From: Geodermatophilus pulveris
Lineage (GTDB): Bacteria; Actinomycetota; Actinomycetes; Mycobacteriales; Geodermatophilaceae
Assembly (NCBI RefSeq): GCF_900188375.1
Contig: NZ_FZOO01000009.1
Span: forward strand, 124,001-188,000
Direction of reading: 5' to 3'
Length of the DNA stretch: 64,000 bases
The notes beneath the pieces are model-generated. The model had not been told where the DNA came from and ran no database searches. It was given only the letters and a program-made list of their open reading frames with translations. Positions 1-64,000 of this stretch are shown piece by piece (position 1 is the stretch's first letter; each line of letters opens with the position of its first letter). A program made the position numbers and the translations under genes.

Positions 1-253
1 GCGCGTGGAGGACGTCGCCGGCTGGGCGGTGCACCCCGGCGGCCCGCGGATCCTCGACGTCGTCCGCGACTGCCTCGGCCTGGCCGAGGCGGACCTGGCG
101 ACCTCCCGGCACGTGCTCGCCGAGCACGGCAACTGCTCCTCGGCGACGGTGCTGCTCGTGCTGGAGGAGCTGGCCGGCGTCGACGGTCCCGTGGTGGCCA
201 TGGCCTTCGGTCCCGGGCTCACCCTGTACGCGGCGCTGCTGCTGCCCGCCTGA
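1..253 (+). CDS. Type III polyketide synthase (chalcone/stilbene synthase-like), 3' end only
   Basis: Only the last 83 residues are in the window; the reading frame enters at base 2 with no start. The fragment carries the C-terminal half of the chalcone-synthase catalytic apparatus: VHPGGP holds the catalytic His and GNCSSAT the catalytic Asn of the Cys-His-Asn triad, followed by the family motif FGPGLT. The Cys would lie upstream of the window. Such enzymes condense malonyl-CoA on an acyl-CoA starter to give alkylpyrones or phloroglucinols. Product unknown. The next gene on the same strand is a response regulator that probably has its own promoter. Confidence 0.85.
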
Positions 254-269
254 CCATGGTCTCCAGGAC

Positions 270-275
270 TACGGT
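270..275 (+). promoter_or_regulatory. Candidate -10 (TACGGT) of the DevR-like gene
   Basis: TACGGT lies seven bases before an in-frame GTG at 283. This is the TANNNT-plus-6-to-8-nt layout seen before several other genes in this window and suggests a leaderless transcript. No clear -35 is visible. An ATG at 256, in the same frame, would overlap this element. Confidence 0.4.
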
Positions 276-282
276 GGGTGAT

Positions 283-945
283 GTGGATCACGTCGAGGAC
301 CGGCCCGCGTCCGTGCGGGTGTTCCTCGTCGACGACCACGAGGTGGTCCGGCGCGGGGTGGCCGAGGTCCTGGAGGAGGACCCGGTGATCACCGTCGTCG
401 GCGAGGCCGGGTCGGTCGCCGAGGCGCTGGCCCGCGTGCCGGCGGTCCGGCCGGACGTCACCGTCGTCGACATGCGGCTGCCCGACGGGGACGGCGCGGA
501 GGTCTGCCGCCGGCTGCGCGAGCGGGTGCCCGGCCTGCGGTGCCTGGTGCTGACCAGCTTCCCGGACGAGGACGCCGTCGCCGCGGCGGCGGCCGCCGGC
601 GCGGCCGGCTACCTCCTCAAGCAGGTCCGCGGCTCCGCGCTGGTCTCCGCCGTCCGCACCGTGGCCGACGGCGGGACGCTGTTCGACCGGGACGCCGGGG
701 TGGCCGCCGCGGCGCGCCGCCGGCCCGCCGAGCGGGACCGCCGGCTGGCGCTGCTCACCGAGCAGGAGCGGACGGTGCTGCGGCTGATCGGCGAGGGGCT
801 GACCAACCGGCAGATCGGCGCCAGGATGGGCCTGGCCGAGAAGACGGTGAAGAACTACACCAGCCACCTGCTGGCCAAGCTCGGCCTGGAGCGGCGCACC
901 CAGGCCGCCATCCTGGCCACCGAGCTGCGCGACCGCTCGGACTGA
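283..945 (+). CDS. NarL/LuxR-family response regulator, DevR/DosR-like
   Basis: Two-component response regulator. From a start at 283: an N-terminal receiver domain ([12 protein letters not shown] with the acidic pair, VVDMRLPDG with the phospho-acceptor Asp, LLKQ with the conserved Lys), then a C-terminal LuxR helix-turn-helix ([43 protein letters not shown]). These stretches are very close to mycobacterial DevR/DosR, the hypoxia/NO dormancy regulator. GTG 283 is preferred because of the -10 placed seven bases upstream; ATG 256 and GTG 313 are in-frame alternatives, the last matching the usual DevR N-terminus. It is convergent with the GAF histidine kinase, its probable partner, with an 18-bp gap. 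Role in hypoxia is inferred from similarity only. Confidence 0.85.
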
Positions 946-963
946 GCGAGGACCCCGCTGCCC

Positions 964-2625
964 TCACCGGCGGGGGAGCGGCACCGACCAGCGGATCTGG
1001 GTGCCCCGCGGGCCGGTGGAGGTGCTCATCCGCCCGCCGTGCCGCTCGGCCCGGTCGGCCAGGTTGGTCAGCCCGCTGCGGACGGCGACGGCGGGCAGCC
1101 CGATCCCGTCGTCGGTGACCACGACGCGCACGTCGCGGTCGACGGTCACGGTGACCGTGACCCGGGTGGCCTGGGCGTGCCGCACCACGTTGGTCACCAG
1201 CTCGCGGACGACGGCGACCACGTCGGGCAGCAGGCGGGGCGGCAGGTCGTCGTCGCCGCGCAGCCGCACGTCCGGGCGCAGGCCCTGCCCGCCGGTGATC
1301 GAGCGGACCACGTCGACGATGCGGGTCCGCACCGCGTCGGGGGAGGCGTCGTCGGCCTCGTGCAGCTCGAAGATCGACGAGCGGATGCGGGCGATGGTGC
1401 CGTCCAGCTCGTCGACCCGCTCGGCCAGCGCCGCCGCCGTCTCCGGCTGGGTGTCGGCCAGCGAGCGGCTCACCCGGTCCAGGGCCAGCCCGGTGGCGAA
1501 GATCCGCTGGACCACGTGGTCGTGCAGGTCGCGGGCGATCCGGTCGCGGTCGGACTGCACCTGCAGCCGCCGCTCCCGCTGCTGGCTGCGGGCCAGCTCC
1601 AGGGCCACCGAGGCCTGCGCGGCGAACGCGGCGGCCAGCTCCAGGGTGTCGGGGGCGAACAGCTCCCGGTCGCGCAGCCGCAGCGCCACCACCGTCCCCA
1701 GCGCCGGGCGCCCGCCGAGCGGGATGACCAGCGTGGGACCGAAGTGCCGGGCGAGCTCCCCGAGCACCGGGGCCCGCCGGCCGCCGTGGGCCGCCGTGCT
1801 GGCGTCGGCGATCAGCCACGGCAGGCCGGAGCGGTGCGCCGTCCCGAGCTGGCTGTCGACCAGCGGCAGCCGCACGCCCTCGAAGCCCTCGACCTCCTCC
1901 TTGTCCGGGCCGATGGCGACCACGACGGTCAGCACCTCGTCGTCGTCCGGTGCGGGCACCAGCACGCCGGCGACGTCGGCCGAGGCCAGCTCGGCCACCC
2001 GCTCGCCGATCGAGCGCAGCACGCTGTCGGGGTCCGCGCCGGACAGCAGCGCCGTGGCGATGTCGCTGCCGGCCTGCGCCCACGCGCGCCGGTGCTCGGC
2101 CTGCTCCACCAGCTCGGCGTTGGCGAGGGCCAGGCCCGCGGCCGCCGCCAGCGCCTCCGCGGCCGCCTGGTCGGCCGCGCTGAACGGCCCGCGGGCGAGA
2201 TCGCCGGTGAGGTAGACGTGCCCGAAGACGGCGTCCCGGACCCGGATGGGCACGCCGAGGAAGGCGTGCATCGGCGGGTGTCCGGATGGGAAGCCGACCG
2301 CCTCGGGGTGGGTGGACAGGTCCGCGAGCCGCACCGGCTCGGGCCGCTGCAGCAGCAGGCCGAGCACCCCGTGGCCCTGGGGGAGCCGGCCGATGCGCTC
2401 GCGGTCGGTGGCGTCGACGCCCACGACGAGCAGGCGCTCGAGCCGGGTCCCCGTGCCGTCGAGCACGCCGATCGCCCCGTAGTCGGCACGGGTGTGCTCG
2501 ACGGCCAGCCGCAGCGTGTGGCGAAGGGTCGCGTCGACCTGCTCGCTGTGCTCGGCGGGGCGCACCCCGGGGACGAGGAACTCGGTGGAGGGCAGGCCCA
2601 GGGACCCGGCGGCGGGCGGGGTCAC
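964..2625 (-). CDS. GAF-GAF sensor histidine kinase, DevS/DosT-like
   Basis: About 553 residues. Order: GAF domain 1 (about 28-172), GAF domain 2 (about 190-345), HisKA_3 dimerisation/phospho-acceptor (RDLHDHVVQRIF, His near 368), then a HATPase domain (N-box VRELVTNVVRHA, G-box DDGIGLP). This is the DevS/DosT architecture, in which GAF 1 binds haem and senses O2, NO or CO. GAF 1 contains GFPSGHPPM, which resembles the DevS segment around the haem-ligating His; that assignment is from memory of the family. The start is uncertain: GTG at 2625 lies 60 bp after the upstream stress-protein gene on the same strand, with only a weak GGAG upstream. It faces the DevR-like gene tail to tail. Confidence 0.82.
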   Translation of the reverse strand: MTPPAAGSLGLPSTEFLVPGVRPAEHSEQVDATLRHTLRLAVEHTRADYGAIGVLDGTGTRLERLLVVGVDATDRERIGRLPQGHGVLGLLLQRPEPVRLADLSTHPEAVGFPSGHPPMHAFLGVPIRVRDAVFGHVYLTGDLARGPFSAADQAAAEALAAAAGLALANAELVEQAEHRRAWAQAGSDIATALLSGADPDSVLRSIGERVAELASADVAGVLVPAPDDDEVLTVVVAIGPDKEEVEGFEGVRLPLVDSQLGTAHRSGLPWLIADASTAAHGGRRAPVLGELARHFGPTLVIPLGGRPALGTVVALRLRDRELFAPDTLELAAAFAAQASVALELARSQQRERRLQVQSDRDRIARDLHDHVVQRIFATGLALDRVSRSLADTQPETAAALAERVDELDGTIARIRSSIFELHEADDASPDAVRTRIVDVVRSITGGQGLRPDVRLRGDDDLPPRLLPDVVAVVRELVTNVVRHAQATRVTVTVTVDRDVRVVVTDDGIGLPAVAVRSGLTNLADRAERHGGRMSTSTGPRGTQIRWSVPLPRR

Positions 2626-2684
2626 GGCCCGGCGGTCGGGGTGCTCCGGCAGGAGCGGCGGTGGCGTGGCGATGCGGGGCTCCG

Positions 2685-3173
2685 TCAGGCCCCGCGGGCC
2701 AGCCGGCGGGCCGGGTGCCGGGGGACGGCGGGCCGCAGCAGGGTCTTGCCCCGGCCGCTGACCACGACGAGGTCGGCCCCGCGGGCCGCGCTGGTCAGCG
2801 CCTCGAGGACCGGCCGCTCGAGGACGGCGGTGCGGACCCGGCCGGAGACACCGGTCGCGGCGACGGCCCGCAGCACCTGGTCGTCCAGCCGCTCCAGGGC
2901 GGCGTCCCGCGCCTGCCGTCCGGCGGGAGTGCGGCTGCCCGGGGCGTCGTCGGTCTCGTCGAGCACGCACACGACGACCACGGTGGCCTCGCGGCGGGCG
3001 GCCTCCTGCAGGGCCCACACCAGGGCGTCGTGCGGGTCCGGTGAGCCGTCGACGTCGACCAACAGCCAGGGGGCCTGCCGCCGCGGGAGCAGGGGGGCCG
3101 GTCGCATGGGCGCCACCCGGCTCCCGCGCGCGCCGTCCGCCGGCCCGCCGTCGGGCCGGTGTCCCTCGTCCAT
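2685..3173 (-). CDS. Universal stress protein family (single Usp domain)
   Basis: 162 residues. The Usp fold is visible in LLVDVDGSPDPHDALVWALQ (first strand and helix), TVVVVCVLDE, and ADLVVVSGRGKTLL. After SGRGKTLL the protein ends in a short Arg/Pro/Ala tail and lacks the usual GSVS...VLVV final strand, so the C-terminal nucleotide-binding part looks shortened. Usp genes are typical DosR targets in mycobacteria, and this one sits directly upstream of the DevS-like kinase gene, probably in the same transcript. ATG 3173 has no good ribosome-binding site; ATG 3107 is an alternative. Confidence 0.7.
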   Translation of the reverse strand: MDEGHRPDGGPADGARGSRVAPMRPAPLLPRRQAPWLLVDVDGSPDPHDALVWALQEAARREATVVVVCVLDETDDAPGSRTPAGRQARDAALERLDDQVLRAVAATGVSGRVRTAVLERPVLEALTSAARGADLVVVSGRGKTLLRPAVPRHPARRLARGA

Positions 3174-3208
3174 GGGGAGATGGTGGCGACCGGCGTTCCG
3201 GTACGGCA

Positions 3209-3222
3209 GGGCCGAACGGCCC
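3209..3222. promoter_or_regulatory. Candidate DosR-type operator upstream of the stress-protein gene
   Basis: GGGCC-GAAC-GGCCC is a perfect inverted repeat 36 bp upstream of the Usp start. It matches the half-site spacing of the mycobacterial DosR box (GGGAC-N4-GNCCC) with one change in the left arm. Placement fits an operator, but in DNA this GC-rich such repeats also occur by chance. Confidence 0.25.
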
Positions 3223-3235
3223 GTGACGGTGCCGG

Positions 3236-4099
3236 TCACGGCGTCACGGGCCCGTCCGCCGGCAGCTCCCGGTGTGTCGCTCCGCTGGGTGACCTCTCCG
3301 GCACGCGACCACCGGGGGCCGTGCCGGCCACGACGGTCGCGTCGCGGTCCTCGTCCCGCACCACCACCGGGCGCAGCCCCCCGGCCCGCACGGCGGCCGC
3401 GGTGGCCGGGGCCAGGCCGGCGCTGGTCTCCACCAGCAGCGTGCCGCCGGGTGCCAGCCACCGGCGTGCCCCGGCGGCGACCCGCCGGTGCAGGCCGGTG
3501 CCGTCGGGGCCGCCGTCGAGTGCGGCGCGCGGCTCGTGGTCGCGTGCCTCCGGCGGCATCAGGGCCACCGCGGCGCTGGGTACGTACGGGGCGTTGACCG
3601 CGAGCACGTCGACCCGGCCGCGCAGCCCCGCGGGCAGGGCGGCGTACAGGTCGCCCCGGTGCACCCGGCCCCCGGCCGGTGCCAGGTTGCGCCGGGCGCA
3701 GCCGACGGCGACCGGGTCGACGTCGGCCGCGTGCAGCTCGACCGGTCCGGCGGCGGCCACGGCCAGGCCCACCGCGCCGGAGCCGCAGCACAGGTCGACG
3801 ACGACCGGTGTCCCGCCGGTGTGCCGCAGGGCGGCGACCGCCTGCTCGACGAGCAGGGCGGTCCGCCGGCGGGGCACGAAGACGCCCGGCTCGACCGCGA
3901 CGCGCAGCCCGCAGAACGCCGCCCAGCCGACGACCAGCTCCAGGGGCTCGCCGGCGACCCGGCGGGCGAGCAGCGCGGCGAGGTGGGCCGGGCCGGTCGC
4001 CTCGGCGAGCAGCACGGCGGCCTCCTCCTCGGCGAACACGCAGCCGGCGGCGCGCAGCGCGGCGACGAGGCCAGGGTCCTCCGCGGGCAGGGGGCACAC
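3236..4099 (-). CDS. PrmC/HemK-like protein-glutamine N5-methyltransferase family
   Basis: About 287 residues. S-adenosylmethionine-dependent methyltransferase with the PrmC/HemK layout: a helical N-terminal part, FVPRRRT (the family's FxPRxxT), the SAM motif VVDLCCGSGAVGLAV near 90, an acidic ADVDP after strand 2, and catalytic NAPY near 160. PrmC usually has NPPY; the Pro to Ala change and stand-alone context away from prfA suggest a paralogue rather than the release-factor methyltransferase itself. GTG 4099 is chosen because GGGGAGG lies nine bases upstream; GTG 4105 is only three bases from it. Substrate unknown. Confidence 0.7.
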   Translation of the reverse strand: MCPLPAEDPGLVAALRAAGCVFAEEEAAVLLAEATGPAHLAALLARRVAGEPLELVVGWAAFCGLRVAVEPGVFVPRRRTALLVEQAVAALRHTGGTPVVVDLCCGSGAVGLAVAAAGPVELHAADVDPVAVGCARRNLAPAGGRVHRGDLYAALPAGLRGRVDVLAVNAPYVPSAAVALMPPEARDHEPRAALDGGPDGTGLHRRVAAGARRWLAPGGTLLVETSAGLAPATAAAVRAGGLRPVVVRDEDRDATVVAGTAPGGRVPERSPSGATHRELPADGPVTP

Positions 4100-4237
4100 G
4101 CTCACCGGCCTCCCCGTGTCGCGGACCCCCGGGAGGCTACGGGTGCCGCGTGCATGACCACCGTGCCGCCGGGGCACGCCACACAGGGAGCGATCGGCAC
4201 GCGAACGGCGTGCGACCGGCACAGACGGGAGGTCCCC

Positions 4238-4474
4238 ATGCCGACGACCGGACCAGGACGGGACGGCGAGCCCCACCGGGACGAGTCGACCGCGCACGGA
4301 CGGCGCGGCCGGCTGCTGGTCTCCGGGACCGTCCTCGGCGGGCTGGCGGTGGTCCTGGCGGTGCTGCTGGGGGTGTCGCAGTGCGGCCAGGAGGTGCAGG
4401 AGAACGGCTCGGCCGACCGGCCCGCGCCGGTGGTGCAGGAGGTCGTGCCGGCCGGTGGGCCCGGCCGGGCGTAG
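4238..4474 (+). CDS. Small single-span membrane protein, hypothetical
   Basis: 78 residues, ATG preceded by GGGAGG six bases upstream. A charged N-terminus (about 25 residues) is followed by one hydrophobic segment, LLVSGTVLGGLAVVLAVLLG, then a Cys and a polar, Pro/Glu-rich tail. The charge pattern predicts N-in, tail outside. Codon use matches its neighbours. No family recognised; it stands alone between genes on the opposite strand. Confidence 0.6.
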   Translation: MPTTGPGRDGEPHRDESTAHGRRGRLLVSGTVLGGLAVVLAVLLGVSQCGQEVQENGSADRPAPVVQEVVPAGGPGRA

Positions 4475-4574
4475 CGGCGCAGGTCAGACACCGGCGAGCA
4501 CGGCGGCCGCGCCCCCCGCGGGGGTCCTCCGGTCCCGGCGGCGCCCGGCTGGTGACCGGCGCAGCGCCGGCGGG

Positions 4575-5204
4575 TCAGATGCCGAAGCCGGCGCGGTCGA
4601 CCTTGCGGTGGTATCGCTCGCCGAGCTTGCCGCCGATCAGCGCCCCGAGCAGGGAGGCCAGCAGGGCGGCGACCCCGGCGACGATGCCGGCGGTGGTCGC
4701 GGTGTCGCCGCTGACCGGGATGCTCGGCAGGTTCAGCTGACCCAGCACGTTGTACTGCGCGCCCAGCACCGCCCCGAGGACGGCCAGCGCGACGACGACC
4801 AGCAGGCCGATGACCCACACGGCCAGGCCCTGGCGGATGCCGTCGAAGCGGCTCATCCGCCCGGCCACGTAGCCGCCGGCGAGGTAGGCGAGGAAGAGCA
4901 CGACCAGCAGGGCGATGCCGCCGATCAGGCCGATCGTGTCCGCCTGCGCGCTCGCCTGGTCGGCGGCCAGGGCGCCCGTGGCGGCCTCGGAGAGGCCGAG
5001 GGCGACGCCGGCCGCGGACAGCAGCGCCAGCAGCAGGACGGCCAGGCCGTTGGCCGACAGCCAGCCGAAGAAGGCGGCCCCCCACTTGATGCCGCCGTAG
5101 CGGGCGTGCTGGGCGTCGACGGCCTCGCGGGCGCTGCCCCGGGTGGCGTACGCGCCGTCGGTCGCCGTCGCAGGGTCGGGTCGGGTGCGGTCGTGCTCGG
5201 TCAC
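4575..5204 (-). CDS. Four-helix integral membrane protein, hypothetical
   Basis: 209 residues. GTG start with AGGAG five bases upstream. A charged cytoplasmic N-terminus (about 40 residues) is followed by four hydrophobic segments at about 41-70, 91-115, 126-149 and 171-195, separated by short loops, and a basic tail (KLGERYHRKVDRAG). The glycine/alanine-rich last helix ends in GALIGGKLGERYHRK, a pattern seen in small YrzE/TIGR04086-like membrane proteins of actinobacteria. No catalytic residues. Function unknown. Confidence 0.65.
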   Translation of the reverse strand: MTEHDRTRPDPATATDGAYATRGSAREAVDAQHARYGGIKWGAAFFGWLSANGLAVLLLALLSAAGVALGLSEAATGALAADQASAQADTIGLIGGIALLVVLFLAYLAGGYVAGRMSRFDGIRQGLAVWVIGLLVVVALAVLGAVLGAQYNVLGQLNLPSIPVSGDTATTAGIVAGVAALLASLLGALIGGKLGERYHRKVDRAGFGI

Positions 5205-5311
5205 GTCGGCTCCTGAGGGGGGCGGGGCGACCGCGGGCCCGCGTCGCCGTCCTCCTGGCTGCCCGTGCGGGTGCCGGGGTGAACGGGCGACGGCCGGATG
5301 TGATCCAACTG

Positions 5312-5695
5312 TCACGTGGCCGCGGGGGCGTCCGCGGGCGTGCAGCAGGCGTCGGCGCCCTCGGGGGTGAGCGCGGCCAGGGTCGCCAGCAGCCGGACCG
5401 GCCCGGCCAGGGCCTCGCAGCACAGCGCGTGGACGTTGCTGCGGCCGCGGGGGGTGACGGTGACCAGCCCCTGTTCGCGGAGGGGGGCGAGGTGGTGGCT
5501 GACCAGGGTCTGGCCCATCCCGCTGAGGTCGGCCAGCTCCCGCACCGAGCGGGGCCCGTCGGCGAGGAGCAGCAGCAGGTGCAGCCGGTTGGGGTCCGAC
5601 AGCGCCTTGAGCTGCGGGGCGAGCAGCCGCGCCCGGTCGGCGGCGGGGACGAACGCCCCGGGGTCCAGGAGGCGGACGTCGAGGTCCTGGCGCAT
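5312..5695 (-). CDS. arsR: ArsR-family metalloregulator with two Cys-Cys pairs
   Basis: 127 residues with a winged helix-turn-helix: LKALSDPNRLHLLLLL, VRELADLSGMGQTLVSHHLAPL (recognition helix) and VTVTPRGRSNVHAL (wing). Two vicinal cysteine pairs, at 92-93 (ALCCEA) and 117-118 (DACCTP), could bind As(III) or Sb(III); it lacks the classical CVCDL site of alpha3-type ArsR. Divergent from a flavoprotein/MFS pair with a strong inverted repeat in the gap. It most likely represses that pair and itself until an arsenical binds. The start at 5695 is chosen because an earlier ATG (5731) would run through the operator. Confidence 0.8.
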   Translation of the reverse strand: MRQDLDVRLLDPGAFVPAADRARLLAPQLKALSDPNRLHLLLLLADGPRSVRELADLSGMGQTLVSHHLAPLREQGLVTVTPRGRSNVHALCCEALAGPVRLLATLAALTPEGADACCTPADAPAAT

Positions 5696-5717
5696 GCCCC
5701 GAGTATGGCAGGCGGTC

Positions 5718-5747
5718 GTTGTCATCGACAACGTCGGCTGTTATTGT
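5718..5747 (+). promoter_or_regulatory. Flavoprotein promoter overlapped by an ArsR-type operator
   Basis: TTGTCA (5719-5724), a 17-bp spacer and TATTGT (5742-5747) make one of the best sigma-70-type promoters in the window; the GTG start follows six bases later, so the transcript would be leaderless. A perfect inverted repeat GTTGTC-ATC-GACAAC (5718-5732) covers the -35, so a bound repressor would block polymerase. It lies between arsR and the flavoprotein and suits control of both. Confidence 0.6.
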
Positions 5748-5753
5748 CCGGCC

Positions 5754-7160
5754 GTGGACACGGAGCTGCCGGTCGTGGTCGTCGGCGCCGGCCCGGTCGG
5801 GCTCGCCGCGGCCGCCCACCTGCTGGAGCGCGGGCTCGAGCCGCTGGTGCTGGAGGCCGGTGACCGGGTCGGCGCGGCCGTCCGGGAGTGGGGGCACGTG
5901 CGGCTGTTCTCCCCGTGGGAGTACGACGTCGACGCCGCCGCGCTCCGGCTCCTCGAGCGCACCGGCTGGGAGTCGCCCGGCCGCGACGAGCTGCCGACCG
6001 GCGACGAGCTCGTCGAGGCCTACCTGGCACCGCTGGCGGCCACGCCGGAGCTGGCCGGGCGGGTCCGCACCGGCACCCGGGTGGTCGCGGTGACCCGCCA
6101 GGGCGTCGACAAGACCCGCGGCGTGGGTCGCGCCGGGCGGCCCTACGTCGTGCGCACGGTGCGCGGCGGCCGGGTGGCCGACGTCGCCGCCCGGGCGGTG
6201 CTCGACGCGTCCGGGACGTGGGGGAACCCCAACCCGCTGGGTGTCGCCGGGCTGCCGGCGATCGGCGAGGACCGGGCCGGCCCCTGGGTGACCGGCCCGC
6301 TGCCCGACGTGCTGGGCGCCGACCGCGCCCGCTTCGCCGGCCGGCACGCCCTGGTGGTCGGCATGGGCCACTCCGCGGCGACCACGCTGCTGGCGCTGGT
6401 GCGGCTGCGCGAGGAGGAGCCGGGCACCGAGGTCACCTGGGTGGTCCGCGGCCGGTCCCCGGCCCGCCTCTACGGCGGCGGGGACGCCGACGGCCTGCCG
6501 GCCCGCGGCCTGCTCGGCTCGACGCTGCGGGCCGCGGTGGCCGCGGGCGCGGTGACGCTGCTGCGGGAGACCACGCTCGCCTCGCTCACCCCGCCGCCCG
6601 GCCGGACGGGACGGCTCACCGTCGCCGGCACCGGGCGCGACGGCGTGCCCGTCGAGCTCGCCGTCGACGTCGTCGTCCGCGCCACCGGTGCCCGCCCCGA
6701 CCTCGGCCTGCTGCGCGAGGTGCGCCTCGACCTGGACCCCGGCCTGGAGGCGCCGTCGGCGCTGGCGCCGCTGATCGACCCGGACGCCCACTCCTGCGGC
6801 ACGGTGCCGCCGCACGGCGAGGCGCTGCTCGCCCACCCGGACGACGGCCTCTACGTCGTCGGCGCCAAGTCCTACGGCCGGGCGCCGACGTTCCTGCTGG
6901 CCACCGGCTACGAGCAGGTGCGGTCCATCGCCGCGCACCTCGCCGGCGACGCCGAGGCGGCCCGGCGGGTGGAGCTCGCGCTGCCCGCCAGCGGGGTCTG
7001 CTCGACCGACCTGGCCGGCCGGGAGGCGGCCGACCTCGCGGCCGTCGGCTTCGCGACCGGGTCGCGGCACGGCCGCTCGGCCGAGGAGGCGCCGCCGGCC
7101 GCGGCCTGCTGCGGGAGCCCGCCCACGCCGGTCACCGTGTCGCCGTCCCGTGCGGGCTGA
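5754..7160 (+). CDS. FAD/NAD(P)-binding flavoprotein, ArsO-like monooxygenase or oxidoreductase
   Basis: 468 residues. N-terminal FAD motif VVVGAGPVGLAAAAHLLERG, then LFSPWEYD, and a second Rossmann motif ALVVGMGHSAATTLLAL near 200 for NAD(P)H; a VVRATGARPD segment is typical of flavoprotein monooxygenases and disulphide-reductase relatives. The C-terminus carries a Cys-Cys pair (AACCGSPP, about 452-453) that may bind trivalent arsenic. Flavoproteins of this type (ArsO) travel with arsR in arsenic clusters; their reaction is poorly defined. Divergent from arsR and overlapping the MFS gene by 11 bp, so the two are co-transcribed. Could instead act on an organic substrate exported by the MFS protein. 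Confidence 0.65.
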   Translation: MDTELPVVVVGAGPVGLAAAAHLLERGLEPLVLEAGDRVGAAVREWGHVRLFSPWEYDVDAAALRLLERTGWESPGRDELPTGDELVEAYLAPLAATPELAGRVRTGTRVVAVTRQGVDKTRGVGRAGRPYVVRTVRGGRVADVAARAVLDASGTWGNPNPLGVAGLPAIGEDRAGPWVTGPLPDVLGADRARFAGRHALVVGMGHSAATTLLALVRLREEEPGTEVTWVVRGRSPARLYGGGDADGLPARGLLGSTLRAAVAAGAVTLLRETTLASLTPPPGRTGRLTVAGTGRDGVPVELAVDVVVRATGARPDLGLLREVRLDLDPGLEAPSALAPLIDPDAHSCGTVPPHGEALLAHPDDGLYVVGAKSYGRAPTFLLATGYEQVRSIAAHLAGDAEAARRVELALPASGVCSTDLAGREAADLAAVGFATGSRHGRSAEEAPPAAACCGSPPTPVTVSPSRAG

Positions 7161-8361
7161 ACGGCGGGCACTGATCGGCCTGTGCGTCACCCAGGTCACC
7201 AGCTGGGGCGTCCTGTACTACGCGTTCCCGGTGGCTCTGGCCGCCATCACCGCCGACACCGGCTGGTCGGCCACGGCGGCGACCGCCGCGTTCTCCGCGG
7301 GCCTGGTGGTGTCCGCCCTGGCCGGGATCCCGGTCGGGCGGTGGCTGGACACCCACGGGCCCCGGCGGGTGATGACCGCGGGCTCGCTGCTCGCCGTCCC
7401 GGCCACGGTCGGCATCGCGCTGGCACCCACCTACCCGCTGTTCCTGGCGGCCTGGCTGGTGGCCGGGGCGGCCATGGCCGCGGTGTTCTACCAGGCTGCG
7501 TTCGCCGCCCTCACCCGCTGGTACGGCGACCGGCGGGTCCGGGCGCTCACCGCGCTCACCCTCGTCGCGGGCCTGGCCAGCACGCTGTTCGCCCCGCTGA
7601 CCAACGCGCTGGTCGAGGCGCTGGGCTGGCGGGACACCTACCTGGTGCTCGCCGCGGTGCTGGCGGTCGTGACGGTCCCGGTGCACGCCCTCGCGCTCAC
7701 CGCGCCGTGGGTCCCCGCGGGCCACCGCGACTCGCCGGCGGCCCGGCGGCCGCGCCGGGTGCCGAACGAGGTGCGCAGCACCGAGTTCCTCGCGCTGTCC
7801 GGCGCGCTGACCCTCACCGCCCTCGGCCTGTACGCGACGAGCCTCACGGTGATCCCGCTGCTCACCGGCCGCGGCTTCTCCGCGTCGCTGGCGGCGACCA
7901 CCCTGGGGCTCCTCGGCGCCGGCCAGCTGCTGGGCCGGCTGCTCTACGCCCCGCTCACCGCGCGCACCACCGCGACCGGGCGGACCGTGGTGCTCGTCGC
8001 GGCCGGCGCGCTGGCCATCGGCCTGCTCGGGACGCTGCCCGGGCCGCCGGCCGCCCTCGTGGCCGCCGCGGTGGCCCTCGGCGCGGTCCGCGGGGCGTGC
8101 ACCCTGCTGCAGGCCACGGCGGTCGCCGACCGGTGGGGGACGGCGCACTACGGCACCCTCTCGGGGTTCTTCGCCGCGCCGGTCACCGCGGCGACCGCGC
8201 TGGCCCCCTGGGTGGGCACCGCGCTGGCCGAGGCGATCGGCAGCTACGCGATCGCGTTCGGCGTGCTCGCCGGCGTCGTCCTCACCGCCGTCGGCCTGGC
8301 CTGGCTGGCCGGCGCGCCCCGCGGAACGACACCGCGCCCCGCCTCGTCCGGCCGGACGTGA
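7150..8361 (+). CDS. MFS transporter, arsenic-locus associated
   Basis: 403 residues with about 12 hydrophobic segments and a large basic mid-loop (AARRPRRVPNEVRSTEF) between the two six-helix halves. The MFS signature is seen after helix 2 as GIPVGRWLDTHGPRRVM. Starts at GTG inside the flavoprotein gene, so translation is probably coupled. Given ArsR control it may export an arsenical, perhaps one modified by the flavoprotein, but no substrate residue can be read. Its end overlaps the next start by four bases. Confidence 0.75.
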   Translation: MRAERRALIGLCVTQVTSWGVLYYAFPVALAAITADTGWSATAATAAFSAGLVVSALAGIPVGRWLDTHGPRRVMTAGSLLAVPATVGIALAPTYPLFLAAWLVAGAAMAAVFYQAAFAALTRWYGDRRVRALTALTLVAGLASTLFAPLTNALVEALGWRDTYLVLAAVLAVVTVPVHALALTAPWVPAGHRDSPAARRPRRVPNEVRSTEFLALSGALTLTALGLYATSLTVIPLLTGRGFSASLAATTLGLLGAGQLLGRLLYAPLTARTTATGRTVVLVAAGALAIGLLGTLPGPPAALVAAAVALGAVRGACTLLQATAVADRWGTAHYGTLSGFFAAPVTAATALAPWVGTALAEAIGSYAIAFGVLAGVVLTAVGLAWLAGAPRGTTPRPASSGRT

Positions 8362-9009
8362 GACCCCCCGCCCGCTGTCCGCTGGTCCTCGCCGTCGCGC
8401 TGGGCGCGCTGCTGTCCGGGTGCGGTGCCCCCTCGGCCGCCGACCCGCAGGTGCTCGCGGCGGAGGAGGTGTTCGTCGACGAGCCGGTGGTGGTGCCCGA
8501 CCCGTCCGGGACGTCGGCCACGCTGCGGGTGTCGACCGACCTCGACATGGCCTGCGCCGTGGTGTCCGGGCGCGACGGGTTCCCGCACCCCCGACGCCGC
8601 CCCGGTGGCCACCCCCGGGGACGAGGTGGCCGCCGGCGCCACCGTGGTGGACGTCAGCTCGGAGTCCTCCGACTCCTTCGCCGCGTCCCGGGCGGTCGAC
8701 GGTGACCTGGCGACCGAGTGGTCCAGCGCCGGGGACGGTGACGACGCGTGGATCACGGTGGACCTCGGCCGTCCGGTCGACGTGGCCGGCCTCACCCTGC
8801 GCAGCCGGGCGATGAGCGACGGCACGTCGGTGGTCGAGACCCTCACCGTGACCGTCGACGGGGGCCGCACGTACGGGCCGTCCCAGGGCGGCACGGCCGT
8901 CGTGGTCGACGAGGTCGACCTCACCGGCCGGGTACTCCGGTTCGACGCCGAGCGCACCACCGGGGGCACCACCGGGGCGGCCGAGATCCAGGTGTTCGCG
9001 GCCCCCTGA
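8358..9009 (+). pseudogene. Frameshifted lipoprotein with F5/8-type C (discoidin) domain
   Basis: Two reading frames together make one plausible protein. Frame A starts at GTG 8358 with a lipoprotein signal (VLAVALGALLSGCG, lipobox Cys about residue 21) and reads to about 8590. Frame B continues from about 8590 to 9009 and encodes a discoidin domain (FAASRAVDGDLATEWSS, WITVDLGRPVDVAGLTL, AAEIQVFA). The switch is at a run of five C (8588-8592); removing one C joins the frames. Either a recent loss-of-function mutation or a sequence error. The intact protein would be an exported, membrane-anchored binding lipoprotein at the end of the flavoprotein-MFS operon. Confidence 0.65.
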
Positions 9010-9027
9010 GGGCGGGGGGACGGTCGC

Positions 9028-9444
9028 TCAGCGGGCGGCCGGGGCGACGTCCAGCTCGGTGAGCAGGCCGCGGACGCGGGTCTCGATCTCGTCGCGGATG
9101 GGGCGCACGGCCTCGACGCCCTTGCCCGCGGGGTCCTCCAGCGCCCAGTCGAGGTAGCGCTTGCCGGGGAAGACGGGGCAGGCGTCCCCGCAGCCCATGG
9201 TGACGACGACGTCGGAGGCCTCGACCGCCTCGGTGCTGAGCACCCTCGGCTGCTGGCCGGTGATGTCGATGCCGACCTCGGCCATCGCCTCGACGGCCGC
9301 GGGGTTGACCCGGTCGGCGGGCAGCGAGCCGGCCGAGCGGACCTCGACGGCGTCGCCGGCGAGGGAGCGCAGCCAGCCGGCCGCCATCTGGGAGCGGCCG
9401 GCGTTGTGCACGCAGACGAACAGCACGCTGGGCTTGCCGGTCAT
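9028..9444 (-). CDS. arsC: Arsenate reductase, low-molecular-weight phosphatase fold
   Basis: 138 residues, the usual length. Reduces arsenate to arsenite in the cytoplasm. The P-loop CVHNAGRS (Cys11, Arg17) starts right after strand 1, and Cys85 and Cys89 (MGCGDACP) can form the resolving-disulphide relay of thioredoxin-type ArsC. A DWALEDP segment supplies the general-acid Asp. The start overlaps the stop of the upstream arsR by four bases, so this is a two-gene arsR-arsC operon. No Acr3 or ArsB pump adjoins it; the MFS protein nearby may serve as exporter. Confidence 0.88.
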   Translation of the reverse strand: MTGKPSVLFVCVHNAGRSQMAAGWLRSLAGDAVEVRSAGSLPADRVNPAAVEAMAEVGIDITGQQPRVLSTEAVEASDVVVTMGCGDACPVFPGKRYLDWALEDPAGKGVEAVRPIRDEIETRVRGLLTELDVAPAAR

Positions 9445-9821
9445 GCGGGGACCTCCTCGGGTTCGGTCTGCCGACGCGCGGCGAAGACCGTGGCCACGGC
9501 GGACAGCGCCTCCGGGCGCACGGCGTAGTACACCCACACCCCGCGCTTCTCCCGGTCCAGGACCCCGGCCGAGTGCAGCACCTTGAGGTGGTGGCTGATC
9601 GTCGCCTGGGTGAGGTCGAAGGCCTCGTTGAGGTCGCACACGCACGCCTCGCCCCGCTCGCCGGAGGCGATCAGGCTGACCAGGCGCAGCCGGACCGGGT
9701 CGGCCAGCGCCTTGAGCAGGAGGGCGACGGACCGGGCCTGCTCCTCGCTCATGGCGGTGCCGGTCAACGGCGTGCAGCAGGCGAAGCCGGGGTCCGTCGT
9801 CTCGTCCGCGTCCGTGGCCAT
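9441..9821 (-). CDS. arsR: ArsR-family As(III)-responsive repressor with CVC site
   Basis: 126 residues. Contains the classical alpha3 metal site: ACVCDLNEAF (Cys60, Cys62) just before the recognition helix TQATISHHLKVLHSAG, and the wing REKRGVWVYYAV. An extra N-terminal Cys pair (FACCTP, 15-16) repeats the ACCTP motif found at the C-terminus of the other ArsR 4 kb away. First gene of the arsR-arsC operon. The start codon sits inside an 11-bp inverted repeat that also encloses the -10, so autorepression is very likely. Confidence 0.88.
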   Translation of the reverse strand: MATDADETTDPGFACCTPLTGTAMSEEQARSVALLLKALADPVRLRLVSLIASGERGEACVCDLNEAFDLTQATISHHLKVLHSAGVLDREKRGVWVYYAVRPEALSAVATVFAARRQTEPEEVPA

Positions 9822-9851
9822 CGACGCCCATCGTAGTGACGGGCGTCGATG
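9819..9851 (-). promoter_or_regulatory. arsR-arsC operator/promoter: 11-bp perfect inverted repeat around a leaderless -10
   Basis: CATCGACGCCC (9819-9829) and GGGCGTCGATG (9841-9851) are perfect inverted arms around an 11-bp centre. On the minus strand a TACGAT -10 (9830-9835) lies in that centre, eight bases before the ATG. The arms therefore flank the -10 and cover the start codon: a compact autorepression site. Confidence 0.6.
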
Positions 9852-9943
9852 CGGTCACCCGACGGCGGGTGGACGGGGGGTGACGACCGGGGGCGGGTGG
9901 CGCCGCTGACGGGGGCGCCGGGGGAGTCGACCGGTGGCCGACG

Positions 9944-10017
9944 TGGAGCGGGTGACGAGAATCGAACTCGCACTGTCAGCTTGGGAAGCTGATGTTCTAC
10001 CATTGAACTACACCCGC
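9944..10017 (-). tRNA. tRNA-Gly (anticodon CCC)
   Basis: Read on the minus strand: acceptor GCGGGTG pairs with CACCCGC, discriminator T, and CCA is encoded (9944-9946). The D-arm contains GTTCAATGGTAGAAC, the anticodon stem TCAGC/GCTGA encloses the loop TTCCCAA giving anticodon CCC, and the T-loop is TTCGATT. All stems pair. It decodes GGG, and sits just upstream of the hybrid sensor kinase's 3' end. Confidence 0.95.
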
Positions 10018-10034
10018 GTGGTGCGTCGACGAGC

Positions 10035-12743
10035 CTACCGGAGCGCCCCGTCCGTGGGCAGCGGGGGCCCACCCGAGCGGATGACCACCGTGGTGCCCGA
10101 CGGGCCGGGGGTGGCGGTGACCTCCCCGACGGCGCTCATCAGCATCGAGCCCCGGCCCCGGTCCATGCTCGGCACCCGCTCCCGCCAGCGGCCGTGGTCC
10201 CGGACGGCGACCTCCACCAGCCCGCCGGCCACCTCGACGTGCACGTCGACGACCGGCTCGGCCGGGTCCTGGGCGTGCTCGATCGCGTTCGTCGCCGCCT
10301 CGCACACCGCGAGCACGAGGTCGTAGGCGCGGTCGCCGTCCACGCCGGCCTCGGCGAACAGCGTCCGCAGCCTGCGGCGCAGCACCGGGACCGACGAGGC
10401 GGCCGACGGCAGCCGCCAGTGCCGCCGGACGACGGCCCGCGCCGGTACCGCCGGCGGCGCGGACGACGGCTGGCGGGGGTGCGGCGGGGCCGGGGGGGCC
10501 GCGTCCGGGTCCGGCGCGACGGGTGCCGGCGGGGGCGGGGTGCCCGGCCGCGCGCTCGCCGCGGCCCCGGCCGCACGACCGGCGGCGCGCTCGAGCACCG
10601 CCCGCAGCCGCGCGACCAGCTCCGCGGACTCGAACGGCTTGGCCAGGTAGTCGTCGACACCGGCGTCGAAGCCCTCGACCGCGGCCTCCTGGCCGGCCCG
10701 GGCGGTGAGCATGACCACCGGCACGTCGCGCAGGGCCGGGTCCACGCGCAGCGCCCGCAGCAGGCCGAAGCCGTCCAGCGCGGGCATCATCACGTCGGTC
10801 AGGACGACGTCGGGCCGCGCGGCGGCCACGGCGGCCAGCGCCTCCTGGCCGTTGGTCGCGGTCCACACGGTGAACAGCGGGGACAGCAGCCGGGTCAGGT
10901 AGGCCCGCATGTCGGCGTTGTCGTCCACGACCAGCACGCTGGCGCCGGTGCCGGCTGCGGCCGGGCGGGAGCCGGCGGCATCGACGGCGTCGTCCCACGG
11001 CGTGACGACGCCGCCGCGCGCCGAGGGCGACGGGACGGCCGGACCGCCGGCCGGGGCGTCGGGCTCGCCGAACGGCACCCGGACGGTGAACGTGCTGCCG
11101 ACGCCGGGTTCGCTGGTCGCGGTCACCTCGCCGCCGTGCAGGGTGACCAGCTCGCGGGCCAGCGCCAGCCCGAGCCCGGTGCCCTCCCGGCTGCGCGCGG
11201 CCGTGCCGCTGCCGCGGTGGAAGCGCTCGAACAGCAGTGGCAGCTCCGCGCGGGGGATGCCCACCCCGGTGTCGGCGACGGTGAGCACCAGGGAGTCGCC
11301 GTCGGCCCGCAGCGAGACGTCGATGCCCCCGACGAAGGTGTACTTGACCGCGTTGGCCACCAGGTTGAGGACGATCTTCTCCCACATCCGCGGGTCCACG
11401 TACGCCGGGCGGTCCAGCGGCGGGCAGTCGACCGACAGGCGCAGCCCCGCGCGCTCGGCGGCGGCCCGCAGCACCCCGGCCAGCTCCGCGGTGAGGGCGG
11501 GGACGTCGGTCTCCACCCGGACCGCCGACGCCCGGCCGGCCTCGATGCTGACGAACTCCAGCAGGTCGTTGACCAGCCGCTGCAGCCGCTGGCCGTTGCG
11601 CAGCGCCAGGGTCAGCGAGCCGCGGACGTCGTCGGGCAGCGCCGTCCCGGCCGCGGCGAGGGTGTCGGAGAGCGGGCCGAGGAGCAGCGTGAGCGGGGTG
11701 CGCAGCTCGTGGCTGACGTTGGCGAAGAACGCCGTCTTGGCCCGGTCCAGCTCGGCCAGCGCCTCGGCGCGGGCCCGCTCCTCGGCGTAGGCGCGGGCGT
11801 TGCGCACGGCGGCGGTGAACTGGCCGGCGAGCAGCTCGTGGAAGGAGCGGTACTCCCCGTCCAGCGCGCGGTTGGGGTTCACGCCGAGCACGAGCGCGCC
11901 GAGGTGCTCGCCGTCCGCACCGTCGAGGGGCAGGACGACGGCCTCGGTGACCGGGTCGCCGAACGGGCCGCCGTGGACGCCGAGGGCGGCGACCGCGGGG
12001 GGCAGCAGCCCGCCGGGGCCGGCCGCCGTCCCCGGCAGCGACTCCGCGGTGCAGCCGACCACGGCCGCGCGGCGCAGCCCGTCCGGGCCGGCCAGGTACA
12101 CCGCTGCGAACGGGACGTCGAGGGCGCCGCCGGCCAGCGCGGCGGTCATCGCCGTGACCGTGGCCGTCTCGTCAGCGAGCCCCCCGGACGACGACGCGAC
12201 GTCGTGCAGCAGCCCCTGGCGCCGCTCGGCCAGCACCTGGCGGGTGACCTCCGTGCAGACCGCGTGCATGCCTGCGACCCGGCCGTCGTCGCCGTAGGCG
12301 GGTGCGTGCGAGACGGTGAAGTAGGTCTCCTCGCGGTAGCCGGCCCGCTCGAGCAGCAGCAGCAGCTGCGGGATCCACGACGCCTCGCGGGTGGCCATCG
12401 CGTGCTCCACCGGCCCCTGCAGCGCCGCCCAGCCCTCGGCCAGGGTGACCCGCAGGTCCTCGCCGATGGCGGCGGGGTGCTTGGTGCCGATCAGCGTCGC
12501 GTAGGCGTCGTTGTAGAACTGCGTGTACCGCGGCCCCCAGGCCAGGATCATCGGGAACCGCGAGACCAGCACGGTGCGGACGGCGTGCCGCAGGCCGGCC
12601 GGCCACTCCCCGACCGGGCCCACCGGCGTCGTGGACCAGTCGAAGGCGGCCATCAGCCGGCCGTTCGCGCCGCCGTCAGCGAAGAGCTCGTCGTCCCCCG
12701 GGGCGTGCGGCGGGGAGGCGTGCGTGCCCACGTGCCGGCGCAC
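10035..12743 (-). CDS. Hybrid sensor histidine kinase with receiver and C-terminal RsbW-like ATPase
   Basis: 902 residues with four functional modules. A PAS-like sensor (about 35-170), a GAF domain (about 175-320), HisKA with FANVSHELRTPL (His345), a HATPase (N-box NLVANAVKY, DTGVGIP, GTGLGLALA), a receiver (VLVVDDN, phospho-acceptor Asp650 in TDVMMPALDG, LAKPF), a 40-residue Pro/Ala linker, and a second ATPase of the anti-sigma/RsbW type (EAATNAIEHA, RDHGRW, GRGSMLMSAVGEV) at about 772-892. The last module suggests control of an anti-anti-sigma/sigma-B-like pathway. No transmembrane segment, so it is cytoplasmic. GTG 12743 has a GGGAG too close to it; GTG 12731 is an alternative. Confidence 0.85.
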   Translation of the reverse strand: MRRHVGTHASPPHAPGDDELFADGGANGRLMAAFDWSTTPVGPVGEWPAGLRHAVRTVLVSRFPMILAWGPRYTQFYNDAYATLIGTKHPAAIGEDLRVTLAEGWAALQGPVEHAMATREASWIPQLLLLLERAGYREETYFTVSHAPAYGDDGRVAGMHAVCTEVTRQVLAERRQGLLHDVASSSGGLADETATVTAMTAALAGGALDVPFAAVYLAGPDGLRRAAVVGCTAESLPGTAAGPGGLLPPAVAALGVHGGPFGDPVTEAVVLPLDGADGEHLGALVLGVNPNRALDGEYRSFHELLAGQFTAAVRNARAYAEERARAEALAELDRAKTAFFANVSHELRTPLTLLLGPLSDTLAAAGTALPDDVRGSLTLALRNGQRLQRLVNDLLEFVSIEAGRASAVRVETDVPALTAELAGVLRAAAERAGLRLSVDCPPLDRPAYVDPRMWEKIVLNLVANAVKYTFVGGIDVSLRADGDSLVLTVADTGVGIPRAELPLLFERFHRGSGTAARSREGTGLGLALARELVTLHGGEVTATSEPGVGSTFTVRVPFGEPDAPAGGPAVPSPSARGGVVTPWDDAVDAAGSRPAAAGTGASVLVVDDNADMRAYLTRLLSPLFTVWTATNGQEALAAVAAARPDVVLTDVMMPALDGFGLLRALRVDPALRDVPVVMLTARAGQEAAVEGFDAGVDDYLAKPFESAELVARLRAVLERAAGRAAGAAASARPGTPPPPAPVAPDPDAAPPAPPHPRQPSSAPPAVPARAVVRRHWRLPSAASSVPVLRRRLRTLFAEAGVDGDRAYDLVLAVCEAATNAIEHAQDPAEPVVDVHVEVAGGLVEVAVRDHGRWRERVPSMDRGRGSMLMSAVGEVTATPGPSGTTVVIRSGGPPLPTDGALR

Positions 12744-12869
12744 CTCCCGTGCTGGTCGTCCGCGCCCGCCGGACGTGTCCCGGGCGCGCGTCGTCGGCGG
12801 TGCCCGGCGGGCCGGGTACCGGGACCGGAACGCTACCCGTGTGGGCGGCCGCGCCGGACCCGGCCCCGG

Positions 12870-15566
12870 TCAGACCGCCCAGCCGGGGCAGGTGACCGCG
12901 CAGCCGGTCGACAGCACCGGCCGCAGGGCCGCGAAGGCCGCGCTGCGCACCAGCCGCTGGCCACCCGGACCGGTGCGCACCTCCGGCCCGCCGGCGCCCG
13001 CGTCCGGGCCGCCGGTGCCGTCGCCGGCCCCCGGCCCGGGGGTGCCCGGGTCCGCGGGGGTGTCGCCGCCCGGGCCGGGAGCGGCCTGGGTGACGTAGCT
13101 CAGCGCCGCGGTGAGCACCTCCTGCTCCCGGCCGTCCGCGGAGAAGACGTGCACGTCGTAGACGCCCTCGACGCGGGCCGGCGCCCGGAAGTCCAGCCGG
13201 GTGCCGGTGGTGCGCAGCACCTCGGCGGCCGCGGTGTCGCCGACCCGGACCCGCGCTCCCGCGGGGATCGCGGTGCCGGTGAGCGTCACCGTGGTGCCGC
13301 CGTCCACGCCCACCACGGCCGGGCTCACCGAGGTGATGCCGAACGGGCCGGTACCGGGGTAGGTCACCTCGCCGCCGGGGGCCGGGCTGTCGGGGGCCGG
13401 GCTGCCGCCCGGGTCGCCGGGGCCGGGGCCGTCGGCGGCGTCCGGGGTCGGCGCACCCGGGGGCACGTCCACACCCGGCGCGTCCGGCGGGGTCCCCGGC
13501 GAGGTCGGGGCGTCGGGCGCGGGAGCGCCGTCCCCCGGGGGCGGGCTGCCGGGGCCGTCCGGGACGGACCCGTCCGTCCCGTCGCCGCCGGGCGGGCTGC
13601 CGCCGGGCCCGTTGCCGCCGGACCCGGGGTCGCCGGGAGCCGGGGTGCCGGTGCCGGGGTCGCCGGGAACCGGGTCGCCCGGGGTGGGGGTGCCCGCGCC
13701 GGGGTCACCCGGGGCCGGGGTGCCGGCGTCCGGGCCGCCGCCGGAGCCGCCCTCCGGGGGCGTGCCGCCGTCGGGTGCCGGCCCGCCGGGGGTGTCCCCG
13801 CCGGGAGCGGGGGTGCCGGGTGCCGGTGCGCCGTCGGCGGGCGGCGGCGCGGCCGCCGTCCCGACCAGGAGCGGCGCGGCGTGGGTGCGGCCCAGGGCGG
13901 CGCCGTCGCGGTCGAGCTGGACGGTCAGCACGTAGCGGCCGTCGCCGAGCTCGACCGTGGGGGAGAGGGCGAGCTCCGCAGGTGACCCGGCGGTCCCGAG
14001 GGCGAAGCGCGCCGTCCCGCTGTCGTCGGTGGCCAGGGTGGTGCCGCCCACGGTGAGCTCGGCGCCGGAGACCGCCCAGACCTCGCCCTGGTGCTCCATG
14101 CCGAGGCCGACCGTGAGGCCGTAGTCCCCGGTACCGGGCGCGCCGCCGGCGGTCACCCGGGGGGTCACGACGCCGGCGGGGGCCGACATCGAGCTGAAGG
14201 CGTAGGCGACGCCGTCGGCGGTGCGGGCCGGCAGGCGGCTCAGCGAGAGGCGGCCGCCGGTGACCGACCGGCCGGCGAACGCCGCGACCGGGTCGGCGTC
14301 CTCGAGCAGGGCCGACCGCAGCTGCTCCGGCGTCGCGGCGGGCATCGCCTGCCGGTAGAGCGCGACGGCGCCGGCCACCTGTGGCGAGGCGATCGAGGTG
14401 CCGTTGATGACCCGGTAGCCGCCGTCGTTCCAGGTGGTGAACACCCAGCTCCCGGGGGCGAAGAGGTCCACCGAGGTGGCGCCCCACGCGGAGAAGTCGC
14501 TGACGGCGTCGGCCGCGTCGGAGGCGCCGACGGTGATCACGTTGGGCTCGGTCAGGCTGGCCGGGTACAGCGGCGCGGCGTCCCGGTCCTGTGCGTCGTT
14601 GCCGGCGGCGACGACGACCACCACGCCCCTGCTGGCGGCGTAGGAGACGGCCGAGCGCAGGTTGTCCAGCGCCCACCCGCTGACCGGCCCGCCCCAGGAG
14701 GCGTTGACGACGTCGGCCCCGTGGTCGGCCGCGTAGCGGATGGCCTCGGCGCCCAGGACGACGTCGACCCCCTCCCCGCTGCCGATGACCAGCGGCATGA
14801 TCGTCACGCCGGGCGCGACCCCGGCGGTGCCCTGCCCGTTGCCCGCGCGGGCACCCACGGCACCGGCGACGCTGGCGCCGTGCGTGCCGCCCGCGCCGTT
14901 GTCGACGTCCGGGCTGTCGGTCGTGAAGTTCCAGCCGTGGCAGTCGCCGGCCCGGCCGTTGCCGTCGGTGTCCGTGTCGCCGCACACCTCGGCCGGGTTG
15001 GTCCACAGCGCGCCGGCGAGGTCGGGGTGCTCGGCGTCGTAGCCGGTGTCGACCACGGCGACGACCACGTCCTCGCCGGCGCCGACGTCCCAGCCGGTGG
15101 TCGCGTCGGCGTCGGCGTCCGCGCGCGCCGCCTGGCCGTAGGCGTTGCTGCCGGTGTTCTCCAGGTTCCAGCCGTACTGCGGCCAGTAGGGGTCGGTCAC
15201 CGTCCCGGCGGCCACGGGGACCGTCGGGGAGAACTCCGCGTCGGCGACGCCGGGCAGTGCCTCGAGCTGCTGCGGGGCCAGGCCGTCGGTGGCCGCCAGC
15301 ACCCGCTGGCCGCCCACGACCTGCGCGGTGACGACGCCGTCGGCGCCGCCCACCGCCCGCGCCAGGTCGGCCGGGACGACGCCCGGGGCGGGGGTGAGCA
15401 CGAAGCGGGTCAGCCCGTCGCCGGGGCCGAACTCGGTGGCCTCGCGCACGTCGGGCGCGGCCAGCGCGCTGATCGCGGCGGCGCCGACGTAGCCGGCCAC
15501 CACGGAGCCGACCAGCACGACGGACAGGCCGCCGCGGCGCAGTACCGCTGCTCGGGATCGGGACAC
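12870..15566 (-). CDS. Secreted subtilisin-like serine protease (S8) with Pro-rich repeats and IPT domain
   Basis: About 898 residues. Signal peptide or anchor at 13-37, propeptide-like region (about 50-125), then an S8 domain with complete triad: Asp173 (VVAVVDTGYD), His229 (GGTHGASVAG), oxyanion Asn323 (AAGNDA) and Ser391 (INGTSIASPQVAGA). After a beta-rich segment come roughly 150 residues of degenerate Pro-Gly-Asp-Thr repeats (units like PAPGDPGAGTP), an IPT/TIG domain (ITSVSPAVVGVDGGTTVTL), a second Pro/Gly-rich stretch, and a tail with two Cys. The repeats are probably a cell-wall-spanning stalk. GTG 15566 follows GGAGGG. Cleavage target unknown. Confidence 0.85.
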   Translation of the reverse strand: MSRSRAAVLRRGGLSVVLVGSVVAGYVGAAAISALAAPDVREATEFGPGDGLTRFVLTPAPGVVPADLARAVGGADGVVTAQVVGGQRVLAATDGLAPQQLEALPGVADAEFSPTVPVAAGTVTDPYWPQYGWNLENTGSNAYGQAARADADADATTGWDVGAGEDVVVAVVDTGYDAEHPDLAGALWTNPAEVCGDTDTDGNGRAGDCHGWNFTTDSPDVDNGAGGTHGASVAGAVGARAGNGQGTAGVAPGVTIMPLVIGSGEGVDVVLGAEAIRYAADHGADVVNASWGGPVSGWALDNLRSAVSYAASRGVVVVVAAGNDAQDRDAAPLYPASLTEPNVITVGASDAADAVSDFSAWGATSVDLFAPGSWVFTTWNDGGYRVINGTSIASPQVAGAVALYRQAMPAATPEQLRSALLEDADPVAAFAGRSVTGGRLSLSRLPARTADGVAYAFSSMSAPAGVVTPRVTAGGAPGTGDYGLTVGLGMEHQGEVWAVSGAELTVGGTTLATDDSGTARFALGTAGSPAELALSPTVELGDGRYVLTVQLDRDGAALGRTHAAPLLVGTAAAPPPADGAPAPGTPAPGGDTPGGPAPDGGTPPEGGSGGGPDAGTPAPGDPGAGTPTPGDPVPGDPGTGTPAPGDPGSGGNGPGGSPPGGDGTDGSVPDGPGSPPPGDGAPAPDAPTSPGTPPDAPGVDVPPGAPTPDAADGPGPGDPGGSPAPDSPAPGGEVTYPGTGPFGITSVSPAVVGVDGGTTVTLTGTAIPAGARVRVGDTAAAEVLRTTGTRLDFRAPARVEGVYDVHVFSADGREQEVLTAALSYVTQAAPGPGGDTPADPGTPGPGAGDGTGGPDAGAGGPEVRTGPGGQRLVRSAAFAALRPVLSTGCAVTCPGWAV

Positions 15567-15686
15567 GGACCCTCCACTCCACGGAGCCGGCCGGAGCGGG
15601 CCAGCGGGAGGGGATCGACGCGCCCGGCCCTCCGGTTGAGGGCCGCGCGCCGGATCCGCCCCGGAGGAGGGAGGAACGGTGGTCCC

Positions 15687-15692
15687 TACACT
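15687..15692 (+). promoter_or_regulatory. Candidate leaderless -10 of dcd (TACACT)
   Basis: TACACT ends seven bases before the dcd ATG. A purine-rich GGAGGAGGGAGG lies upstream (15663-15674) but is 25 bases from this ATG; it would instead suit an in-frame GTG at 15679. Confidence 0.45.
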
Positions 15693-15699
15693 CCGCCGC

Positions 15700-16290
15700 A
15701 TGCTGCTGTCCGACCGCGACATCACCGCTGCGATCGCCGAGGGCCGGCTGGGCATCGACCCCTACGACGCGGCGCTGGTGCAGCCCTCGAGCATCGACGT
15801 GCGGCTGGACCGCTTCTTCCGGGTGTTCAACAACGCGCGCTACACCCACATCGACCCGGCGCAGCAGCAGGACGACCTGACCACCCTCGTCGAGCCCGAC
15901 GGCGACGAGCCCTTCGTGCTGCACCCCGGGGAGTTCGTGCTCGGCTCGACGCTCGAGGTGGTGTCCGTCCCCGACGACGTCGCAGCAAGACTGGAAGGGA
16001 AGTCGAGTCTGGGGCGTCTCGGACTGCTGACCCACTCCACCGCGGGCTTCGTCGACCCCGGGTTCTCCGGGCACATCACCCTGGAGCTGTCCAACGTGGC
16101 CAACCTGCCGATCACGTTGTGGCCGGGCATGAAGATCGGCCAGCTGTGCATGTTCCGGCTCACCAGCCCGGCCGAGCACCCGTACGGGTCGGCGGTCTAC
16201 GGCTCGCGCTACCAGGACCAGCGCGGCCCGACGCCGTCGCGGTCCTTCCGCAACTTCACCCGCGCCGAGACGCGGCGTCCGGCTCCCTGA
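15700..16290 (+). CDS. dcd: dCTP deaminase
   Basis: 196 residues. Converts dCTP to dUTP, or directly to dUMP in the bifunctional actinobacterial form, feeding dTMP synthesis. Starts with the family-typical MLLSDRDI; then SSIDVRLD, the active-site segment [23 protein letters not shown], and ITLELSN with the catalytic Glu. The C-terminal lid [18 protein letters not shown] is present. ATG 15700 is chosen from the conserved N-terminus and the -10 seven bases upstream. Its last 35 bases overlap the convergent MFS gene. Confidence 0.93.
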
Positions 16291-17476
16291 CCGGGCCGGC
16301 GAGCTCGTCGTCCACGAACCGCTCCCGGGTCACCTGCCAGCCGGTGACCAGCATGCCGGCCAGCCCGGCCAGCAGGAGGACGAACATCGGGGCGTAGGAG
16401 CCGGTCCACCCGAGCAGGACGCCGACCAGCAGCGGCCCGGCCCCGGCCAGGACGTACCCCCAGCCCTGCACAGCGGTGGCCAGCGCGGCGGTGGACTGCG
16501 GCGTCCGGGCCCGCAGCCCCAGCAGGGCCAGGACCATCGCGAAGGTGCCCAGCCCGACGGCGAGGAAGGCCATCCACAGCCACGGCACCGTGGTCGGGGC
16601 GACCCACAGGCCCACCCAGCCGACGGTGTAGCAGCCGAGGAAGGACAGCAGCAGGGGCCGCTGCAGGTGCGGGCGCACGGTGAGCGAGGGCACCACCGCG
16701 TGCACCGGGATGACCAGCAGCTGGTTGACGCCCAGCAGCACGCCCGCGGCCGCGGCGCTCAGCCCGGCGTCGCGCAGGTAGGAGGGCAGCCAGCCCACGA
16801 GCACGAAGGCCTGCAGCGCCTGCAGGCCGAAGAAGCAGGCGAAGACCAGCGCCAGCGGGCTGTGCACCAGCGACGACGTCCGGACGGCGGGGCGCGCCGC
16901 CGCGCCCGCCCCGGGCCGGACCGGGACGGCGAGCCACGGCAGCGCGGCGACCAGGGCCAGGACCGCCCACATGCCCAGAGCCCAGCGCCAGCCGTCCTGA
17001 CCGATCGCCCCGGCGACGGGCGCGGCGGTGACCGCGGCCACCGTGCCGCCGGCGGTGAGCGCGCTGCTGTAGGCGCCCACCAGCAGCCCGGTGCGCTCGG
17101 GGAACCACCGCTTGACCAGGCCGGGCAGCAGCACGTTGCCCAGGGCCCCGCCGACCATCGCCAGCACCGTGCCCGCGACGAACAGCCAGAACGCCCCGGC
17201 CACCGCACGCAGCACCAGCCCCGCGGCCATGGCCAGCAGCGCGCCGGCCAGCACGTGCCCGTCGCGGTAGCGGGCGGCCAGCGGCGGCCCGGCGAAGCCG
17301 ATGGCGGCGAAGCACAGCACCGGCAGGCTGGTCACCAGCCCGGCCAGGCCGCTGGAGACGCCGAGGCCGGCCTGCACCTCCTGCAGCACGGGGCCGACGC
17401 TGTTGACCGCCGTCCGCAGGTTCAGCCCGGTGAGGACGATCGCCGTGCCGACGAGGAGCAGGCCGCGGCGCGTCAC
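16256..17476 (-). CDS. MFS transporter, CynX/NimT type
   Basis: 406 residues with about 12 hydrophobic segments. The N-terminal signature [26 protein letters not shown] is typical of the cyanate/nitroimidazole transporter branch (CynX, NimT/YeaN). [10 protein letters not shown] replaces the usual loop 2-3 motif. GTG start with AGGA about ten bases upstream. The 3' end overlaps convergent dcd by 35 bp, which is unusual for two conserved genes. Substrate not predictable. Confidence 0.75.
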
Positions 17477-17530
17477 CCGGCGATGGTCCTCCCCGCGGCC
17501 GGGCCGCCCGCGCGGGGGTGGCCCGGGCCG

Positions 17531-18499
17531 TCAGCGGGTGGCGCGGGCGCCCACCTCCGCGACGCGGGGGCTGGTGCGCGGCAGCCGGTGCCACAGGTAC
17601 TTCTGCACGGCCAGGGTGACGGTCGCGGCCACCAGGATCCCGGCCAGGTTGACGCCGAGCTGCACCGCGGCGCGGATCAGCTCGTTGCCGCCGCCGAGGG
17701 CCAGGGACAGGCCGATGTCGGCCACCGCCGGGACCGTGGTGACCGAGATGAAGACGCCGACCAGCGCGCCGCTCCTGCCGGCGGTGAGTGACAGCACGCC
17801 CGCGACGCCGGCCAGCACCGCCACGATCGGCGACCAGCGGTCGGGGGCGGTGATGAAGCCGGTCTGCGGGCGGTCGTCGGAGAGCACCTCGGGGCCGTAC
17901 CAGCCCAGCCCGTAGCCGACGAGGGCGAGCAGCACGGTGATGGCGATGGCCACGGCGAAGCCGACGACCAGCGCCTTGGCCGCGGTGCGGACCAGCGCCG
18001 GCCGGCGGTGCACCACGCCGACGGCCAGGGCGGCCAGCGGGCCGAACTCCGGGCCCAGCACCATCGCGCCGATCACCAGCACGGCGGAGTCGACGATGAT
18101 CGCCACGCCGGCCAGCAGGGTGGCGATGGTGAGGAACGCGAGGTAGGCCACCGAGAGGGTGGAGTCCGCCGCCGTCGTCCGCACCACCTGCTCCCAGACC
18201 ACCGCGTCGCTCCCGTCGCCGGGGGCGAGGTCCTCGGCCCGTGCCGCGGCGTCGGAGACGGCGGCGTCGACGGCCTCCATCGTGATGCTGCCGTCGCGGT
18301 CCACGTGCAGCCGGCGCAGGCCGGCCACCAGGGCGTCGGCGGACTCCCGGGCGACGTCGGCCATGACGAGGTCCCCGACCGGGGAGAGCGAGACGCCCGG
18401 GAGGACGGCGACGTGCGCCGTCCCCGGGCAGTCCTCGAGCAGCGCCACGACCGCGTCGGTCCGGTCGTGCGGAGCGGTGATCCTCAGGTGCAGCAGCAC
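17531..18499 (-). CDS. DUF389 integral membrane protein
   Basis: 322 residues. A soluble N-terminal alpha/beta part of about 85 residues (LRITAPHDRTDAVVALLEDCPG) is followed by a hydrophobic domain with six or so helices containing the family's IGAMVLGPEFGPLAALAVG and GVFISVTTVPAVADIGLSLALG. DUF389 proteins (TIGR00341-like) are widespread in actinobacteria; function is not established. GTG 18499 may be leaderless, with TAGAAC six bases upstream. The 3' end is 54 bp upstream of the MFS start on the same strand. Confidence 0.78.
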   Translation of the reverse strand: MLLHLRITAPHDRTDAVVALLEDCPGTAHVAVLPGVSLSPVGDLVMADVARESADALVAGLRRLHVDRDGSITMEAVDAAVSDAAARAEDLAPGDGSDAVVWEQVVRTTAADSTLSVAYLAFLTIATLLAGVAIIVDSAVLVIGAMVLGPEFGPLAALAVGVVHRRPALVRTAAKALVVGFAVAIAITVLLALVGYGLGWYGPEVLSDDRPQTGFITAPDRWSPIVAVLAGVAGVLSLTAGRSGALVGVFISVTTVPAVADIGLSLALGGGNELIRAAVQLGVNLAGILVAATVTLAVQKYLWHRLPRTSPRVAEVGARATR

Positions 18500-18534
18500 C
18501 GGGCCGTTCTACCCCACCGGCCGGCCACCGCCGC

Positions 18535-20823
18535 TCACGGCGTGTGGCCCGTCGCCGCGGAACCGGTGCCCGCCACGTCGTCGGCCTCGGTACCGACCTC
18601 GGCGCCGTGCTCGGTGCCCGGCGTGCCGGCCGGCGCCATCGACCGGAGCAGGATCTGGCTGACGTCGAGCACCTCGACGTGCTCGGCGGCCTCGCCGTTC
18701 TGCTTCTTGGTGGTCAGCGCGTCGGACAGCATCGTGATGCAGAACGGGCAGGCCGTGGAGATGACGTCGGGGTCCAGGCCGAGGGCCTCCTCGGTGCGCT
18801 CCACGTTGATCCGCTTCCCGATCTTCTCCTCCATCCACATGCGCGCACCGCCGGCGCCGCAGCAGAAGCCGCGGTCCTTGCAGCGGTGCATCTCCTGGGT
18901 GGACAGGCCCTGGACGCTGTCGAGGATCTCCCGCGGCGGCGTGTAGACCTTGTTGTGCCGGCCCAGGAAGCACGGGTCGTGGTAGGTGACCTTGCGGTCG
19001 ACCGGCGTGACCGGGGTCAGCCGCCCCTCCTCGACGAGCTGGCTCAGCAGCTGGGTGTGGTGCACCACCTCGTAGTCGCCGCCGACCTGCGGGTACTCCC
19101 GGCCCAGGGAGTTGAAGCAGTGCGGGCAGGTGGTGACGATCTTGCGCGTGCCGGGCCCGCGGCCCTCGAAGACGCCGTCCAGCGTGGCCACGTTCTCCTG
19201 CGCCAGCATCTGGAAGACGAACTCGTTGCCCATCCGGCGGGCCGGGTCGCCCGAGCAGGTCTCCCCGGAGCCCAGGACCGCGAACTCCACGCCGGCGGTG
19301 TGCAGCAGCTCGGCGACGGCCTTGGTGACCTTCTTGGCGCGGTCGTCGATGGCGCCCGCGCAGCCCACCCAGAACAGGTACTCGACCTCGGCGTCCAGCG
19401 GGCCGTCGGCCTGCCGCACCTCGAAGTCCATCTCCTTGATCCAGTCCTCGCGGGCGCTGGCCTGCACGCCCCACGGGTTGCCGCGGTTCTCCAGGTTGCG
19501 CAGCATCACGCCGGCCTCGGACGGGAAGCTGGACTCGATGAGCACCTGGTAGCGGCGCATGTCCTCGATGTGGTCGACGTGCTCGATGTCGACCGGGCAC
19601 TGCTCCACGCAGGCGCCGCAGTTGGTGCAGCTCCACAGCACGTCGGGGTCGATGACCCCGCCTTCTTCGAGGGTGCCGACCAGCGGGCGGTGCGCCTGCG
19701 CGTCGTTGGTCCCCTCGATGCGGGCGTAGCCCGACGTCCACACCTGCTCGTCGCTGGGCTTGAGGACGTCGTAGTCCGGCGCGGTCTCGCTGGCGGTCTT
19801 CGCGCCGAGCAGGTACGGGGCCTTGGCGTACAGGTGGTCCCGCAGGTCCATGATCACCATCTTGGGGCTGAGCGGCTTGCCCGTGTTCCACGCCGGGCAC
19901 TGGCTCTGGCACCGCCCGCACTCGGTGCAGGTGCTGAAGTCCAGCATCCCCTTCCAGGTGAAGTCCTCGATCTTGCCGCGGCCGAAGGTGGCGTCCTCGT
20001 CGGGGTCCTCGAAGTCGATCGGCTTGCCACCGGAGGTCATCGGCTGCAGCGGGCCCAGCGCCTGGCCGCCGCCGGACTCGCGCTTGAAGTAGATGTTGAA
20101 GAAGGCGCTGAACCGGTGCCACGCGACGCCCATGTTGAGCAGCCGGGAGACGACGACCACCCACACCAGCGACACGACGATCTTGACGAACGCGATGACG
20201 CTGACCAGGTCGGGGCTGGCCGGCAGGAGGTTGGCCAGCAGGCCCGACACCGGGTGCGACCAGGACGGCGCGTCGTCCAGGCCGGCGGCGACCTTGGCCG
20301 CGCGGATGCCCAGGATGCACAGGCCGACGACGAGCACGACCGCTTCGACGAAGTAGCCGCGGCCCTCGTTGGAGCCGGCGAAGCGGCTGGCGCGGCCCTT
20401 GCGGCGCGGGTGGTCCAGCTGGCGGCGGACGATCAGGTAGAGGATGCCCAGCACCGTGCCGGTGCCGATGACCTCGACGAACAGGCTCCACAGCCCCCAC
20501 GTGCCGATCAGCGGCAGGTGGAAGGCCGGGTCGAAGACCTCCCCGAACGCCTCGACGAGGGTGAGGAACAGCCCGTAGAAGCCGACGAAGACGAACCAGT
20601 GGGCGACGCCGATGGCCGACCACTTGAGCATCCGGGTGTGCCCGAGGGACTCCACCGCGAGCGTCTTCAGTCGCGGGCCGACCGGGCCGGTGCGGGTGTC
20701 GTCGGGCTGGCCGGTCCGGATGATGCGGACCATGGCGCGGACCGCCCGGTAGGCCATCACCGCGGCCACGACGAGCAGGACGAGGCTGATCGTCCCGAGG
20801 ACGAGCTGCAGCGGGCCGGTCAT
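18535..20823 (-). CDS. etfD: Membrane-bound Fe-S ETF dehydrogenase, EtfD (Rv0338c-like)
   Basis: 762 residues. N-terminal NarI-like membrane part with about five helices (LVLGTISLVLLVVAAVMAY, HWFVFVGFYGLFLTLV, IGTGTVLGILYLIV, EAVVLVVGLCILGI, IAFVKIVVSLVWVVVV), then two 4Fe-4S motifs (CTECGRCQSQCP and CTNCGACVEQCP) and two heterodisulphide-reductase CCG repeats (ETCSGDPARR; DPCFLGRHN with FCCGAGGARMW). In M. tuberculosis the homologue Rv0338c passes electrons from ETF of fatty-acid oxidation to menaquinone and also lies near dnaK. ATG 20823 has GGGAGGG upstream. Divergent from dnaK. Retention of all Cys suggests an active protein. Confidence 0.85.
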   Translation of the reverse strand: MTGPLQLVLGTISLVLLVVAAVMAYRAVRAMVRIIRTGQPDDTRTGPVGPRLKTLAVESLGHTRMLKWSAIGVAHWFVFVGFYGLFLTLVEAFGEVFDPAFHLPLIGTWGLWSLFVEVIGTGTVLGILYLIVRRQLDHPRRKGRASRFAGSNEGRGYFVEAVVLVVGLCILGIRAAKVAAGLDDAPSWSHPVSGLLANLLPASPDLVSVIAFVKIVVSLVWVVVVSRLLNMGVAWHRFSAFFNIYFKRESGGGQALGPLQPMTSGGKPIDFEDPDEDATFGRGKIEDFTWKGMLDFSTCTECGRCQSQCPAWNTGKPLSPKMVIMDLRDHLYAKAPYLLGAKTASETAPDYDVLKPSDEQVWTSGYARIEGTNDAQAHRPLVGTLEEGGVIDPDVLWSCTNCGACVEQCPVDIEHVDHIEDMRRYQVLIESSFPSEAGVMLRNLENRGNPWGVQASAREDWIKEMDFEVRQADGPLDAEVEYLFWVGCAGAIDDRAKKVTKAVAELLHTAGVEFAVLGSGETCSGDPARRMGNEFVFQMLAQENVATLDGVFEGRGPGTRKIVTTCPHCFNSLGREYPQVGGDYEVVHHTQLLSQLVEEGRLTPVTPVDRKVTYHDPCFLGRHNKVYTPPREILDSVQGLSTQEMHRCKDRGFCCGAGGARMWMEEKIGKRINVERTEEALGLDPDVISTACPFCITMLSDALTTKKQNGEAAEHVEVLDVSQILLRSMAPAGTPGTEHGAEVGTEADDVAGTGSAATGHTP

Positions 20824-21053
20824 GACGTTCCCTCCCGGACGCCGGCGCGGCGTCGGTCGATCCCCCACCCGCCGCGACGGCGGGCGGACGCAGCACCGTC
20901 GGGCCGACCGTGCGCGTGCACGCGTCGGACGATAGCTGTCGGCCGCACAGGCTACTCGCCGGTAACCCTCGCCGTCGTCCTGCGGTGTGACCCGCCCCGC
21001 CCCGCTCCGGCCGGCTGCCCCGCTGCAGACACGGCGGCCCCGACCTCGCTGTC

Positions 21054-21093
21054 TGGTGCCCGACCTCGCCCCGCAGCGCGAGGTCGGGCACCA
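21054..21093. repeat. Perfect 16-bp hairpin between etfD and dnaK
   Basis: TGGTGCCCGACCTCGC (21054-21069) and its exact complement (21078-21093) enclose an 8-base loop, CCCGCAGC. It lies between two divergent genes, so it is not a normal terminator. The rest of the 460-bp gap (20824-21283) holds the dnaK promoter and HAIR box and no gene. Confidence 0.7.
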
Positions 21094-21156
21094 CGGGGCG
21101 AGGACGGCGCCGTCCGGGGCGACCACGGAGCGTCACAGGTGCACCTGCCGGGGCCG

Positions 21157-21182
21157 GGAACACCGCGCGCGCACGTGCCGTT
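21157..21182 (+). promoter_or_regulatory. dnaK promoter, SigH/SigR-type (GGAAC-N18-GTT)
   Basis: GGGAAC ends at 21161 and GTT starts at 21180, 18 bases apart, matching the ECF sigma-H/sigma-R consensus. The same geometry appears upstream of clpB. A TAGGGT (21182-21187) overlaps and could serve the housekeeping factor. Confidence 0.55.
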
Positions 21183-21197
21183 AGGGTGGGCAGGAAA

Positions 21198-21218
21198 GTT
21201 GAGTGGACCACGCGCAAG
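21198..21218. promoter_or_regulatory. HAIR operator for HspR upstream of dnaK
   Basis: GTTGAGT - 7 bases - GCGCAAG against the consensus CTTGAGT-N7-ACTCAAG: 6 of 7 in the left arm and 5 of 7 in the right. It lies just downstream of the promoter elements and 65 bp before the dnaK ATG. The hspR gene is in the same operon, giving feedback repression. Confidence 0.7.
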
Positions 21219-21283
21219 GCGCTTCCACCGGCTCCCTCCGGACCAGCACGACCACCAGCACACACGGAAGAGAGGCCAGCTCC

Positions 21284-23160
<1,877 letters not shown>

Positions 23161-23164
<4 letters not shown>

Positions 23165-23838
23165 GCGAGCGGGAAGAGGAGCCGCGGGTCGTCATCCGCG
23201 ACAAGCGGCGCATCGACCCGATCAGCGGCACCGTGCGGGTGCCGGCCGGTGACCCACCGGCCGGCGCCCGCCCGGGCGTGGACCCATCAGAGGAGCAGAT
23301 GAGCGAGCAGCAGGCCCCCGACGGCGCGCAGCCGACGGTGGTGGACGACGACAGCGCCCGCCAGCTGGCGGAGCGGACCGAGGACCTCCAGCGGGTCACC
23401 GCGGAGTACGCGAACTACCGCCGCCGGGTGGACCGGGACCGCCAGCTCGTGGTCGACCAGGCCGCCGAGCGGTTCGCCGCCCAGCTGTTCCCCATCGTCG
23501 ACGACATCGAGCGGGCCCGTGACCACGGGGACCTCACCGGTGCGTTCAAGGTGGTGGCCGACCGCGTGCTCGGGCTGATCGACGGCCTGGGCGTGGAGGC
23601 CTTCGGCGTCGCCGGCGACCCGTTCGACCCGGCGCTGCACGAGGCGGTCATGCACGACACCTCCGCCGACGTCGACGTCCCGACCGCGACGACGGTGCTG
23701 CGGCAGGGCTTCCGCCGCGGCGACCGGGTGCTGCGGACGGCGATGGTCGCGGTCACCGAGCCGGAGACGCCGGCGGCGGCAGCGGCCGCGCCCACCCAGC
23801 CGGGCGGCGAGCCGGCCACCGGTCCGGCGTCCGACTGA
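23161..23838 (+). CDS. grpE: Nucleotide exchange factor GrpE
   Basis: 225 residues. Releases ADP from DnaK. A disordered N-terminus (about 60 residues) leads into the dimerising coiled coil ([25 protein letters not shown]), the four-helix part ([16 protein letters not shown]) and the beta domain contacting DnaK ([33 protein letters not shown]). ATG overlaps the dnaK stop by four bases. An ATG at 23299 after GAGGAG is an alternative internal start that would remove 46 residues. Confidence 0.96.
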
Positions 23839-23857
23839 GCCGGGAGGGAGGCGCCCG

Positions 23858-25069
23858 ATGAGCACCCGGGACTTCATCGAGAAGGACTACTACGCCGCGT
23901 TGGGCGTCCCCCAGGACGCCGACGCGGCGGCCGTCAAGAAGGCCTACCGCCAGCTGGCCCGGGACCTGCACCCGGACAAGAACCCGGGCAACGCGCAAGC
24001 GGAGGCCCGGTTCAAGGAGGTCTCCGAGGCCTACGACGTGCTGTCCGACCCCAAGCGGCGGGCGGAGTACGACGAGGCCCGGCGGCTGTTCGGGGCCGGC
24101 GGCGCCGGCGCGCGGGCCGGGTTCCCCGGCGGGTTCCCCGGTGGCGCCGGCGGGCAGGCGTTCGACCTCGGCGACCTGTTCGGCGCCACCGGCGGTGGGG
24201 CCCGTGCCGGGGGCGCCGGCGGTCTCGGCGACCTGTTCGGCGGCCTCTTCGGGGGCGGCGCCGGTGCCGGGTCGGCCCGGGCACGCAGCCAGGCGGCCTC
24301 CGGCCCGGCCCGCGGACAGGACGTCGAGACCGAGGCGACGCTGTCGTTCGAGGAGTCCGTCCTCGGGGTGACCGTGCCGCTGCGGATGCAGAGCCCGGGC
24401 ACCTGCCCGACCTGCGCCGGGTCCGGCGCCCGGCCGGGCACCAGCCCGCACACCTGCCCCGTGTGCCAGGGCGTCGGGGTGACCAGCCGCAGCCAGGGGG
24501 CGTTCGCCTTCTCCGAGCCCTGCCGCAACTGCCGCGGCACCGGCCAGGTGGTCGAGGACCCGTGCCCCACCTGCGCGGGCAACGGCGTCACCAACCAGAC
24601 CCGCACGATCACCGTGCGGATCCCTGCCGGCGTCAAGGACGGCCAGCGGATCCGGCTGGCCGGCAAGGGAGCGCCCGGACGGCGCGGCGGCCCGGCCGGT
24701 GACCTGTTCGTCGTCGTGCACGTGTCCGAGCACGAGCTGTTGGGCCGCAAGGGCAACGACCTGACGCTCACCGTGCCGATCACGTTCGCCGAGGCCGCCC
24801 TCGGGGCGACCCTGACCGTGCCCACGCTGGACGGTGACGTCACGCTCAAGGTCCCCCCGGGGACGGCGAGCGGCCAGACGCTGCGGGTGCGCGGGCGCGG
24901 CGTCCCGGGCAAGGGCCGGGCCGGCGACCTGCTGGTCACCGTGGAGGTGGCGGTGCCCAAGCGGCTCACGCCCGCCGCGGAGGAGGCCGTCAAGGTGCTC
25001 GAGGCCGAGCTCGGCGACCCACGGCCGCGGATCACCGCCGCCGTCCAGCAGCAGGGCGGCACCCGGTGA
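23858..25069 (+). CDS. dnaJ: Chaperone protein DnaJ (Hsp40, type I)
   Basis: 403 residues, complete type I DnaJ. J-domain ([28 protein letters not shown] with the HPD motif), a G/F-rich linker of about 90 residues, a four-repeat zinc domain ([32 protein letters not shown]) and two C-terminal beta domains ([35 protein letters not shown]). GGGAGGGAGG upstream. The stop overlaps the hspR GTG by four bases. This is the operon-linked DnaJ1-type protein. Confidence 0.97.
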
Positions 25070-25548
25070 GCGCCCCGGGCCGCGAGCAGGCCGACGCCGG
25101 CCGGGCCGTGACCGACGACGCGCCGGTCTTCGTCATCTCCGTGGCCGCGGAGCTGGCCGGCATGCACGCGCAGACGCTGCGCCAGTACGACCGGCTGGGC
25201 CTGGTGAGCCCGGGCCGCACCCGCGGCGGGGGCCGCCGGTACAGCCCGCGCGACGTCGCGCTGCTCCGCGAGGTGCAGCGGCTCTCCCAGGAGGACGGCG
25301 TCAACCTCGCCGGGATCAAGCGGATCATCGACCTGGAGTCGCAGGTCGAGGCGCTGCGGCAGCGGGTGGAGGAGCTGATCGACGAACTCGGGGCCGCCGA
25401 GCGCCGGGCGATCGCGGCGGAGACCGCCGTGCAGGCCGGCTACCGGGGCGACGGCTACGGCTCCGCCGTCCTGTCCACCGGGGCCCTCGTGCCGCTGCGA
25501 CCGTCCACCTCCGCCCTCGTCGTCTGGCGGCCCCGGGACGACCGGTGA
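25066..25548 (+). CDS. hspR: Heat shock repressor HspR, MerR family
   Basis: 160 residues. MerR-type helix-turn-helix and wing ([40 protein letters not shown]) followed by a coiled coil ([21 protein letters not shown]) and a hydrophobic C-terminal tail (ALVVWRP) characteristic of HspR. It binds HAIR boxes with DnaK as co-repressor; HAIR copies precede dnaK (21198) and clpB (43504) here. The GTG start is coupled to the dnaJ stop. Confidence 0.95.
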
Positions 25549-26030
25549 GCCCGGTGGACCCGCACGAGGCCTTCGTCGGGGTGGAGCGGGAGATCGGCCT
25601 GCTGCTGCGCCGCTCCCGCGCCATCTCCGCGCGGCTGTCCCGCGAGCTGCACCCGGACCTGGACGGCGCCGCCTACGGCCTGCTCGCCCTGCTGCAGGAC
25701 ACCGGGCCGCTGCGGGCCAGCGACCTGGTGGCCCGGCTGGGGCTGGACAAGAGCACGGTCAGCCGGCAGGTGTCCTCGCTGGTCGGCCTGGGCCTGGTCG
25801 TCCGCGAGGCCGACCCGGCCGACGGCCGGGCCCAGGTGCTCAGCACCTCACCGGAGGGGGCGGCCCGGCTGGGCCGCATCCGGGACGCCCGGCGCGCCCG
25901 GTGGGAGGCCGACCTCGCCGGCTGGCCGGCCGAGGACGTCGCCACGCTGGGCGAGCTGCTGGCCCGGCTGAACCGGCTGGGGGAGGCCGAGGCCCGCGAG
26001 GCCGAGCAGGAGGAGCCTGTCCGGGGGTAG
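25545..26030 (+). CDS. MarR-family transcriptional regulator
   Basis: 161 residues. MarR fold: helix 1 with RSRAISARLSREL, the winged helix PLRASDLVARLGLDKSTVSRQVSSLVGLGLVVREADPAD (DNA recognition by DKSTVSRQ, wing GRAQVLSTSPEG) and a C-terminal dimerisation helix. The GTG start overlaps the hspR stop by four bases, so it is the fifth gene of the dnaK transcript; an unusual partner for a heat-shock operon. No ligand-binding Cys. A strong terminator follows. Confidence 0.85.
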   Translation: MSPVDPHEAFVGVEREIGLLLRRSRAISARLSRELHPDLDGAAYGLLALLQDTGPLRASDLVARLGLDKSTVSRQVSSLVGLGLVVREADPADGRAQVLSTSPEGAARLGRIRDARRARWEADLAGWPAEDVATLGELLARLNRLGEAEAREAEQEEPVRG

Positions 26031-26034
26031 CGAC

Positions 26035-26074
26035 GACGGCGCCCCCGTACCCGGCCGGGTACGGGGGCGCCGTC
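26035..26074. terminator. Bidirectional terminator hairpin, 18-bp perfect stem
   Basis: The 18-nt arms 26035-26052 and 26057-26074 pair perfectly around the loop GGCC. It is placed five bases after the marR stop and 19 bases after the lctP stop on the other strand, so it can end both convergent transcripts. No T-run, as usual at this GC content. Confidence 0.85.
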
Positions 26075-26093
26075 GGTCACCGCCGGCGTGGAG

Positions 26094-27878
26094 CTAGCCG
26101 CCCACGGGGGCCGGGACCATCCAGCCGAGCACCGGCGTGGCCTGCAGCACCACGATCAGGCACATGAGCAGCAGGAGCAGGATGCTCCAGCCGAACACCT
26201 TCCGGAACAGCTCGCCCTCCCGGCCCGCCATGCCGACGGCGGCGGCGGCGATGGCCAGGTTCTGCGGGCTGACCATCTTGCCCATGACGCCGCCGGAGGA
26301 GTTGGCCGCCGCGAGCAGCACCGGGTCCAGCCCGGCGTTGGTCGCCGCCTGCACCTGCAGCGCACCGAACAGCGCGTTCGCCGAGGTGTCCGAGCCGGTC
26401 ACCGCGACGCCGATCCAGCCCAGGATGGGGGACAGGAAGGCGAAGAAGCCGCCGGTCTCGGCCAGCAGCCGGCCGAGGTGGCTGGTCATGCCCGACTGGT
26501 TGAGCACGTAGGCCAGGGCGAGCACCGCCATGACGGTGAGGATGGCCCACTTCAGCTCGCGGTAGGTGTCGACGTAGGCCTTGAGCCCCCGCGCCGGGGA
26601 GACCCGCAGCACCAGCATGGTCAGCAGGCCGGCGAAGATCATCAGGGTGCCCGCGGCGGGCAACCAGTTGAAGTTGTACGTGGTCGACGCCAGCTCGGCG
26701 TCCGACCCGGCCGCGAAGATGTTGAGCCCCGGCCACGCGAAGGACGTCGTGAACGGCGGCTCCGCCAGCGCGCTCTTGATCGGGCCGAGGTTGGCCAGCG
26801 AGAAGATCGCGATGATGATCCCGTAGGGGGCGTATGCCTTCACGACCTCGGCCCGGCTGTCGTCGACCGCCGGCCCGCCACCACCGACGGCGGGGGCGTG
26901 CGGGTCGCGGGCGTCCTGCCGGCCCGGAGCGTCGCCGAGCTGCTCGCCCGCCGTCGCGCCGATCCCACCGCGCGTGCCGTCGGACCCCGCGGCGGCGGTG
27001 CCACCCGCACCGCCGCCGACCGTGGCCGCGGTGACCGGCTCGTAGGCCGCCGTGCGCATCCGGACGACGGCGACGACGGCGGCCGCGGCCACCAGTGCGG
27101 CGATGATGTCGGTCAGGGGCACCGAGATGTAGTTGGCGGCCACGAACTGGGCCACGCCGAACGCGACGCCGCCGACCAGCGCCTCGCGCCAGGTGTCGCG
27201 CAGGCCGCGCTTGCCGTCGACCACGTACACCAGGACCAGCGGCACGAACGCGGCCAGGATCGGCGTCTGCCGGCCGGCCATGGCGCCCAGGGTGTCCACG
27301 GTGAGCCGGGCGTCGTCGCTGACGCCGGAGGTGACCGTGGCCAGCGTGATGATCGGCGTGGCCAGGGCGCCGAAGGCGACCGGCGCGGTGTTGGCGATCA
27401 GCGCAACGACCGCGGCCTTGAGCGGCTGGAAGCCCAGCGCCATGAGCATGACGACGCTGATCGCGACCGGCGTCCCGAAGCCGGCCAGCGCCTCGAGCAG
27501 GGCGCCGAAGCAGAAGGCGATGATGATCGCCTGGATCCGCTGGTCGGGGCTGACCTTCTCGAAGGAGCGGCGCAGCACGTCGAAGTGGCCGGTGGCGACG
27601 GTGAGGTTGTAGACCCAGATCGCGTTGATGACGACCCAGAGGATCGGGAAGAAGCCGAAGGCGGCGCCCTCGGACGCCGACAGCAGCGTCTGCCCGACGG
27701 GCATCCGGAACGCGACGATGGCCAGCACGACCGCGACGGCCAGCGAGATGAGCCCGGCCAGCCAGGCCTTGAGCTTCAGCGCGCCGAGGAGCACGAACAG
27801 GGTGAGCAGCGGGATCGCTGCCACCAGCGCGCTCAGTGCGAGTGACCCACCGACGGGGTCGACGACCTGCTCGAACAA
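26094..27878 (-). CDS. lctP: L-lactate/glycolate permease, LctP family
   Basis: 594 residues with about 13 membrane segments. Family motifs: FGALLEALAGFGTPVAI, ANTAPVAFGALATP, GVAVTGSDTSANALFG near the C-terminus, and NSSGGVMGKMVSPQ. The family contains both lactate permeases (LldP) and the glycolate permease GlcA; position at the end of a glcD-glcE-glcF operon favours glycolate or lactate uptake by H+ symport. An unusually long Gly/Ala-rich hydrophilic loop of about 75 residues separates the two halves. Start is TTG with AAGGAG five bases upstream. Confidence 0.85.
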   Translation of the reverse strand: MFEQVVDPVGGSLALSALVAAIPLLTLFVLLGALKLKAWLAGLISLAVAVVLAIVAFRMPVGQTLLSASEGAAFGFFPILWVVINAIWVYNLTVATGHFDVLRRSFEKVSPDQRIQAIIIAFCFGALLEALAGFGTPVAISVVMLMALGFQPLKAAVVALIANTAPVAFGALATPIITLATVTSGVSDDARLTVDTLGAMAGRQTPILAAFVPLVLVYVVDGKRGLRDTWREALVGGVAFGVAQFVAANYISVPLTDIIAALVAAAAVVAVVRMRTAAYEPVTAATVGGGAGGTAAAGSDGTRGGIGATAGEQLGDAPGRQDARDPHAPAVGGGGPAVDDSRAEVVKAYAPYGIIIAIFSLANLGPIKSALAEPPFTTSFAWPGLNIFAAGSDAELASTTYNFNWLPAAGTLMIFAGLLTMLVLRVSPARGLKAYVDTYRELKWAILTVMAVLALAYVLNQSGMTSHLGRLLAETGGFFAFLSPILGWIGVAVTGSDTSANALFGALQVQAATNAGLDPVLLAAANSSGGVMGKMVSPQNLAIAAAAVGMAGREGELFRKVFGWSILLLLLMCLIVVLQATPVLGWMVPAPVGG

Positions 27879-27954
27879 CGGAGCTCCTTCCCTCGACCGT
27901 GAGGGCGCGTGGGCTGGGTGGGGGTGGTGCGGCGGGGCGGGGGAGCGGGGTGGG

Positions 27955-29580
27955 TCAGGAGGCGGCGGGCCGGGTCAGGGCGGTGCCGGGGCCGGTGAGC
28001 GCCCGCTCGAGCAGGTCCTCCACGGGCACCCCGCGGATCGAGGCGTCCAGCACCTGGACGGTGTGCGCGACCGGCATCCGCTCGCCCATCCGGGCCAGCG
28101 TCGTGGCCACCTGCATCCAGCAGCCCGGGTTGGCCGTGACCATGAGCTCGGCCCCGGTGACCAGGACGGCGCTCGCCTTGCGCTCGCCCAGCTCCCGGGC
28201 CGGCTCCGGCTGGAGCATGTTGTAGGTCCCGGCGCTGCCGCAGCACAGCTCCGCCTCGGCGATCGCCTTGATCTCCACGCCCGGGATGCCGCGCAGCACC
28301 TGCCGCGGTTGCTGGCGGATGCCCTGCGCGTGGGCGAGGTGGCAGGCGTCCTGGTAGGCCACGGTCATCGGCAGCGGGTGCCGCTGGGCCACCGGGCCGA
28401 GCTCGGTGATGAACTCGCTGATGTCCCGCGACTTCCGCGCCAGCGCCTCGGCGCGCTCGGCCCACTCCGGCTCGTCGCGCAGCTGGTGGCCGTACTCCTT
28501 GACGTTCGAGCCGCAGCCGGCGGCGTTGAGGATGACGTAGTCGACCCCGGCCCGCTCGAATGTCTCGATCGTCCGCCTGGCGAACTGCAGGGCCTGCTCC
28601 TCGCGGCCGCCGTGGCCGGGCAGGGCGCCGCAGCAGCCCTGGCTGCGCGGCACGATGACGTCGCAGCCCTCGGCGGCCAGCACCCGCACGGTGGCCGCGT
28701 TCACGTCGGGGAAGAAGGTGCCCTGCACGCAGCCGGCGAGCAGGCCGACGACGGCGCGGCGCTCGCCCACGGCCGGCGTCCGCTCGGGCACCCGCTCCAC
28801 CGGGCCGAGCTTGGGGGCCAGCGACTCCATCGCCTGCAGCGGCGCGGGCATCTTCCCCATCAGGCCCGAGCGGGTGAGCAGGCTGCCGAGCCGGCTGGCC
28901 TGGTAGGCCCGCAGCGGCCCGCGCAGCGCGCGCAGCCGCCGCGGGTAGGGGAACAGGTTGTAGATGAGGTCGCGGTAGAGCTTCTCCGCGCGGGACCGCT
29001 GGTAGCGCCGCTCGATCTGCGGGCGGGTGGCCTCGATGAGCTTGTCGTACTGCACGCCGGACGGGCAGGCGGTGACGCAGGCCATGCAGCCCAGGCACTG
29101 GTCGAAGTGCCGCACCATCGAGTCGTCGAGCGGCTCGCCCTCCAGCGCCTCCTTCATGAGGTAGATGCGCCCGCGCGGGCTGTCCATCTCCTCGCCCCAG
29201 AGCACGTAGGTGGGGCAGGTCGGCAGGCAGAACCCGCAGTGCACGCAGTCGCCGATGAGCGCGGCGTCCGGCGGGTGGTGCTCGTCGAACGCCGGCTGCA
29301 CCGCCTGGCGCGTGCCGGGCAGGCCGAGCAGCGTGGAGGTGCCCACGGTGGCGGCGCCGGTGCCCGGCGGCAGGTCGATGTCCTGGCCGAGGTCGAGCGG
29401 TCGGCGCGCACCGATCGCGGCGGCCGGCGCCTCGTCGGCGGCCCGCGCGGCGCCGGTGGCCGACCCGTTGGGCAGGTCGGCGGTCGAGTCGCGCACCGGG
29501 TTGACGTTCGCCGAGGCGCCCGGGGAACCGGCCGGCGGCGAGTCGCCGCGACCGTGGCTGCCCGGCGTGATCTCCGTCAT
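27955..29580 (-). CDS. glcF: Glycolate oxidase iron-sulphur subunit GlcF
   Basis: 541 residues. Two ferredoxin-type 4Fe-4S motifs (CVHCGFCLPTCPTY and CLGCMACVTACPSG) and two CCG repeats (GCCGALPGHGG; DACHLAH with ELCCGSAGTYN). It carries electrons from the flavin subunits to the membrane quinone pool. An extra disordered N-terminus of about 105 residues (Pro/Ala/Gly-rich) precedes the first cluster; E. coli GlcF lacks it. The ATG follows the glcE stop with no gap. Confidence 0.88.
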   Translation of the reverse strand: MTEITPGSHGRGDSPPAGSPGASANVNPVRDSTADLPNGSATGAARAADEAPAAAIGARRPLDLGQDIDLPPGTGAATVGTSTLLGLPGTRQAVQPAFDEHHPPDAALIGDCVHCGFCLPTCPTYVLWGEEMDSPRGRIYLMKEALEGEPLDDSMVRHFDQCLGCMACVTACPSGVQYDKLIEATRPQIERRYQRSRAEKLYRDLIYNLFPYPRRLRALRGPLRAYQASRLGSLLTRSGLMGKMPAPLQAMESLAPKLGPVERVPERTPAVGERRAVVGLLAGCVQGTFFPDVNAATVRVLAAEGCDVIVPRSQGCCGALPGHGGREEQALQFARRTIETFERAGVDYVILNAAGCGSNVKEYGHQLRDEPEWAERAEALARKSRDISEFITELGPVAQRHPLPMTVAYQDACHLAHAQGIRQQPRQVLRGIPGVEIKAIAEAELCCGSAGTYNMLQPEPARELGERKASAVLVTGAELMVTANPGCWMQVATTLARMGERMPVAHTVQVLDASIRGVPVEDLLERALTGPGTALTRPAAS

Positions 29581-30768
29581 CTACAACCCTCCGACGAACC
29601 GGCCCGGCGACATGCGTCGCTCGGGGTCGAACCTGTCCTTGACCCGCCGCATGAGGTCCAGCGCGTCACCGACCGGGCCCCAGTGGTCCAGCCGGTCACG
29701 GACGGCGTCGGGTGCGCGCAGCACCACCGCCGTCCCGTCGTGCGGTGCGAGGGCGCTGCGCAGGGCGGGCAGCACGGCGGCGACCTCACCGGCGGGGACG
29801 GCGGCGTGGCACACCCCCGTGCCGGCGTGCGCGGCCACGGCTGCCCCGGCGGGCAGGGCACCCAGCACCGACGACAGCGCGGCCGGTGCGAAGGCCAGCC
29901 GGAGCAGCACGTCGTCGGCGCCCCCGGGCCGGGCGCCGAAGTCGGCGGGCAGGTCCGCGGACTCCGTGCCGCCGCCGAGCAGGGCGACGGCCGAGCGCGC
30001 CTGGTCGCTGACCGACTCCGCGATGGACTCGAACAGCACGACCAGCCGCCCGGCGCCGCCGGCGGTGCCGATCAGCTCCACGGCCGTCGGGGTGAGCGTC
30101 GAGCGGCCCAGCGCGATCGCCAGCGACCCGGCGGCCGCGACGTCGGGCAGGTCGAGGGTGACCACCCGGCGCGCCGGCGGGACCGGGTGCAGCCGCCAGG
30201 TGGTGGAGGTCGCGACGCCGAGCGTGCCGTGGGCCCCGGTGAACAGCTTGCCCAGGTCGTAGCCGGCGACGTTCTTGACCACCTTGCCGCCGGCGTGCGC
30301 CACGGTGCCGTCGGCGAGCACGACGGTGATGCCGATGAGCAGGTCGCGGGTGGTGCCGTAGCGCAGCCGGCGCGGGCCGGAGGCGTTGGCCGAGACCACC
30401 CCGCCCAGCGTGGCGCCCTGCTCGGGCGGGTCCAGGCCGAGCAGCTGACCGGCCTGCCCGACCGACGCCTGCAGGTCGGCCAGGCGCACCCCGGCCTCGG
30501 CCACGACGGTCAGGTCGCCGGCCACGTGCTCGACGATCCGGTCCAGGCCGGTGAGGTCCAGCAGCAGGTCCGCGGAGGTGGGCGGCGCGGCCCACGTCGT
30601 CTTGGTGCGCCCGCCGACCGGGACGACGGTGTGCCCGGCGGCCGCCGCCGCCCGCAGCACCTCGGCGACCTGCTCGGTGCTCGCCGGCCGGACCACCTCG
30701 CCCGGGACCACGCCACCGACCGCGTCGTCGGCGCCGCCCGGCCTCCGGGTGTCGGTGGCGGTGGTCAC
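29581..30768 (-). CDS. glcE: Glycolate oxidase FAD-binding subunit GlcE
   Basis: 395 residues. PCMH-type FAD domain: VVPVGGRTKTTW, LTVVAEAGVRLADLQ, and GGVVSANASGPRRLRYGTTRD. A GKVVKNVAGYDLGKLFTGAHGTLG segment is diagnostic of GlcE. The C-terminal substrate-lid part is shorter than in GlcD. Forms the membrane-associated GlcDEF complex oxidising glycolate (or D-lactate) to glyoxylate (or pyruvate). GTG start after GAGGAGG. Confidence 0.88.
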   Translation of the reverse strand: MTTATDTRRPGGADDAVGGVVPGEVVRPASTEQVAEVLRAAAAAGHTVVPVGGRTKTTWAAPPTSADLLLDLTGLDRIVEHVAGDLTVVAEAGVRLADLQASVGQAGQLLGLDPPEQGATLGGVVSANASGPRRLRYGTTRDLLIGITVVLADGTVAHAGGKVVKNVAGYDLGKLFTGAHGTLGVATSTTWRLHPVPPARRVVTLDLPDVAAAGSLAIALGRSTLTPTAVELIGTAGGAGRLVVLFESIAESVSDQARSAVALLGGGTESADLPADFGARPGGADDVLLRLAFAPAALSSVLGALPAGAAVAAHAGTGVCHAAVPAGEVAAVLPALRSALAPHDGTAVVLRAPDAVRDRLDHWGPVGDALDLMRRVKDRFDPERRMSPGRFVGGL

Positions 30769-30844
30769 GAGTCCTCCTCGCGGGCGCTGGTCGGCCGCGC
30801 GCCCGACGGTGCCCTGCCCGTCGGGGAGCTCCCCCGCCCGCCCA

Positions 30845-32347
30845 CTAGAAGACCTCGCCCAGGCCCGCCGCCTGCACCGGGTGCTCGCCCTTGCGCACGC
30901 CGGGTCGCTCGCCGCACAGCCGCGGGGTCGGGAAGACCTTGCCGGGGTTGGCGATGCCGTCGGGGTCGAAGGCGCACCGCACCAGCTGCATGGTGTCGAG
31001 GTCCTCGGGGGTGAACTGCTTGCCCATCTTCATCCGCTTCTCCTGGCCCACCCCGTGCTCGCCGGTGATGGAGCCGCCGGAGGTGATGCACAGCTCGAGG
31101 ATGTCCCCGGCCAGCTCCTCGGCCTCGTGGGCCTGCCCTTCAACCGCGTCGTCGAAGAGCACCAGCGGGTGCAGGTTGCCGTCGCCGGCGTGGAACACGT
31201 TCGCCACCCGCAGGCCCTTCGCGTCGGCCATGCGCTTCATCTCGGCCAGCACCTCGGGCAGCTTGGTGCGCGGGATGACGCCGTCCTGCACGAAGTAACT
31301 GGGGCTGATCCGGCCGACCGCCGCGAAGGCGGACTTGCGGCCCTTCCACATCAGCGCCCGCTCCTCGGCGTCGGCGGCGATGCGGACCTCGAAGGCGTTG
31401 CGCCGCTGGGCGATCTCCTCGACCTGCTTGAACTGCGCCTCGACCTCCACCCGCGGGCCGTCGAGCTCGATGACCAGCACGGCCACCGCCCCCTCGGGGT
31501 AGCCGCAGCTGACCGCGGCCTCGGCGGCCTCGATGGCCAGCGCGTCCATCATCTCCACCGCGGCGGGCAGGATGCCGGCGCCGATGATGTCGCTGACCGT
31601 GCCGGCGGCGTCCTCGACGGAGCGGTAGCCGACCAGCATGGTCTGCACCTCCTCGGGCACCCGGACCAGCCGCAGCGTCAGCTCGGTGGCCACGCCGAGG
31701 GTGCCCTCGCTGCCGATGAAGGCGCCCAGCAGGTCGTAGCCGGGGTGCTCGGGGGCGCGGCCGCCCAGGTGCACGACCTCGCCGTCGGGCAGCACCACCT
31801 CGGCGCCGAGCACGTGGTTGACCGTGAAGCCGTACTTCAGGCAGTGCGCCCCGCCGGCGTTCTCGGCCACGTTGCCGCCGATGGAGCAGACCAGCTGGGA
31901 GGACGGGTCCGGCGCGTAGGCGAGGTCGTGCGGCGCGGCGTCCCGGGTGACCCACAGGTTGATGACGCCGGGCTCCACGGTGACCTGCCGGTTGTCCGGG
32001 TCCACCGGGCCGAGCGACCGCAGCCGGGACAGCACCAGCAGGACGCCGTCCGCCCGGGGCAGCGCCCCGCCGGACAGCCCGGTGCCCGAGCCGCGCGCCA
32101 CGAACGGCACCCCGGCCTCCGAGCACAGCCGCACCGTGTCGACCACGTGCTGGCGGCTCTCGGCGAGGACCACGATCGCGGGGGTGACCTTGAAGTTGGC
32201 CAGGCCGTCGCACTCGTAGGTCCGCACCTGCGTGCGGTCGGTGAGCACCCGCTCGGTGCCGACGGCGGCCCGCAGCCGCTCGGCGAGCGCGGCGGTGCGC
32301 TCGGAGGTGGCCGGTTCGGCGGTGGCGTTCTCGGCGAGGGTGGTCAT
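30845..32347 (-). CDS. glcD: Glycolate oxidase FAD-linked subunit GlcD
   Basis: 500 residues. FAD-binding PCMH domain (PFVARGSGTGLSGGALP, QLVCSIGGNVAENAGGAHCLKYG, FIGSEGTLG) and FAD-oxidase C-terminal domain with the metal/substrate site FHAGDGNLHPL and the end motif GSITGEHGVGQEK. First gene of the glcD-glcE-glcF-lctP transcript, 76 bp ahead of glcE. Its promoter must lie in the gap shared with the divergent iclR. Confidence 0.9.
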   Translation of the reverse strand: MTTLAENATAEPATSERTAALAERLRAAVGTERVLTDRTQVRTYECDGLANFKVTPAIVVLAESRQHVVDTVRLCSEAGVPFVARGSGTGLSGGALPRADGVLLVLSRLRSLGPVDPDNRQVTVEPGVINLWVTRDAAPHDLAYAPDPSSQLVCSIGGNVAENAGGAHCLKYGFTVNHVLGAEVVLPDGEVVHLGGRAPEHPGYDLLGAFIGSEGTLGVATELTLRLVRVPEEVQTMLVGYRSVEDAAGTVSDIIGAGILPAAVEMMDALAIEAAEAAVSCGYPEGAVAVLVIELDGPRVEVEAQFKQVEEIAQRRNAFEVRIAADAEERALMWKGRKSAFAAVGRISPSYFVQDGVIPRTKLPEVLAEMKRMADAKGLRVANVFHAGDGNLHPLVLFDDAVEGQAHEAEELAGDILELCITSGGSITGEHGVGQEKRMKMGKQFTPEDLDTMQLVRCAFDPDGIANPGKVFPTPRLCGERPGVRKGEHPVQAAGLGEVF

Positions 32348-32592
32348 GGTGTCCTCACGGCAGGCGCTCGTACGCGGGCAGGGGCGGGGGGTCGGGGCAC
32401 TCGTCGGCCACGGCGGTCCCGGGGGAACGGTGTCCGTGCATCGTCCCACCGGCCGGAGGAGACGGCATCGTCGTGCCGGTCCCCGCCGCACGGGTCACCG
32501 CGGGACCGCCCGCGCCGGCGGTGGCGCTCATCGTCCTCCCTGGGTCGCTGTGCGGAGGGCGCCGACCTGTTCCGGGGACCGGGCGGCGCGGC

Positions 32593-32616
32593 TATCGTGC
32601 TTTCCACATCGCGGAA
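32593..32616 (+). promoter_or_regulatory. iclR promoter and IclR-type operator (TTCCAC-N3-GCGGAA)
   Basis: A TATCGT -10 (32593-32598) is followed by the imperfect palindrome TTCCAC-ATC-GCGGAA (32602-32616), which would cover the transcription start. The same twelve fixed bases recur at 37124-37138. The rest of the 339-bp gap between glcD and iclR holds no gene; a glcD promoter is expected but could not be placed. Confidence 0.5.
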
Positions 32617-32686
32617 CAGCCCGCTCGATCACAGGGAAAGTAGTGGGCCCGGTCACCCGGGGCAACTCGGGCTCGAGGGGTGGGGG

Positions 32687-33490
32687 ATGACGGCAGGGGC
32701 GGCGGCGCCGGGCGGCGCGGCGGACGGCGTGCAGTCGCTGGAGCGCGCCTTCCTCCTGCTGGAGCTGATGGCCGAGGCCGGTGGGGAGGTGGCGATCAGC
32801 CGGCTCGCGACCGACAGCGGGCTGCCGGTGTCGACCATCCACCGGCTGGTGCGCACGCTGGTGTCCCGCGGCTACGTGCGTCAGCTGCCGTCGCGCCGCT
32901 ACGTCCTGGGCCCGCGGCTGATCCACCTCGGCGAGTTCGCCGCGCGGATGCTGACCACCTGGGCGCGCCCGCACCTGACCTGGCTGGTCGACGCGATCGG
33001 GGAGACGGCGAACCTGGCCGTGCTCGACGGGGACCGGGTCGTCTACGCCGCCCAGGTGCCCTCCCGGCACTCGATGCGGATGTTCACCGAGGTCGGGCGG
33101 CGGGTGCACCTGCACTGCACCGGCGTGGGCAAGGTGCTGCTGGCCCAGTTGCCCGCCGAGACCGCTCGCGAGCTGCTGGTGCGCGGCGGCATGCCGGCCC
33201 GTACCGACCGCACCGTCACCGACCCCGACCGGCTGCTCGCCCAGCTGCCCCTGATCGCCGCGCAGGGCTACGCGGTCGACGACGGGGAGCAGGAGGCCGG
33301 GGTCCGCTGCGTGGCCGTCCCCGTGCCCGGCGGCTCGTCGGCCGGCGCCATCTCGGTGTCCGGACCCGCCGGCCGGCTCGGCCTGGACGCCGTCCCGCGA
33401 GTGGTGCCGCTGCTGCAGACGGCGGCCGCCGCGCTCGCCGCGGAGCTGCGGGAGGACGGCGTGCCGCTGCTCAGCGCCCCGTCCAGCTGA
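32687..33490 (+). CDS. IclR-family transcriptional regulator
   Basis: 267 residues. N-terminal winged helix (LERAFLLLELMAEAGGEVAI, GLPVSTIHRLVRTLVSRGYV, RRYVLG) and C-terminal effector domain (NLAVLDGDRVVYAAQV, LHCTGVGKVLLA, GYAVDDGEQEAGVRCVAVPV, GAISVSGPAGRL). IclR proteins often respond to glyoxylate, pyruvate or aromatic acids. Divergent from glcDEF, with an IclR-type palindrome at its own promoter and another before matC/sgaA, so it is the likely regulator of the whole island. Overlaps the convergent crotonase gene by 20 bp. Confidence 0.85.
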   Translation: MTAGAAAPGGAADGVQSLERAFLLLELMAEAGGEVAISRLATDSGLPVSTIHRLVRTLVSRGYVRQLPSRRYVLGPRLIHLGEFAARMLTTWARPHLTWLVDAIGETANLAVLDGDRVVYAAQVPSRHSMRMFTEVGRRVHLHCTGVGKVLLAQLPAETARELLVRGGMPARTDRTVTDPDRLLAQLPLIAAQGYAVDDGEQEAGVRCVAVPVPGGSSAGAISVSGPAGRLGLDAVPRVVPLLQTAAAALAAELREDGVPLLSAPSS

Positions 33491-34253
33491 CCCGCTCGCG
33501 GGCCACGAACGCCGCCACCCCGGCGCGGAAGTCCGCGCTGCCGTAGACGGTGCGCACCAGGTCGGTGTCGTCGGGCAGGCCGGCCCGGCGCAGCCGCACC
33601 ACCGCCTGCTTGGCCGCCCACATGCTCAGCGGGGCGTGGCCGACCAGCGTGGCGGTCAGCTCCTCCAGCGCGGCGTCCAGCCCGCCGTCGGGGCAGGTGG
33701 TGACGAACCCGGCCGCGGCGGCCTCGTCGGCGCCGAGCAGCCGGGCCCGCAGCAGCAGGTCCAGCGTCCGCGCCGGCCCCAGGTGCTGCACCAGCAGCGA
33801 GACGCTGTTGACCGACAGGCAGTTGCCGAGCGTCCGCGCCACGGGCACGCCGAACCGGGACGACGGGGTGGCCAGCCGCAGGTCGCAGGCCGCGGCGAGG
33901 GCCAGCCCCCCGCCGACGCAGGCGCCGTCGACCGCGGCGACCGTGGGCACCGTGACGTCCTCGAGCCGGGTGACCACCCGCTCGATGCCCTGCTCGTAGG
34001 CGACGCCGTCGTCCCCGCCGGTGAACTCCAGGAACTGGCTGATGTCGGTGCCGGCGACGAACGCCCGCCCGGCGCCGCGCAGCACCAGCACGCGCACCGC
34101 GTCGTCGGCGTCGGCCCGCTCGCAGGCCTCGTGCAGGCCCTCGTACATCGCGAAGGTCATCGCGTTGCGCTGCTCGGGCCGGGAGAACAGGACGGTCAGC
34201 ACCGCGCCGTCCTGGGTCACCTGCAGGTCCCCGTCCACGTGCTCGCCGCTCAC
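33471..34253 (-). CDS. Enoyl-CoA hydratase/isomerase family (crotonase)
   Basis: 260 residues, normal length. The two oxyanion-hole segments are present: RAFVAGTDISQF and DGACVGGGLALAAACDLRLAT. Neither typical hydratase Glu is clearly placed: the segment after the second loop is SSRFGVPVARTLGNCLS, so the reaction could be hydration, isomerisation or hydrolysis. The GTG start overlaps the CoA-transferase stop by four bases, so the two act on the same CoA ester. Substrate unknown. Confidence 0.8.
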   Translation of the reverse strand: MSGEHVDGDLQVTQDGAVLTVLFSRPEQRNAMTFAMYEGLHEACERADADDAVRVLVLRGAGRAFVAGTDISQFLEFTGGDDGVAYEQGIERVVTRLEDVTVPTVAAVDGACVGGGLALAAACDLRLATPSSRFGVPVARTLGNCLSVNSVSLLVQHLGPARTLDLLLRARLLGADEAAAAGFVTTCPDGGLDAALEELTATLVGHAPLSMWAAKQAVVRLRRAGLPDDTDLVRTVYGSADFRAGVAAFVARERVSWTGR

Positions 34254-35491
34254 GCGCCCTCCCCGGGGGCCACCGGCGCGGGCTCGGCGGGGACGACCGG
34301 CCCGGCCACGGCGTCGACCACGTCGGCGGGGACGCCGGCCCGCTCCAGGACCGTCCGGGTGTCGGCGCCCAGCGGCGGCCCGGCGTGGTCGCGGACGGCC
34401 GGGCTGGCCGACATGCGCATCGGCGACCCGAGCTGCCGCTGCGGGGGCAGGGTCGGGTGCGCGCCGTCCCAGAAGAACCGCCGCGCGTGCAGGTGGTCGT
34501 CGGTGAAGACCTGGCCGTGGTCGTTGATGGGGGCGCACGGCACGCCGGCCGCGCCCAGCGCCGCCAGCAGGTCCTCGGTGGTCCGGGCGGTCGTCCGGGA
34601 CTCCACGAGGTCCTGCAGCTCCGCGCGCAGGGCGTGCCGCCGGGTGGCGTCGGCGTAGCGGTCGTCCGCGAGGGCGTCGTCCATGCCCAGCGTGCGGCAC
34701 AGGCCGGCCCAGGTGTTGGGCGTGTTGGCGCCGATGGTCACCCATCCGTCGGCGGTGCGGAACGCCTGGTAGGGCGCCTGGCTCTGGTGTGCCGAGCCGA
34801 GCGGCCCGCCCACCTCCCCGGTGGCGAACCACCGGCCGGCCTCCCAGACCGCGAGGCTCACGCCGGCCTCGAACAGCGAGACGTCGATGCTCTGGCCGAC
34901 GCCGGTGCGGTCCCGCTCGCGCAGCGCGGCGGTGACCGCCAGGGCGAGGTAGAGGCCGCAGACCAGGTCGCACACCGGGACGCCGACCTTGACCGGCTCG
35001 CCCCCGGGGGTGCCGGTGATGCTCATGATCCCGCTGCGGGCCTGGGCCATGATGTCCAGCCCGGGCAGGGGGGCGAGCGGGCCGTCCTGGCCCCAGCCCG
35101 AGCCGGAGGCGTAGACCACGCGGGGGTTGACCGCCCGCACGGCGGCGGCGTCCAGGCCGAGCCGGGCCATGGCGCCCGGGCGCAGATTCTCGACGACCAC
35201 GTCGGCGGTCTCCACCAGCGCGAGGAACGCCCGCCGGCCCGCCTCGGACTTCAGGTCCAGCGCCACCGACTCCTTGTTGCGGTTCAGCCGCAGGTACGGC
35301 GAGCTCTCGTCGCCGACGAACGGCCCGCTGGCGCGCACCGGGTCGCCGGCGCGCGGGTCCTCCACCTTGATGACCCGGGCGCCGAGGTCGGCCAGCTGCA
35401 TGGCGGCGAAGGGGGCGGCCATGAACACGCCGACCTCCAGCACGGTGGTGCCGGTCAGGGGCGGCCGGGCCCCGTCGTCCGTCTCGGTCAT
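34250..35491 (-). CDS. Class III CoA-transferase (CaiB/BaiF family)
   Basis: 413 residues. Family III layout with LEVGVFMAAPFAAMQLADLGARVIKVE at the N-terminus, RNKESVALDLKSEAG, ENLRPGAMARLGL, and the catalytic Asp146 in PGLDIMAQA; the C-terminal lid contains GVPCAPINDHGQVFTDDHL. Transfers CoA between carboxylic acids through an aspartyl-CoA thioester. In this setting oxalate, malate, malonate or another dicarboxylate are candidates, but nothing in the sequence decides. Co-transcribed with the crotonase downstream. Confidence 0.85.
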   Translation of the reverse strand: MTETDDGARPPLTGTTVLEVGVFMAAPFAAMQLADLGARVIKVEDPRAGDPVRASGPFVGDESSPYLRLNRNKESVALDLKSEAGRRAFLALVETADVVVENLRPGAMARLGLDAAAVRAVNPRVVYASGSGWGQDGPLAPLPGLDIMAQARSGIMSITGTPGGEPVKVGVPVCDLVCGLYLALAVTAALRERDRTGVGQSIDVSLFEAGVSLAVWEAGRWFATGEVGGPLGSAHQSQAPYQAFRTADGWVTIGANTPNTWAGLCRTLGMDDALADDRYADATRRHALRAELQDLVESRTTARTTEDLLAALGAAGVPCAPINDHGQVFTDDHLHARRFFWDGAHPTLPPQRQLGSPMRMSASPAVRDHAGPPLGADTRTVLERAGVPADVVDAVAGPVVPAEPAPVAPGEGA

Positions 35492-35547
35492 GCGCCCTCC
35501 CCGGGTGCGCGTGTGGGTCGGTGGTGCGGGAGCCAGTGTGGCCCGGA

Positions 35548-35592
35548 CGCGACCGCGCCCCGGCGGCGGGGAGCCGTCCGGGGCGCGTCGCG
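35548..35592 (-). terminator. Terminator hairpin after matC
   Basis: CGCGACCGCGCCCCGG (35548-35563) and CCGGGGCGCGTCGCG (35578-35592) form a 15-bp stem with one bulged base and a 14-nt loop. It begins 14 bases downstream of the matC stop and separates it from the CoA-transferase gene, which therefore probably has its own promoter. Confidence 0.6.
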
Positions 35593-35606
35593 TGCTGCGG
35601 GGCCTG

Positions 35607-37073
35607 CTACAGCCAGCCGGGCACCACCAGGACCAGCCAGGTGACCAGCGGGACCACGGCCACCATCGAGAAGCCCCAGATGGTCAGCGAGCGGAACACG
35701 CTGTCCCGCTCGTTCTCCTGGGCGTTGGCCACGACCAGGGCGCCGCTGGTGGAGAAGGGGCTGGAGTCGACGATGGACGACGACAGCGCCAGGGCGGTGA
35801 TCAGGCCGATCGCGCCGATCGACTCGCTGCCGAGCAGGAACGGCACGGCCAGCGGGATGAGCGCGCCCAGGATGCCGGTGGTGGAGGCGAAGGCGGACAC
35901 GACCGCGCCGATGTAGCAGATCAGCAGCGCGGCGATGGTCGGGGCGCCGAGCTGGGCGACGTTGTCACCGAGCCAGCCGGGGGTGTCGATCTCCTGCATC
36001 AGCCCGACGTAGGTGACGATGCCGCAGATCAGCAGCACGGTGGGCCAGGCGATCTGGCCGACGGCGCCCTTCGCGCCGCGGGGGGCGACGATCGACAGGA
36101 TGACGCCGACGGTGATCGCCAGCAGGCCGATGTCCAGGCCGATCGGCAGCAGCGCACCGAGGACCAGGATGCCGAGCCCGATGAGGGTCAGCGTCCGGTC
36201 CCGGTCCAGCGAGGTGACCGGGCCCGGGCGGTCGGCGGTCGCCACCGCGGTGGTCTGCACGGCCTTGTCCTCGGCCCGCTCCTCCGCCTGGCCGTGCACG
36301 TGGCCGGGCTGCCCGTGCCGCGGGCTGCCGGCCGCGCTGGAGCCCCCGGCCCCACCCGTGCCCGGGGCCACCGCGCCGCCGGTGGACGGGCTGCCGACGG
36401 CCACCGGGCGGGCGTCGGCGTCCGTGCCGCCCTCGCCGAGGTCGACGCGCTGCGGGTTGCCGAGCAGCTTCTTGCCGCCGAACAGGAAGAACACCAGCAC
36501 GCTCAGCAGCACGTTGGCCACGATCGAGGCGACCCAGAGGAACAGCGGGCTGCCGGGCAGGTCGTTCTGGGCGACCACGTTGTTGGTGATCGACCCGAAG
36601 ATCGACAGCGGCGAGAAGCCGCCGGCCGTCGCGCCGTTGATGATGAACAGGCCCATCAGCAGCGGGTTGATGCCGTAGCGGCGGGCGAAGGACATGCCCA
36701 CCGGCGCGATGATCGCGACCACCGCGGGGACGACGCCGCCGATGGCGGTGAGGGCGCCGGTGACCGCGAACATCGCCCACGGGATGGCGACCAGCTTCCC
36801 GCCGGAGGCCTTGACCGCGGCGTGCACCAGCCAGTCGACCGTGCCGTTGTTCTTGGCGATCGCGAACAGGTAGGTGACGCCCACGAGGATGACGAACAGC
36901 GATCCGGGGAAGAAGCCGAACACCATGTCGGCGTACTCCTCGGACCCGAAGAGGAAGTACCCGAACACGAAGGCGGCCACGAAGGCGAGCGCACCCATGT
37001 GGACGGGCAGCACCGTGGCGATCAGGAAGACCGCCAACAGGACGAGGATCGAGACGAGCTGACTGGACACCAT
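35607..37073 (-). CDS. SLC13-like dicarboxylate carrier with MatC N-terminal domain
   Basis: 488 residues. N-terminal half matches the MatC_N type (VHMGALAFVAAFVFGYFLFG, FFPGSLFVILVGVTYLFAIAKNNGTVDWLV), and a C-terminal half of six helices has the conserved ASTTGILGALIPLAVPFL and SSIVDSSPFSTSGALVVANA. About 90 hydrophilic residues rich in Gly/Ser/His lie between the halves. MatC proteins carry malonate or other dicarboxylates with Na+. A glyoxylate-linked dicarboxylate would suit the neighbourhood. ATG start after AGGGG. Divergent from sgaA. Confidence 0.75.
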   Translation of the reverse strand: MVSSQLVSILVLLAVFLIATVLPVHMGALAFVAAFVFGYFLFGSEEYADMVFGFFPGSLFVILVGVTYLFAIAKNNGTVDWLVHAAVKASGGKLVAIPWAMFAVTGALTAIGGVVPAVVAIIAPVGMSFARRYGINPLLMGLFIINGATAGGFSPLSIFGSITNNVVAQNDLPGSPLFLWVASIVANVLLSVLVFFLFGGKKLLGNPQRVDLGEGGTDADARPVAVGSPSTGGAVAPGTGGAGGSSAAGSPRHGQPGHVHGQAEERAEDKAVQTTAVATADRPGPVTSLDRDRTLTLIGLGILVLGALLPIGLDIGLLAITVGVILSIVAPRGAKGAVGQIAWPTVLLICGIVTYVGLMQEIDTPGWLGDNVAQLGAPTIAALLICYIGAVVSAFASTTGILGALIPLAVPFLLGSESIGAIGLITALALSSSIVDSSPFSTSGALVVANAQENERDSVFRSLTIWGFSMVAVVPLVTWLVLVVPGWL

Positions 37074-37123
37074 TGCCCCTGACGTACGGGACGGACCCGG
37101 GGGCGCCGTCCTGATCTCCGTTG

Positions 37124-37138
37124 TTCCACGAAGCGGAA
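37124..37138. promoter_or_regulatory. IclR-type operator, second copy (TTCCAC-N3-GCGGAA)
   Basis: TTCCAC-GAA-GCGGAA has the same arms as the palindrome in the iclR promoter. It lies 51 bp upstream of matC and 167 bp upstream of sgaA, in the 231-bp gap between the two divergent genes. Confidence 0.5.
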
Positions 37139-37180
37139 ACCACGTCCCGCTCCCCGTGCATCCAAGTGATCACGGGGCGG

Positions 37181-37196
37181 TGTGTCAACTGTCACA
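37181..37196. promoter_or_regulatory. CRP/GlxR-like site upstream of sgaA
   Basis: TGTGT-CAACTG-TCACA differs from the CRP consensus TGTGA-N6-TCACA at one base. Its centre would be about 62 bp before the start point predicted from the TACGGT -10, a classical class I activation distance. Confidence 0.4.
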
Positions 37197-37238
37197 GAGA
37201 CCGTCCGGTCCGCTGGACAGCCGTCCGTCAGGCGGGAG

Positions 37239-37244
37239 TACGGT
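37239..37244 (+). promoter_or_regulatory. Candidate -10 of sgaA (TACGGT)
   Basis: TACGGT with a weak TGGACA 19 bases upstream (37214-37219). It would give a leader of about 55 nt before the sgaA ATG, unlike the leaderless promoters elsewhere in the window. Confidence 0.35.
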
Positions 37245-37304
37245 CCCGCATCGTGGAGTCCGGGTGGACCACGCCCGGCGTGGTTGCGGCGAGAGGGCGA
37301 TGAC

Positions 37305-38480
37305 ATGACGACCACGGGGACGGGCACCGGCGGCCGTCACTTCCTGCAGATCCCGGGGCCGACCAACGTGCCCGACCGCGTGCTGCGGGCCATGGACATG
37401 CCCACCATCGACCACCGCGGCCCGGAGTTCGCCGCGCTCGGCCGCGAGGTGCTCGAGGCGGTCAAGGCGCCCTTCGGCACCAGCAACCCGGTGGTCGTCT
37501 ACCCGGCGTCGGGCACCGGCGCCTGGGAGGCGGCCCTGTGCAACACGCTGTCCCCCGGCGACCGGGTGCTCTGCTTCGAGACCGGCCACTTCGCCACCCT
37601 CTGGCAGGACATGGCCCGCCGGCTCGGCCTGGAGGTCGAGTTCGTCCCCGGTGACTGGCGGCACGGCGTCCCGCCCGAGGCGGTGCAGGAACGGCTCGCC
37701 GCCGACCCCGGGCACGAGGTCAAGGCCGTCATGGTGGTCCACAACGAGACCTCCACCGGCGTCACGAGCCGGGTCGGGGAGATCCGCGCGGCGATCGACG
37801 CCGCGCAGCACCCCGCGCTGTACCTGGTCGACACGATCTCCTCGCTCGGCAGCATCGACTACCGGCACGACGAGTGGCGTGTCGACGTCACCATCGCCGG
37901 CTCGCAGAAGGGCCTGATGCTCCCGCCCGGCATCAGCTTCAACGCGGTCAGCGACAAGGCGCTCGAGGCCTCGCGGACGGCCCGGCTGCCCCGCTCCTAC
38001 TGGGACTGGGAGCCGATCCTCGCGGCCAACGCCAACGGCTTCTGGCCCTACACCCCGGCCACGAACATCCTCTACGGCCTGCGCGAGGCCCTGCGGATGC
38101 TGGCCGAGGAGGGCCTGCCCGACGTCTACGCCCGCCACCAGCGGCACGCCGAGGCCACCCGGGCCGCCGTCCGCGGCTGGGGGCTGGAGGTGCTCGCCCT
38201 GGACGAGCGGGAGTACTCCGGCTCGCTGACGGCGATCCTGCTGTCCGACGAGCACGACGCCGACGAGGTCCGCCGGGTCATCCTCGAGCACTACGACATG
38301 TCCCTGGGTGCCGGGCTGGGCCGGCTGGCCCGCAAGGTGTTCCGCATCGGCCACCTGGGCCACTTCAACGACCTGATGCTCGCCGGCACCCTCGCCGGCG
38401 TGCAGATGGGCCTGGTCCGCAGCGGGGTGAAGGTCGACCCCGCGGGCATCCAGGCGGCGCTGGAGGTGCTGGGGCAGTGA
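37305..38480 (+). CDS. sgaA: Serine--glyoxylate aminotransferase
   Basis: 391 residues. PLP fold type I, class V. Motifs HFLQIPGPTNVPDRVLRAM, IDHRGPEF, YPASGTGAWEAAL, VHNETSTGVTS, LVDTISSLG and the PLP lysine Lys202 in AGSQKGLMLPPG, with PRSYWDWE near 230; all are characteristic of SgaA. Converts glyoxylate plus serine (or alanine) to glycine plus hydroxypyruvate (or pyruvate). It would consume the glyoxylate made by the glycolate dehydrogenases. ATG 37305 has only a weak GAGAGG. Overlaps the next gene by four bases. Confidence 0.88.
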   Translation: MTTTGTGTGGRHFLQIPGPTNVPDRVLRAMDMPTIDHRGPEFAALGREVLEAVKAPFGTSNPVVVYPASGTGAWEAALCNTLSPGDRVLCFETGHFATLWQDMARRLGLEVEFVPGDWRHGVPPEAVQERLAADPGHEVKAVMVVHNETSTGVTSRVGEIRAAIDAAQHPALYLVDTISSLGSIDYRHDEWRVDVTIAGSQKGLMLPPGISFNAVSDKALEASRTARLPRSYWDWEPILAANANGFWPYTPATNILYGLREALRMLAEEGLPDVYARHQRHAEATRAAVRGWGLEVLALDEREYSGSLTAILLSDEHDADEVRRVILEHYDMSLGAGLGRLARKVFRIGHLGHFNDLMLAGTLAGVQMGLVRSGVKVDPAGIQAALEVLGQ

Positions 38481-41398
38481 CAGCCGCGCCGCCGCGACCC
38501 TCGACGGCCGCCGCCGAGCACGCCGACCTGGGCGCCGAGCTGAGCCGGGCCCTCGACGGCGAGGTCGCGTTCGACGACTACACGCGTCACCTGTTCAGCC
38601 AGGACGCGTCCATGTACGCGATGACGCCGGCCGGCGTCGTCTACCCCCGGCACGCCGACGACGTCGTCGCCACCGTGCGCCTGGCCGGCCAGGCCGGGCT
38701 GCCCGTGCTGGCCCGCGGGGCGGGCACCAGCCTGGTGGGGCAGACGGTGTCGCCGGGCATCGTCATGGACCTGTCCCGGCACATGTACGCCATCACCGAC
38801 CTGGACCCCGACGCCCGGACGGCGCGGGTGCAGCCCGGCGTGGTGCAGGACGAGCTGAACCGGGCGGCGGGGGAGCACGGGCTGATGTTCGGCCCGGACA
38901 CCTCGACGTCCAACCGCGCCACGATCGGCGGGATGATCGGCAACAACTCGGCCGGCAGCGGGTCCCTGCGCTTCGGGATGACCATCGACCACGTCCTGGA
39001 GATGGACCTGGTCCTCGCCGACGCCTCGACCACCCGCTGGGGCGCGCTCGACGAGGCCGAGCGGGCCCGCCGCGCCGAGGGCGACTCGCTGGAGGCCCGC
39101 ATCCTGCGCGGCCTGCCCGGCATCGTGTCCGCGCACGCCGACGCGATCGGCACCGGCTTCCCGGCCTACTGGCGCCGTGCCGGCGGCTACCGGCTGGACC
39201 GGCTGGCCACGGCCCCCCCGTACGACCTGGCCAAGTTCCTCGTCGGCTCGGAGGGCACGCTCGCCGTCACCACCTCGGCGCTGGTCGCCCTGGTGCCCAA
39301 GCCGTCCAGGCAGGTCTTCGCCGTCGGCCACTTCCGGTCGGTGCTGGAGGCCACCGCGGCGACCGGGGACGCCCTGTCCCTGGACCCGGCCGGCGTCGAG
39401 ATGATCGACAAGACCATCCTCGATCTGTCCCGGCGCAAGATCGAGTACGCCGGCCTCGGCCGGATCCTCGAGGGCGACCCCGAGGCGCTGGTGTTCGTGT
39501 CCTTCACCGGTGACGACGAGGCCGAGCTCGTCGCCTCCCTCGACCGGCTGACCGAGCTGTGGCGGCGCAACGGCCACGGCTACGCCACCCTGCGCGCGGT
39601 CACCCCCACCCAGCAGTCCGACCTGCTCAAGGTGCGCAAGTCCGCACTCGGCCTGCTCATGGCCGCCTCGGAGGGCGCCCGCCGCCCGCTGGCCTTCGTC
39701 GAGGACACCGCCGTCCCCCCGGAGCACCTGGCCGAGTACACGGCCCGCTTCCGCGACGTGCTCGACCGGCACGGCCTGGAGGCCGGCTTCTACGGGCACT
39801 GCTCGGTCGGCTGCCTGCACATCCGCCCGTTCGTCGACCTGACCGAGCCCGGCCAGGTGGAGACCATGCGGTCGGTCGCCGAGGAGGTCAAGGACCTCGT
39901 CCGGGAGTACGGCGGGGCCAACTCCAGCGAGCACGGCGACGGCCTGGCCCGCAGCGAGTTCAACCGGGAGCTGTTCGGCGAGGAGCTCTACCAGGCCATG
40001 CGCGAGGTCAAGGCGCTGTTCGACCCGGCGGGGGTCATGAACCCCGGCAAGATCGTCGACGCCCCGGCGATGACCGAGCACCTGCGGGACGCCGACCCGC
40101 CGCAGCCCGGGCCGCTGCGCACCCGGCTCACCTTCGACGTCGTCGGCGGCATGTTCGGCGCCGCCGACCGCTGCATGAACATCGGCCTGTGCCGGAAGTC
40201 CACGACCGGCACCATGTGCCCGAGCTACATCGCCACGCGCATGGAGGAGCACTCCACCCGCGGCCGGGCCGGCGCGCTGGTCAAGGCGCTGTCCGAGGGC
40301 GACCCGCACACCGCCCTGAGCGACGAGCGGCTGCACGAGGCGCTGGACCTGTGCCTGTCGTGCAAGGCGTGCAAGAGCGAGTGCCCGCTGGGCGTGGACA
40401 TGGCCTCGCTCAAGGCGGAGGCGCTGGCGCACAAGTACGACGTCCAGGGGGTGCCGCTGCGCGCCCGGGTGTTCGGCGCGATCCGCACGCTCAACCGGCT
40501 GGGGTCGGCGACGGCGCCGCTGTCCAACGTGCCCGGCCGGATCCGGCCGCTGCGAGTGCTCCTGGACCGGCGGCTGGGCATCGCCCGGCAGCGGCCGCTG
40601 CCCCGCTTCCAGCGGGACAACCTGCCGCGCTGGTTCAAGCGGCACCGGCCGGCCGGCACGCCCACCCAGGGCCGGGTCACCATGCTGGCCGACTCCTTCA
40701 CCAGCTACAGCGAGCCGGGCGTGGGCCGGGCCGTCGTCGAGCTGCTCGAGCACGCCGGCTACGACGTCCGGTTGGAGAGCCGGGGCTGCTGCGGGCGGCC
40801 GAGCATCTCCAAGGGCCTGCTCGACGACGCCCGCGAGAAGGCCCGCGGCCTGGCGGCGTCGCTGTGCGCCGGCGGGGCCGCCGACGGGCCGATCGTCGGC
40901 TGCGAGCCGTCCTGCATCCTCACGCTGCGGGCCGAGCACGTGTCCCTGCTGCCCGACGACCCCAACGTGCGGGCGGTGGCCGACCGGGTGCGGCTGCCCG
41001 AGGAGCTGCTGGTCGAGGCCATCGACGCGGGGCGGCTGCGGCTGCGCGAGGACAGCCGGCTGGCGGGCCGCACGATCGTCTTCCACGGCCACTGCCACCA
41101 GAAGGCCGAGGCCGGCACCGCGGCGACCGTGGCGCTGCTCAAGCGCATCCCCGGGGCCACGGTGCAGGAGCTGGACGCCGGGTGCTGCGGCATGGCCGGC
41201 TCCTTCGGCTACGAGACGGAGCACTACGACATCTCGCTGCGGGTGGGGGAGGACCGGCTGTTCCCGGCCGTCCGCGCCGCCGCCCCGGACGCCGTGATCG
41301 CGGCGACCGGGACGTCCTGCCGCGAGCAGATCCACCACGGCACCCAGCGCACCGCCCGTCACCCGGTCGAGTTGGTCCTGGAGGCCCTCGACCGGTAG
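38477..41398 (+). CDS. FAD-linked oxidase/Fe-S fusion, GlcD-GlcF or YdiJ-type 2-hydroxyacid dehydrogenase
   Basis: 973 residues. N-terminal GlcD-like half: PVLARGAGTSLVGQTVSPG, ATIGGMIGNNSAGSGSLRFG, FLVGSEGTLAV, GFYGHCSVGCLHIRP, NSSEHGDGLAR. C-terminal GlcF-like half: a CMNIGLC...MCPSY cluster and CLSCKACKSECPLG, then CCG repeats (RGCCGRPSISKG; FHGHCHQKAEAG with DAGCCGMAGSFG). Organised like E. coli YdiJ, a D-2-hydroxyglutarate dehydrogenase, and like D-lactate dehydrogenases. The GTG start overlaps sgaA by four bases, so its oxoacid product may feed the aminotransferase. A second, fused system beside glcDEF. Confidence 0.85.
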   Translation: MTAAPPRPSTAAAEHADLGAELSRALDGEVAFDDYTRHLFSQDASMYAMTPAGVVYPRHADDVVATVRLAGQAGLPVLARGAGTSLVGQTVSPGIVMDLSRHMYAITDLDPDARTARVQPGVVQDELNRAAGEHGLMFGPDTSTSNRATIGGMIGNNSAGSGSLRFGMTIDHVLEMDLVLADASTTRWGALDEAERARRAEGDSLEARILRGLPGIVSAHADAIGTGFPAYWRRAGGYRLDRLATAPPYDLAKFLVGSEGTLAVTTSALVALVPKPSRQVFAVGHFRSVLEATAATGDALSLDPAGVEMIDKTILDLSRRKIEYAGLGRILEGDPEALVFVSFTGDDEAELVASLDRLTELWRRNGHGYATLRAVTPTQQSDLLKVRKSALGLLMAASEGARRPLAFVEDTAVPPEHLAEYTARFRDVLDRHGLEAGFYGHCSVGCLHIRPFVDLTEPGQVETMRSVAEEVKDLVREYGGANSSEHGDGLARSEFNRELFGEELYQAMREVKALFDPAGVMNPGKIVDAPAMTEHLRDADPPQPGPLRTRLTFDVVGGMFGAADRCMNIGLCRKSTTGTMCPSYIATRMEEHSTRGRAGALVKALSEGDPHTALSDERLHEALDLCLSCKACKSECPLGVDMASLKAEALAHKYDVQGVPLRARVFGAIRTLNRLGSATAPLSNVPGRIRPLRVLLDRRLGIARQRPLPRFQRDNLPRWFKRHRPAGTPTQGRVTMLADSFTSYSEPGVGRAVVELLEHAGYDVRLESRGCCGRPSISKGLLDDAREKARGLAASLCAGGAADGPIVGCEPSCILTLRAEHVSLLPDDPNVRAVADRVRLPEELLVEAIDAGRLRLREDSRLAGRTIVFHGHCHQKAEAGTAATVALLKRIPGATVQELDAGCCGMAGSFGYETEHYDISLRVGEDRLFPAVRAAAPDAVIAATGTSCREQIHHGTQRTARHPVELVLEALDR

Positions 41399-41435
41399 GC
41401 GTCCGCGAACCGGTCCGCTCACCGGCGCCCCCGGC

Positions 41436-41441
41436 TACGGT
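41436..41441 (+). promoter_or_regulatory. Candidate leaderless -10 of the DagK-like gene (TACGGT)
   Basis: TACGGT is followed six bases later by the GTG start at 41448. No -35 is evident. It makes the diacylglycerol kinase-like gene independent of the fusion-enzyme operon 50 bp upstream. Confidence 0.4.
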
Positions 41442-41447
41442 GCGCCG

Positions 41448-42377
41448 GTGAGCGGGACCCCTCGGCTGCTGGCAGTGGTCAACCGGGCCGCCGGCACCGC
41501 CGGGGACGGCGCGGTCGGGGCTGCCCTGCGCGAGCTGCGCACCGGGGCCGACGTCGTGGTGGCCGCGACCGGGTCACCGGCCGAGCTGGACGAGGCGCTC
41601 GCCGGGCGTGACGGCCGCCGCCTGGTGGTGCTGGGCGGTGACGGCTCGCTGCACGCCGTCGCGCGGGCCCTGCACCGGGCCGGCGCGCTGGACCCCGCCG
41701 AGCCGGTCGGGGTCGTGGCCCGCGGCACCGGCAACGACCTGGCGCGCAGCCTCGGCCTGCCGCTGGACCCGGTCGCGGGTGCGGCCGCCGTCCTCGCCGG
41801 GGTGCCCCGGCCGCTGGACCTGCTCGAGGACGACGCGGGCGGGCTGGTGGTCAACGCCGTGCACGCCGGGGTCGGGGCCCGGGCCGGCGCGCGGGCGGAC
41901 CGGCTCAAGGAGCTGCTGGGGGTGGTCGCCTACCCGGTGGGTGCGGCGATGGCCGGGGTCAGCAGCCTGGGCTGGCCGCTGCGGGTGGAGGTCGACGGCC
42001 GGGTGGCGGCGCACCCGCGGGAGGGCTGGGTGGCCGACGGGACACGCGAGCTGCTGATGCTGGGCGTCTGCACGGGCCGCTCGATCGGCGGCGGGACACC
42101 GCTGGCGCCGGACGCCGAGCCGGACGACGGGCTGGCCGACGTGGTGCTCTCGGCGGCGACCGGCCCGGTCGCCCGGGCGGCCTTCGCCGCGGCGCTGACC
42201 AGCGGGGAGCACGTGGACCGGCCCGACGTGCTGGTGCTGCGGGGGAGCCGGGTGGCGCTCTCCGGCGGCCCGGTCGACCTCGACGCGGACGGCGAGGTCG
42301 AGGAGGGAGTGGCGTCGCGGACCTGGCGGGTGCGGCGGCACGGCTGGTCGCTGCTCGTGCCGCCGCCCCCCAGGTGA
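41448..42377 (+). CDS. Diacylglycerol/lipid kinase family protein (YegS/BmrU-like)
   Basis: 309 residues. DAGK catalytic domain: VVNRAAGTAGDG, VVLGGDGSLHAVARAL (the GGDG nucleotide motif) and VARGTGNDLARSLGLPLDP; C-terminal beta-sandwich with VALSGGPVDLDADGE. Such enzymes phosphorylate diacylglycerol or related lipids at the membrane using ATP. GTG start with a -10 six bases upstream. Last gene before the hairpin that closes the island; no functional tie to glycolate is apparent. Confidence 0.82.
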   Translation: MSGTPRLLAVVNRAAGTAGDGAVGAALRELRTGADVVVAATGSPAELDEALAGRDGRRLVVLGGDGSLHAVARALHRAGALDPAEPVGVVARGTGNDLARSLGLPLDPVAGAAAVLAGVPRPLDLLEDDAGGLVVNAVHAGVGARAGARADRLKELLGVVAYPVGAAMAGVSSLGWPLRVEVDGRVAAHPREGWVADGTRELLMLGVCTGRSIGGGTPLAPDAEPDDGLADVVLSAATGPVARAAFAAALTSGEHVDRPDVLVLRGSRVALSGGPVDLDADGEVEEGVASRTWRVRRHGWSLLVPPPPR

Positions 42378-42391
42378 GGTGATGGAACCGG

Positions 42392-42442
42392 CCACGCTTC
42401 AGGGGCCCGCGCCGAGCCTGCGAGGCGCGGGGGGAAGCGTGG
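42392..42442. terminator. Bidirectional terminator, nested inverted repeats
   Basis: Outer arms CCACGCTTC (42392-42400) and GAAGCGTGG (42434-42442) enclose inner arms CCCGCGCC (42406-42413) and GGCGCGGG (42424-42431). Lies between the convergent dagK-like and osmC genes, three bases from the osmC stop. Confidence 0.7.
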
Positions 42443-42445
42443 TCC

Positions 42446-42883
42446 TCATTCCAGCGTGGCGTCCAGGCTGATCTCGTCGACGCCGGCGAGGGCCTTGCTC
42501 ACCGGGCAGCCGGCCTTGGCCGCTTGGGCGGCCTGCTCGAAGCCGGCGGCGTCGAGGCCCTCGACCTCACCGCGGACCGCGATGGCGATCTTCGTGATGT
42601 GCGGGCCGCCGTCCTTCTGGCCGAGGGTGACGTCCGCGGTGACCTCGAGGGACTGCGGGGTGCCGCCGGCCTTGGCGATCTCGTTGGACAGCGCCATCGC
42701 GAAGCACGACGAGTGCGCCGCCGCGATGAGCTCCTCGGGGCTGGTGGTGCCGTCGGCGTCCTCGGCCGCGCGCTTGGGGAACGACACGTCGTAGGTGCCG
42801 ACCTTCGAGCTGGACAGCTCCACCTGGCCGGACCCCTCCTGCAGGGAGCCGTTCCAGGCGGTGCGAGCGGTGCGGGTGGGCAT
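42446..42883 (-). CDS. osmC: OsmC/Ohr-family peroxidase
   Basis: 145 residues. Thiol peroxidase for organic hydroperoxides. The two catalytic cysteines are Cys60 (AAHSSCFAMALS) and Cys126 (AGCPVSKAL), with the N-terminal Arg region and VSFPKRAAEDADGTTSPEELI typical of the OsmC subfamily (not Ohr). ATG 42883 follows GAGGAGG. Lies 80 bp downstream of the OhrR-like gene on the same strand and probably depends on it. Confidence 0.88.
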   Translation of the reverse strand: MPTRTARTAWNGSLQEGSGQVELSSSKVGTYDVSFPKRAAEDADGTTSPEELIAAAHSSCFAMALSNEIAKAGGTPQSLEVTADVTLGQKDGGPHITKIAIAVRGEVEGLDAAGFEQAAQAAKAGCPVSKALAGVDEISLDATLE

Positions 42884-42963
42884 GGGGCCTCCTCGTCGGG
42901 ACGGTCTGTGTCAGGGGTGCGCTACCCCGGTCCATCGCGCACAACCGTCCGGGGACGTGCAGG

Positions 42964-43410
42964 TCAGGTCCTCGGCGCGACCCGCTCGGTCACCAGGTTC
43001 AGCTTGGCCTTGAGCTCGGAGAACTCCGCGCGGTCGAGGTCCAGCGCGCAGATGATCTCCTCGGAGATGGCGTCCGCCTTGTCCCGCAGCGCGCGGCCGG
43101 CGTCGGTCAGCGTGATGGCCACCGACCGCTCGTCCTCCACCCGCCGGTGGCGGGTGACCAGGCCGGCGGTGGTGAGCCGCTTGAGGAGGGGGGACAGCGT
43201 GCCGCTGTCCAGGGAGAGCCGGGCTCCGAGCTGACCCACCGTCTGGTTGTCCTGCTCCCAGAGCAGCATCATGACCAGGTACTGCGGATAGGTGAGCCCG
43301 ATCGCGTCGAGCAGGGGGCGATAACGCGCGGTCACCGCTCGGGAGGCGGCGTAGAGCGCAAAGCAGAGCTGGTCCTCGAGGACCGCGCTCGGTGCCGGGA
43401 GACGCGTCAT
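42964..43410 (-). CDS. ohrR: OhrR-type MarR-family peroxide sensor
   Basis: 148 residues. The N-terminal [14 protein letters not shown] contains the reactive Cys16 of one-Cys OhrR proteins, oxidised by organic hydroperoxides. The winged helix reads [53 protein letters not shown]. No second C-terminal Cys, so the one-Cys mechanism. It probably represses osmC, the next gene. A TAGGAT lies seven bases before the ATG (leaderless). Confidence 0.87.
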
Positions 43411-43417
43411 CCTGCAG

Positions 43418-43423
43418 ATCCTA
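43418..43423 (-). promoter_or_regulatory. Candidate leaderless -10 of ohrR (TAGGAT)
   Basis: Read on the minus strand, TAGGAT precedes the ohrR ATG by seven bases. The ohrR-clpB gap (43411-43599) also carries the clpB promoter and HAIR box. Confidence 0.4.
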
Positions 43424-43503
43424 GTGCTCGGGTGCCCGGCGTCTGAGGCCGTTGCCCCCGGACACCCCCCGCAGAGGTGGACGGGCACCCGGACACCGCA
43501 GAG

Positions 43504-43524
43504 GTTGAGCGGAACAGACTCAAC
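43504..43524. promoter_or_regulatory. HAIR operator for HspR upstream of clpB
   Basis: GTTGAGC - 7 bases - ACTCAAC; the arms GGTTGAG and CTCAACC are perfectly inverted. It matches CTTGAGT-N7-ACTCAAG at 5 of 7 and 6 of 7 positions and overlaps the candidate -35 of clpB. Confidence 0.78.
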
Positions 43525-43536
43525 CCTGAGCTCGTT
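43511..43536 (+). promoter_or_regulatory. clpB promoter, SigH/SigR-type (GGAAC-N18-GTT)
   Basis: GGAAC (43511-43515) and GTT (43534-43536) are 18 bases apart, the same geometry as the dnaK promoter. The HAIR box covers the -35, so HspR would block it directly. Confidence 0.55.
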
Positions 43537-43599
43537 GCACACTCCGACACCGACGGCCGGCGAGCCCGGCCCCGCCCGAGAGGACCACCCCCAGAGACC

Positions 43600-46185
<2,586 letters not shown>

Positions 46186-46192
46186 GGAGGAC

Positions 46193-46234
46193 ACACTGCC
46201 CCCGCCGCCCGCATGCCGGCGGCGGGGGGCAGTG
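46193..46234 (+). terminator. clpB terminator hairpin
   Basis: ACTGCCCCCGCCGCC and GGCGGCGGGGGGCAGT pair over 15 bp with a single bulged G and a short loop, eight bases after the clpB stop. Confidence 0.75.
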
Positions 46235-46354
46235 GGGCCGCCCGGGCGGGCGCGGGCGCACCGATCCGGTCTCGATGGGCGGACGCCACTGGCCCGGCAC
46301 GGGTGGGTCCGTGATCATCGGGGGAGTGACCGAGGGACGACGAGGGAGCGTGCG

Positions 46355-47104
46355 ATGACGTCAGGGCAGGGCGGCCAGGACCCCCAGCAGGGGCAGCCGC
46401 CGCAGGACCAGCCGGGCTGGCAGGCTCCGCCGGGGCAGGGGTGGCAGCAGCAGCCCCCGCCCGGCCAGGGCTGGCAGCAGCCGCCCCAGGGTCAGGGCTG
46501 GCAGGACCCCCAGCAGGGCTGGCAGCAGAGCCCCCCGCAGGGCTGGCAGCAGGGCCCCCCGCAGGGCTGGCAGCAGGGCCCGCCGCCGTACGGCTACGGG
46601 GCGGCCCCGTCGGCGCCGGGGGGCTACTTCCCCCAGGAGGCACCGGAGCGGCCCACGACGGTGCGGGTCGGGATCGGGGCCTTCCTGGCCACGCTCATCC
46701 TCGGCATCATCGCCTCGCTGCTGCAGTTCTCCGACACCGACGGGCTGGTCGCCCAGACCGTGGCGGACGCGAACGACCCGGCGTTCACCGAGGACGTCGC
46801 GCGCGCGGCCCTCGTCGTCGGCGCGGTGATCGGCCTGCTGCTGACCGCCCTCCAGGCGCTGTTCATCTGGTTCGCCTGGAAGGGGCGCAACTGGGCGCGG
46901 ATCGTGCTGTGCGTGCTCGGCGGCCTGAGCGCCCTGTTCGGCGTGACCGCCCTTGCCGGTACCGGGTCGGGCTCGGGATTCCTGGACTCCCTGTCGGTCT
47001 TCTCGCTGCTCCTGACCATCGTCGGGGTCGTCGCGCTGCTGCTCCGGCCGTCCGGCGAGTGGTACCGGACGATGACCACGCGCCGGCAGGCCGGATTCCG
47101 CTGA
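46355..47104 (+). CDS. Membrane protein with Gln/Pro/Trp-rich (GWQQ) repeat N-terminus
   Basis: 249 residues. The first 95 are low-complexity: eight or so units of the type PPQGWQQG, rich in Gln, Pro, Gly and Trp, and probably disordered. Four hydrophobic segments follow at about 105-125, 148-171, 180-201 and 210-227. The repeat is on the cytoplasmic side if the basic flanks orient the helices. Such repeats are common in actinobacterial membrane proteins, but no specific function is known. ATG start with GAGGGAG upstream. Confidence 0.75.
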   Translation: MTSGQGGQDPQQGQPPQDQPGWQAPPGQGWQQQPPPGQGWQQPPQGQGWQDPQQGWQQSPPQGWQQGPPQGWQQGPPPYGYGAAPSAPGGYFPQEAPERPTTVRVGIGAFLATLILGIIASLLQFSDTDGLVAQTVADANDPAFTEDVARAALVVGAVIGLLLTALQALFIWFAWKGRNWARIVLCVLGGLSALFGVTALAGTGSGSGFLDSLSVFSLLLTIVGVVALLLRPSGEWYRTMTTRRQAGFR

Positions 47105-47169
47105 CGCATCGTGACCCGATCGTTACCGCACTGCTGAACCCGTAGGGCGGCTGGTCACGAAGACCAGAC

Positions 47170-48822
47170 GTGACCACGACCCAGCAGGCCCCGGCCCCGG
47201 CGACCGGGCCGGACGGGCTCCCGACCCGGGGGCGCCGTCCGCTGGCCGCCGTGGCCGGGCTGCTGGCCGCCGGCGGCGCGCTGGGCGTGGGGGAGCTGGT
47301 CGCCGGCCTGGTCGGCCCGCAGTCCTCGCCGGTCGTGGCGGTGGGCGACAAGGTCATCACCCTCACCCCCGAGCCGGTCAAGGCGTTCGCGATCGCGACG
47401 TTCGGCGAGGACGACAAGATCGCCCTCGTCGTCGGCACGCTGGTCCTGATCGCCTCCTACGCCCTGGCCCTCGGCGTGCTCGCGCTGCGCCGCCGCGCGG
47501 TCGGGGTGGCCGGCATCGCGCTGTTCGGCGTGGTCGGGGCCGCCGCGGCGGTCACCGGGCCGGCCGGCGGCCCGCTGGACGCGCTGCCCGCCCTGGTCGG
47601 CGCCCTCGCCGGAGTCGCCGCGCTGCTGGCCCTGCTCGCCCCGCTCGACGCCCCGGCGCCGGCCCCGGCCGCGACCCCCGGCTCCGAGGAGGCCCCGCTC
47701 GAGCGCCTGCGCGCGGCCCTGGGTGCCGGCGACCGCAAGGGCGCCGGGCTGGACCGCCGCCGCTTCTTCCTGACCAGCGGGGCGGCCGTGGGCGCCGCCG
47801 TGGTCACCGGCGGCGCGGGCCGGCTGCTGCTGCGCCGCTTCGACGTCGGCGGCGCCCGGGCCGACCTCGTCCTCCCGCGCCCGACCTCCCCGGCCCCGGC
47901 CCTGCCCGCCGGTGCGGACCTCTCCCGGACGGTCGACGGCCTGTCGCCGCTGTTCACGGACAACCGCGAGTTCTACCGCGTCGACACCGCGATCACCGTG
48001 CCGCAGATCAGCCCGGCGGACTACCGGCTGACGCTGACCGGGATGTTCGACTCCCCCCGCAGCTACACCCTCGACGAGCTGCTCGGCCGCGACGACGTCA
48101 TCGAGCGCGACATCACCCTGACCTGCGTCTCCAACGAGGTCGGCGGCCTGCTGGCCGGCACGGCGCGCTGGCTGGGCGTCCCGCTGGGGACGATCCTCCG
48201 CGAGAACGGCATCCGGCCCGGCTCCGACCAGCTGGTCTGCCGCTCCTCGGACGGGATGACCATCGGCGCCCCGACCCGCTCGGCGCTCGAGGTCGAGGAC
48301 GCGATGCTCGCCTTCGGGATGAACGGCGAGCCGCTCCCGGTGCAGCACGGCTTCCCGGTGCGGATGCTCATCCCCGGCCTGTACGGCTACGTGTCGGCGT
48401 GCAAGTGGATGGTGGGCATCGAGGCCTCCACCTACGCCGCCTTCGACGCCTACTGGACCGAGCGCGACTGGGCCGCCCAGGCGCCGATCAAGGTCGCCTC
48501 CCGCATCGACACCCCCGCGCCGCTGCGCGCCTTCCCGGCCGGACGCCGGCCCATCGCCGGCGTCGCCTGGGCGCAGACCCGTGGCATCGCCGCCGTCGAG
48601 GTGCGGGTGGACGACGGCGGGTGGCTGCCCGCGCAGCTGTCCCCGCAGGTCGACGCGGACCTGTGGCGCCAGTGGGTGCTGCCGTACGACTTCGCCCCCG
48701 GCCCCCACCAGCTCACCGTCCGCGCGACCGGCGCCGACGGCGAGGTGCAGACCGAGCAGCGCGCCACCCCGTTCCCGGACGGCGCCAGCGGCCTGCACTC
48801 CATCCGGGTCACCGCGACCTGA
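47170..48822 (+). CDS. Five-helix molybdopterin oxidoreductase (sulphite-oxidase fold), Sec/Tat type
   Basis: 550 residues. Four hydrophobic segments (about 24-48, 83-105, 110-130, 138-159) precede an internal twin-arginine motif DRRRFFLTSG (196-201) and a fifth helix, then a sulphite-oxidase-type domain: Cys319 in TLTCVSNEVGG ligates molybdenum, with FPVRMLIPGLYGYVSACKW and a C-terminal dimerisation domain (VAWAQTRGIAAVEVRVDDGGW). This matches actinobacterial polytopic proteins in which Sec inserts the first helices and Tat exports the cofactor domain (SCO3746-like). Substrate unknown. GTG start without a good ribosome-binding site. Followed by two fasciclin lipoproteins. Confidence 0.85.
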   Translation: MTTTQQAPAPATGPDGLPTRGRRPLAAVAGLLAAGGALGVGELVAGLVGPQSSPVVAVGDKVITLTPEPVKAFAIATFGEDDKIALVVGTLVLIASYALALGVLALRRRAVGVAGIALFGVVGAAAAVTGPAGGPLDALPALVGALAGVAALLALLAPLDAPAPAPAATPGSEEAPLERLRAALGAGDRKGAGLDRRRFFLTSGAAVGAAVVTGGAGRLLLRRFDVGGARADLVLPRPTSPAPALPAGADLSRTVDGLSPLFTDNREFYRVDTAITVPQISPADYRLTLTGMFDSPRSYTLDELLGRDDVIERDITLTCVSNEVGGLLAGTARWLGVPLGTILRENGIRPGSDQLVCRSSDGMTIGAPTRSALEVEDAMLAFGMNGEPLPVQHGFPVRMLIPGLYGYVSACKWMVGIEASTYAAFDAYWTERDWAAQAPIKVASRIDTPAPLRAFPAGRRPIAGVAWAQTRGIAAVEVRVDDGGWLPAQLSPQVDADLWRQWVLPYDFAPGPHQLTVRATGADGEVQTEQRATPFPDGASGLHSIRVTAT

Positions 48823-48923
48823 CCCATCCCCGGACCCGCCTCGGCCCCGCCGCAGGCGCGACCCCGACCCGCTCCCGGGCCGGGGCCAGGACCCCCGCAC
48901 GACGACGACGAAGGAGCACCCCC

Positions 48924-49604
48924 GTGACCAGCACCCGCCTCACGCGCACCGCCCTGCTGACCGCTGCCTCGGCTCTCGCCCTGACCATGACCGCCTGTGG
49001 CGCCGAGGAGGCCGCGACCGACACCGCGGACAGCGCCGGCAGCGCGGCCAGCAGCGCCGCCGGCGGCGGCTCGAGCTCGTCGGCGCCGTCGAGCAGCGCG
49101 ATGCCCATGTCCGAGGAGCCCTTCGGCGAGGGCTGCGCCGCCGTCCCGGCCGACGGTGAGGGCAGCTTCCAGGGGATGACCGACGACCCGGTCGCCACCG
49201 CCGCCAGCAACAACCCGGCGCTGTCCACCCTGGTGCAGGCCGTCACCGCCGCCAACCTGGGCGACACGCTGAACAGCGCGCAGGACATCACCGTCATCGC
49301 GCCGGCCAACCCGGCCTTCGAGGCCCTGCCGCCGGAGACCCTGCAGGCCGTGCTGGCCGACAACGCCCAGCTGACCGCGATCCTGACCCACCACGTGCTG
49401 CAGGGCCGGCTCTCCCCGGACCAGCTGGCCGGTGAGCAGACCGACATCAACGGCGACCCGGTGACCATCACCGGCTCCGGCGAGATGTTCACCATCGACG
49501 GCACCGTCACCGGCACGCCGGCGTCGGTCATCTGCGGCAACGTGCAGACGGCGAACGCCACCGTCTACATCGTCGACCAGGTCCTGGCCCCGCCGGCCGC
49601 CTGA
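48924..49604 (+). CDS. Fasciclin (FAS1) domain lipoprotein 1
   Basis: 226 residues. Lipoprotein signal with lipobox LTMTAC (Cys25), a Ser/Ala-rich linker to about 75, and one FAS1 domain (NPALSTLVQAVTAANLGDTL, ITVIAPANPAFEALPPETL, AILTHHVLQGRLSP, ATVYIVDQVLAPPA). GTG start with AAGGAG eight bases upstream. FAS1 proteins of the MPB70 type are secreted or membrane-linked; function in bacteria is uncertain. Paired with the molybdoprotein upstream and a paralogue downstream. Confidence 0.9.
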   Translation: MTSTRLTRTALLTAASALALTMTACGAEEAATDTADSAGSAASSAAGGGSSSSAPSSSAMPMSEEPFGEGCAAVPADGEGSFQGMTDDPVATAASNNPALSTLVQAVTAANLGDTLNSAQDITVIAPANPAFEALPPETLQAVLADNAQLTAILTHHVLQGRLSPDQLAGEQTDINGDPVTITGSGEMFTIDGTVTGTPASVICGNVQTANATVYIVDQVLAPPAA

Positions 49605-49640
49605 TCGAGGACCCCCTGCCCCTCCGCAGGGAGGTCGCGC

Positions 49641-49677
49641 GCTGCGGCCGTCGTCCACCCGGACGGCGGCCCGCAGC
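49641..49677 (+). terminator. Imperfect hairpin between the two fasciclin genes
   Basis: GCTGCGGCCGTCGTCC (49641-49656) pairs with GGACGGCGGCCCGCAGC (49661-49677), one bulge and one mismatch, loop of four. Located 37 bases after the first fasciclin stop, so it may limit readthrough into the second. Confidence 0.5.
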
Positions 49678-49767
49678 CGCGATCCGGGCGCTGCACCGCG
49701 CCGTTGCCGGGAACGGCGGGCCCCGGCGGTGATGATGTCGGCGCCCCCGACGAAGGAGCCCCGCCCC

Positions 49768-50460
49768 GTGACCGGCACCCCGATCCGCCGCACCCAGCTC
49801 GCCGCCGCCGCCGTGCTGGCGCTGTCGCTGCCCGGCTGCGGGTCCGACGAACCGGCCGGCGACGTCCCGGCCGCGAGCGGTGCGCCCACGACCGCCACCG
49901 CCCCGGAGAGCACCGCCCCGGGGAGCACCGCCCCGGGGAGCGCCGCCCCGGCGGAGCCGACCGGCCTGTTCGGGGCCGGCTGCGCCGGGCTGCCCGCCGA
50001 GGGGCCGGGCAGCCCGGCCGCCCTGGCCGCCACTCCCGCCGCGGCCGCGATGGCGGCCGTCCCCGGGCTGGCCGGCACGACGGGCGCCGTGCGCGCCGCC
50101 TCGCTGTCGGCGTCCCTGGACGCCACCCGCGACCTCACCGTGCTCGCCCCGGTCAACGAGGCGTTCGGCGCCGTCCCGCCCGCGACGCTGGACCCGCTGC
50201 TGGCCGACACCCCGCGGCTGACCGCCCTGGTCACCCACCACGTCATCGCCCGGCGGCTGGAGCCCGGCGAGCTGGCCGGCACGCACACCACCCTCGCCGG
50301 GGGGCAGGTCACCGTCGAGGGCGCCGGCGAGGCCTTCACGATCAGCGCCGACCAGACGGTGCTCGGCGCCGCCGACGCGCGGGTGATCTGCGGCAACATC
50401 GCGACGGTCAACGCCACGGTCTACGTCGTCGACCAGGTGCTCACCCCACCGGCCGGCTGA
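49768..50460 (+). CDS. Fasciclin (FAS1) domain lipoprotein 2
   Basis: 230 residues. Lipobox LSLPGC (Cys24), Pro/Thr/Ala-rich linker with three STAPGS-like repeats, and one FAS1 domain with LTVLAPVNEAFGAVPPATL, ALVTHHVIARRLEP and ATVYVVDQVLTPPA. Clearly a duplicate of the preceding gene: both share GAGC or GEGC before the domain, ICGN near the end, and the closing YxVDQVL. GTG 49768 follows AAGGAG; an in-frame ATG at 49729 would add 13 residues before the signal. Confidence 0.88.
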   Translation: MTGTPIRRTQLAAAAVLALSLPGCGSDEPAGDVPAASGAPTTATAPESTAPGSTAPGSAAPAEPTGLFGAGCAGLPAEGPGSPAALAATPAAAAMAAVPGLAGTTGAVRAASLSASLDATRDLTVLAPVNEAFGAVPPATLDPLLADTPRLTALVTHHVIARRLEPGELAGTHTTLAGGQVTVEGAGEAFTISADQTVLGAADARVICGNIATVNATVYVVDQVLTPPAG

Positions 50461-50483
50461 CGTGCGGCCCGCGCCGTCGTCAG

Positions 50484-50489
50484 TAGGGT
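50484..50489 (+). promoter_or_regulatory. Candidate leaderless -10 of pyrE (TAGGGT)
   Basis: TAGGGT is seven bases before the pyrE ATG, and no Shine-Dalgarno sequence exists. The same hexamer stands eight bases before purD. Confidence 0.45.
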
Positions 50490-50496
50490 CGCCCCC

Positions 50497-51051
50497 ATGA
50501 CGGCCCCGCCCGCCCACCCCGACCGCGACCGGCTGCTCGAGCTGGTCGTGGAGCTCGCCGTCGTGCACGGGCGGGTCACGCTGTCCTCGGGGCAGGAGGC
50601 GGACTGGTACATCGACCTGCGCCGGCTGACGCTGCACCACGAGGGTGCCCCGCTGGTCGGGCGGGTCATGCGCCAGCTCACCGGCGACCTGCGCTACGAC
50701 GTCGTCGGCGGGCTCACCCTGGGCGCGGACCCGGTGGCCACCGCGATGCTGCACGCGGCCGCCGCGGGGGAGGGCTTCCTGGACGCCTGCGTGGTCCGCA
50801 AGACCGGCAAGGCCCACGGCCTGCAGCGGCGGATCGAGGGCCCGGACGTCGGCGGCCGCACGGTGCTCGTGGTCGAGGACGTCTCCACCACCGGATCCAG
50901 CCCGCTGGCCGCCGTCGAGGCGCTGCGCGAGGCCGGCGCCGAGCCGATCGCGGTCGCGGTGGTCGTGGACCGCGGGGGGCGGGCCGCGGTCGAGGCGGCC
51001 GGCCTGGAGTACCGGGCCGCCTTCACCCTCGCCGACCTCGGTCTGCGCTAG
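50497..51051 (+). CDS. pyrE: Orotate phosphoribosyltransferase
   Basis: 184 residues. Makes OMP from orotate and PRPP in UMP biosynthesis. Motifs: FTLSSG-like VTLSSGQEADWYIDLR, VVGGLTLGADPVATAML, VVRKTGKAHG (catalytic Lys loop) and the PRPP site VLVVEDVSTTGSSPL. No ribosome-binding site; likely leaderless. Precedes fba as in mycobacteria, where the two genes are close. Confidence 0.95.
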   Translation: MTAPPAHPDRDRLLELVVELAVVHGRVTLSSGQEADWYIDLRRLTLHHEGAPLVGRVMRQLTGDLRYDVVGGLTLGADPVATAMLHAAAAGEGFLDACVVRKTGKAHGLQRRIEGPDVGGRTVLVVEDVSTTGSSPLAAVEALREAGAEPIAVAVVVDRGGRAAVEAAGLEYRAAFTLADLGLR

Positions 51052-51140
51052 GCCGGCCGGGTGGCGGGGTGTCGCGGCCGCTGGGCCGGGCGCGATACTG
51101 GCCGCCGGACCCGCGCCGCCCGACCCGAGGAGCACCCCGC

Positions 51141-52175
51141 ATGCCCATCGCGACCCCCGAGGTCTACGCCGACATGATCGCCCGGGCGAAGGAGGGCGGC
51201 TTCGCGTACCCGGCGATCAACTGCACGTCCTCGGAGACGGTCAACGCCGCGCTGCGCGGGTTCGCCGACGCCGGCAGCGACGGGATCATCCAGTTCTCCA
51301 CCGGCGGGGCGGAGTTCGCCTCCGGCACCCGGGTCAAGGACATGGTCACCGGAGCCGTCGCGCTGGCCGAGTTCGCGCACGTCGTCGCGGAGAAGTACCC
51401 GGTCAACGTCGCGCTGCACACCGACCACTGCCCCAAGGACAAGCTGGACGCCTACGTGCGCCCGCTGGTCGCGCTGTCCAAGGACCGGGTGGACGCCGGC
51501 CAGGCGCCGCTGTTCCAGTCGCACATGTGGGACGGCTCGGCGATCGAGCTCACCGAGAACCTGGACATCGCCGAGGACCTGATGGAGAGGTGCGCGGCCG
51601 CCAAGATCGTCCTGGAGCTGGAGATCGGCATCGTGGGCGGCGAGGAGGACGGCGTCGTCGCCGAGATCAACGAGAAGCTGTACACCGCCGACGGCGACTT
51701 CCTGCGCACCGCCCAGCAGCTCGGCCTCGGCGAGCGCGGCGTGTACCTGCTCGCGGCCACCTTCGGCAACGTGCACGGCGTCTACAAGCCCGGCAACGTC
51801 AAGCTGCGGCCCGACGTGCTCGAGCGCGGGCAGGCCATCGTGGCCAAGGAGTTCAACCTCGGGGACGGCGCCAAGCCCTTCAACCTGGTCTTCCACGGCG
51901 GCTCGGGGTCCGCGCAGGAGGAGATCCGCGAGGCGCTGTCCTACGGCGTGGTGAAGATGAACGTCGACACCGACACCCAGTACGCCTTCACCCGGCCGAT
52001 CGCCGGGCACGTGTTCGCCAACTACGACGGCGTCCTCAAGGTCGACGGCGAGGTCGGCAACAAGAAGGCCTACGACCCGCGCACCTACATGAAGCTCGCC
52101 GAGACCAACATGGCCGCGCGCGTCGTCGAGGCGTGCGAGGACCTGCTGTCGGCCGGCCAGTCGCAGGCCGCCTGA
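51141..52175 (+). CDS. fbaA: Class II fructose-bisphosphate aldolase
   Basis: 344 residues. Zinc-dependent aldolase of glycolysis/gluconeogenesis. Family motifs: FAYPAINCTSSETVNAAL, the catalytic Asp95/zinc His96 in ALHTDHCPKDK, EIGIVGGEEDGV, ATFGNVHGVYKPGNVKL (zinc His) and VFHGGSGS (zinc His). Class IIA length. ATG start after GAGGAG, with an upstream TACTGG possible -10. The DUF3151 gene follows at 78 bp. Confidence 0.96.
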   Translation: MPIATPEVYADMIARAKEGGFAYPAINCTSSETVNAALRGFADAGSDGIIQFSTGGAEFASGTRVKDMVTGAVALAEFAHVVAEKYPVNVALHTDHCPKDKLDAYVRPLVALSKDRVDAGQAPLFQSHMWDGSAIELTENLDIAEDLMERCAAAKIVLELEIGIVGGEEDGVVAEINEKLYTADGDFLRTAQQLGLGERGVYLLAATFGNVHGVYKPGNVKLRPDVLERGQAIVAKEFNLGDGAKPFNLVFHGGSGSAQEEIREALSYGVVKMNVDTDTQYAFTRPIAGHVFANYDGVLKVDGEVGNKKAYDPRTYMKLAETNMAARVVEACEDLLSAGQSQAA

Positions 52176-52253
52176 CGTGACCGAGCTCGCGAGGTCACGA
52201 GTGGACACGGCGGGGCGGCCCAGCGAGCCGACGAGCGCCAGCGAGGAGACCTG

Positions 52254-52661
52254 ATGGGGCACCCGCACCACAACCTGCTCGGCGAGCCCCCGGCGACCCT
52301 GCTGCCGGGCGCCCCGGAGGCCGAGGCGGCCCTCGCCGCGGGCACCCCGCCGGCGCAGGTGGCCGCCGGCCACCCCACGGTGAGCGCGGCCTGGGCAGCG
52401 CTGGCGGAGGAGGCCATCGCGGACGGGCGCACCATCGAGGCCTATGCCTACGCCCGCACCGGCTACCACCGCGGGCTGGACGCGCTGCGCCGCAACGGCT
52501 GGAAGGGCCACGGGCCGGTGCCGTGGTCGCACGAGCCCAACCGCGGCTTCCTGCGCTGCGTGACGGTGCTGGCCCGCGCCGCCGAGGCGATCGGCGAGAC
52601 CGACGAGCAGGAGCGCTGCACCCAGCTGCTGCGCGACTGCGACCCCTCGCTGGCGCCGTGA
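52254..52661 (+). CDS. DUF3151 family protein
   Basis: 135 residues. Starts HHNLLGEPPATLLP and continues with a helical domain AWAALAEEAIADGRTIEAYAYARTGYHRGLDALRRNGWKGHGPVPWSHEPNRGFLRC, matching the actinobacterial DUF3151 family usually found next to fbaA. Tetratricopeptide-like helices; function unknown. ATG preceded by GAGGAG. Confidence 0.88.
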   Translation: MGHPHHNLLGEPPATLLPGAPEAEAALAAGTPPAQVAAGHPTVSAAWAALAEEAIADGRTIEAYAYARTGYHRGLDALRRNGWKGHGPVPWSHEPNRGFLRCVTVLARAAEAIGETDEQERCTQLLRDCDPSLAP

Positions 52662-52802
52662 CCCCTGCGGGCGGCTGAGCCGTCCCGCCGCCCGAGGTCA
52701 CCCTGCGTGAGGCCGCGGCGGTGAACGCGCGGTCGGGCCCGGACACCGGCTACTCTCCGTCCCCGGCGTCCGGCCCGGACGCCCTTTCCGCGGAGGTGCC
52801 GC

Positions 52803-52946
52803 ATGGCCACCCTGCTCTGGATCCTCGCCGTCGTCCTCGTCGTCGCCGGCATCGTCGCGATCGTCCGCCGCCAGGTGCTGTGGGGCGTCGTGCTGATCGT
52901 CGTGGGCCTGCTCGTCGGCCCGGGGGGTGTCAGCGTCTTCACCTGA
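52803..52946 (+). CDS. GPGG-motif small membrane protein
   Basis: 47 residues: MATLLWILAVVLVVAGI, RRQ, VLWGVVLIVVGLLVG, PGGVSVFT. Two hydrophobic hairpin helices separated by an Arg-Arg turn, ending in GPGG. This is the pattern of the GPGG small membrane proteins of actinobacteria (function unknown). ATG with GGAGG seven bases upstream; a TACTCT (about 52751-52756) could be the -10. Missed by length cut-offs in gene calling. Confidence 0.75.
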   Translation: MATLLWILAVVLVVAGIVAIVRRQVLWGVVLIVVGLLVGPGGVSVFT

Positions 52947-52953
52947 GGGAGGA

Positions 52954-53004
52954 CCTCCCTGCCCCCCACCACTGGCAGGCTCGTGGCGGGCCCCTGCAGG
53001 GAGG
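52954..53004. terminator. Weak inverted repeat between GPGG gene and the next minus-strand gene
   Basis: CCTCCCTGC (52954-52962) and GCAGGGAGG (52996-53004) are perfect 9-base arms with a 33-nt loop, between convergent genes. The long loop makes it a weaker terminator candidate than the others in the window. Confidence 0.4.
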
Positions 53005-53020
53005 CCGCACGCTCGGGTCG

Positions 53021-54992
<1,972 letters not shown>

Positions 54993-54999
54993 ACCCGGC

Positions 55000-56070
55000 T
55001 CAGCGCAGGCCGGGCACCGCTCCGGACCGGGACGACGTCCGGCTGGGGCGCGGGCTGTAGAGCTCGGCCCGGGCCGCCACGGCGATCTCCGGGGCGTCGG
55101 TGATCAGCCCGTCGACGCCGAGCGCGAGCAACAGGCGGGCCTCGGTGCGCATGTCACCGGTGCCGCTCGGGGCCTCTCCGCGGCGCAGGTGCCGGGGCAG
55201 GAAGGCGTTCTCCGGGCGCAGCGTCCACGGGACGACGAGCAGCCCGGCGCGGTGGGCCTGGGCGATGAGGCCGGAGACACCGGTCATCGCCTGGTCCGCG
55301 TCACGCAGCAGGATGCGGTGGCGGCTCGGGGCGATGCCCTGGGCGTAGGTGCTGACCTCGCGGAGGCCGGCCGGGGTGACCAGGTGGTCGTCGCAGCCGG
55401 CGTCGTCCACCAGCTGCAGCATCGTCGGCCCGCGGTGCCCCAGGTCGGCCCGCAGCCGGCGCAGCGCGGCGGCGTCGAAGGACTGCACGACGACCGTGCC
55501 GTCCGGGCCGGCCGACCCGAGGCGGCGCAGCTCGGCGGCGACCAGCTCGGCCATCGGCACGCCGGCCTCGTGGTCGAACCAGCTGGGCTTCTTCAGCTCG
55601 GCCAGCACCCGGACCTGCCGGTCGGCGGTGGAGCGGCGCCGGGCGATGCCGACCACGTCGGCGAGGGTGAGGATGCCCTCCCGGCCGTCGTAGGTGGTGT
55701 TCAGGGGGCGCAGCGCCGGCATCCGCTCGACGGTGCGCAGCGTGCGCAGCTCGGCGAGGGTGAAGTCCTCGGTGAACCAGCCGGTGCGCTCGCGGCCGTC
55801 GACGACGCGGGTGGTGCGTCGGTCGGCGAACTCCGGCCGGCCGGCGACGTCGGTGGAGTGCGAGAGCTCGTTCTCGTGCCGGACGACGAGCGCACCGTCG
55901 CGGCTGACCACGACGTCGGGCTCGACCAGGTCGGCCCCGAGGTCGATGGCCAGCTCGAAGCTGGCCGTGGTGTGCTCGGGTCGGTAGGCCGTGGCCCCTC
56001 GGTGGCCCACCACGACAGGGCGGCCGGGACGCATGGGCGCGAGTGCTGACGGCACCGCGGTCGCGTGCAT
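55000..56070 (-). CDS. Glycerophosphodiester phosphodiesterase (GDPD)
   Basis: 356 residues. TIM-barrel [24 protein letters not shown] with catalytic His and Glu, [23 protein letters not shown] with the metal-binding Glu and Asp and the second catalytic His, and ending [14 protein letters not shown]-like [13 protein letters not shown]. Releases glycerol-3-phosphate from glycerophosphodiesters. No Sec signal, so probably cytoplasmic. ATG 56070 has a weak AGAGGA; ATG 56034 and 56184 are alternatives. Divergent from purD. Confidence 0.88.
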
Positions 56071-56269
56071 GTCCTCTACAACACCCGAGGCAGGTGTCGG
56101 GACGGCGAACGCGCGCCGACCGGTCGTGCACGATCCGGCGGACAGCGCGTTGACCTGCGACTCGTCCGTCTCCACGTGTCTCATCTCACACACATCGGCG
56201 GGTCGGCCCGTCGGCTTGAGCCGTCGGCCGGCGGGTCGCGCGCCGGGCGGTTGCGGGGCGGCCGGTCGG

Positions 56270-56275
56270 TAGGGT
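56270..56275 (+). promoter_or_regulatory. Candidate leaderless -10 of purD (TAGGGT)
   Basis: TAGGGT lies eight bases before the purD GTG; no Shine-Dalgarno sequence. Identical to the hexamer before pyrE. Confidence 0.45.
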
Positions 56276-56283
56276 CCGCGTCC

Positions 56284-57540
56284 GTGCGCGTGCTCGTGAT
56301 CGGCTCCGGTGCCCGGGAGCACGCCCTGTGCGTCGCTCTGTCCTCCGACCCCGCGGTCACCGCGCTGTCCTGCGCCCCGGGCAACGCCGGCACCGCCCGG
56401 GTCGCCGAGCCCGCGGCCGTCGACGCCGCCGACCCGGTCGCGGTCGCCGCGCTGGCCGCGTCCTGGCGGGCCGACCTGGTCGTCGTCGGGCCGGAGGTGC
56501 CCCTGGTCGCCGGCGCCGCCGACGCGGTCCGCGACGCCGGCATCCCCTGCTTCGGCCCGTCGGCGCAGGCCGCGCAGCTCGAGGGCAGCAAGTCCTTCGC
56601 CAAGCACGTCATGGCCGCCGCCGGCGTCCCGACCGCCCGGTCCTGGCCGGTCGGGGGTGCGGCGGAGCTGGAGACCGCGCTGGACGAGGCGGGACCGCCG
56701 TTCGTGGTGAAGGACGACGGCCTCGCCGCCGGCAAGGGCGTCGTCGTGACCACCGATCGGGACGCCGCCGTCGCGCACGGGCACCGCGTGCTGGACGCCG
56801 GCGGCGCGGTGCTCGTCGAGGAGTTCCTCGACGGCCCGGAGGTGTCGCTGTTCGCCGTCACCGACGGGACGACGGTGCTGCCGCTGCTGCCCGCGCAGGA
56901 CGCCAAGCGCCGCGACGACGGCGACGCCGGGCCCAACACCGGCGGCATGGGCGCCTACGCCCCGCTGCCCTGGGCACCCCCCGGGCTGGTCGACGAGGTG
57001 CTGGCCACCGTGCTGCAGCCGACGGTCGACGAGATGGCCCGCCGCGGGGAGCCGTTCTCCGGCCTGCTCTACGCCGGCCTGGCGCTGACCTCCCGCGGGC
57101 TGCGGGTGGTGGAGTTCAACGCCCGCTTCGGCGACCCGGAGACCCAGGTGGTGCTGCCGCTGCTGGAGACGCCGCTGGCCGGGCTGCTGCACGCCGCGGC
57201 CACCGGCACGCTGGCCGGGCACCCGCCGCTGCGCTGGCTCGACGGGGCCGCGGTCACCGTCGTCGTGGCCGCCCCCGGCTACCCCGAGCGGCCGCGCACC
57301 GGCGACCCGGTCACCGGTGCCGACGGCGAGGGCGTGCTGCACGCGGGCACCACCGTGGACGCCGAGGGGACGGTGCGCTCCTCCGGCGGGCGGGTGCTCG
57401 CGGTCACCGCCGTCGGCGCGGACCTCGCCGCCGCCCGCCAGTCGGCCTACGAGCGGGTCGCCGGGGTGCGGCTGGCCGGCGCGCACTGGCGCACCGACAT
57501 CGCGCTGGCCGCGGTCGAGGGGCGGATCACCGTCGACTGA
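56284..57540 (+). CDS. purD: Phosphoribosylamine--glycine ligase (GAR synthetase)
   Basis: 418 residues. Second step of de novo purine synthesis. N domain [17 protein letters not shown]-grasp with [40 protein letters not shown], and [10 protein letters not shown], and [15 protein letters not shown] with metal ligands. Complete. GTG start, likely leaderless. Start of a plus-strand purine gene run. Confidence 0.96.
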
Positions 57541-57585
57541 GCCGGCGCGGGAGACTGGCGGCGTGGTGCGACGAGCGGACGAGCG

Positions 57586-58893
57586 GTGATCGAGCGGTAC
57601 ACGCTCCCCGAGATGGGGCGGGTCTGGAGCGACCGGCACAGGTACGAGCTGTGGTGCCGGGTGGAGACGCTGGTGCTCGAGGCGCACGCCGCGGCCGGCC
57701 GGGTGCCCGCCGACGTCGTCGAGCCGGTGCGCACCGCGCCGCCGCCCACGCCGGAGCGGGTCGCGGAGATCGAGGAGACGACGCAGCACGACGTCATCGC
57801 CTTCCTCACCGCCTGGGCGGACAACACCCAGCCCCGCTCGGCCGCCGCCTACGTGCACCACGGCATGACGTCGTCGGACCTGCTGGACACCGCGCTGGCC
57901 GTCCAGCTCACCGAGGCCACCGACCTGCTGCTGGCCCGCCTGGACCGGCTGGTCGCCGTGCTGCGCGACCACGCGCTGGCCCACCGCGACACCATCCGGG
58001 TCGGGCGCACCCACGGCGTGCACGCCGAGCCCGACGTGTGGGGTCACCGCGTCGCCGACCTCGCCTTCGCCGCGGCCCGGTCGCGGGACCGGCTGCGGGC
58101 GGCCCGCGAGCGGGTCGGCGTCGTCGCCATCTCCGGCGCGGTCGGCACCTACTCCCTGATCGACCCGTCGGTCGAGGTCGCCGTCGCCGCGGCGCTGGAC
58201 CTGCGGCCCGCCGACGCCTCGACCCAGGTGGTGCTGCGCGACTCGATCAGCGAGTGGGTGGCCTGCCTGGCGATCGTGGCCACGGTGTGCGAGACGGTGG
58301 CGCTGGAGGTCCGGCACGGGCAGCGCACCGAGGTGCGCGAGCTGTCGGAGGCCTTCGGCTCGGGCCAGAAGGGCTCCTCGGCGATGCCGCACAAGAAGAA
58401 CCCGATCCGCTCCGAGCGGATCGCCGGGCTGGCCCGGGTGGTGCGCGCCGCCGTCGTCCCGGTGATGGAGGGCATCCCGCTCTGGCACGAGCGGGACATC
58501 TCGCACTCCTCGACCGAGCGGGTGTTCCTGCCCGACGCGGCCGTCACCACCGACTACCTGCTGCACCTGACCACCGGCCTGGTGGAGGGCCTGGTGGTGG
58601 ACGCCGGCCGGATGCGGGCCAACCTGGAGTCCACCGGCGGGCTGATCTACACCTCCGCGGTGCTGCTGGAGCTGGTCGAGGGGGGCGCCTCGCGGGAGGA
58701 CGCCTACGCGCTCGTGCAGTCGGCGGCGATGGAGACCTGGACCAGCGGGACGCCGTTCCGGGAGACGCTGCGGGTGCGGGCGAAGGACGCCGGGGTGGAG
58801 CTGGACGAGGCGCGGCTGGACGACATCTGCCGGCCCGAGCGGTACGTGGCCGCCCTGGGCCCGCTGTTCGACCGCGTGGCGGCCCTGACGTGA
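57586..58893 (+). CDS. purB: Adenylosuccinate lyase
   Basis: 435 residues. Cleaves SAICAR and adenylosuccinate. Motifs TQHDVIAF, HHGMTSSDLLDTA, VGRTHGVHAEP (catalytic His), and the signature GSSAMPHKKNPIRSER with the catalytic flexible-loop Ser. Fumarase/aspartase fold, full length. GTG 57586, 45 bp after purD and without a clear ribosome-binding site. Overlaps purC by four bases. Confidence 0.95.
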   Translation: MIERYTLPEMGRVWSDRHRYELWCRVETLVLEAHAAAGRVPADVVEPVRTAPPPTPERVAEIEETTQHDVIAFLTAWADNTQPRSAAAYVHHGMTSSDLLDTALAVQLTEATDLLLARLDRLVAVLRDHALAHRDTIRVGRTHGVHAEPDVWGHRVADLAFAAARSRDRLRAARERVGVVAISGAVGTYSLIDPSVEVAVAAALDLRPADASTQVVLRDSISEWVACLAIVATVCETVALEVRHGQRTEVRELSEAFGSGQKGSSAMPHKKNPIRSERIAGLARVVRAAVVPVMEGIPLWHERDISHSSTERVFLPDAAVTTDYLLHLTTGLVEGLVVDAGRMRANLESTGGLIYTSAVLLELVEGGASREDAYALVQSAAMETWTSGTPFRETLRVRAKDAGVELDEARLDDICRPERYVAALGPLFDRVAALT

Positions 58894-59750
58894 CCCTGTC
58901 GATGCCCCTGGTGGCCCGCGGCAAGGTGCGCGAGGTCTACGACGCCGGCCCCGACCGGTTGCTGCTGGTCGCCTCCGACCGGATCTCCGCCTACGACCAC
59001 GTGCTGCCCACGCCCATCCCCGACAAGGGGCGGGTGCTGACCCAGCTGTCGGTGTGGTGGTTCGACCGGCTGGCGCCGGTGCTCGCGGGCTCCGGCGCGA
59101 CCCACCACCTGGTCTCGGCCACGGACGTGCCGGACGCCGTCGCGGGCCGGGCGGTGCTGGTCCGCCGGCTGGAGATGCTGCCGGTGGAGTGCGTCGCCCG
59201 CGGCTACCTGTCCGGCTCCGGCACGGCCGAGTACCAGCGCACCGGGTCGATCCGCGACGTCGAGCTGCCCGCCGGGCTGGTCGAGGGCTCGGCGCTGCCC
59301 GAGCCGGTGTTCACGCCGTCCACCAAGGCCGCCCAGGGCGAGCACGACGAGGCGGTCGACTTCGCCGCGGTCGTCGCCACCGTGGGCGCCGAGCGGGCCG
59401 AGCAGCTGCGGGAGCTGACGCTGGCGCTGTACCGCCGCGGCGCGGAGGTCGCCCGGGACGCCGGCATCGTGCTGGCCGACACCAAGTTCGAGTTCGGGCT
59501 GGACGCCTCCGGACTGGTCCTCGGCGACGAGGTCCTCACCCCCGACTCCTCGCGGTTCTGGCCGGCCACGCTGTGGTCGCCCGGCGCCGCGCAGCCCTCC
59601 TACGACAAGCAGTACGTCCGCGACTGGCTGACGTCCTCCGGCTGGGACCGGGTCTCCCCGCCGCCGGAGCTGCCCTCCGACGTGGTCGAGGCCACCCGCG
59701 AGCGCTACGTCACCGCCTACGAGCGGCTGACCGGCACCGCCTTCCGCTGA
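58890..59750 (+). CDS. purC: SAICAR synthase
   Basis: 286 residues. Joins CAIR and aspartate using ATP. Motifs RGKVREVYDAGPDRLLLVASDRISAYD, VECVARGYLSGSGTAEYQRTG, FTPSTKAAQGEHDE, and LADTKFEFGLDASG with DEVLTPDSSRFWPA. Complete, and typical of the longer eukaryote/actinobacterial form. GTG overlaps the purB stop, so translation is coupled. Confidence 0.96.
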   Translation: MTLSMPLVARGKVREVYDAGPDRLLLVASDRISAYDHVLPTPIPDKGRVLTQLSVWWFDRLAPVLAGSGATHHLVSATDVPDAVAGRAVLVRRLEMLPVECVARGYLSGSGTAEYQRTGSIRDVELPAGLVEGSALPEPVFTPSTKAAQGEHDEAVDFAAVVATVGAERAEQLRELTLALYRRGAEVARDAGIVLADTKFEFGLDASGLVLGDEVLTPDSSRFWPATLWSPGAAQPSYDKQYVRDWLTSSGWDRVSPPPELPSDVVEATRERYVTAYERLTGTAFR

Positions 59751-59751
59751 C

Positions 59752-60504
59752 GTGCCGGGCATCGCGCACCGCTCCGGCGGCTCCGGGGACCACCTGCTCC
59801 TGCTCCTGCACGGGCTCGGCGCCACCGGCGCGGTCTGGGACCGGCTGCTGCCGCTGGCCGAGGCCTCGTGGCCCGGCCCGTGGGCGGTGCCGGACCTGCG
59901 CGGGCACGGCCGCTCACCCGCCGAGCCGCCGTACGGCTACGCCGTGCACGCCGCCGACGTGGCCGCCCTGGTGGCCGCGTCCGGCGCCGCGCGGGTGACG
60001 GTGCTGGGCCACTCGTTCGGCGGCGTCGTCGGCGCGGTGCTGGCCGGCGGCTGGTACGGCGTGGAGGTCGCCCGGGTGGTCGCCGTCGGCGTCAAGATCG
60101 ACTGGACGGACGACGAGGTGGCCCGCGCCCGGTCGCTGGCCGCCCGCCTGCCGCAGGTGTTCCCCACGGCCGCCGCGGCCGCCGAGCGGCACCTGCGGCT
60201 GGCCGGCCTGACCGGGCTGGTGGACCCGTCCTCCGAGGTGGCCGCCACCGGCGTGCGCGCGGTGGACGGCGGCTACGCGGCCGCGTTCGACCCGCGGGCG
60301 TTCGGCGCGGTCGGCCCGCCGGTCGAGCAGGTGCTCGCCCGCGCGGTGGCGCCGCTGCGGCTGGCCGCGGGGGACGGCGACCCGATGGTGGGCCTGGCCG
60401 CGATGCGACGGGTCGACCCCGGTGCCGTGCTGCTCCCGGGGGCCGGCCACAACGCGCACTGGGAGGCCCCGGACGCGGTCTGGTCCCTGCTGGACGCCCG
60501 CTGA
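59752..60504 (+). CDS. Alpha/beta hydrolase
   Basis: 250 residues. Alpha/beta-hydrolase fold with oxyanion loop LLHGLGATGAVWD, nucleophile elbow LGHSFGG (Ser88), and catalytic His in GAGHNAHWE (about 233); the acid is probably Asp in AAGDGDPMVG. No signal peptide. One base separates it from the purC stop, so it may be co-transcribed with the purine genes; a role there is not obvious. Substrate unknown. Confidence 0.82.
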   Translation: MPGIAHRSGGSGDHLLLLLHGLGATGAVWDRLLPLAEASWPGPWAVPDLRGHGRSPAEPPYGYAVHAADVAALVAASGAARVTVLGHSFGGVVGAVLAGGWYGVEVARVVAVGVKIDWTDDEVARARSLAARLPQVFPTAAAAAERHLRLAGLTGLVDPSSEVAATGVRAVDGGYAAAFDPRAFGAVGPPVEQVLARAVAPLRLAAGDGDPMVGLAAMRRVDPGAVLLPGAGHNAHWEAPDAVWSLLDAR

Positions 60505-60533
60505 CCCCTGGCCGCCCGCCGCCCCGTCCGGCC

Positions 60534-60586
60534 GGATCGCCGACGTGGGCGTGACGAGCGGCCCATGGCGCCCACACCGCCGATCC
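60534..60586. repeat. Hairpin repeat upstream of the DUF559 gene
   Basis: Arms GGATCGCCGACGTGGGCG (60534-60551) and CGCCCACACCGCCGATCC (60569-60586), inverted with three mismatches and a 17-base loop. The outer GATCGGCG motif returns at the DUF559 start codon (60625-60639) and in the downstream hairpin (61530-61582). Confidence 0.6.
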
Positions 60587-60633
60587 GGGCGCAGACCTGT
60601 GGACGGCGTCAGCGTGAGTCGCGCGGATCGGCG

Positions 60634-61527
60634 ATGGTGCACGCCGTGCCCGAGCGGATGCCGCCGTCGAAGATCACCGGACCGACCACTCGGTCCCACC
60701 TCCGAGAGGCCGGCCTGGCCGAGCGGGAACTGCGCCACCCGCAGGTGACCCGGCTGTCCCGGGACACCGACCTGCCGCGGTCGCTCGCCGGTGACCTCCG
60801 GGTCCGGTTCGCGGCGGTCCTCCTCACCGCGCCGGCCGGGGCCGTGCTCAGCCATCTCTCCGCGGCCGACGTGTGGCACCTGCAGGTCCCGCTCCAGGGC
60901 CGGACCGACCAGCGCGTGCACCTCACCGTCCCCGGTGCGTCGCAGGCCGGGAGCAGCGCCGACCGGCGCCTCTACCGGATCCCGGTGGAGCCGGGCGACG
61001 TCGTGCGGCAGTGGTCCATGCCGGTCACCACGCCGGCGCGGACCTGGCGCGACCTGGCCGGTGTGCTGGCACCCCCGGCTCTGCTGGCGGTGACGGATCA
61101 GCTGCTCAACGGCCTGGCCAGCCGTCGAGAGCTGCAGGAGGCGCTGGTCCTCCGCCCGGAGGGCCGGGGCTGCGCCCGGGCGCGCGCCGTGCTGCCCGTG
61201 GGGGATCCGCGGGCGGAGTCGCCGATGGAGTCGGTGCTGCGCTGGCTGGTGCACTCCGCCGGGCTCCCGAGCCCCGAACTGCAGTACCCGGTCCGGGATG
61301 CGGCGGGGACCCTCCTCGGCCGTGCGGACTCGGCATGGCCGGGCCACCGGGTCCTGGTGGAGTTCGACGGTGACGTCCACCGTGAGCGCGACGTCTTCGT
61401 CCGGGATCTGCGCCGGCAGAACGCGCTGCTCGCGGCCGGGTGGACGGTGCTGCGGTTCACCTCGGCCGATGTCCTCGGCCGGCCCGACGAGGTCGTCGCC
61501 GAGATCCGCCGCGCGCTGACCCGGTGA
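60634..61527 (+). CDS. DUF559/Vsr-like endonuclease-domain protein
   Basis: 297 residues. N-terminal part (about 10-170) has the helical winged-helix-like features of AbiEi-type proteins (HLREAGLAERELRHPQVTRL, AVLSHLSAADVWHL). C-terminal DUF559 nuclease-like domain: ESPMESVLRWLVHSAGLP, LLGRADSAWPGHRVLVEFDGDVH with the Asp and Glu of a PD-(D/E)xK centre, and RDLRRQNALLAAGWTVLRFT. Many actinobacteria carry several copies; function unproven. It lies between purine genes, flanked by matching hairpin repeats, and its base usage is a little less GC-biased in the first half. ATG overlaps a GATCGGCG repeat. Confidence 0.75.
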   Translation: MVHAVPERMPPSKITGPTTRSHLREAGLAERELRHPQVTRLSRDTDLPRSLAGDLRVRFAAVLLTAPAGAVLSHLSAADVWHLQVPLQGRTDQRVHLTVPGASQAGSSADRRLYRIPVEPGDVVRQWSMPVTTPARTWRDLAGVLAPPALLAVTDQLLNGLASRRELQEALVLRPEGRGCARARAVLPVGDPRAESPMESVLRWLVHSAGLPSPELQYPVRDAAGTLLGRADSAWPGHRVLVEFDGDVHRERDVFVRDLRRQNALLAAGWTVLRFTSADVLGRPDEVVAEIRRALTR

Positions 61528-61529
61528 CC

Positions 61530-61582
61530 AGATCGGCGATCCGGCCGCGAAGCCACCCGTGTGGCGACCACACCGCCGATCT
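61530..61582. repeat. Hairpin repeat downstream of the DUF559 gene
   Basis: AGATCGGCGAT (61530-61540) and ACACCGCCGATCT (61570-61582) are inverted and share the CACACCGCCGAT core with the upstream hairpin. They start three bases after the DUF559 stop. Confidence 0.6.
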
Positions 61583-61651
61583 CGGCCGGGTCGCGGTCAC
61601 CGCACGGCGGAGACGCCGCCCGCGCCCGGGGAGTGGTCGGGACCGCCCCGG

Positions 61652-61657
61652 TAGTCT
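61652..61657 (+). promoter_or_regulatory. Candidate leaderless -10 of purS (TAGTCT)
   Basis: TAGTCT ends seven bases before the purS GTG and would start the purS-purQ-purL transcript. Confidence 0.45.
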
Positions 61658-61664
61658 CCTCCGC

Positions 61665-61904
61665 GTGTCCCGGGTGGTCGTCGACGTCGTGCTGAAGCCG
61701 GAGATCTCCGACCCCCAGGGGCAGGCGGTGCTCGGCGCGCTGGGCCGGCTGGGCCACGACAGCGTGCGCAGCGTCCGCCAGGGCAAGCACTTCGTCCTCG
61801 AGGTCGACGGGACGCCGGACGAGGCCGAGCTGCGCGAGATCGCCGAGACGCTGCTGGCCAACCCGGTCATCGAGGACGTCGAACTCCACCTGCCGAGGGG
61901 CTGA
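61665..61904 (+). CDS. purS: FGAM synthase subunit PurS
   Basis: 79 residues. [39 protein letters not shown] is the PurS signature; dimeric ferredoxin-like fold. Bridges PurL and PurQ for ammonia transfer. GTG start without a ribosome-binding site, leaderless candidate. First gene of the purSQL transcript. Confidence 0.94.
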
Positions 61905-61907
61905 GGC

Positions 61908-62575
61908 ATGCGCATCGGAGTCGTCACCTTCCCGGGCTCCCTGGACGACGTCGACGCCGCGCGCGCGGTCCGGCTGGCCGGCGCGGAGGCCGTCGCCCTG
62001 TGGCACGCCGACCACGACCTGCGGGGCGTGGACGCCGTCGTGCTGCCCGGCGGCTTCTCCTACGGCGACTACCTGCGGGCCGGCGCCATCGCCGCGCGGG
62101 CGCCGATGATGGCCGACGTCGTCGACCGGGCCCGCCGGGGGATGCCGGTGCTCGGCATCTGCAACGGCTTCCAGGTGCTGTGCGAGGCCGGCCTGCTGCC
62201 CGGCGCGCTGACCCGCAACGGCCACCTGCACTTCCGCAACCGCGACCAGGCGCTGCGCGTGGAGCGCGCCGACACCGCCTGGACGAACGCGTACGAGCCC
62301 GGCCAGGAGGTCGTCGTCCCCGTCAAGAACGGCGAGGGCCGCTACGTCGCCGCACCGGCCGACCTGGACCGGCTCGAGGGCGAGGGGCTGGTCGCCGTCC
62401 GCTACGCAGGCGGCAACCCCAACGGGTCCCTGCGCGACATCGCCGGGGTGAGCAGCGCCGACGGCCGCGTCGTGGGCCTCATGCCGCACCCCGAGCACGC
62501 CGTCGAGGACCTCACCGGGCCGTCGACCGACGGCCTGGGCTTCTTCACCAGCGTGCTGACGGCGGTCGTCGCGGC

Positions 62576-62579
<4 letters not shown>
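61908..62579 (+). CDS. purQ: FGAM synthase glutaminase subunit PurQ
   Basis: 223 residues. Class I glutamine amidotransferase with the full triad: Cys85 (GICNGFQ), His194 and Glu196 (MPHPEHA). [16 protein letters not shown] supplies the oxyanion region. Releases ammonia for PurL. ATG four bases after purS; overlaps purL by four bases. Confidence 0.97.

Positions 62580-64000
<1,421 letters not shown>

Follow-up and report, generated by a model that had tools for sequence, protein, structure and literature searches.

An IclR-family regulator encoded in a 64-kb stretch of the Geodermatophilus pulveris genome (64,000 nucleotides, referred to as the window) is, with a probability of about 0.7, an AllR-type repressor which is released by glyoxylate and acts on TTCC-RYNNNRY-GGAA operators of three units. 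From comparative sequence evidence we infer that it binds these operators, that glyoxylate is the inducer, that repression prevails over activation, and where transcription would start. A preliminary description of this DNA had proposed one IclR regulator for two divergent units; comparison with related loci lends support to this proposal.

Operators and genes of the three units

Scanning of the 4,379,198-base (4.38 Mb) genome confirmed the two exact copies of TTCCACNNNGCGGAA that had been described, at operators 1 and 2 (Table 1), and the exact motif, rather than being scattered through the genome, occurs at these two sites only. The motif had been termed a 15-bp palindrome; both copies are exact, but the palindrome is imperfect, with 5 of 6 arm pairs complementary. 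Likewise, the statement that there is no third copy holds genome-wide for exact copies, but not for degenerate ones, as sites 3a and 3b lie upstream of sga and a weak box accompanies operator 1.

Table 1. Features of the glycolate/glyoxylate locus (positions refer to the window)
Feature	Position	Strand	Remarks
Putative lctP-type permease	26094..27878	-	Last gene of glc unit; identity from the preliminary description; neighbour conserved in relatives
glcF	27955..29580	-	GlcF model 336.5 bits, over cut-off (333)
glcE	29581..30768	-	GlcE model 142 bits, below cut-off (284)
glcD	30845..32491	-	Glycolate oxidase subunit; Pfam FAD domains over cut-off
Operator 1 (TTCCACATCGCGGAA)	32602..32616		glcD/iclR intergenic; 70 bases before iclR ATG, 110 before called glcD start
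Weak second box of operator 1	32624..32638		GGAA at 32635-32638
iclR	32687..33490	+	IclR-family regulator, 267 aa, actinobacterial AllR orthologous group
Enoyl-CoA hydratase/isomerase family (ech)	33471..34250	-	Third gene of matC unit; family match
CoA-transferase family III (caiB)	34250..35491	-	Second gene of matC unit; 416.3 bits
matC-type dicarboxylate carrier	35607..37073	-	MatC_N 166.7 bits; leads leftward unit under operator 2
Operator 2 (TTCCACGAAGCGGAA)	37124..37138		matC/sga intergenic; 50 bases before matC ATG
Putative -35 box of matC promoter, TTGACA	37183..37188	-	
Degenerate operator 3a (GTCCGTCAGGCGGGA)	37223..37237	+	Upstream of sga
Degenerate operator 3b (TCCCGCATCGTGGAG)	37244..37258	+	21 bp from 3a; ends 46 bases before sga ATG
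sga, class-V aminotransferase	37305..38480	+	Closest to L-aspartate--glyoxylate aminotransferase BhcA
Fused FAD/Fe-S D-2-hydroxyacid dehydrogenase, YdiJ-like (ydiJ)	38477..41398	+	Overlaps sga stop

One-mismatch matches to TTCCACNNNGCGGAA were found at 8 further places in the genome. The pattern TTCC-N7-GGAA has 8 matches in the genome, against 3 for the reversed control; of the 8, operators 1 and 2 alone carry the R-Y...R-Y inner bases. By chance, a second copy would fall within 4.5 kb of the first with a probability of approximately 0.002. Matches with up to three mismatches numbered 51 in the window, as compared to a shuffle mean of 47.1; since matches of this kind occur at shuffle level, only close matches are meaningful, and the scan was dropped as evidence. 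A coding-potential test of the one-mismatch sites, based on stop-to-stop frames, was also discarded, because it called operator 2 coding as well and thus could not separate gene from gap.

The GGAA of the weak second box and that of operator 1 are 22 bp apart; in 32 of 34 related loci, the distance is 21 bp. Operators 3a and 3b each agree with the consensus at 10 of 12 positions, and the pair, searched for in the window's family only, recurs in the 19 related loci examined; the accompanying shuffle test took the best single site against 300 mononucleotide shuffles. The predicted tandem boxes at operator 1 and upstream of sga are new here. The TTGACA of the putative matC promoter is present in 21/21 loci, in all of which operator 2 starts 49-50 nt past its first base.

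The gene families agree with those named previously (lctP aside), but the CoA-transferase, the enoyl-CoA hydratase and the FAD/Fe-S dehydrogenase had been omitted. The glcD product scored 550 and 496 bits with GlcD models, below the cut-offs of 897 and 568, and the true start of the gene may lie further downstream than called. Scores below the cut-off were also obtained for the sga product with BhcA (454.8 bits; cut-off 650), the YdiJ-like dehydrogenase (594 bits; cut-off 1350), and the iclR product with BhcR, its best NCBIfam match (190.2 bits; cut-off 350). In view of the scores of the regulator and the aminotransferase, membership of a beta-hydroxyaspartate cycle was rejected; the neighbours that could be identified, from glcF through to ydiJ, belong to kinds other than bhcB, bhcC and bhcD.

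Conservation of the regulator and its operators

The iclR product combines an N-terminal winged helix-turn-helix (HTH_IclR, 60.2 bits; cut-off 22) with a C-terminal effector domain (IclR_C, 137.1 bits; cut-off 24), and group-1 palindromic operators in tandem spacing are found near its own gene and the adjacent operons. It falls into an actinobacterial clade of 86 rows (SH-aLRT 97) which also holds Streptomyces regulators adjoining allantoinase and allantoicase genes, with its own paralogs and E. coli IclR and AllR outside; the tree is a quick one, with SH-aLRT support without bootstrap and long outsider branches, and S. coelicolor AllR itself is outside its sample. Elsewhere, members of the orthologous group adjoin allantoinase/allantoicase (Streptomyces), malate synthase A, hyi-glxR-gcl, glcDEF or the sga module.

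Conservation in relatives had been put forward as a test of the proposed regulon, and it was borne out. Of the 35 family loci whose regulator shows at least 65% identity, 34 carry TTCC-N7-GGAA, or a variant differing in one base, in front of iclR; in 33 of the 34, another GGAA half-site lies at a distance of 21-22 bp. In the matC-sga gap, TTYC-N7-GRAA is present in 19/21 loci, the remaining two having one-base variants. The looser pattern TTCCRYNNNRYGGAA occurs 0-6 times per family genome and at least once in 87 of 112 genomes; taken alone it is unspecific, because it is also found in genomes without this regulator. Regulator and sga co-occur in 21 of the 112 genomes (38 with the regulator, 23 with sga; Fisher p 1.7e-10, uncorrected for kinship). 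Two incomplete genomes (G096 and G098; 67% and 80%) contain operator 2, with no regulator found.

The same regulator clade in other orders is accompanied by the same motif before glyoxylate genes. The loose motif TTYCRYNNNRYGRAA, sought in a range reaching from 350 bp upstream of the projected start to 30 bp past it, precedes Hyi in 16/17, Sga in 21/26, MatC in 22/26 and IclR in 48/103 cases. For all leading genes (these four and AceB) an operator was found before 135 of 233 matches, compared with 0 of 214 matches to ten internal genes, the grouping having been set after the counts were seen and a site in a shared gap being counted for both genes. GlcD (4/23) and AllB (8/22) were placed in neither group. 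Gene matches were tblastn hits over identity thresholds that start within the first 60 query residues; the 105 loci are 104 distinct ones, L080 and L107 being the same contig, and L086-L099 were excluded as repeats of window-family loci. Of 66 further loci (L100-L165 of the 80 kept from the best 240 relatives), only 31 have the loose motif in front of iclR, and within 300 bp of glcD it was seen in 0 of 15; many of those operons begin with aceB, which may be the reason. Non-window neighbour proteins were family-tested in five loci.

A motif model, R1, was built from 47 operators, one of which (L107) comes from a genome placed in the window's genus, while 46 stem from loci labelled as other groups or as unplaced actinobacterial or other MAGs. 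In the window, operators 1 and 2 rank first with this model; in the whole genome, operator 1 is the sole match listed, and operator 2 is absent from the matches listed.

An origin of the two copies by mere chance would fit the chance-level count of three-mismatch matches and the background of the generic pattern; however, in view of the conservation of the operators within the family and beyond it, and of the lack of matches before internal genes, we regard this explanation as refuted. Binding of the operators by a different IclR-family protein of the cell appears very improbable. Five more IclR-family genes are present in the genome (E <= 1e-12), IclR motifs resemble one another (PMC8222616), and in one family genome (G052) the palindrome precedes an aceB-glcDEF operon, yet no close ortholog of the regulator is encoded (best IclR, 35%). 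However, the five proteins are at most 41% identical and fall outside the clade, whereas the sites accompany orthologs of the regulator in other orders, with the internal genes as controls.

Further candidate members of the regulon were rejected. These were a gene for malate synthase G on C16, of which a 169-aa piece fits the family, and a Gcl-like match (C14; 36% identity); in 13 kb around these genes, model R1 found no credible site (one match, 3.5 bits, E 3). In the genome of the window, neither malate synthase A nor a close gcl was found. Its allantoinase, on contig C17, is identified by family score (557.6 bits, over the cut-off), but was rejected as well, as no operator is present in its 3.6-kb locus and no TTCC-N7-GGAA on C17. 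Control of allantoin genes is not supported for this regulator, which is therefore classed as an AllR-group ortholog rather than as an allantoin regulator.

Proposed mechanism and ligand

In the mechanism that we favour, the regulator, as a dimer or as a tetramer on tandem boxes, would bind the TTCC-RYNNNRY-GGAA operators serving glcDEF-lctP (together with its own iclR gene), matC-caiB-ech and sga-ydiJ, and would block the promoters when the inducer is absent; the matC operator, which starts about 50 nt past the first base of the putative -35 box, would closely follow the expected start of transcription. Oxidation of glycolate would supply glyoxylate, which would occupy the IclR-type pocket and cause the protein to leave the DNA, so that glyoxylate-related uptake, oxidation and transamination would be switched on jointly.

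With the same regulator and operators, the protein might instead activate glcDEF and sga in dependence on glyoxylate, or act on them as a dual regulator, similar to BhcR. BhcR and BhcA are the nearest models of the regulator and the sga product, operator 1 is upstream of both its start codons, and Paracoccus without BhcR is reported to fail on glycolate, with the bhc promoter at basal activity (PMC11323563). The fixed position of the matC operator downstream of the putative -35 box in all 21 loci, however, suits blocking, as does that of the sga pair, 47-82 bases upstream of the start codon in the window, and the S. coelicolor homolog is called a repressor (PMC12772271); we consider activation rather unlikely.

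As for the ligand of the proposed repressor, the protein has G160, D212, S239 and S241 (E. coli IclR numbering), but V161. The glyoxylate contacts of E. coli IclR are largely retained in orthologs (D212 in 80/80, S239 in 80/80, S241 in 79/80, G160 in 59/80). In paralogs, D212 occurs in 1/7 and S241 in 6/7; being only partly discriminating, the pocket residues were rejected as proof of the ligand. The hydrophobic patch differs from that of E. coli IclR (S, M, V and V at 143, 146, 154 and 220), which, together with the MatC carrier within the regulon and the allantoin genes adjoining Streptomyces orthologs, would be compatible with another ligand, i.e., glycolate, pyruvate, malonate or a breakdown product of allantoin. 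This is unlikely in our view, as most residues contacting the oxygens of glyoxylate are conserved, and glyoxylate is the metabolite common to all contexts found (glc, gcl, malate synthase, allantoicase and sga). Glyoxylate appears more probable as the ligand than either glycolate or malonate.

Comparison with known regulators of glyoxylate metabolism

Judged from sequence, the predicted system is a known kind of gene switch and a new example of it with shifted regulon content. A literature search found no study on glycolate use in Geodermatophilaceae; the regulator, operators and targets now proposed for it are open to testing, and the sga-ydiJ/matC-caiB-ech module thereby gains a likely physiological signal. 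A survey of 181 IclR groups gives TTYCRY-N3-RYGRAA as the core of group-1 motifs, with a tandem spacing of 18-22 nt (PMC8222616, Suvorova and Gelfand 2021), and its main text does not appear to mention glycolate. The core in the window matches, the central W3 is only partly present, and the spacing is 21-22 bp.

BhcR of Paracoccus denitrificans, which governs the beta-hydroxyaspartate cycle, is the nearest studied IclR-type regulator linked to glycolate; it is an activator in vivo, and its binding to DNA is weakened by glyoxylate in vitro (PMC11323563). It likewise is an IclR-family protein, is encoded near a BhcA-like aminotransferase, and serves glyoxylate metabolism. The window proteins, however, fall far short of the cut-offs of BhcR and BhcA, and one operator type appears to cover both glycolate oxidation and transamination, whereas the glycolate oxidase of Paracoccus is controlled by a separate GntR protein, GlcR (PMC11323563). 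The regulator resembles E. coli IclR and AllR in the pocket residues G160, D212, S239 and S241, though not at position 161, and in its predicted control of glyoxylate genes, but the E. coli operators, TGGAAATNATTTCCA and KTTGGAAWAWTWTTCCAAC, are A+T-rich (PMC8222616, Table 1), and the E. coli proteins fall outside the actinobacterial clade.

A further close parallel is provided by Streptomyces, whose clade members adjoin allantoinase and allantoicase genes and share the operator type; malate synthase A is encoded near several of them (family-tested for L115, by tblastn for the others). From their allantoin-gene setting we infer that these members are AllR. AllR of Streptomyces coelicolor was reportedly described by Navone et al. 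in AEM 81:6649 in 2015. The predicted regulon of the window differs in consisting of glycolate oxidation and glyoxylate transamination, with the allantoinase on another contig and without operator. On balance, we lean towards one actinobacterial regulator with a near-fixed operator exerting exchangeable control of the glyoxylate node. In the course of evolution, the operator would have come to precede those genes by which each lineage forms or consumes glyoxylate, be they allantoin genes, hyi-glxR-gcl, malate synthase A, glcDEF or sga-matC, with glycolate oxidation and transamination as the targets chosen here. This suggests a broader glyoxylate regulator, of which the Streptomyces allantoin regulator represents one aspect, and whose targets vary with lineage while its DNA address stays constant.

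The two operators and their surroundings

The two 15-mers from which the preliminary description proposed a single IclR-controlled glycolate/glyoxylate regulon lie exactly at the positions it claimed, and a whole-genome scan of 4.38 Mb found exact copies at these two places only, so that the motif is not scattered. One-mismatch copies occur at eight places in the genome. TTCC-N7-GGAA was also found eight times, and among these eight sites operators 1 and 2 alone have purine-pyrimidine ... purine-pyrimidine inner bases. The element is a palindrome as described, albeit an imperfect one, with five of six arm pairs matching. Model R1, a sequence model trained on 47 operators (one in locus L107, the remaining 46 in other groups), ranks operators 1 and 2 top within the window (13.1 and 10 bits); in the whole genome at E ≤ 10, with 150 of 460 candidates scored, operator 1 is the sole match listed (13.1 bits, E 0.64), operator 2 being absent from that list. 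Within the window, the looser motif matches about as often as chance would predict (51 times vs 47.1). Model R1 gives the two-mismatch match TTCCACAGCGCGGTG a low score (7.1 bits, E 0.91).

Coordinates of features in the window and in loci of relatives (L-numbers)
Feature	Position	Remark
Operator 1	32602-32616	between divergent glcD and iclR
iclR regulator frame	32687-33490	
iclR/enoyl-CoA hydratase gene overlap	33471-33490	tail to tail, 20 bases
sga-ydiJ / matC-caiB-ech-iclR block	33471-37073 and 37305-41398	
Operator 2	37124-37138	between divergent matC and sga
Degenerate operator pair	37223-37237 and 37244-37258	just 5' of sga, 21 bp apart
Two-mismatch match	53493-53507	plus strand
Malate synthase A, family-tested (examples among others)	L049:7698-9308; L147:911-2620; L118:8381-9907	
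DUF6986 protein	L125:7087-8274	583 bits
Palindrome in genome G052	L175:4163-4177	before aceB-glcDEF operon

The glc genes code for proteins of the GlcD, GlcE and GlcF types, of which only GlcF exceeded the NCBIfam cut-off. The other families represented are an IclR-type regulator, an enoyl-CoA hydratase, a family-III CoA-transferase, a MatC-type carrier, a class-V aminotransferase and a fused FAD/FeS dehydrogenase. An ORF at 32680-33546, in a different frame and without Pfam match, was rejected as the regulator gene. The pairing of CoA-transferase and hydratase with a glyoxylate-type aminotransferase in the sga-matC block is odd; the block also occurs in Pseudonocardia loci L102 and L106 and, with no caiB match, in L100 and L103, and glcDEF was not called in the fetched stretches of these four loci.

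The view that there is no third copy needs some correction, since a degenerate operator pair precedes sga. Its sga-proximal copy retains 10 or 11 of 12 positions in all 20 loci examined. In 19 of them the four best matches include its partner, located 21 bp upstream; in the remaining locus the alignment shows it. When the 110 bp nearest to sga were tested against shuffles, single loci gave values of 0 to 0.04. As the loci are close kin, conservation of the pair alone could also reflect the promoter. Read as operators, the pair would mean that each of the three units, glcDEF-lctP, matC-caiB-ech and sga-ydiJ, has its own operator set.

Conservation and specificity within the family

Of the 112 genomes of the family, 38, among them the own genome, carry the regulator (E ≤ 1e-40). 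Of 39 regions fetched from relatives, one locus was under the identity limit, and the iclR-upstream set comprises 39 loci including the window. TTYC-N7-GRAA is located 5' of iclR in 27 of these, one-base variants in nine more, and three loci lack it; where the regulator shares at least 65% identity, a recognisable core precedes iclR in 34 of 35 loci. A second GGAA follows the core in 33 of the 34 loci, the spacing being 21 bp in 32 of them and 22 bp in the window. Upstream of matC, 19 of 21 loci contain TTYC-N7-GRAA and the other two a one-base variant, and TTGACA is present in all 21, its first base 49-50 nt ahead of the operator. The motif is kept before iclR and matC in relatives, so that this check, named in the preliminary description, turned out in its favour. 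Regulator and sga (23 genomes) occur together in 21 of the 112 genomes (p 1.7e-10, uncorrected for kinship), and operator 2 is kept in two incomplete genomes that have sga and in which the regulator was not found.

Of the 112 genomes, 87 contain the looser pattern TTCCRYNNNRYGGAA one or more times; some of these have no regulator, so the pattern is not diagnostic by itself. Genomes G052 and G058, which possess glcD and lack a regulator ortholog, served as controls. The palindrome was not found in the 13-kb stretch of G058; G052, without a close ortholog, has one, which counts against the simplest reading and would be either a relic or bound by another IclR protein.

Contexts in other Actinobacteria

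A scan of GTDB contigs listed at least 240 relatives, of which 80 loci were kept. Among 66 of these (L100-L165), the motif upstream of iclR matched the loose pattern in 31 and the strict one in 20; a reversed-motif control gave no match in 1.13 Mb. Across 105 loci, the loose motif preceded the genes of Hyi (16/17), MatC (22/26), Sga (21/26), IclR (48/103), AceB (28/61), AllB (8/22) and GlcD (4/23), and none of 214 hits to YdiJ, CaiB, ECH, GlcE, GlcF, LctP, DUF6986, GlxR, Gcl and Alc together. Where two genes share a gap, a site in it was scored for each of them, and genes were classed as leading or internal once the counts were known. Box pairs 21 bp apart precede hyi in six loci (L105, L132, L138, L150, L156, L157). 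Regulator contexts identified by tblastn include hyi-glxR-gcl, glcDEF and the sga module, and a Streptomyces locus codes for an allantoinase (632.5 bits) and an allantoicase (412.1 bits), both above cut-offs.

Malate synthase A, confirmed above cut-off for all six proteins tested, which came from six loci, often lies between operator 1 and glcD in relatives, or divergent from iclR, whereas glcD directly follows operator 1 in the window. DUF6986 proteins, with 22 matches across the 105 loci, are neighbours of malate synthase A near the regulator in several loci and may represent a so far unrecognised pathway enzyme. In the own genome, neither a malate synthase A reaching the cut-off nor a close gcl (best match 36%) was found; a malate synthase G piece and an allantoinase occur, and no operator was found near either.

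The regulator and its presumed mode of action

In a rapid maximum-likelihood analysis of 95 proteins, with long branches among the outsiders, a clade of 86 (SH-aLRT 97) unites the window regulator with regulators of Streptomyces allantoin loci; it excludes E. coli IclR and AllR as well as seven paralogs, five of them own and two from G052 and G058. Positions binding the glyoxylate oxygens in E. coli IclR include G160, A161, D212, S239 and S241, according to PMC11323563. Among 80 orthologs, G160 is retained in 59, D212 and S239 in 80 and S241 in 79, and position 161 is valine in all 80; one of the seven paralogs has D212 and six have S241.

The DNA sites, their spacing and conservation, the clade and the target genes are established here, and the predicted regulon is well supported by comparison. 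The regulator probably acts as a repressor which glyoxylate would release from the operators, a statement to which, as a whole, we assign a probability of roughly 0.7, inferring binding, ligand and sign. Its sign could instead be activation, the main counter-example being BhcR, which activates in vivo and in vitro binds DNA less strongly when glyoxylate is present (PMC11323563). Repression is favoured by where the operator lies at matC and by the S. coelicolor homolog, stated in PMC12772271 to be a repressor.

An allantoin regulator, AllR, has reportedly been published for S. coelicolor. Both the motif type and the tandem spacing are already on record for the IclR family (PMC8222616). Since, in addition, no earlier description of this ortholog controlling a glycolate/transamination regulon was found in the open-licence literature searched, the system appears to be a new instance of an established regulator type.
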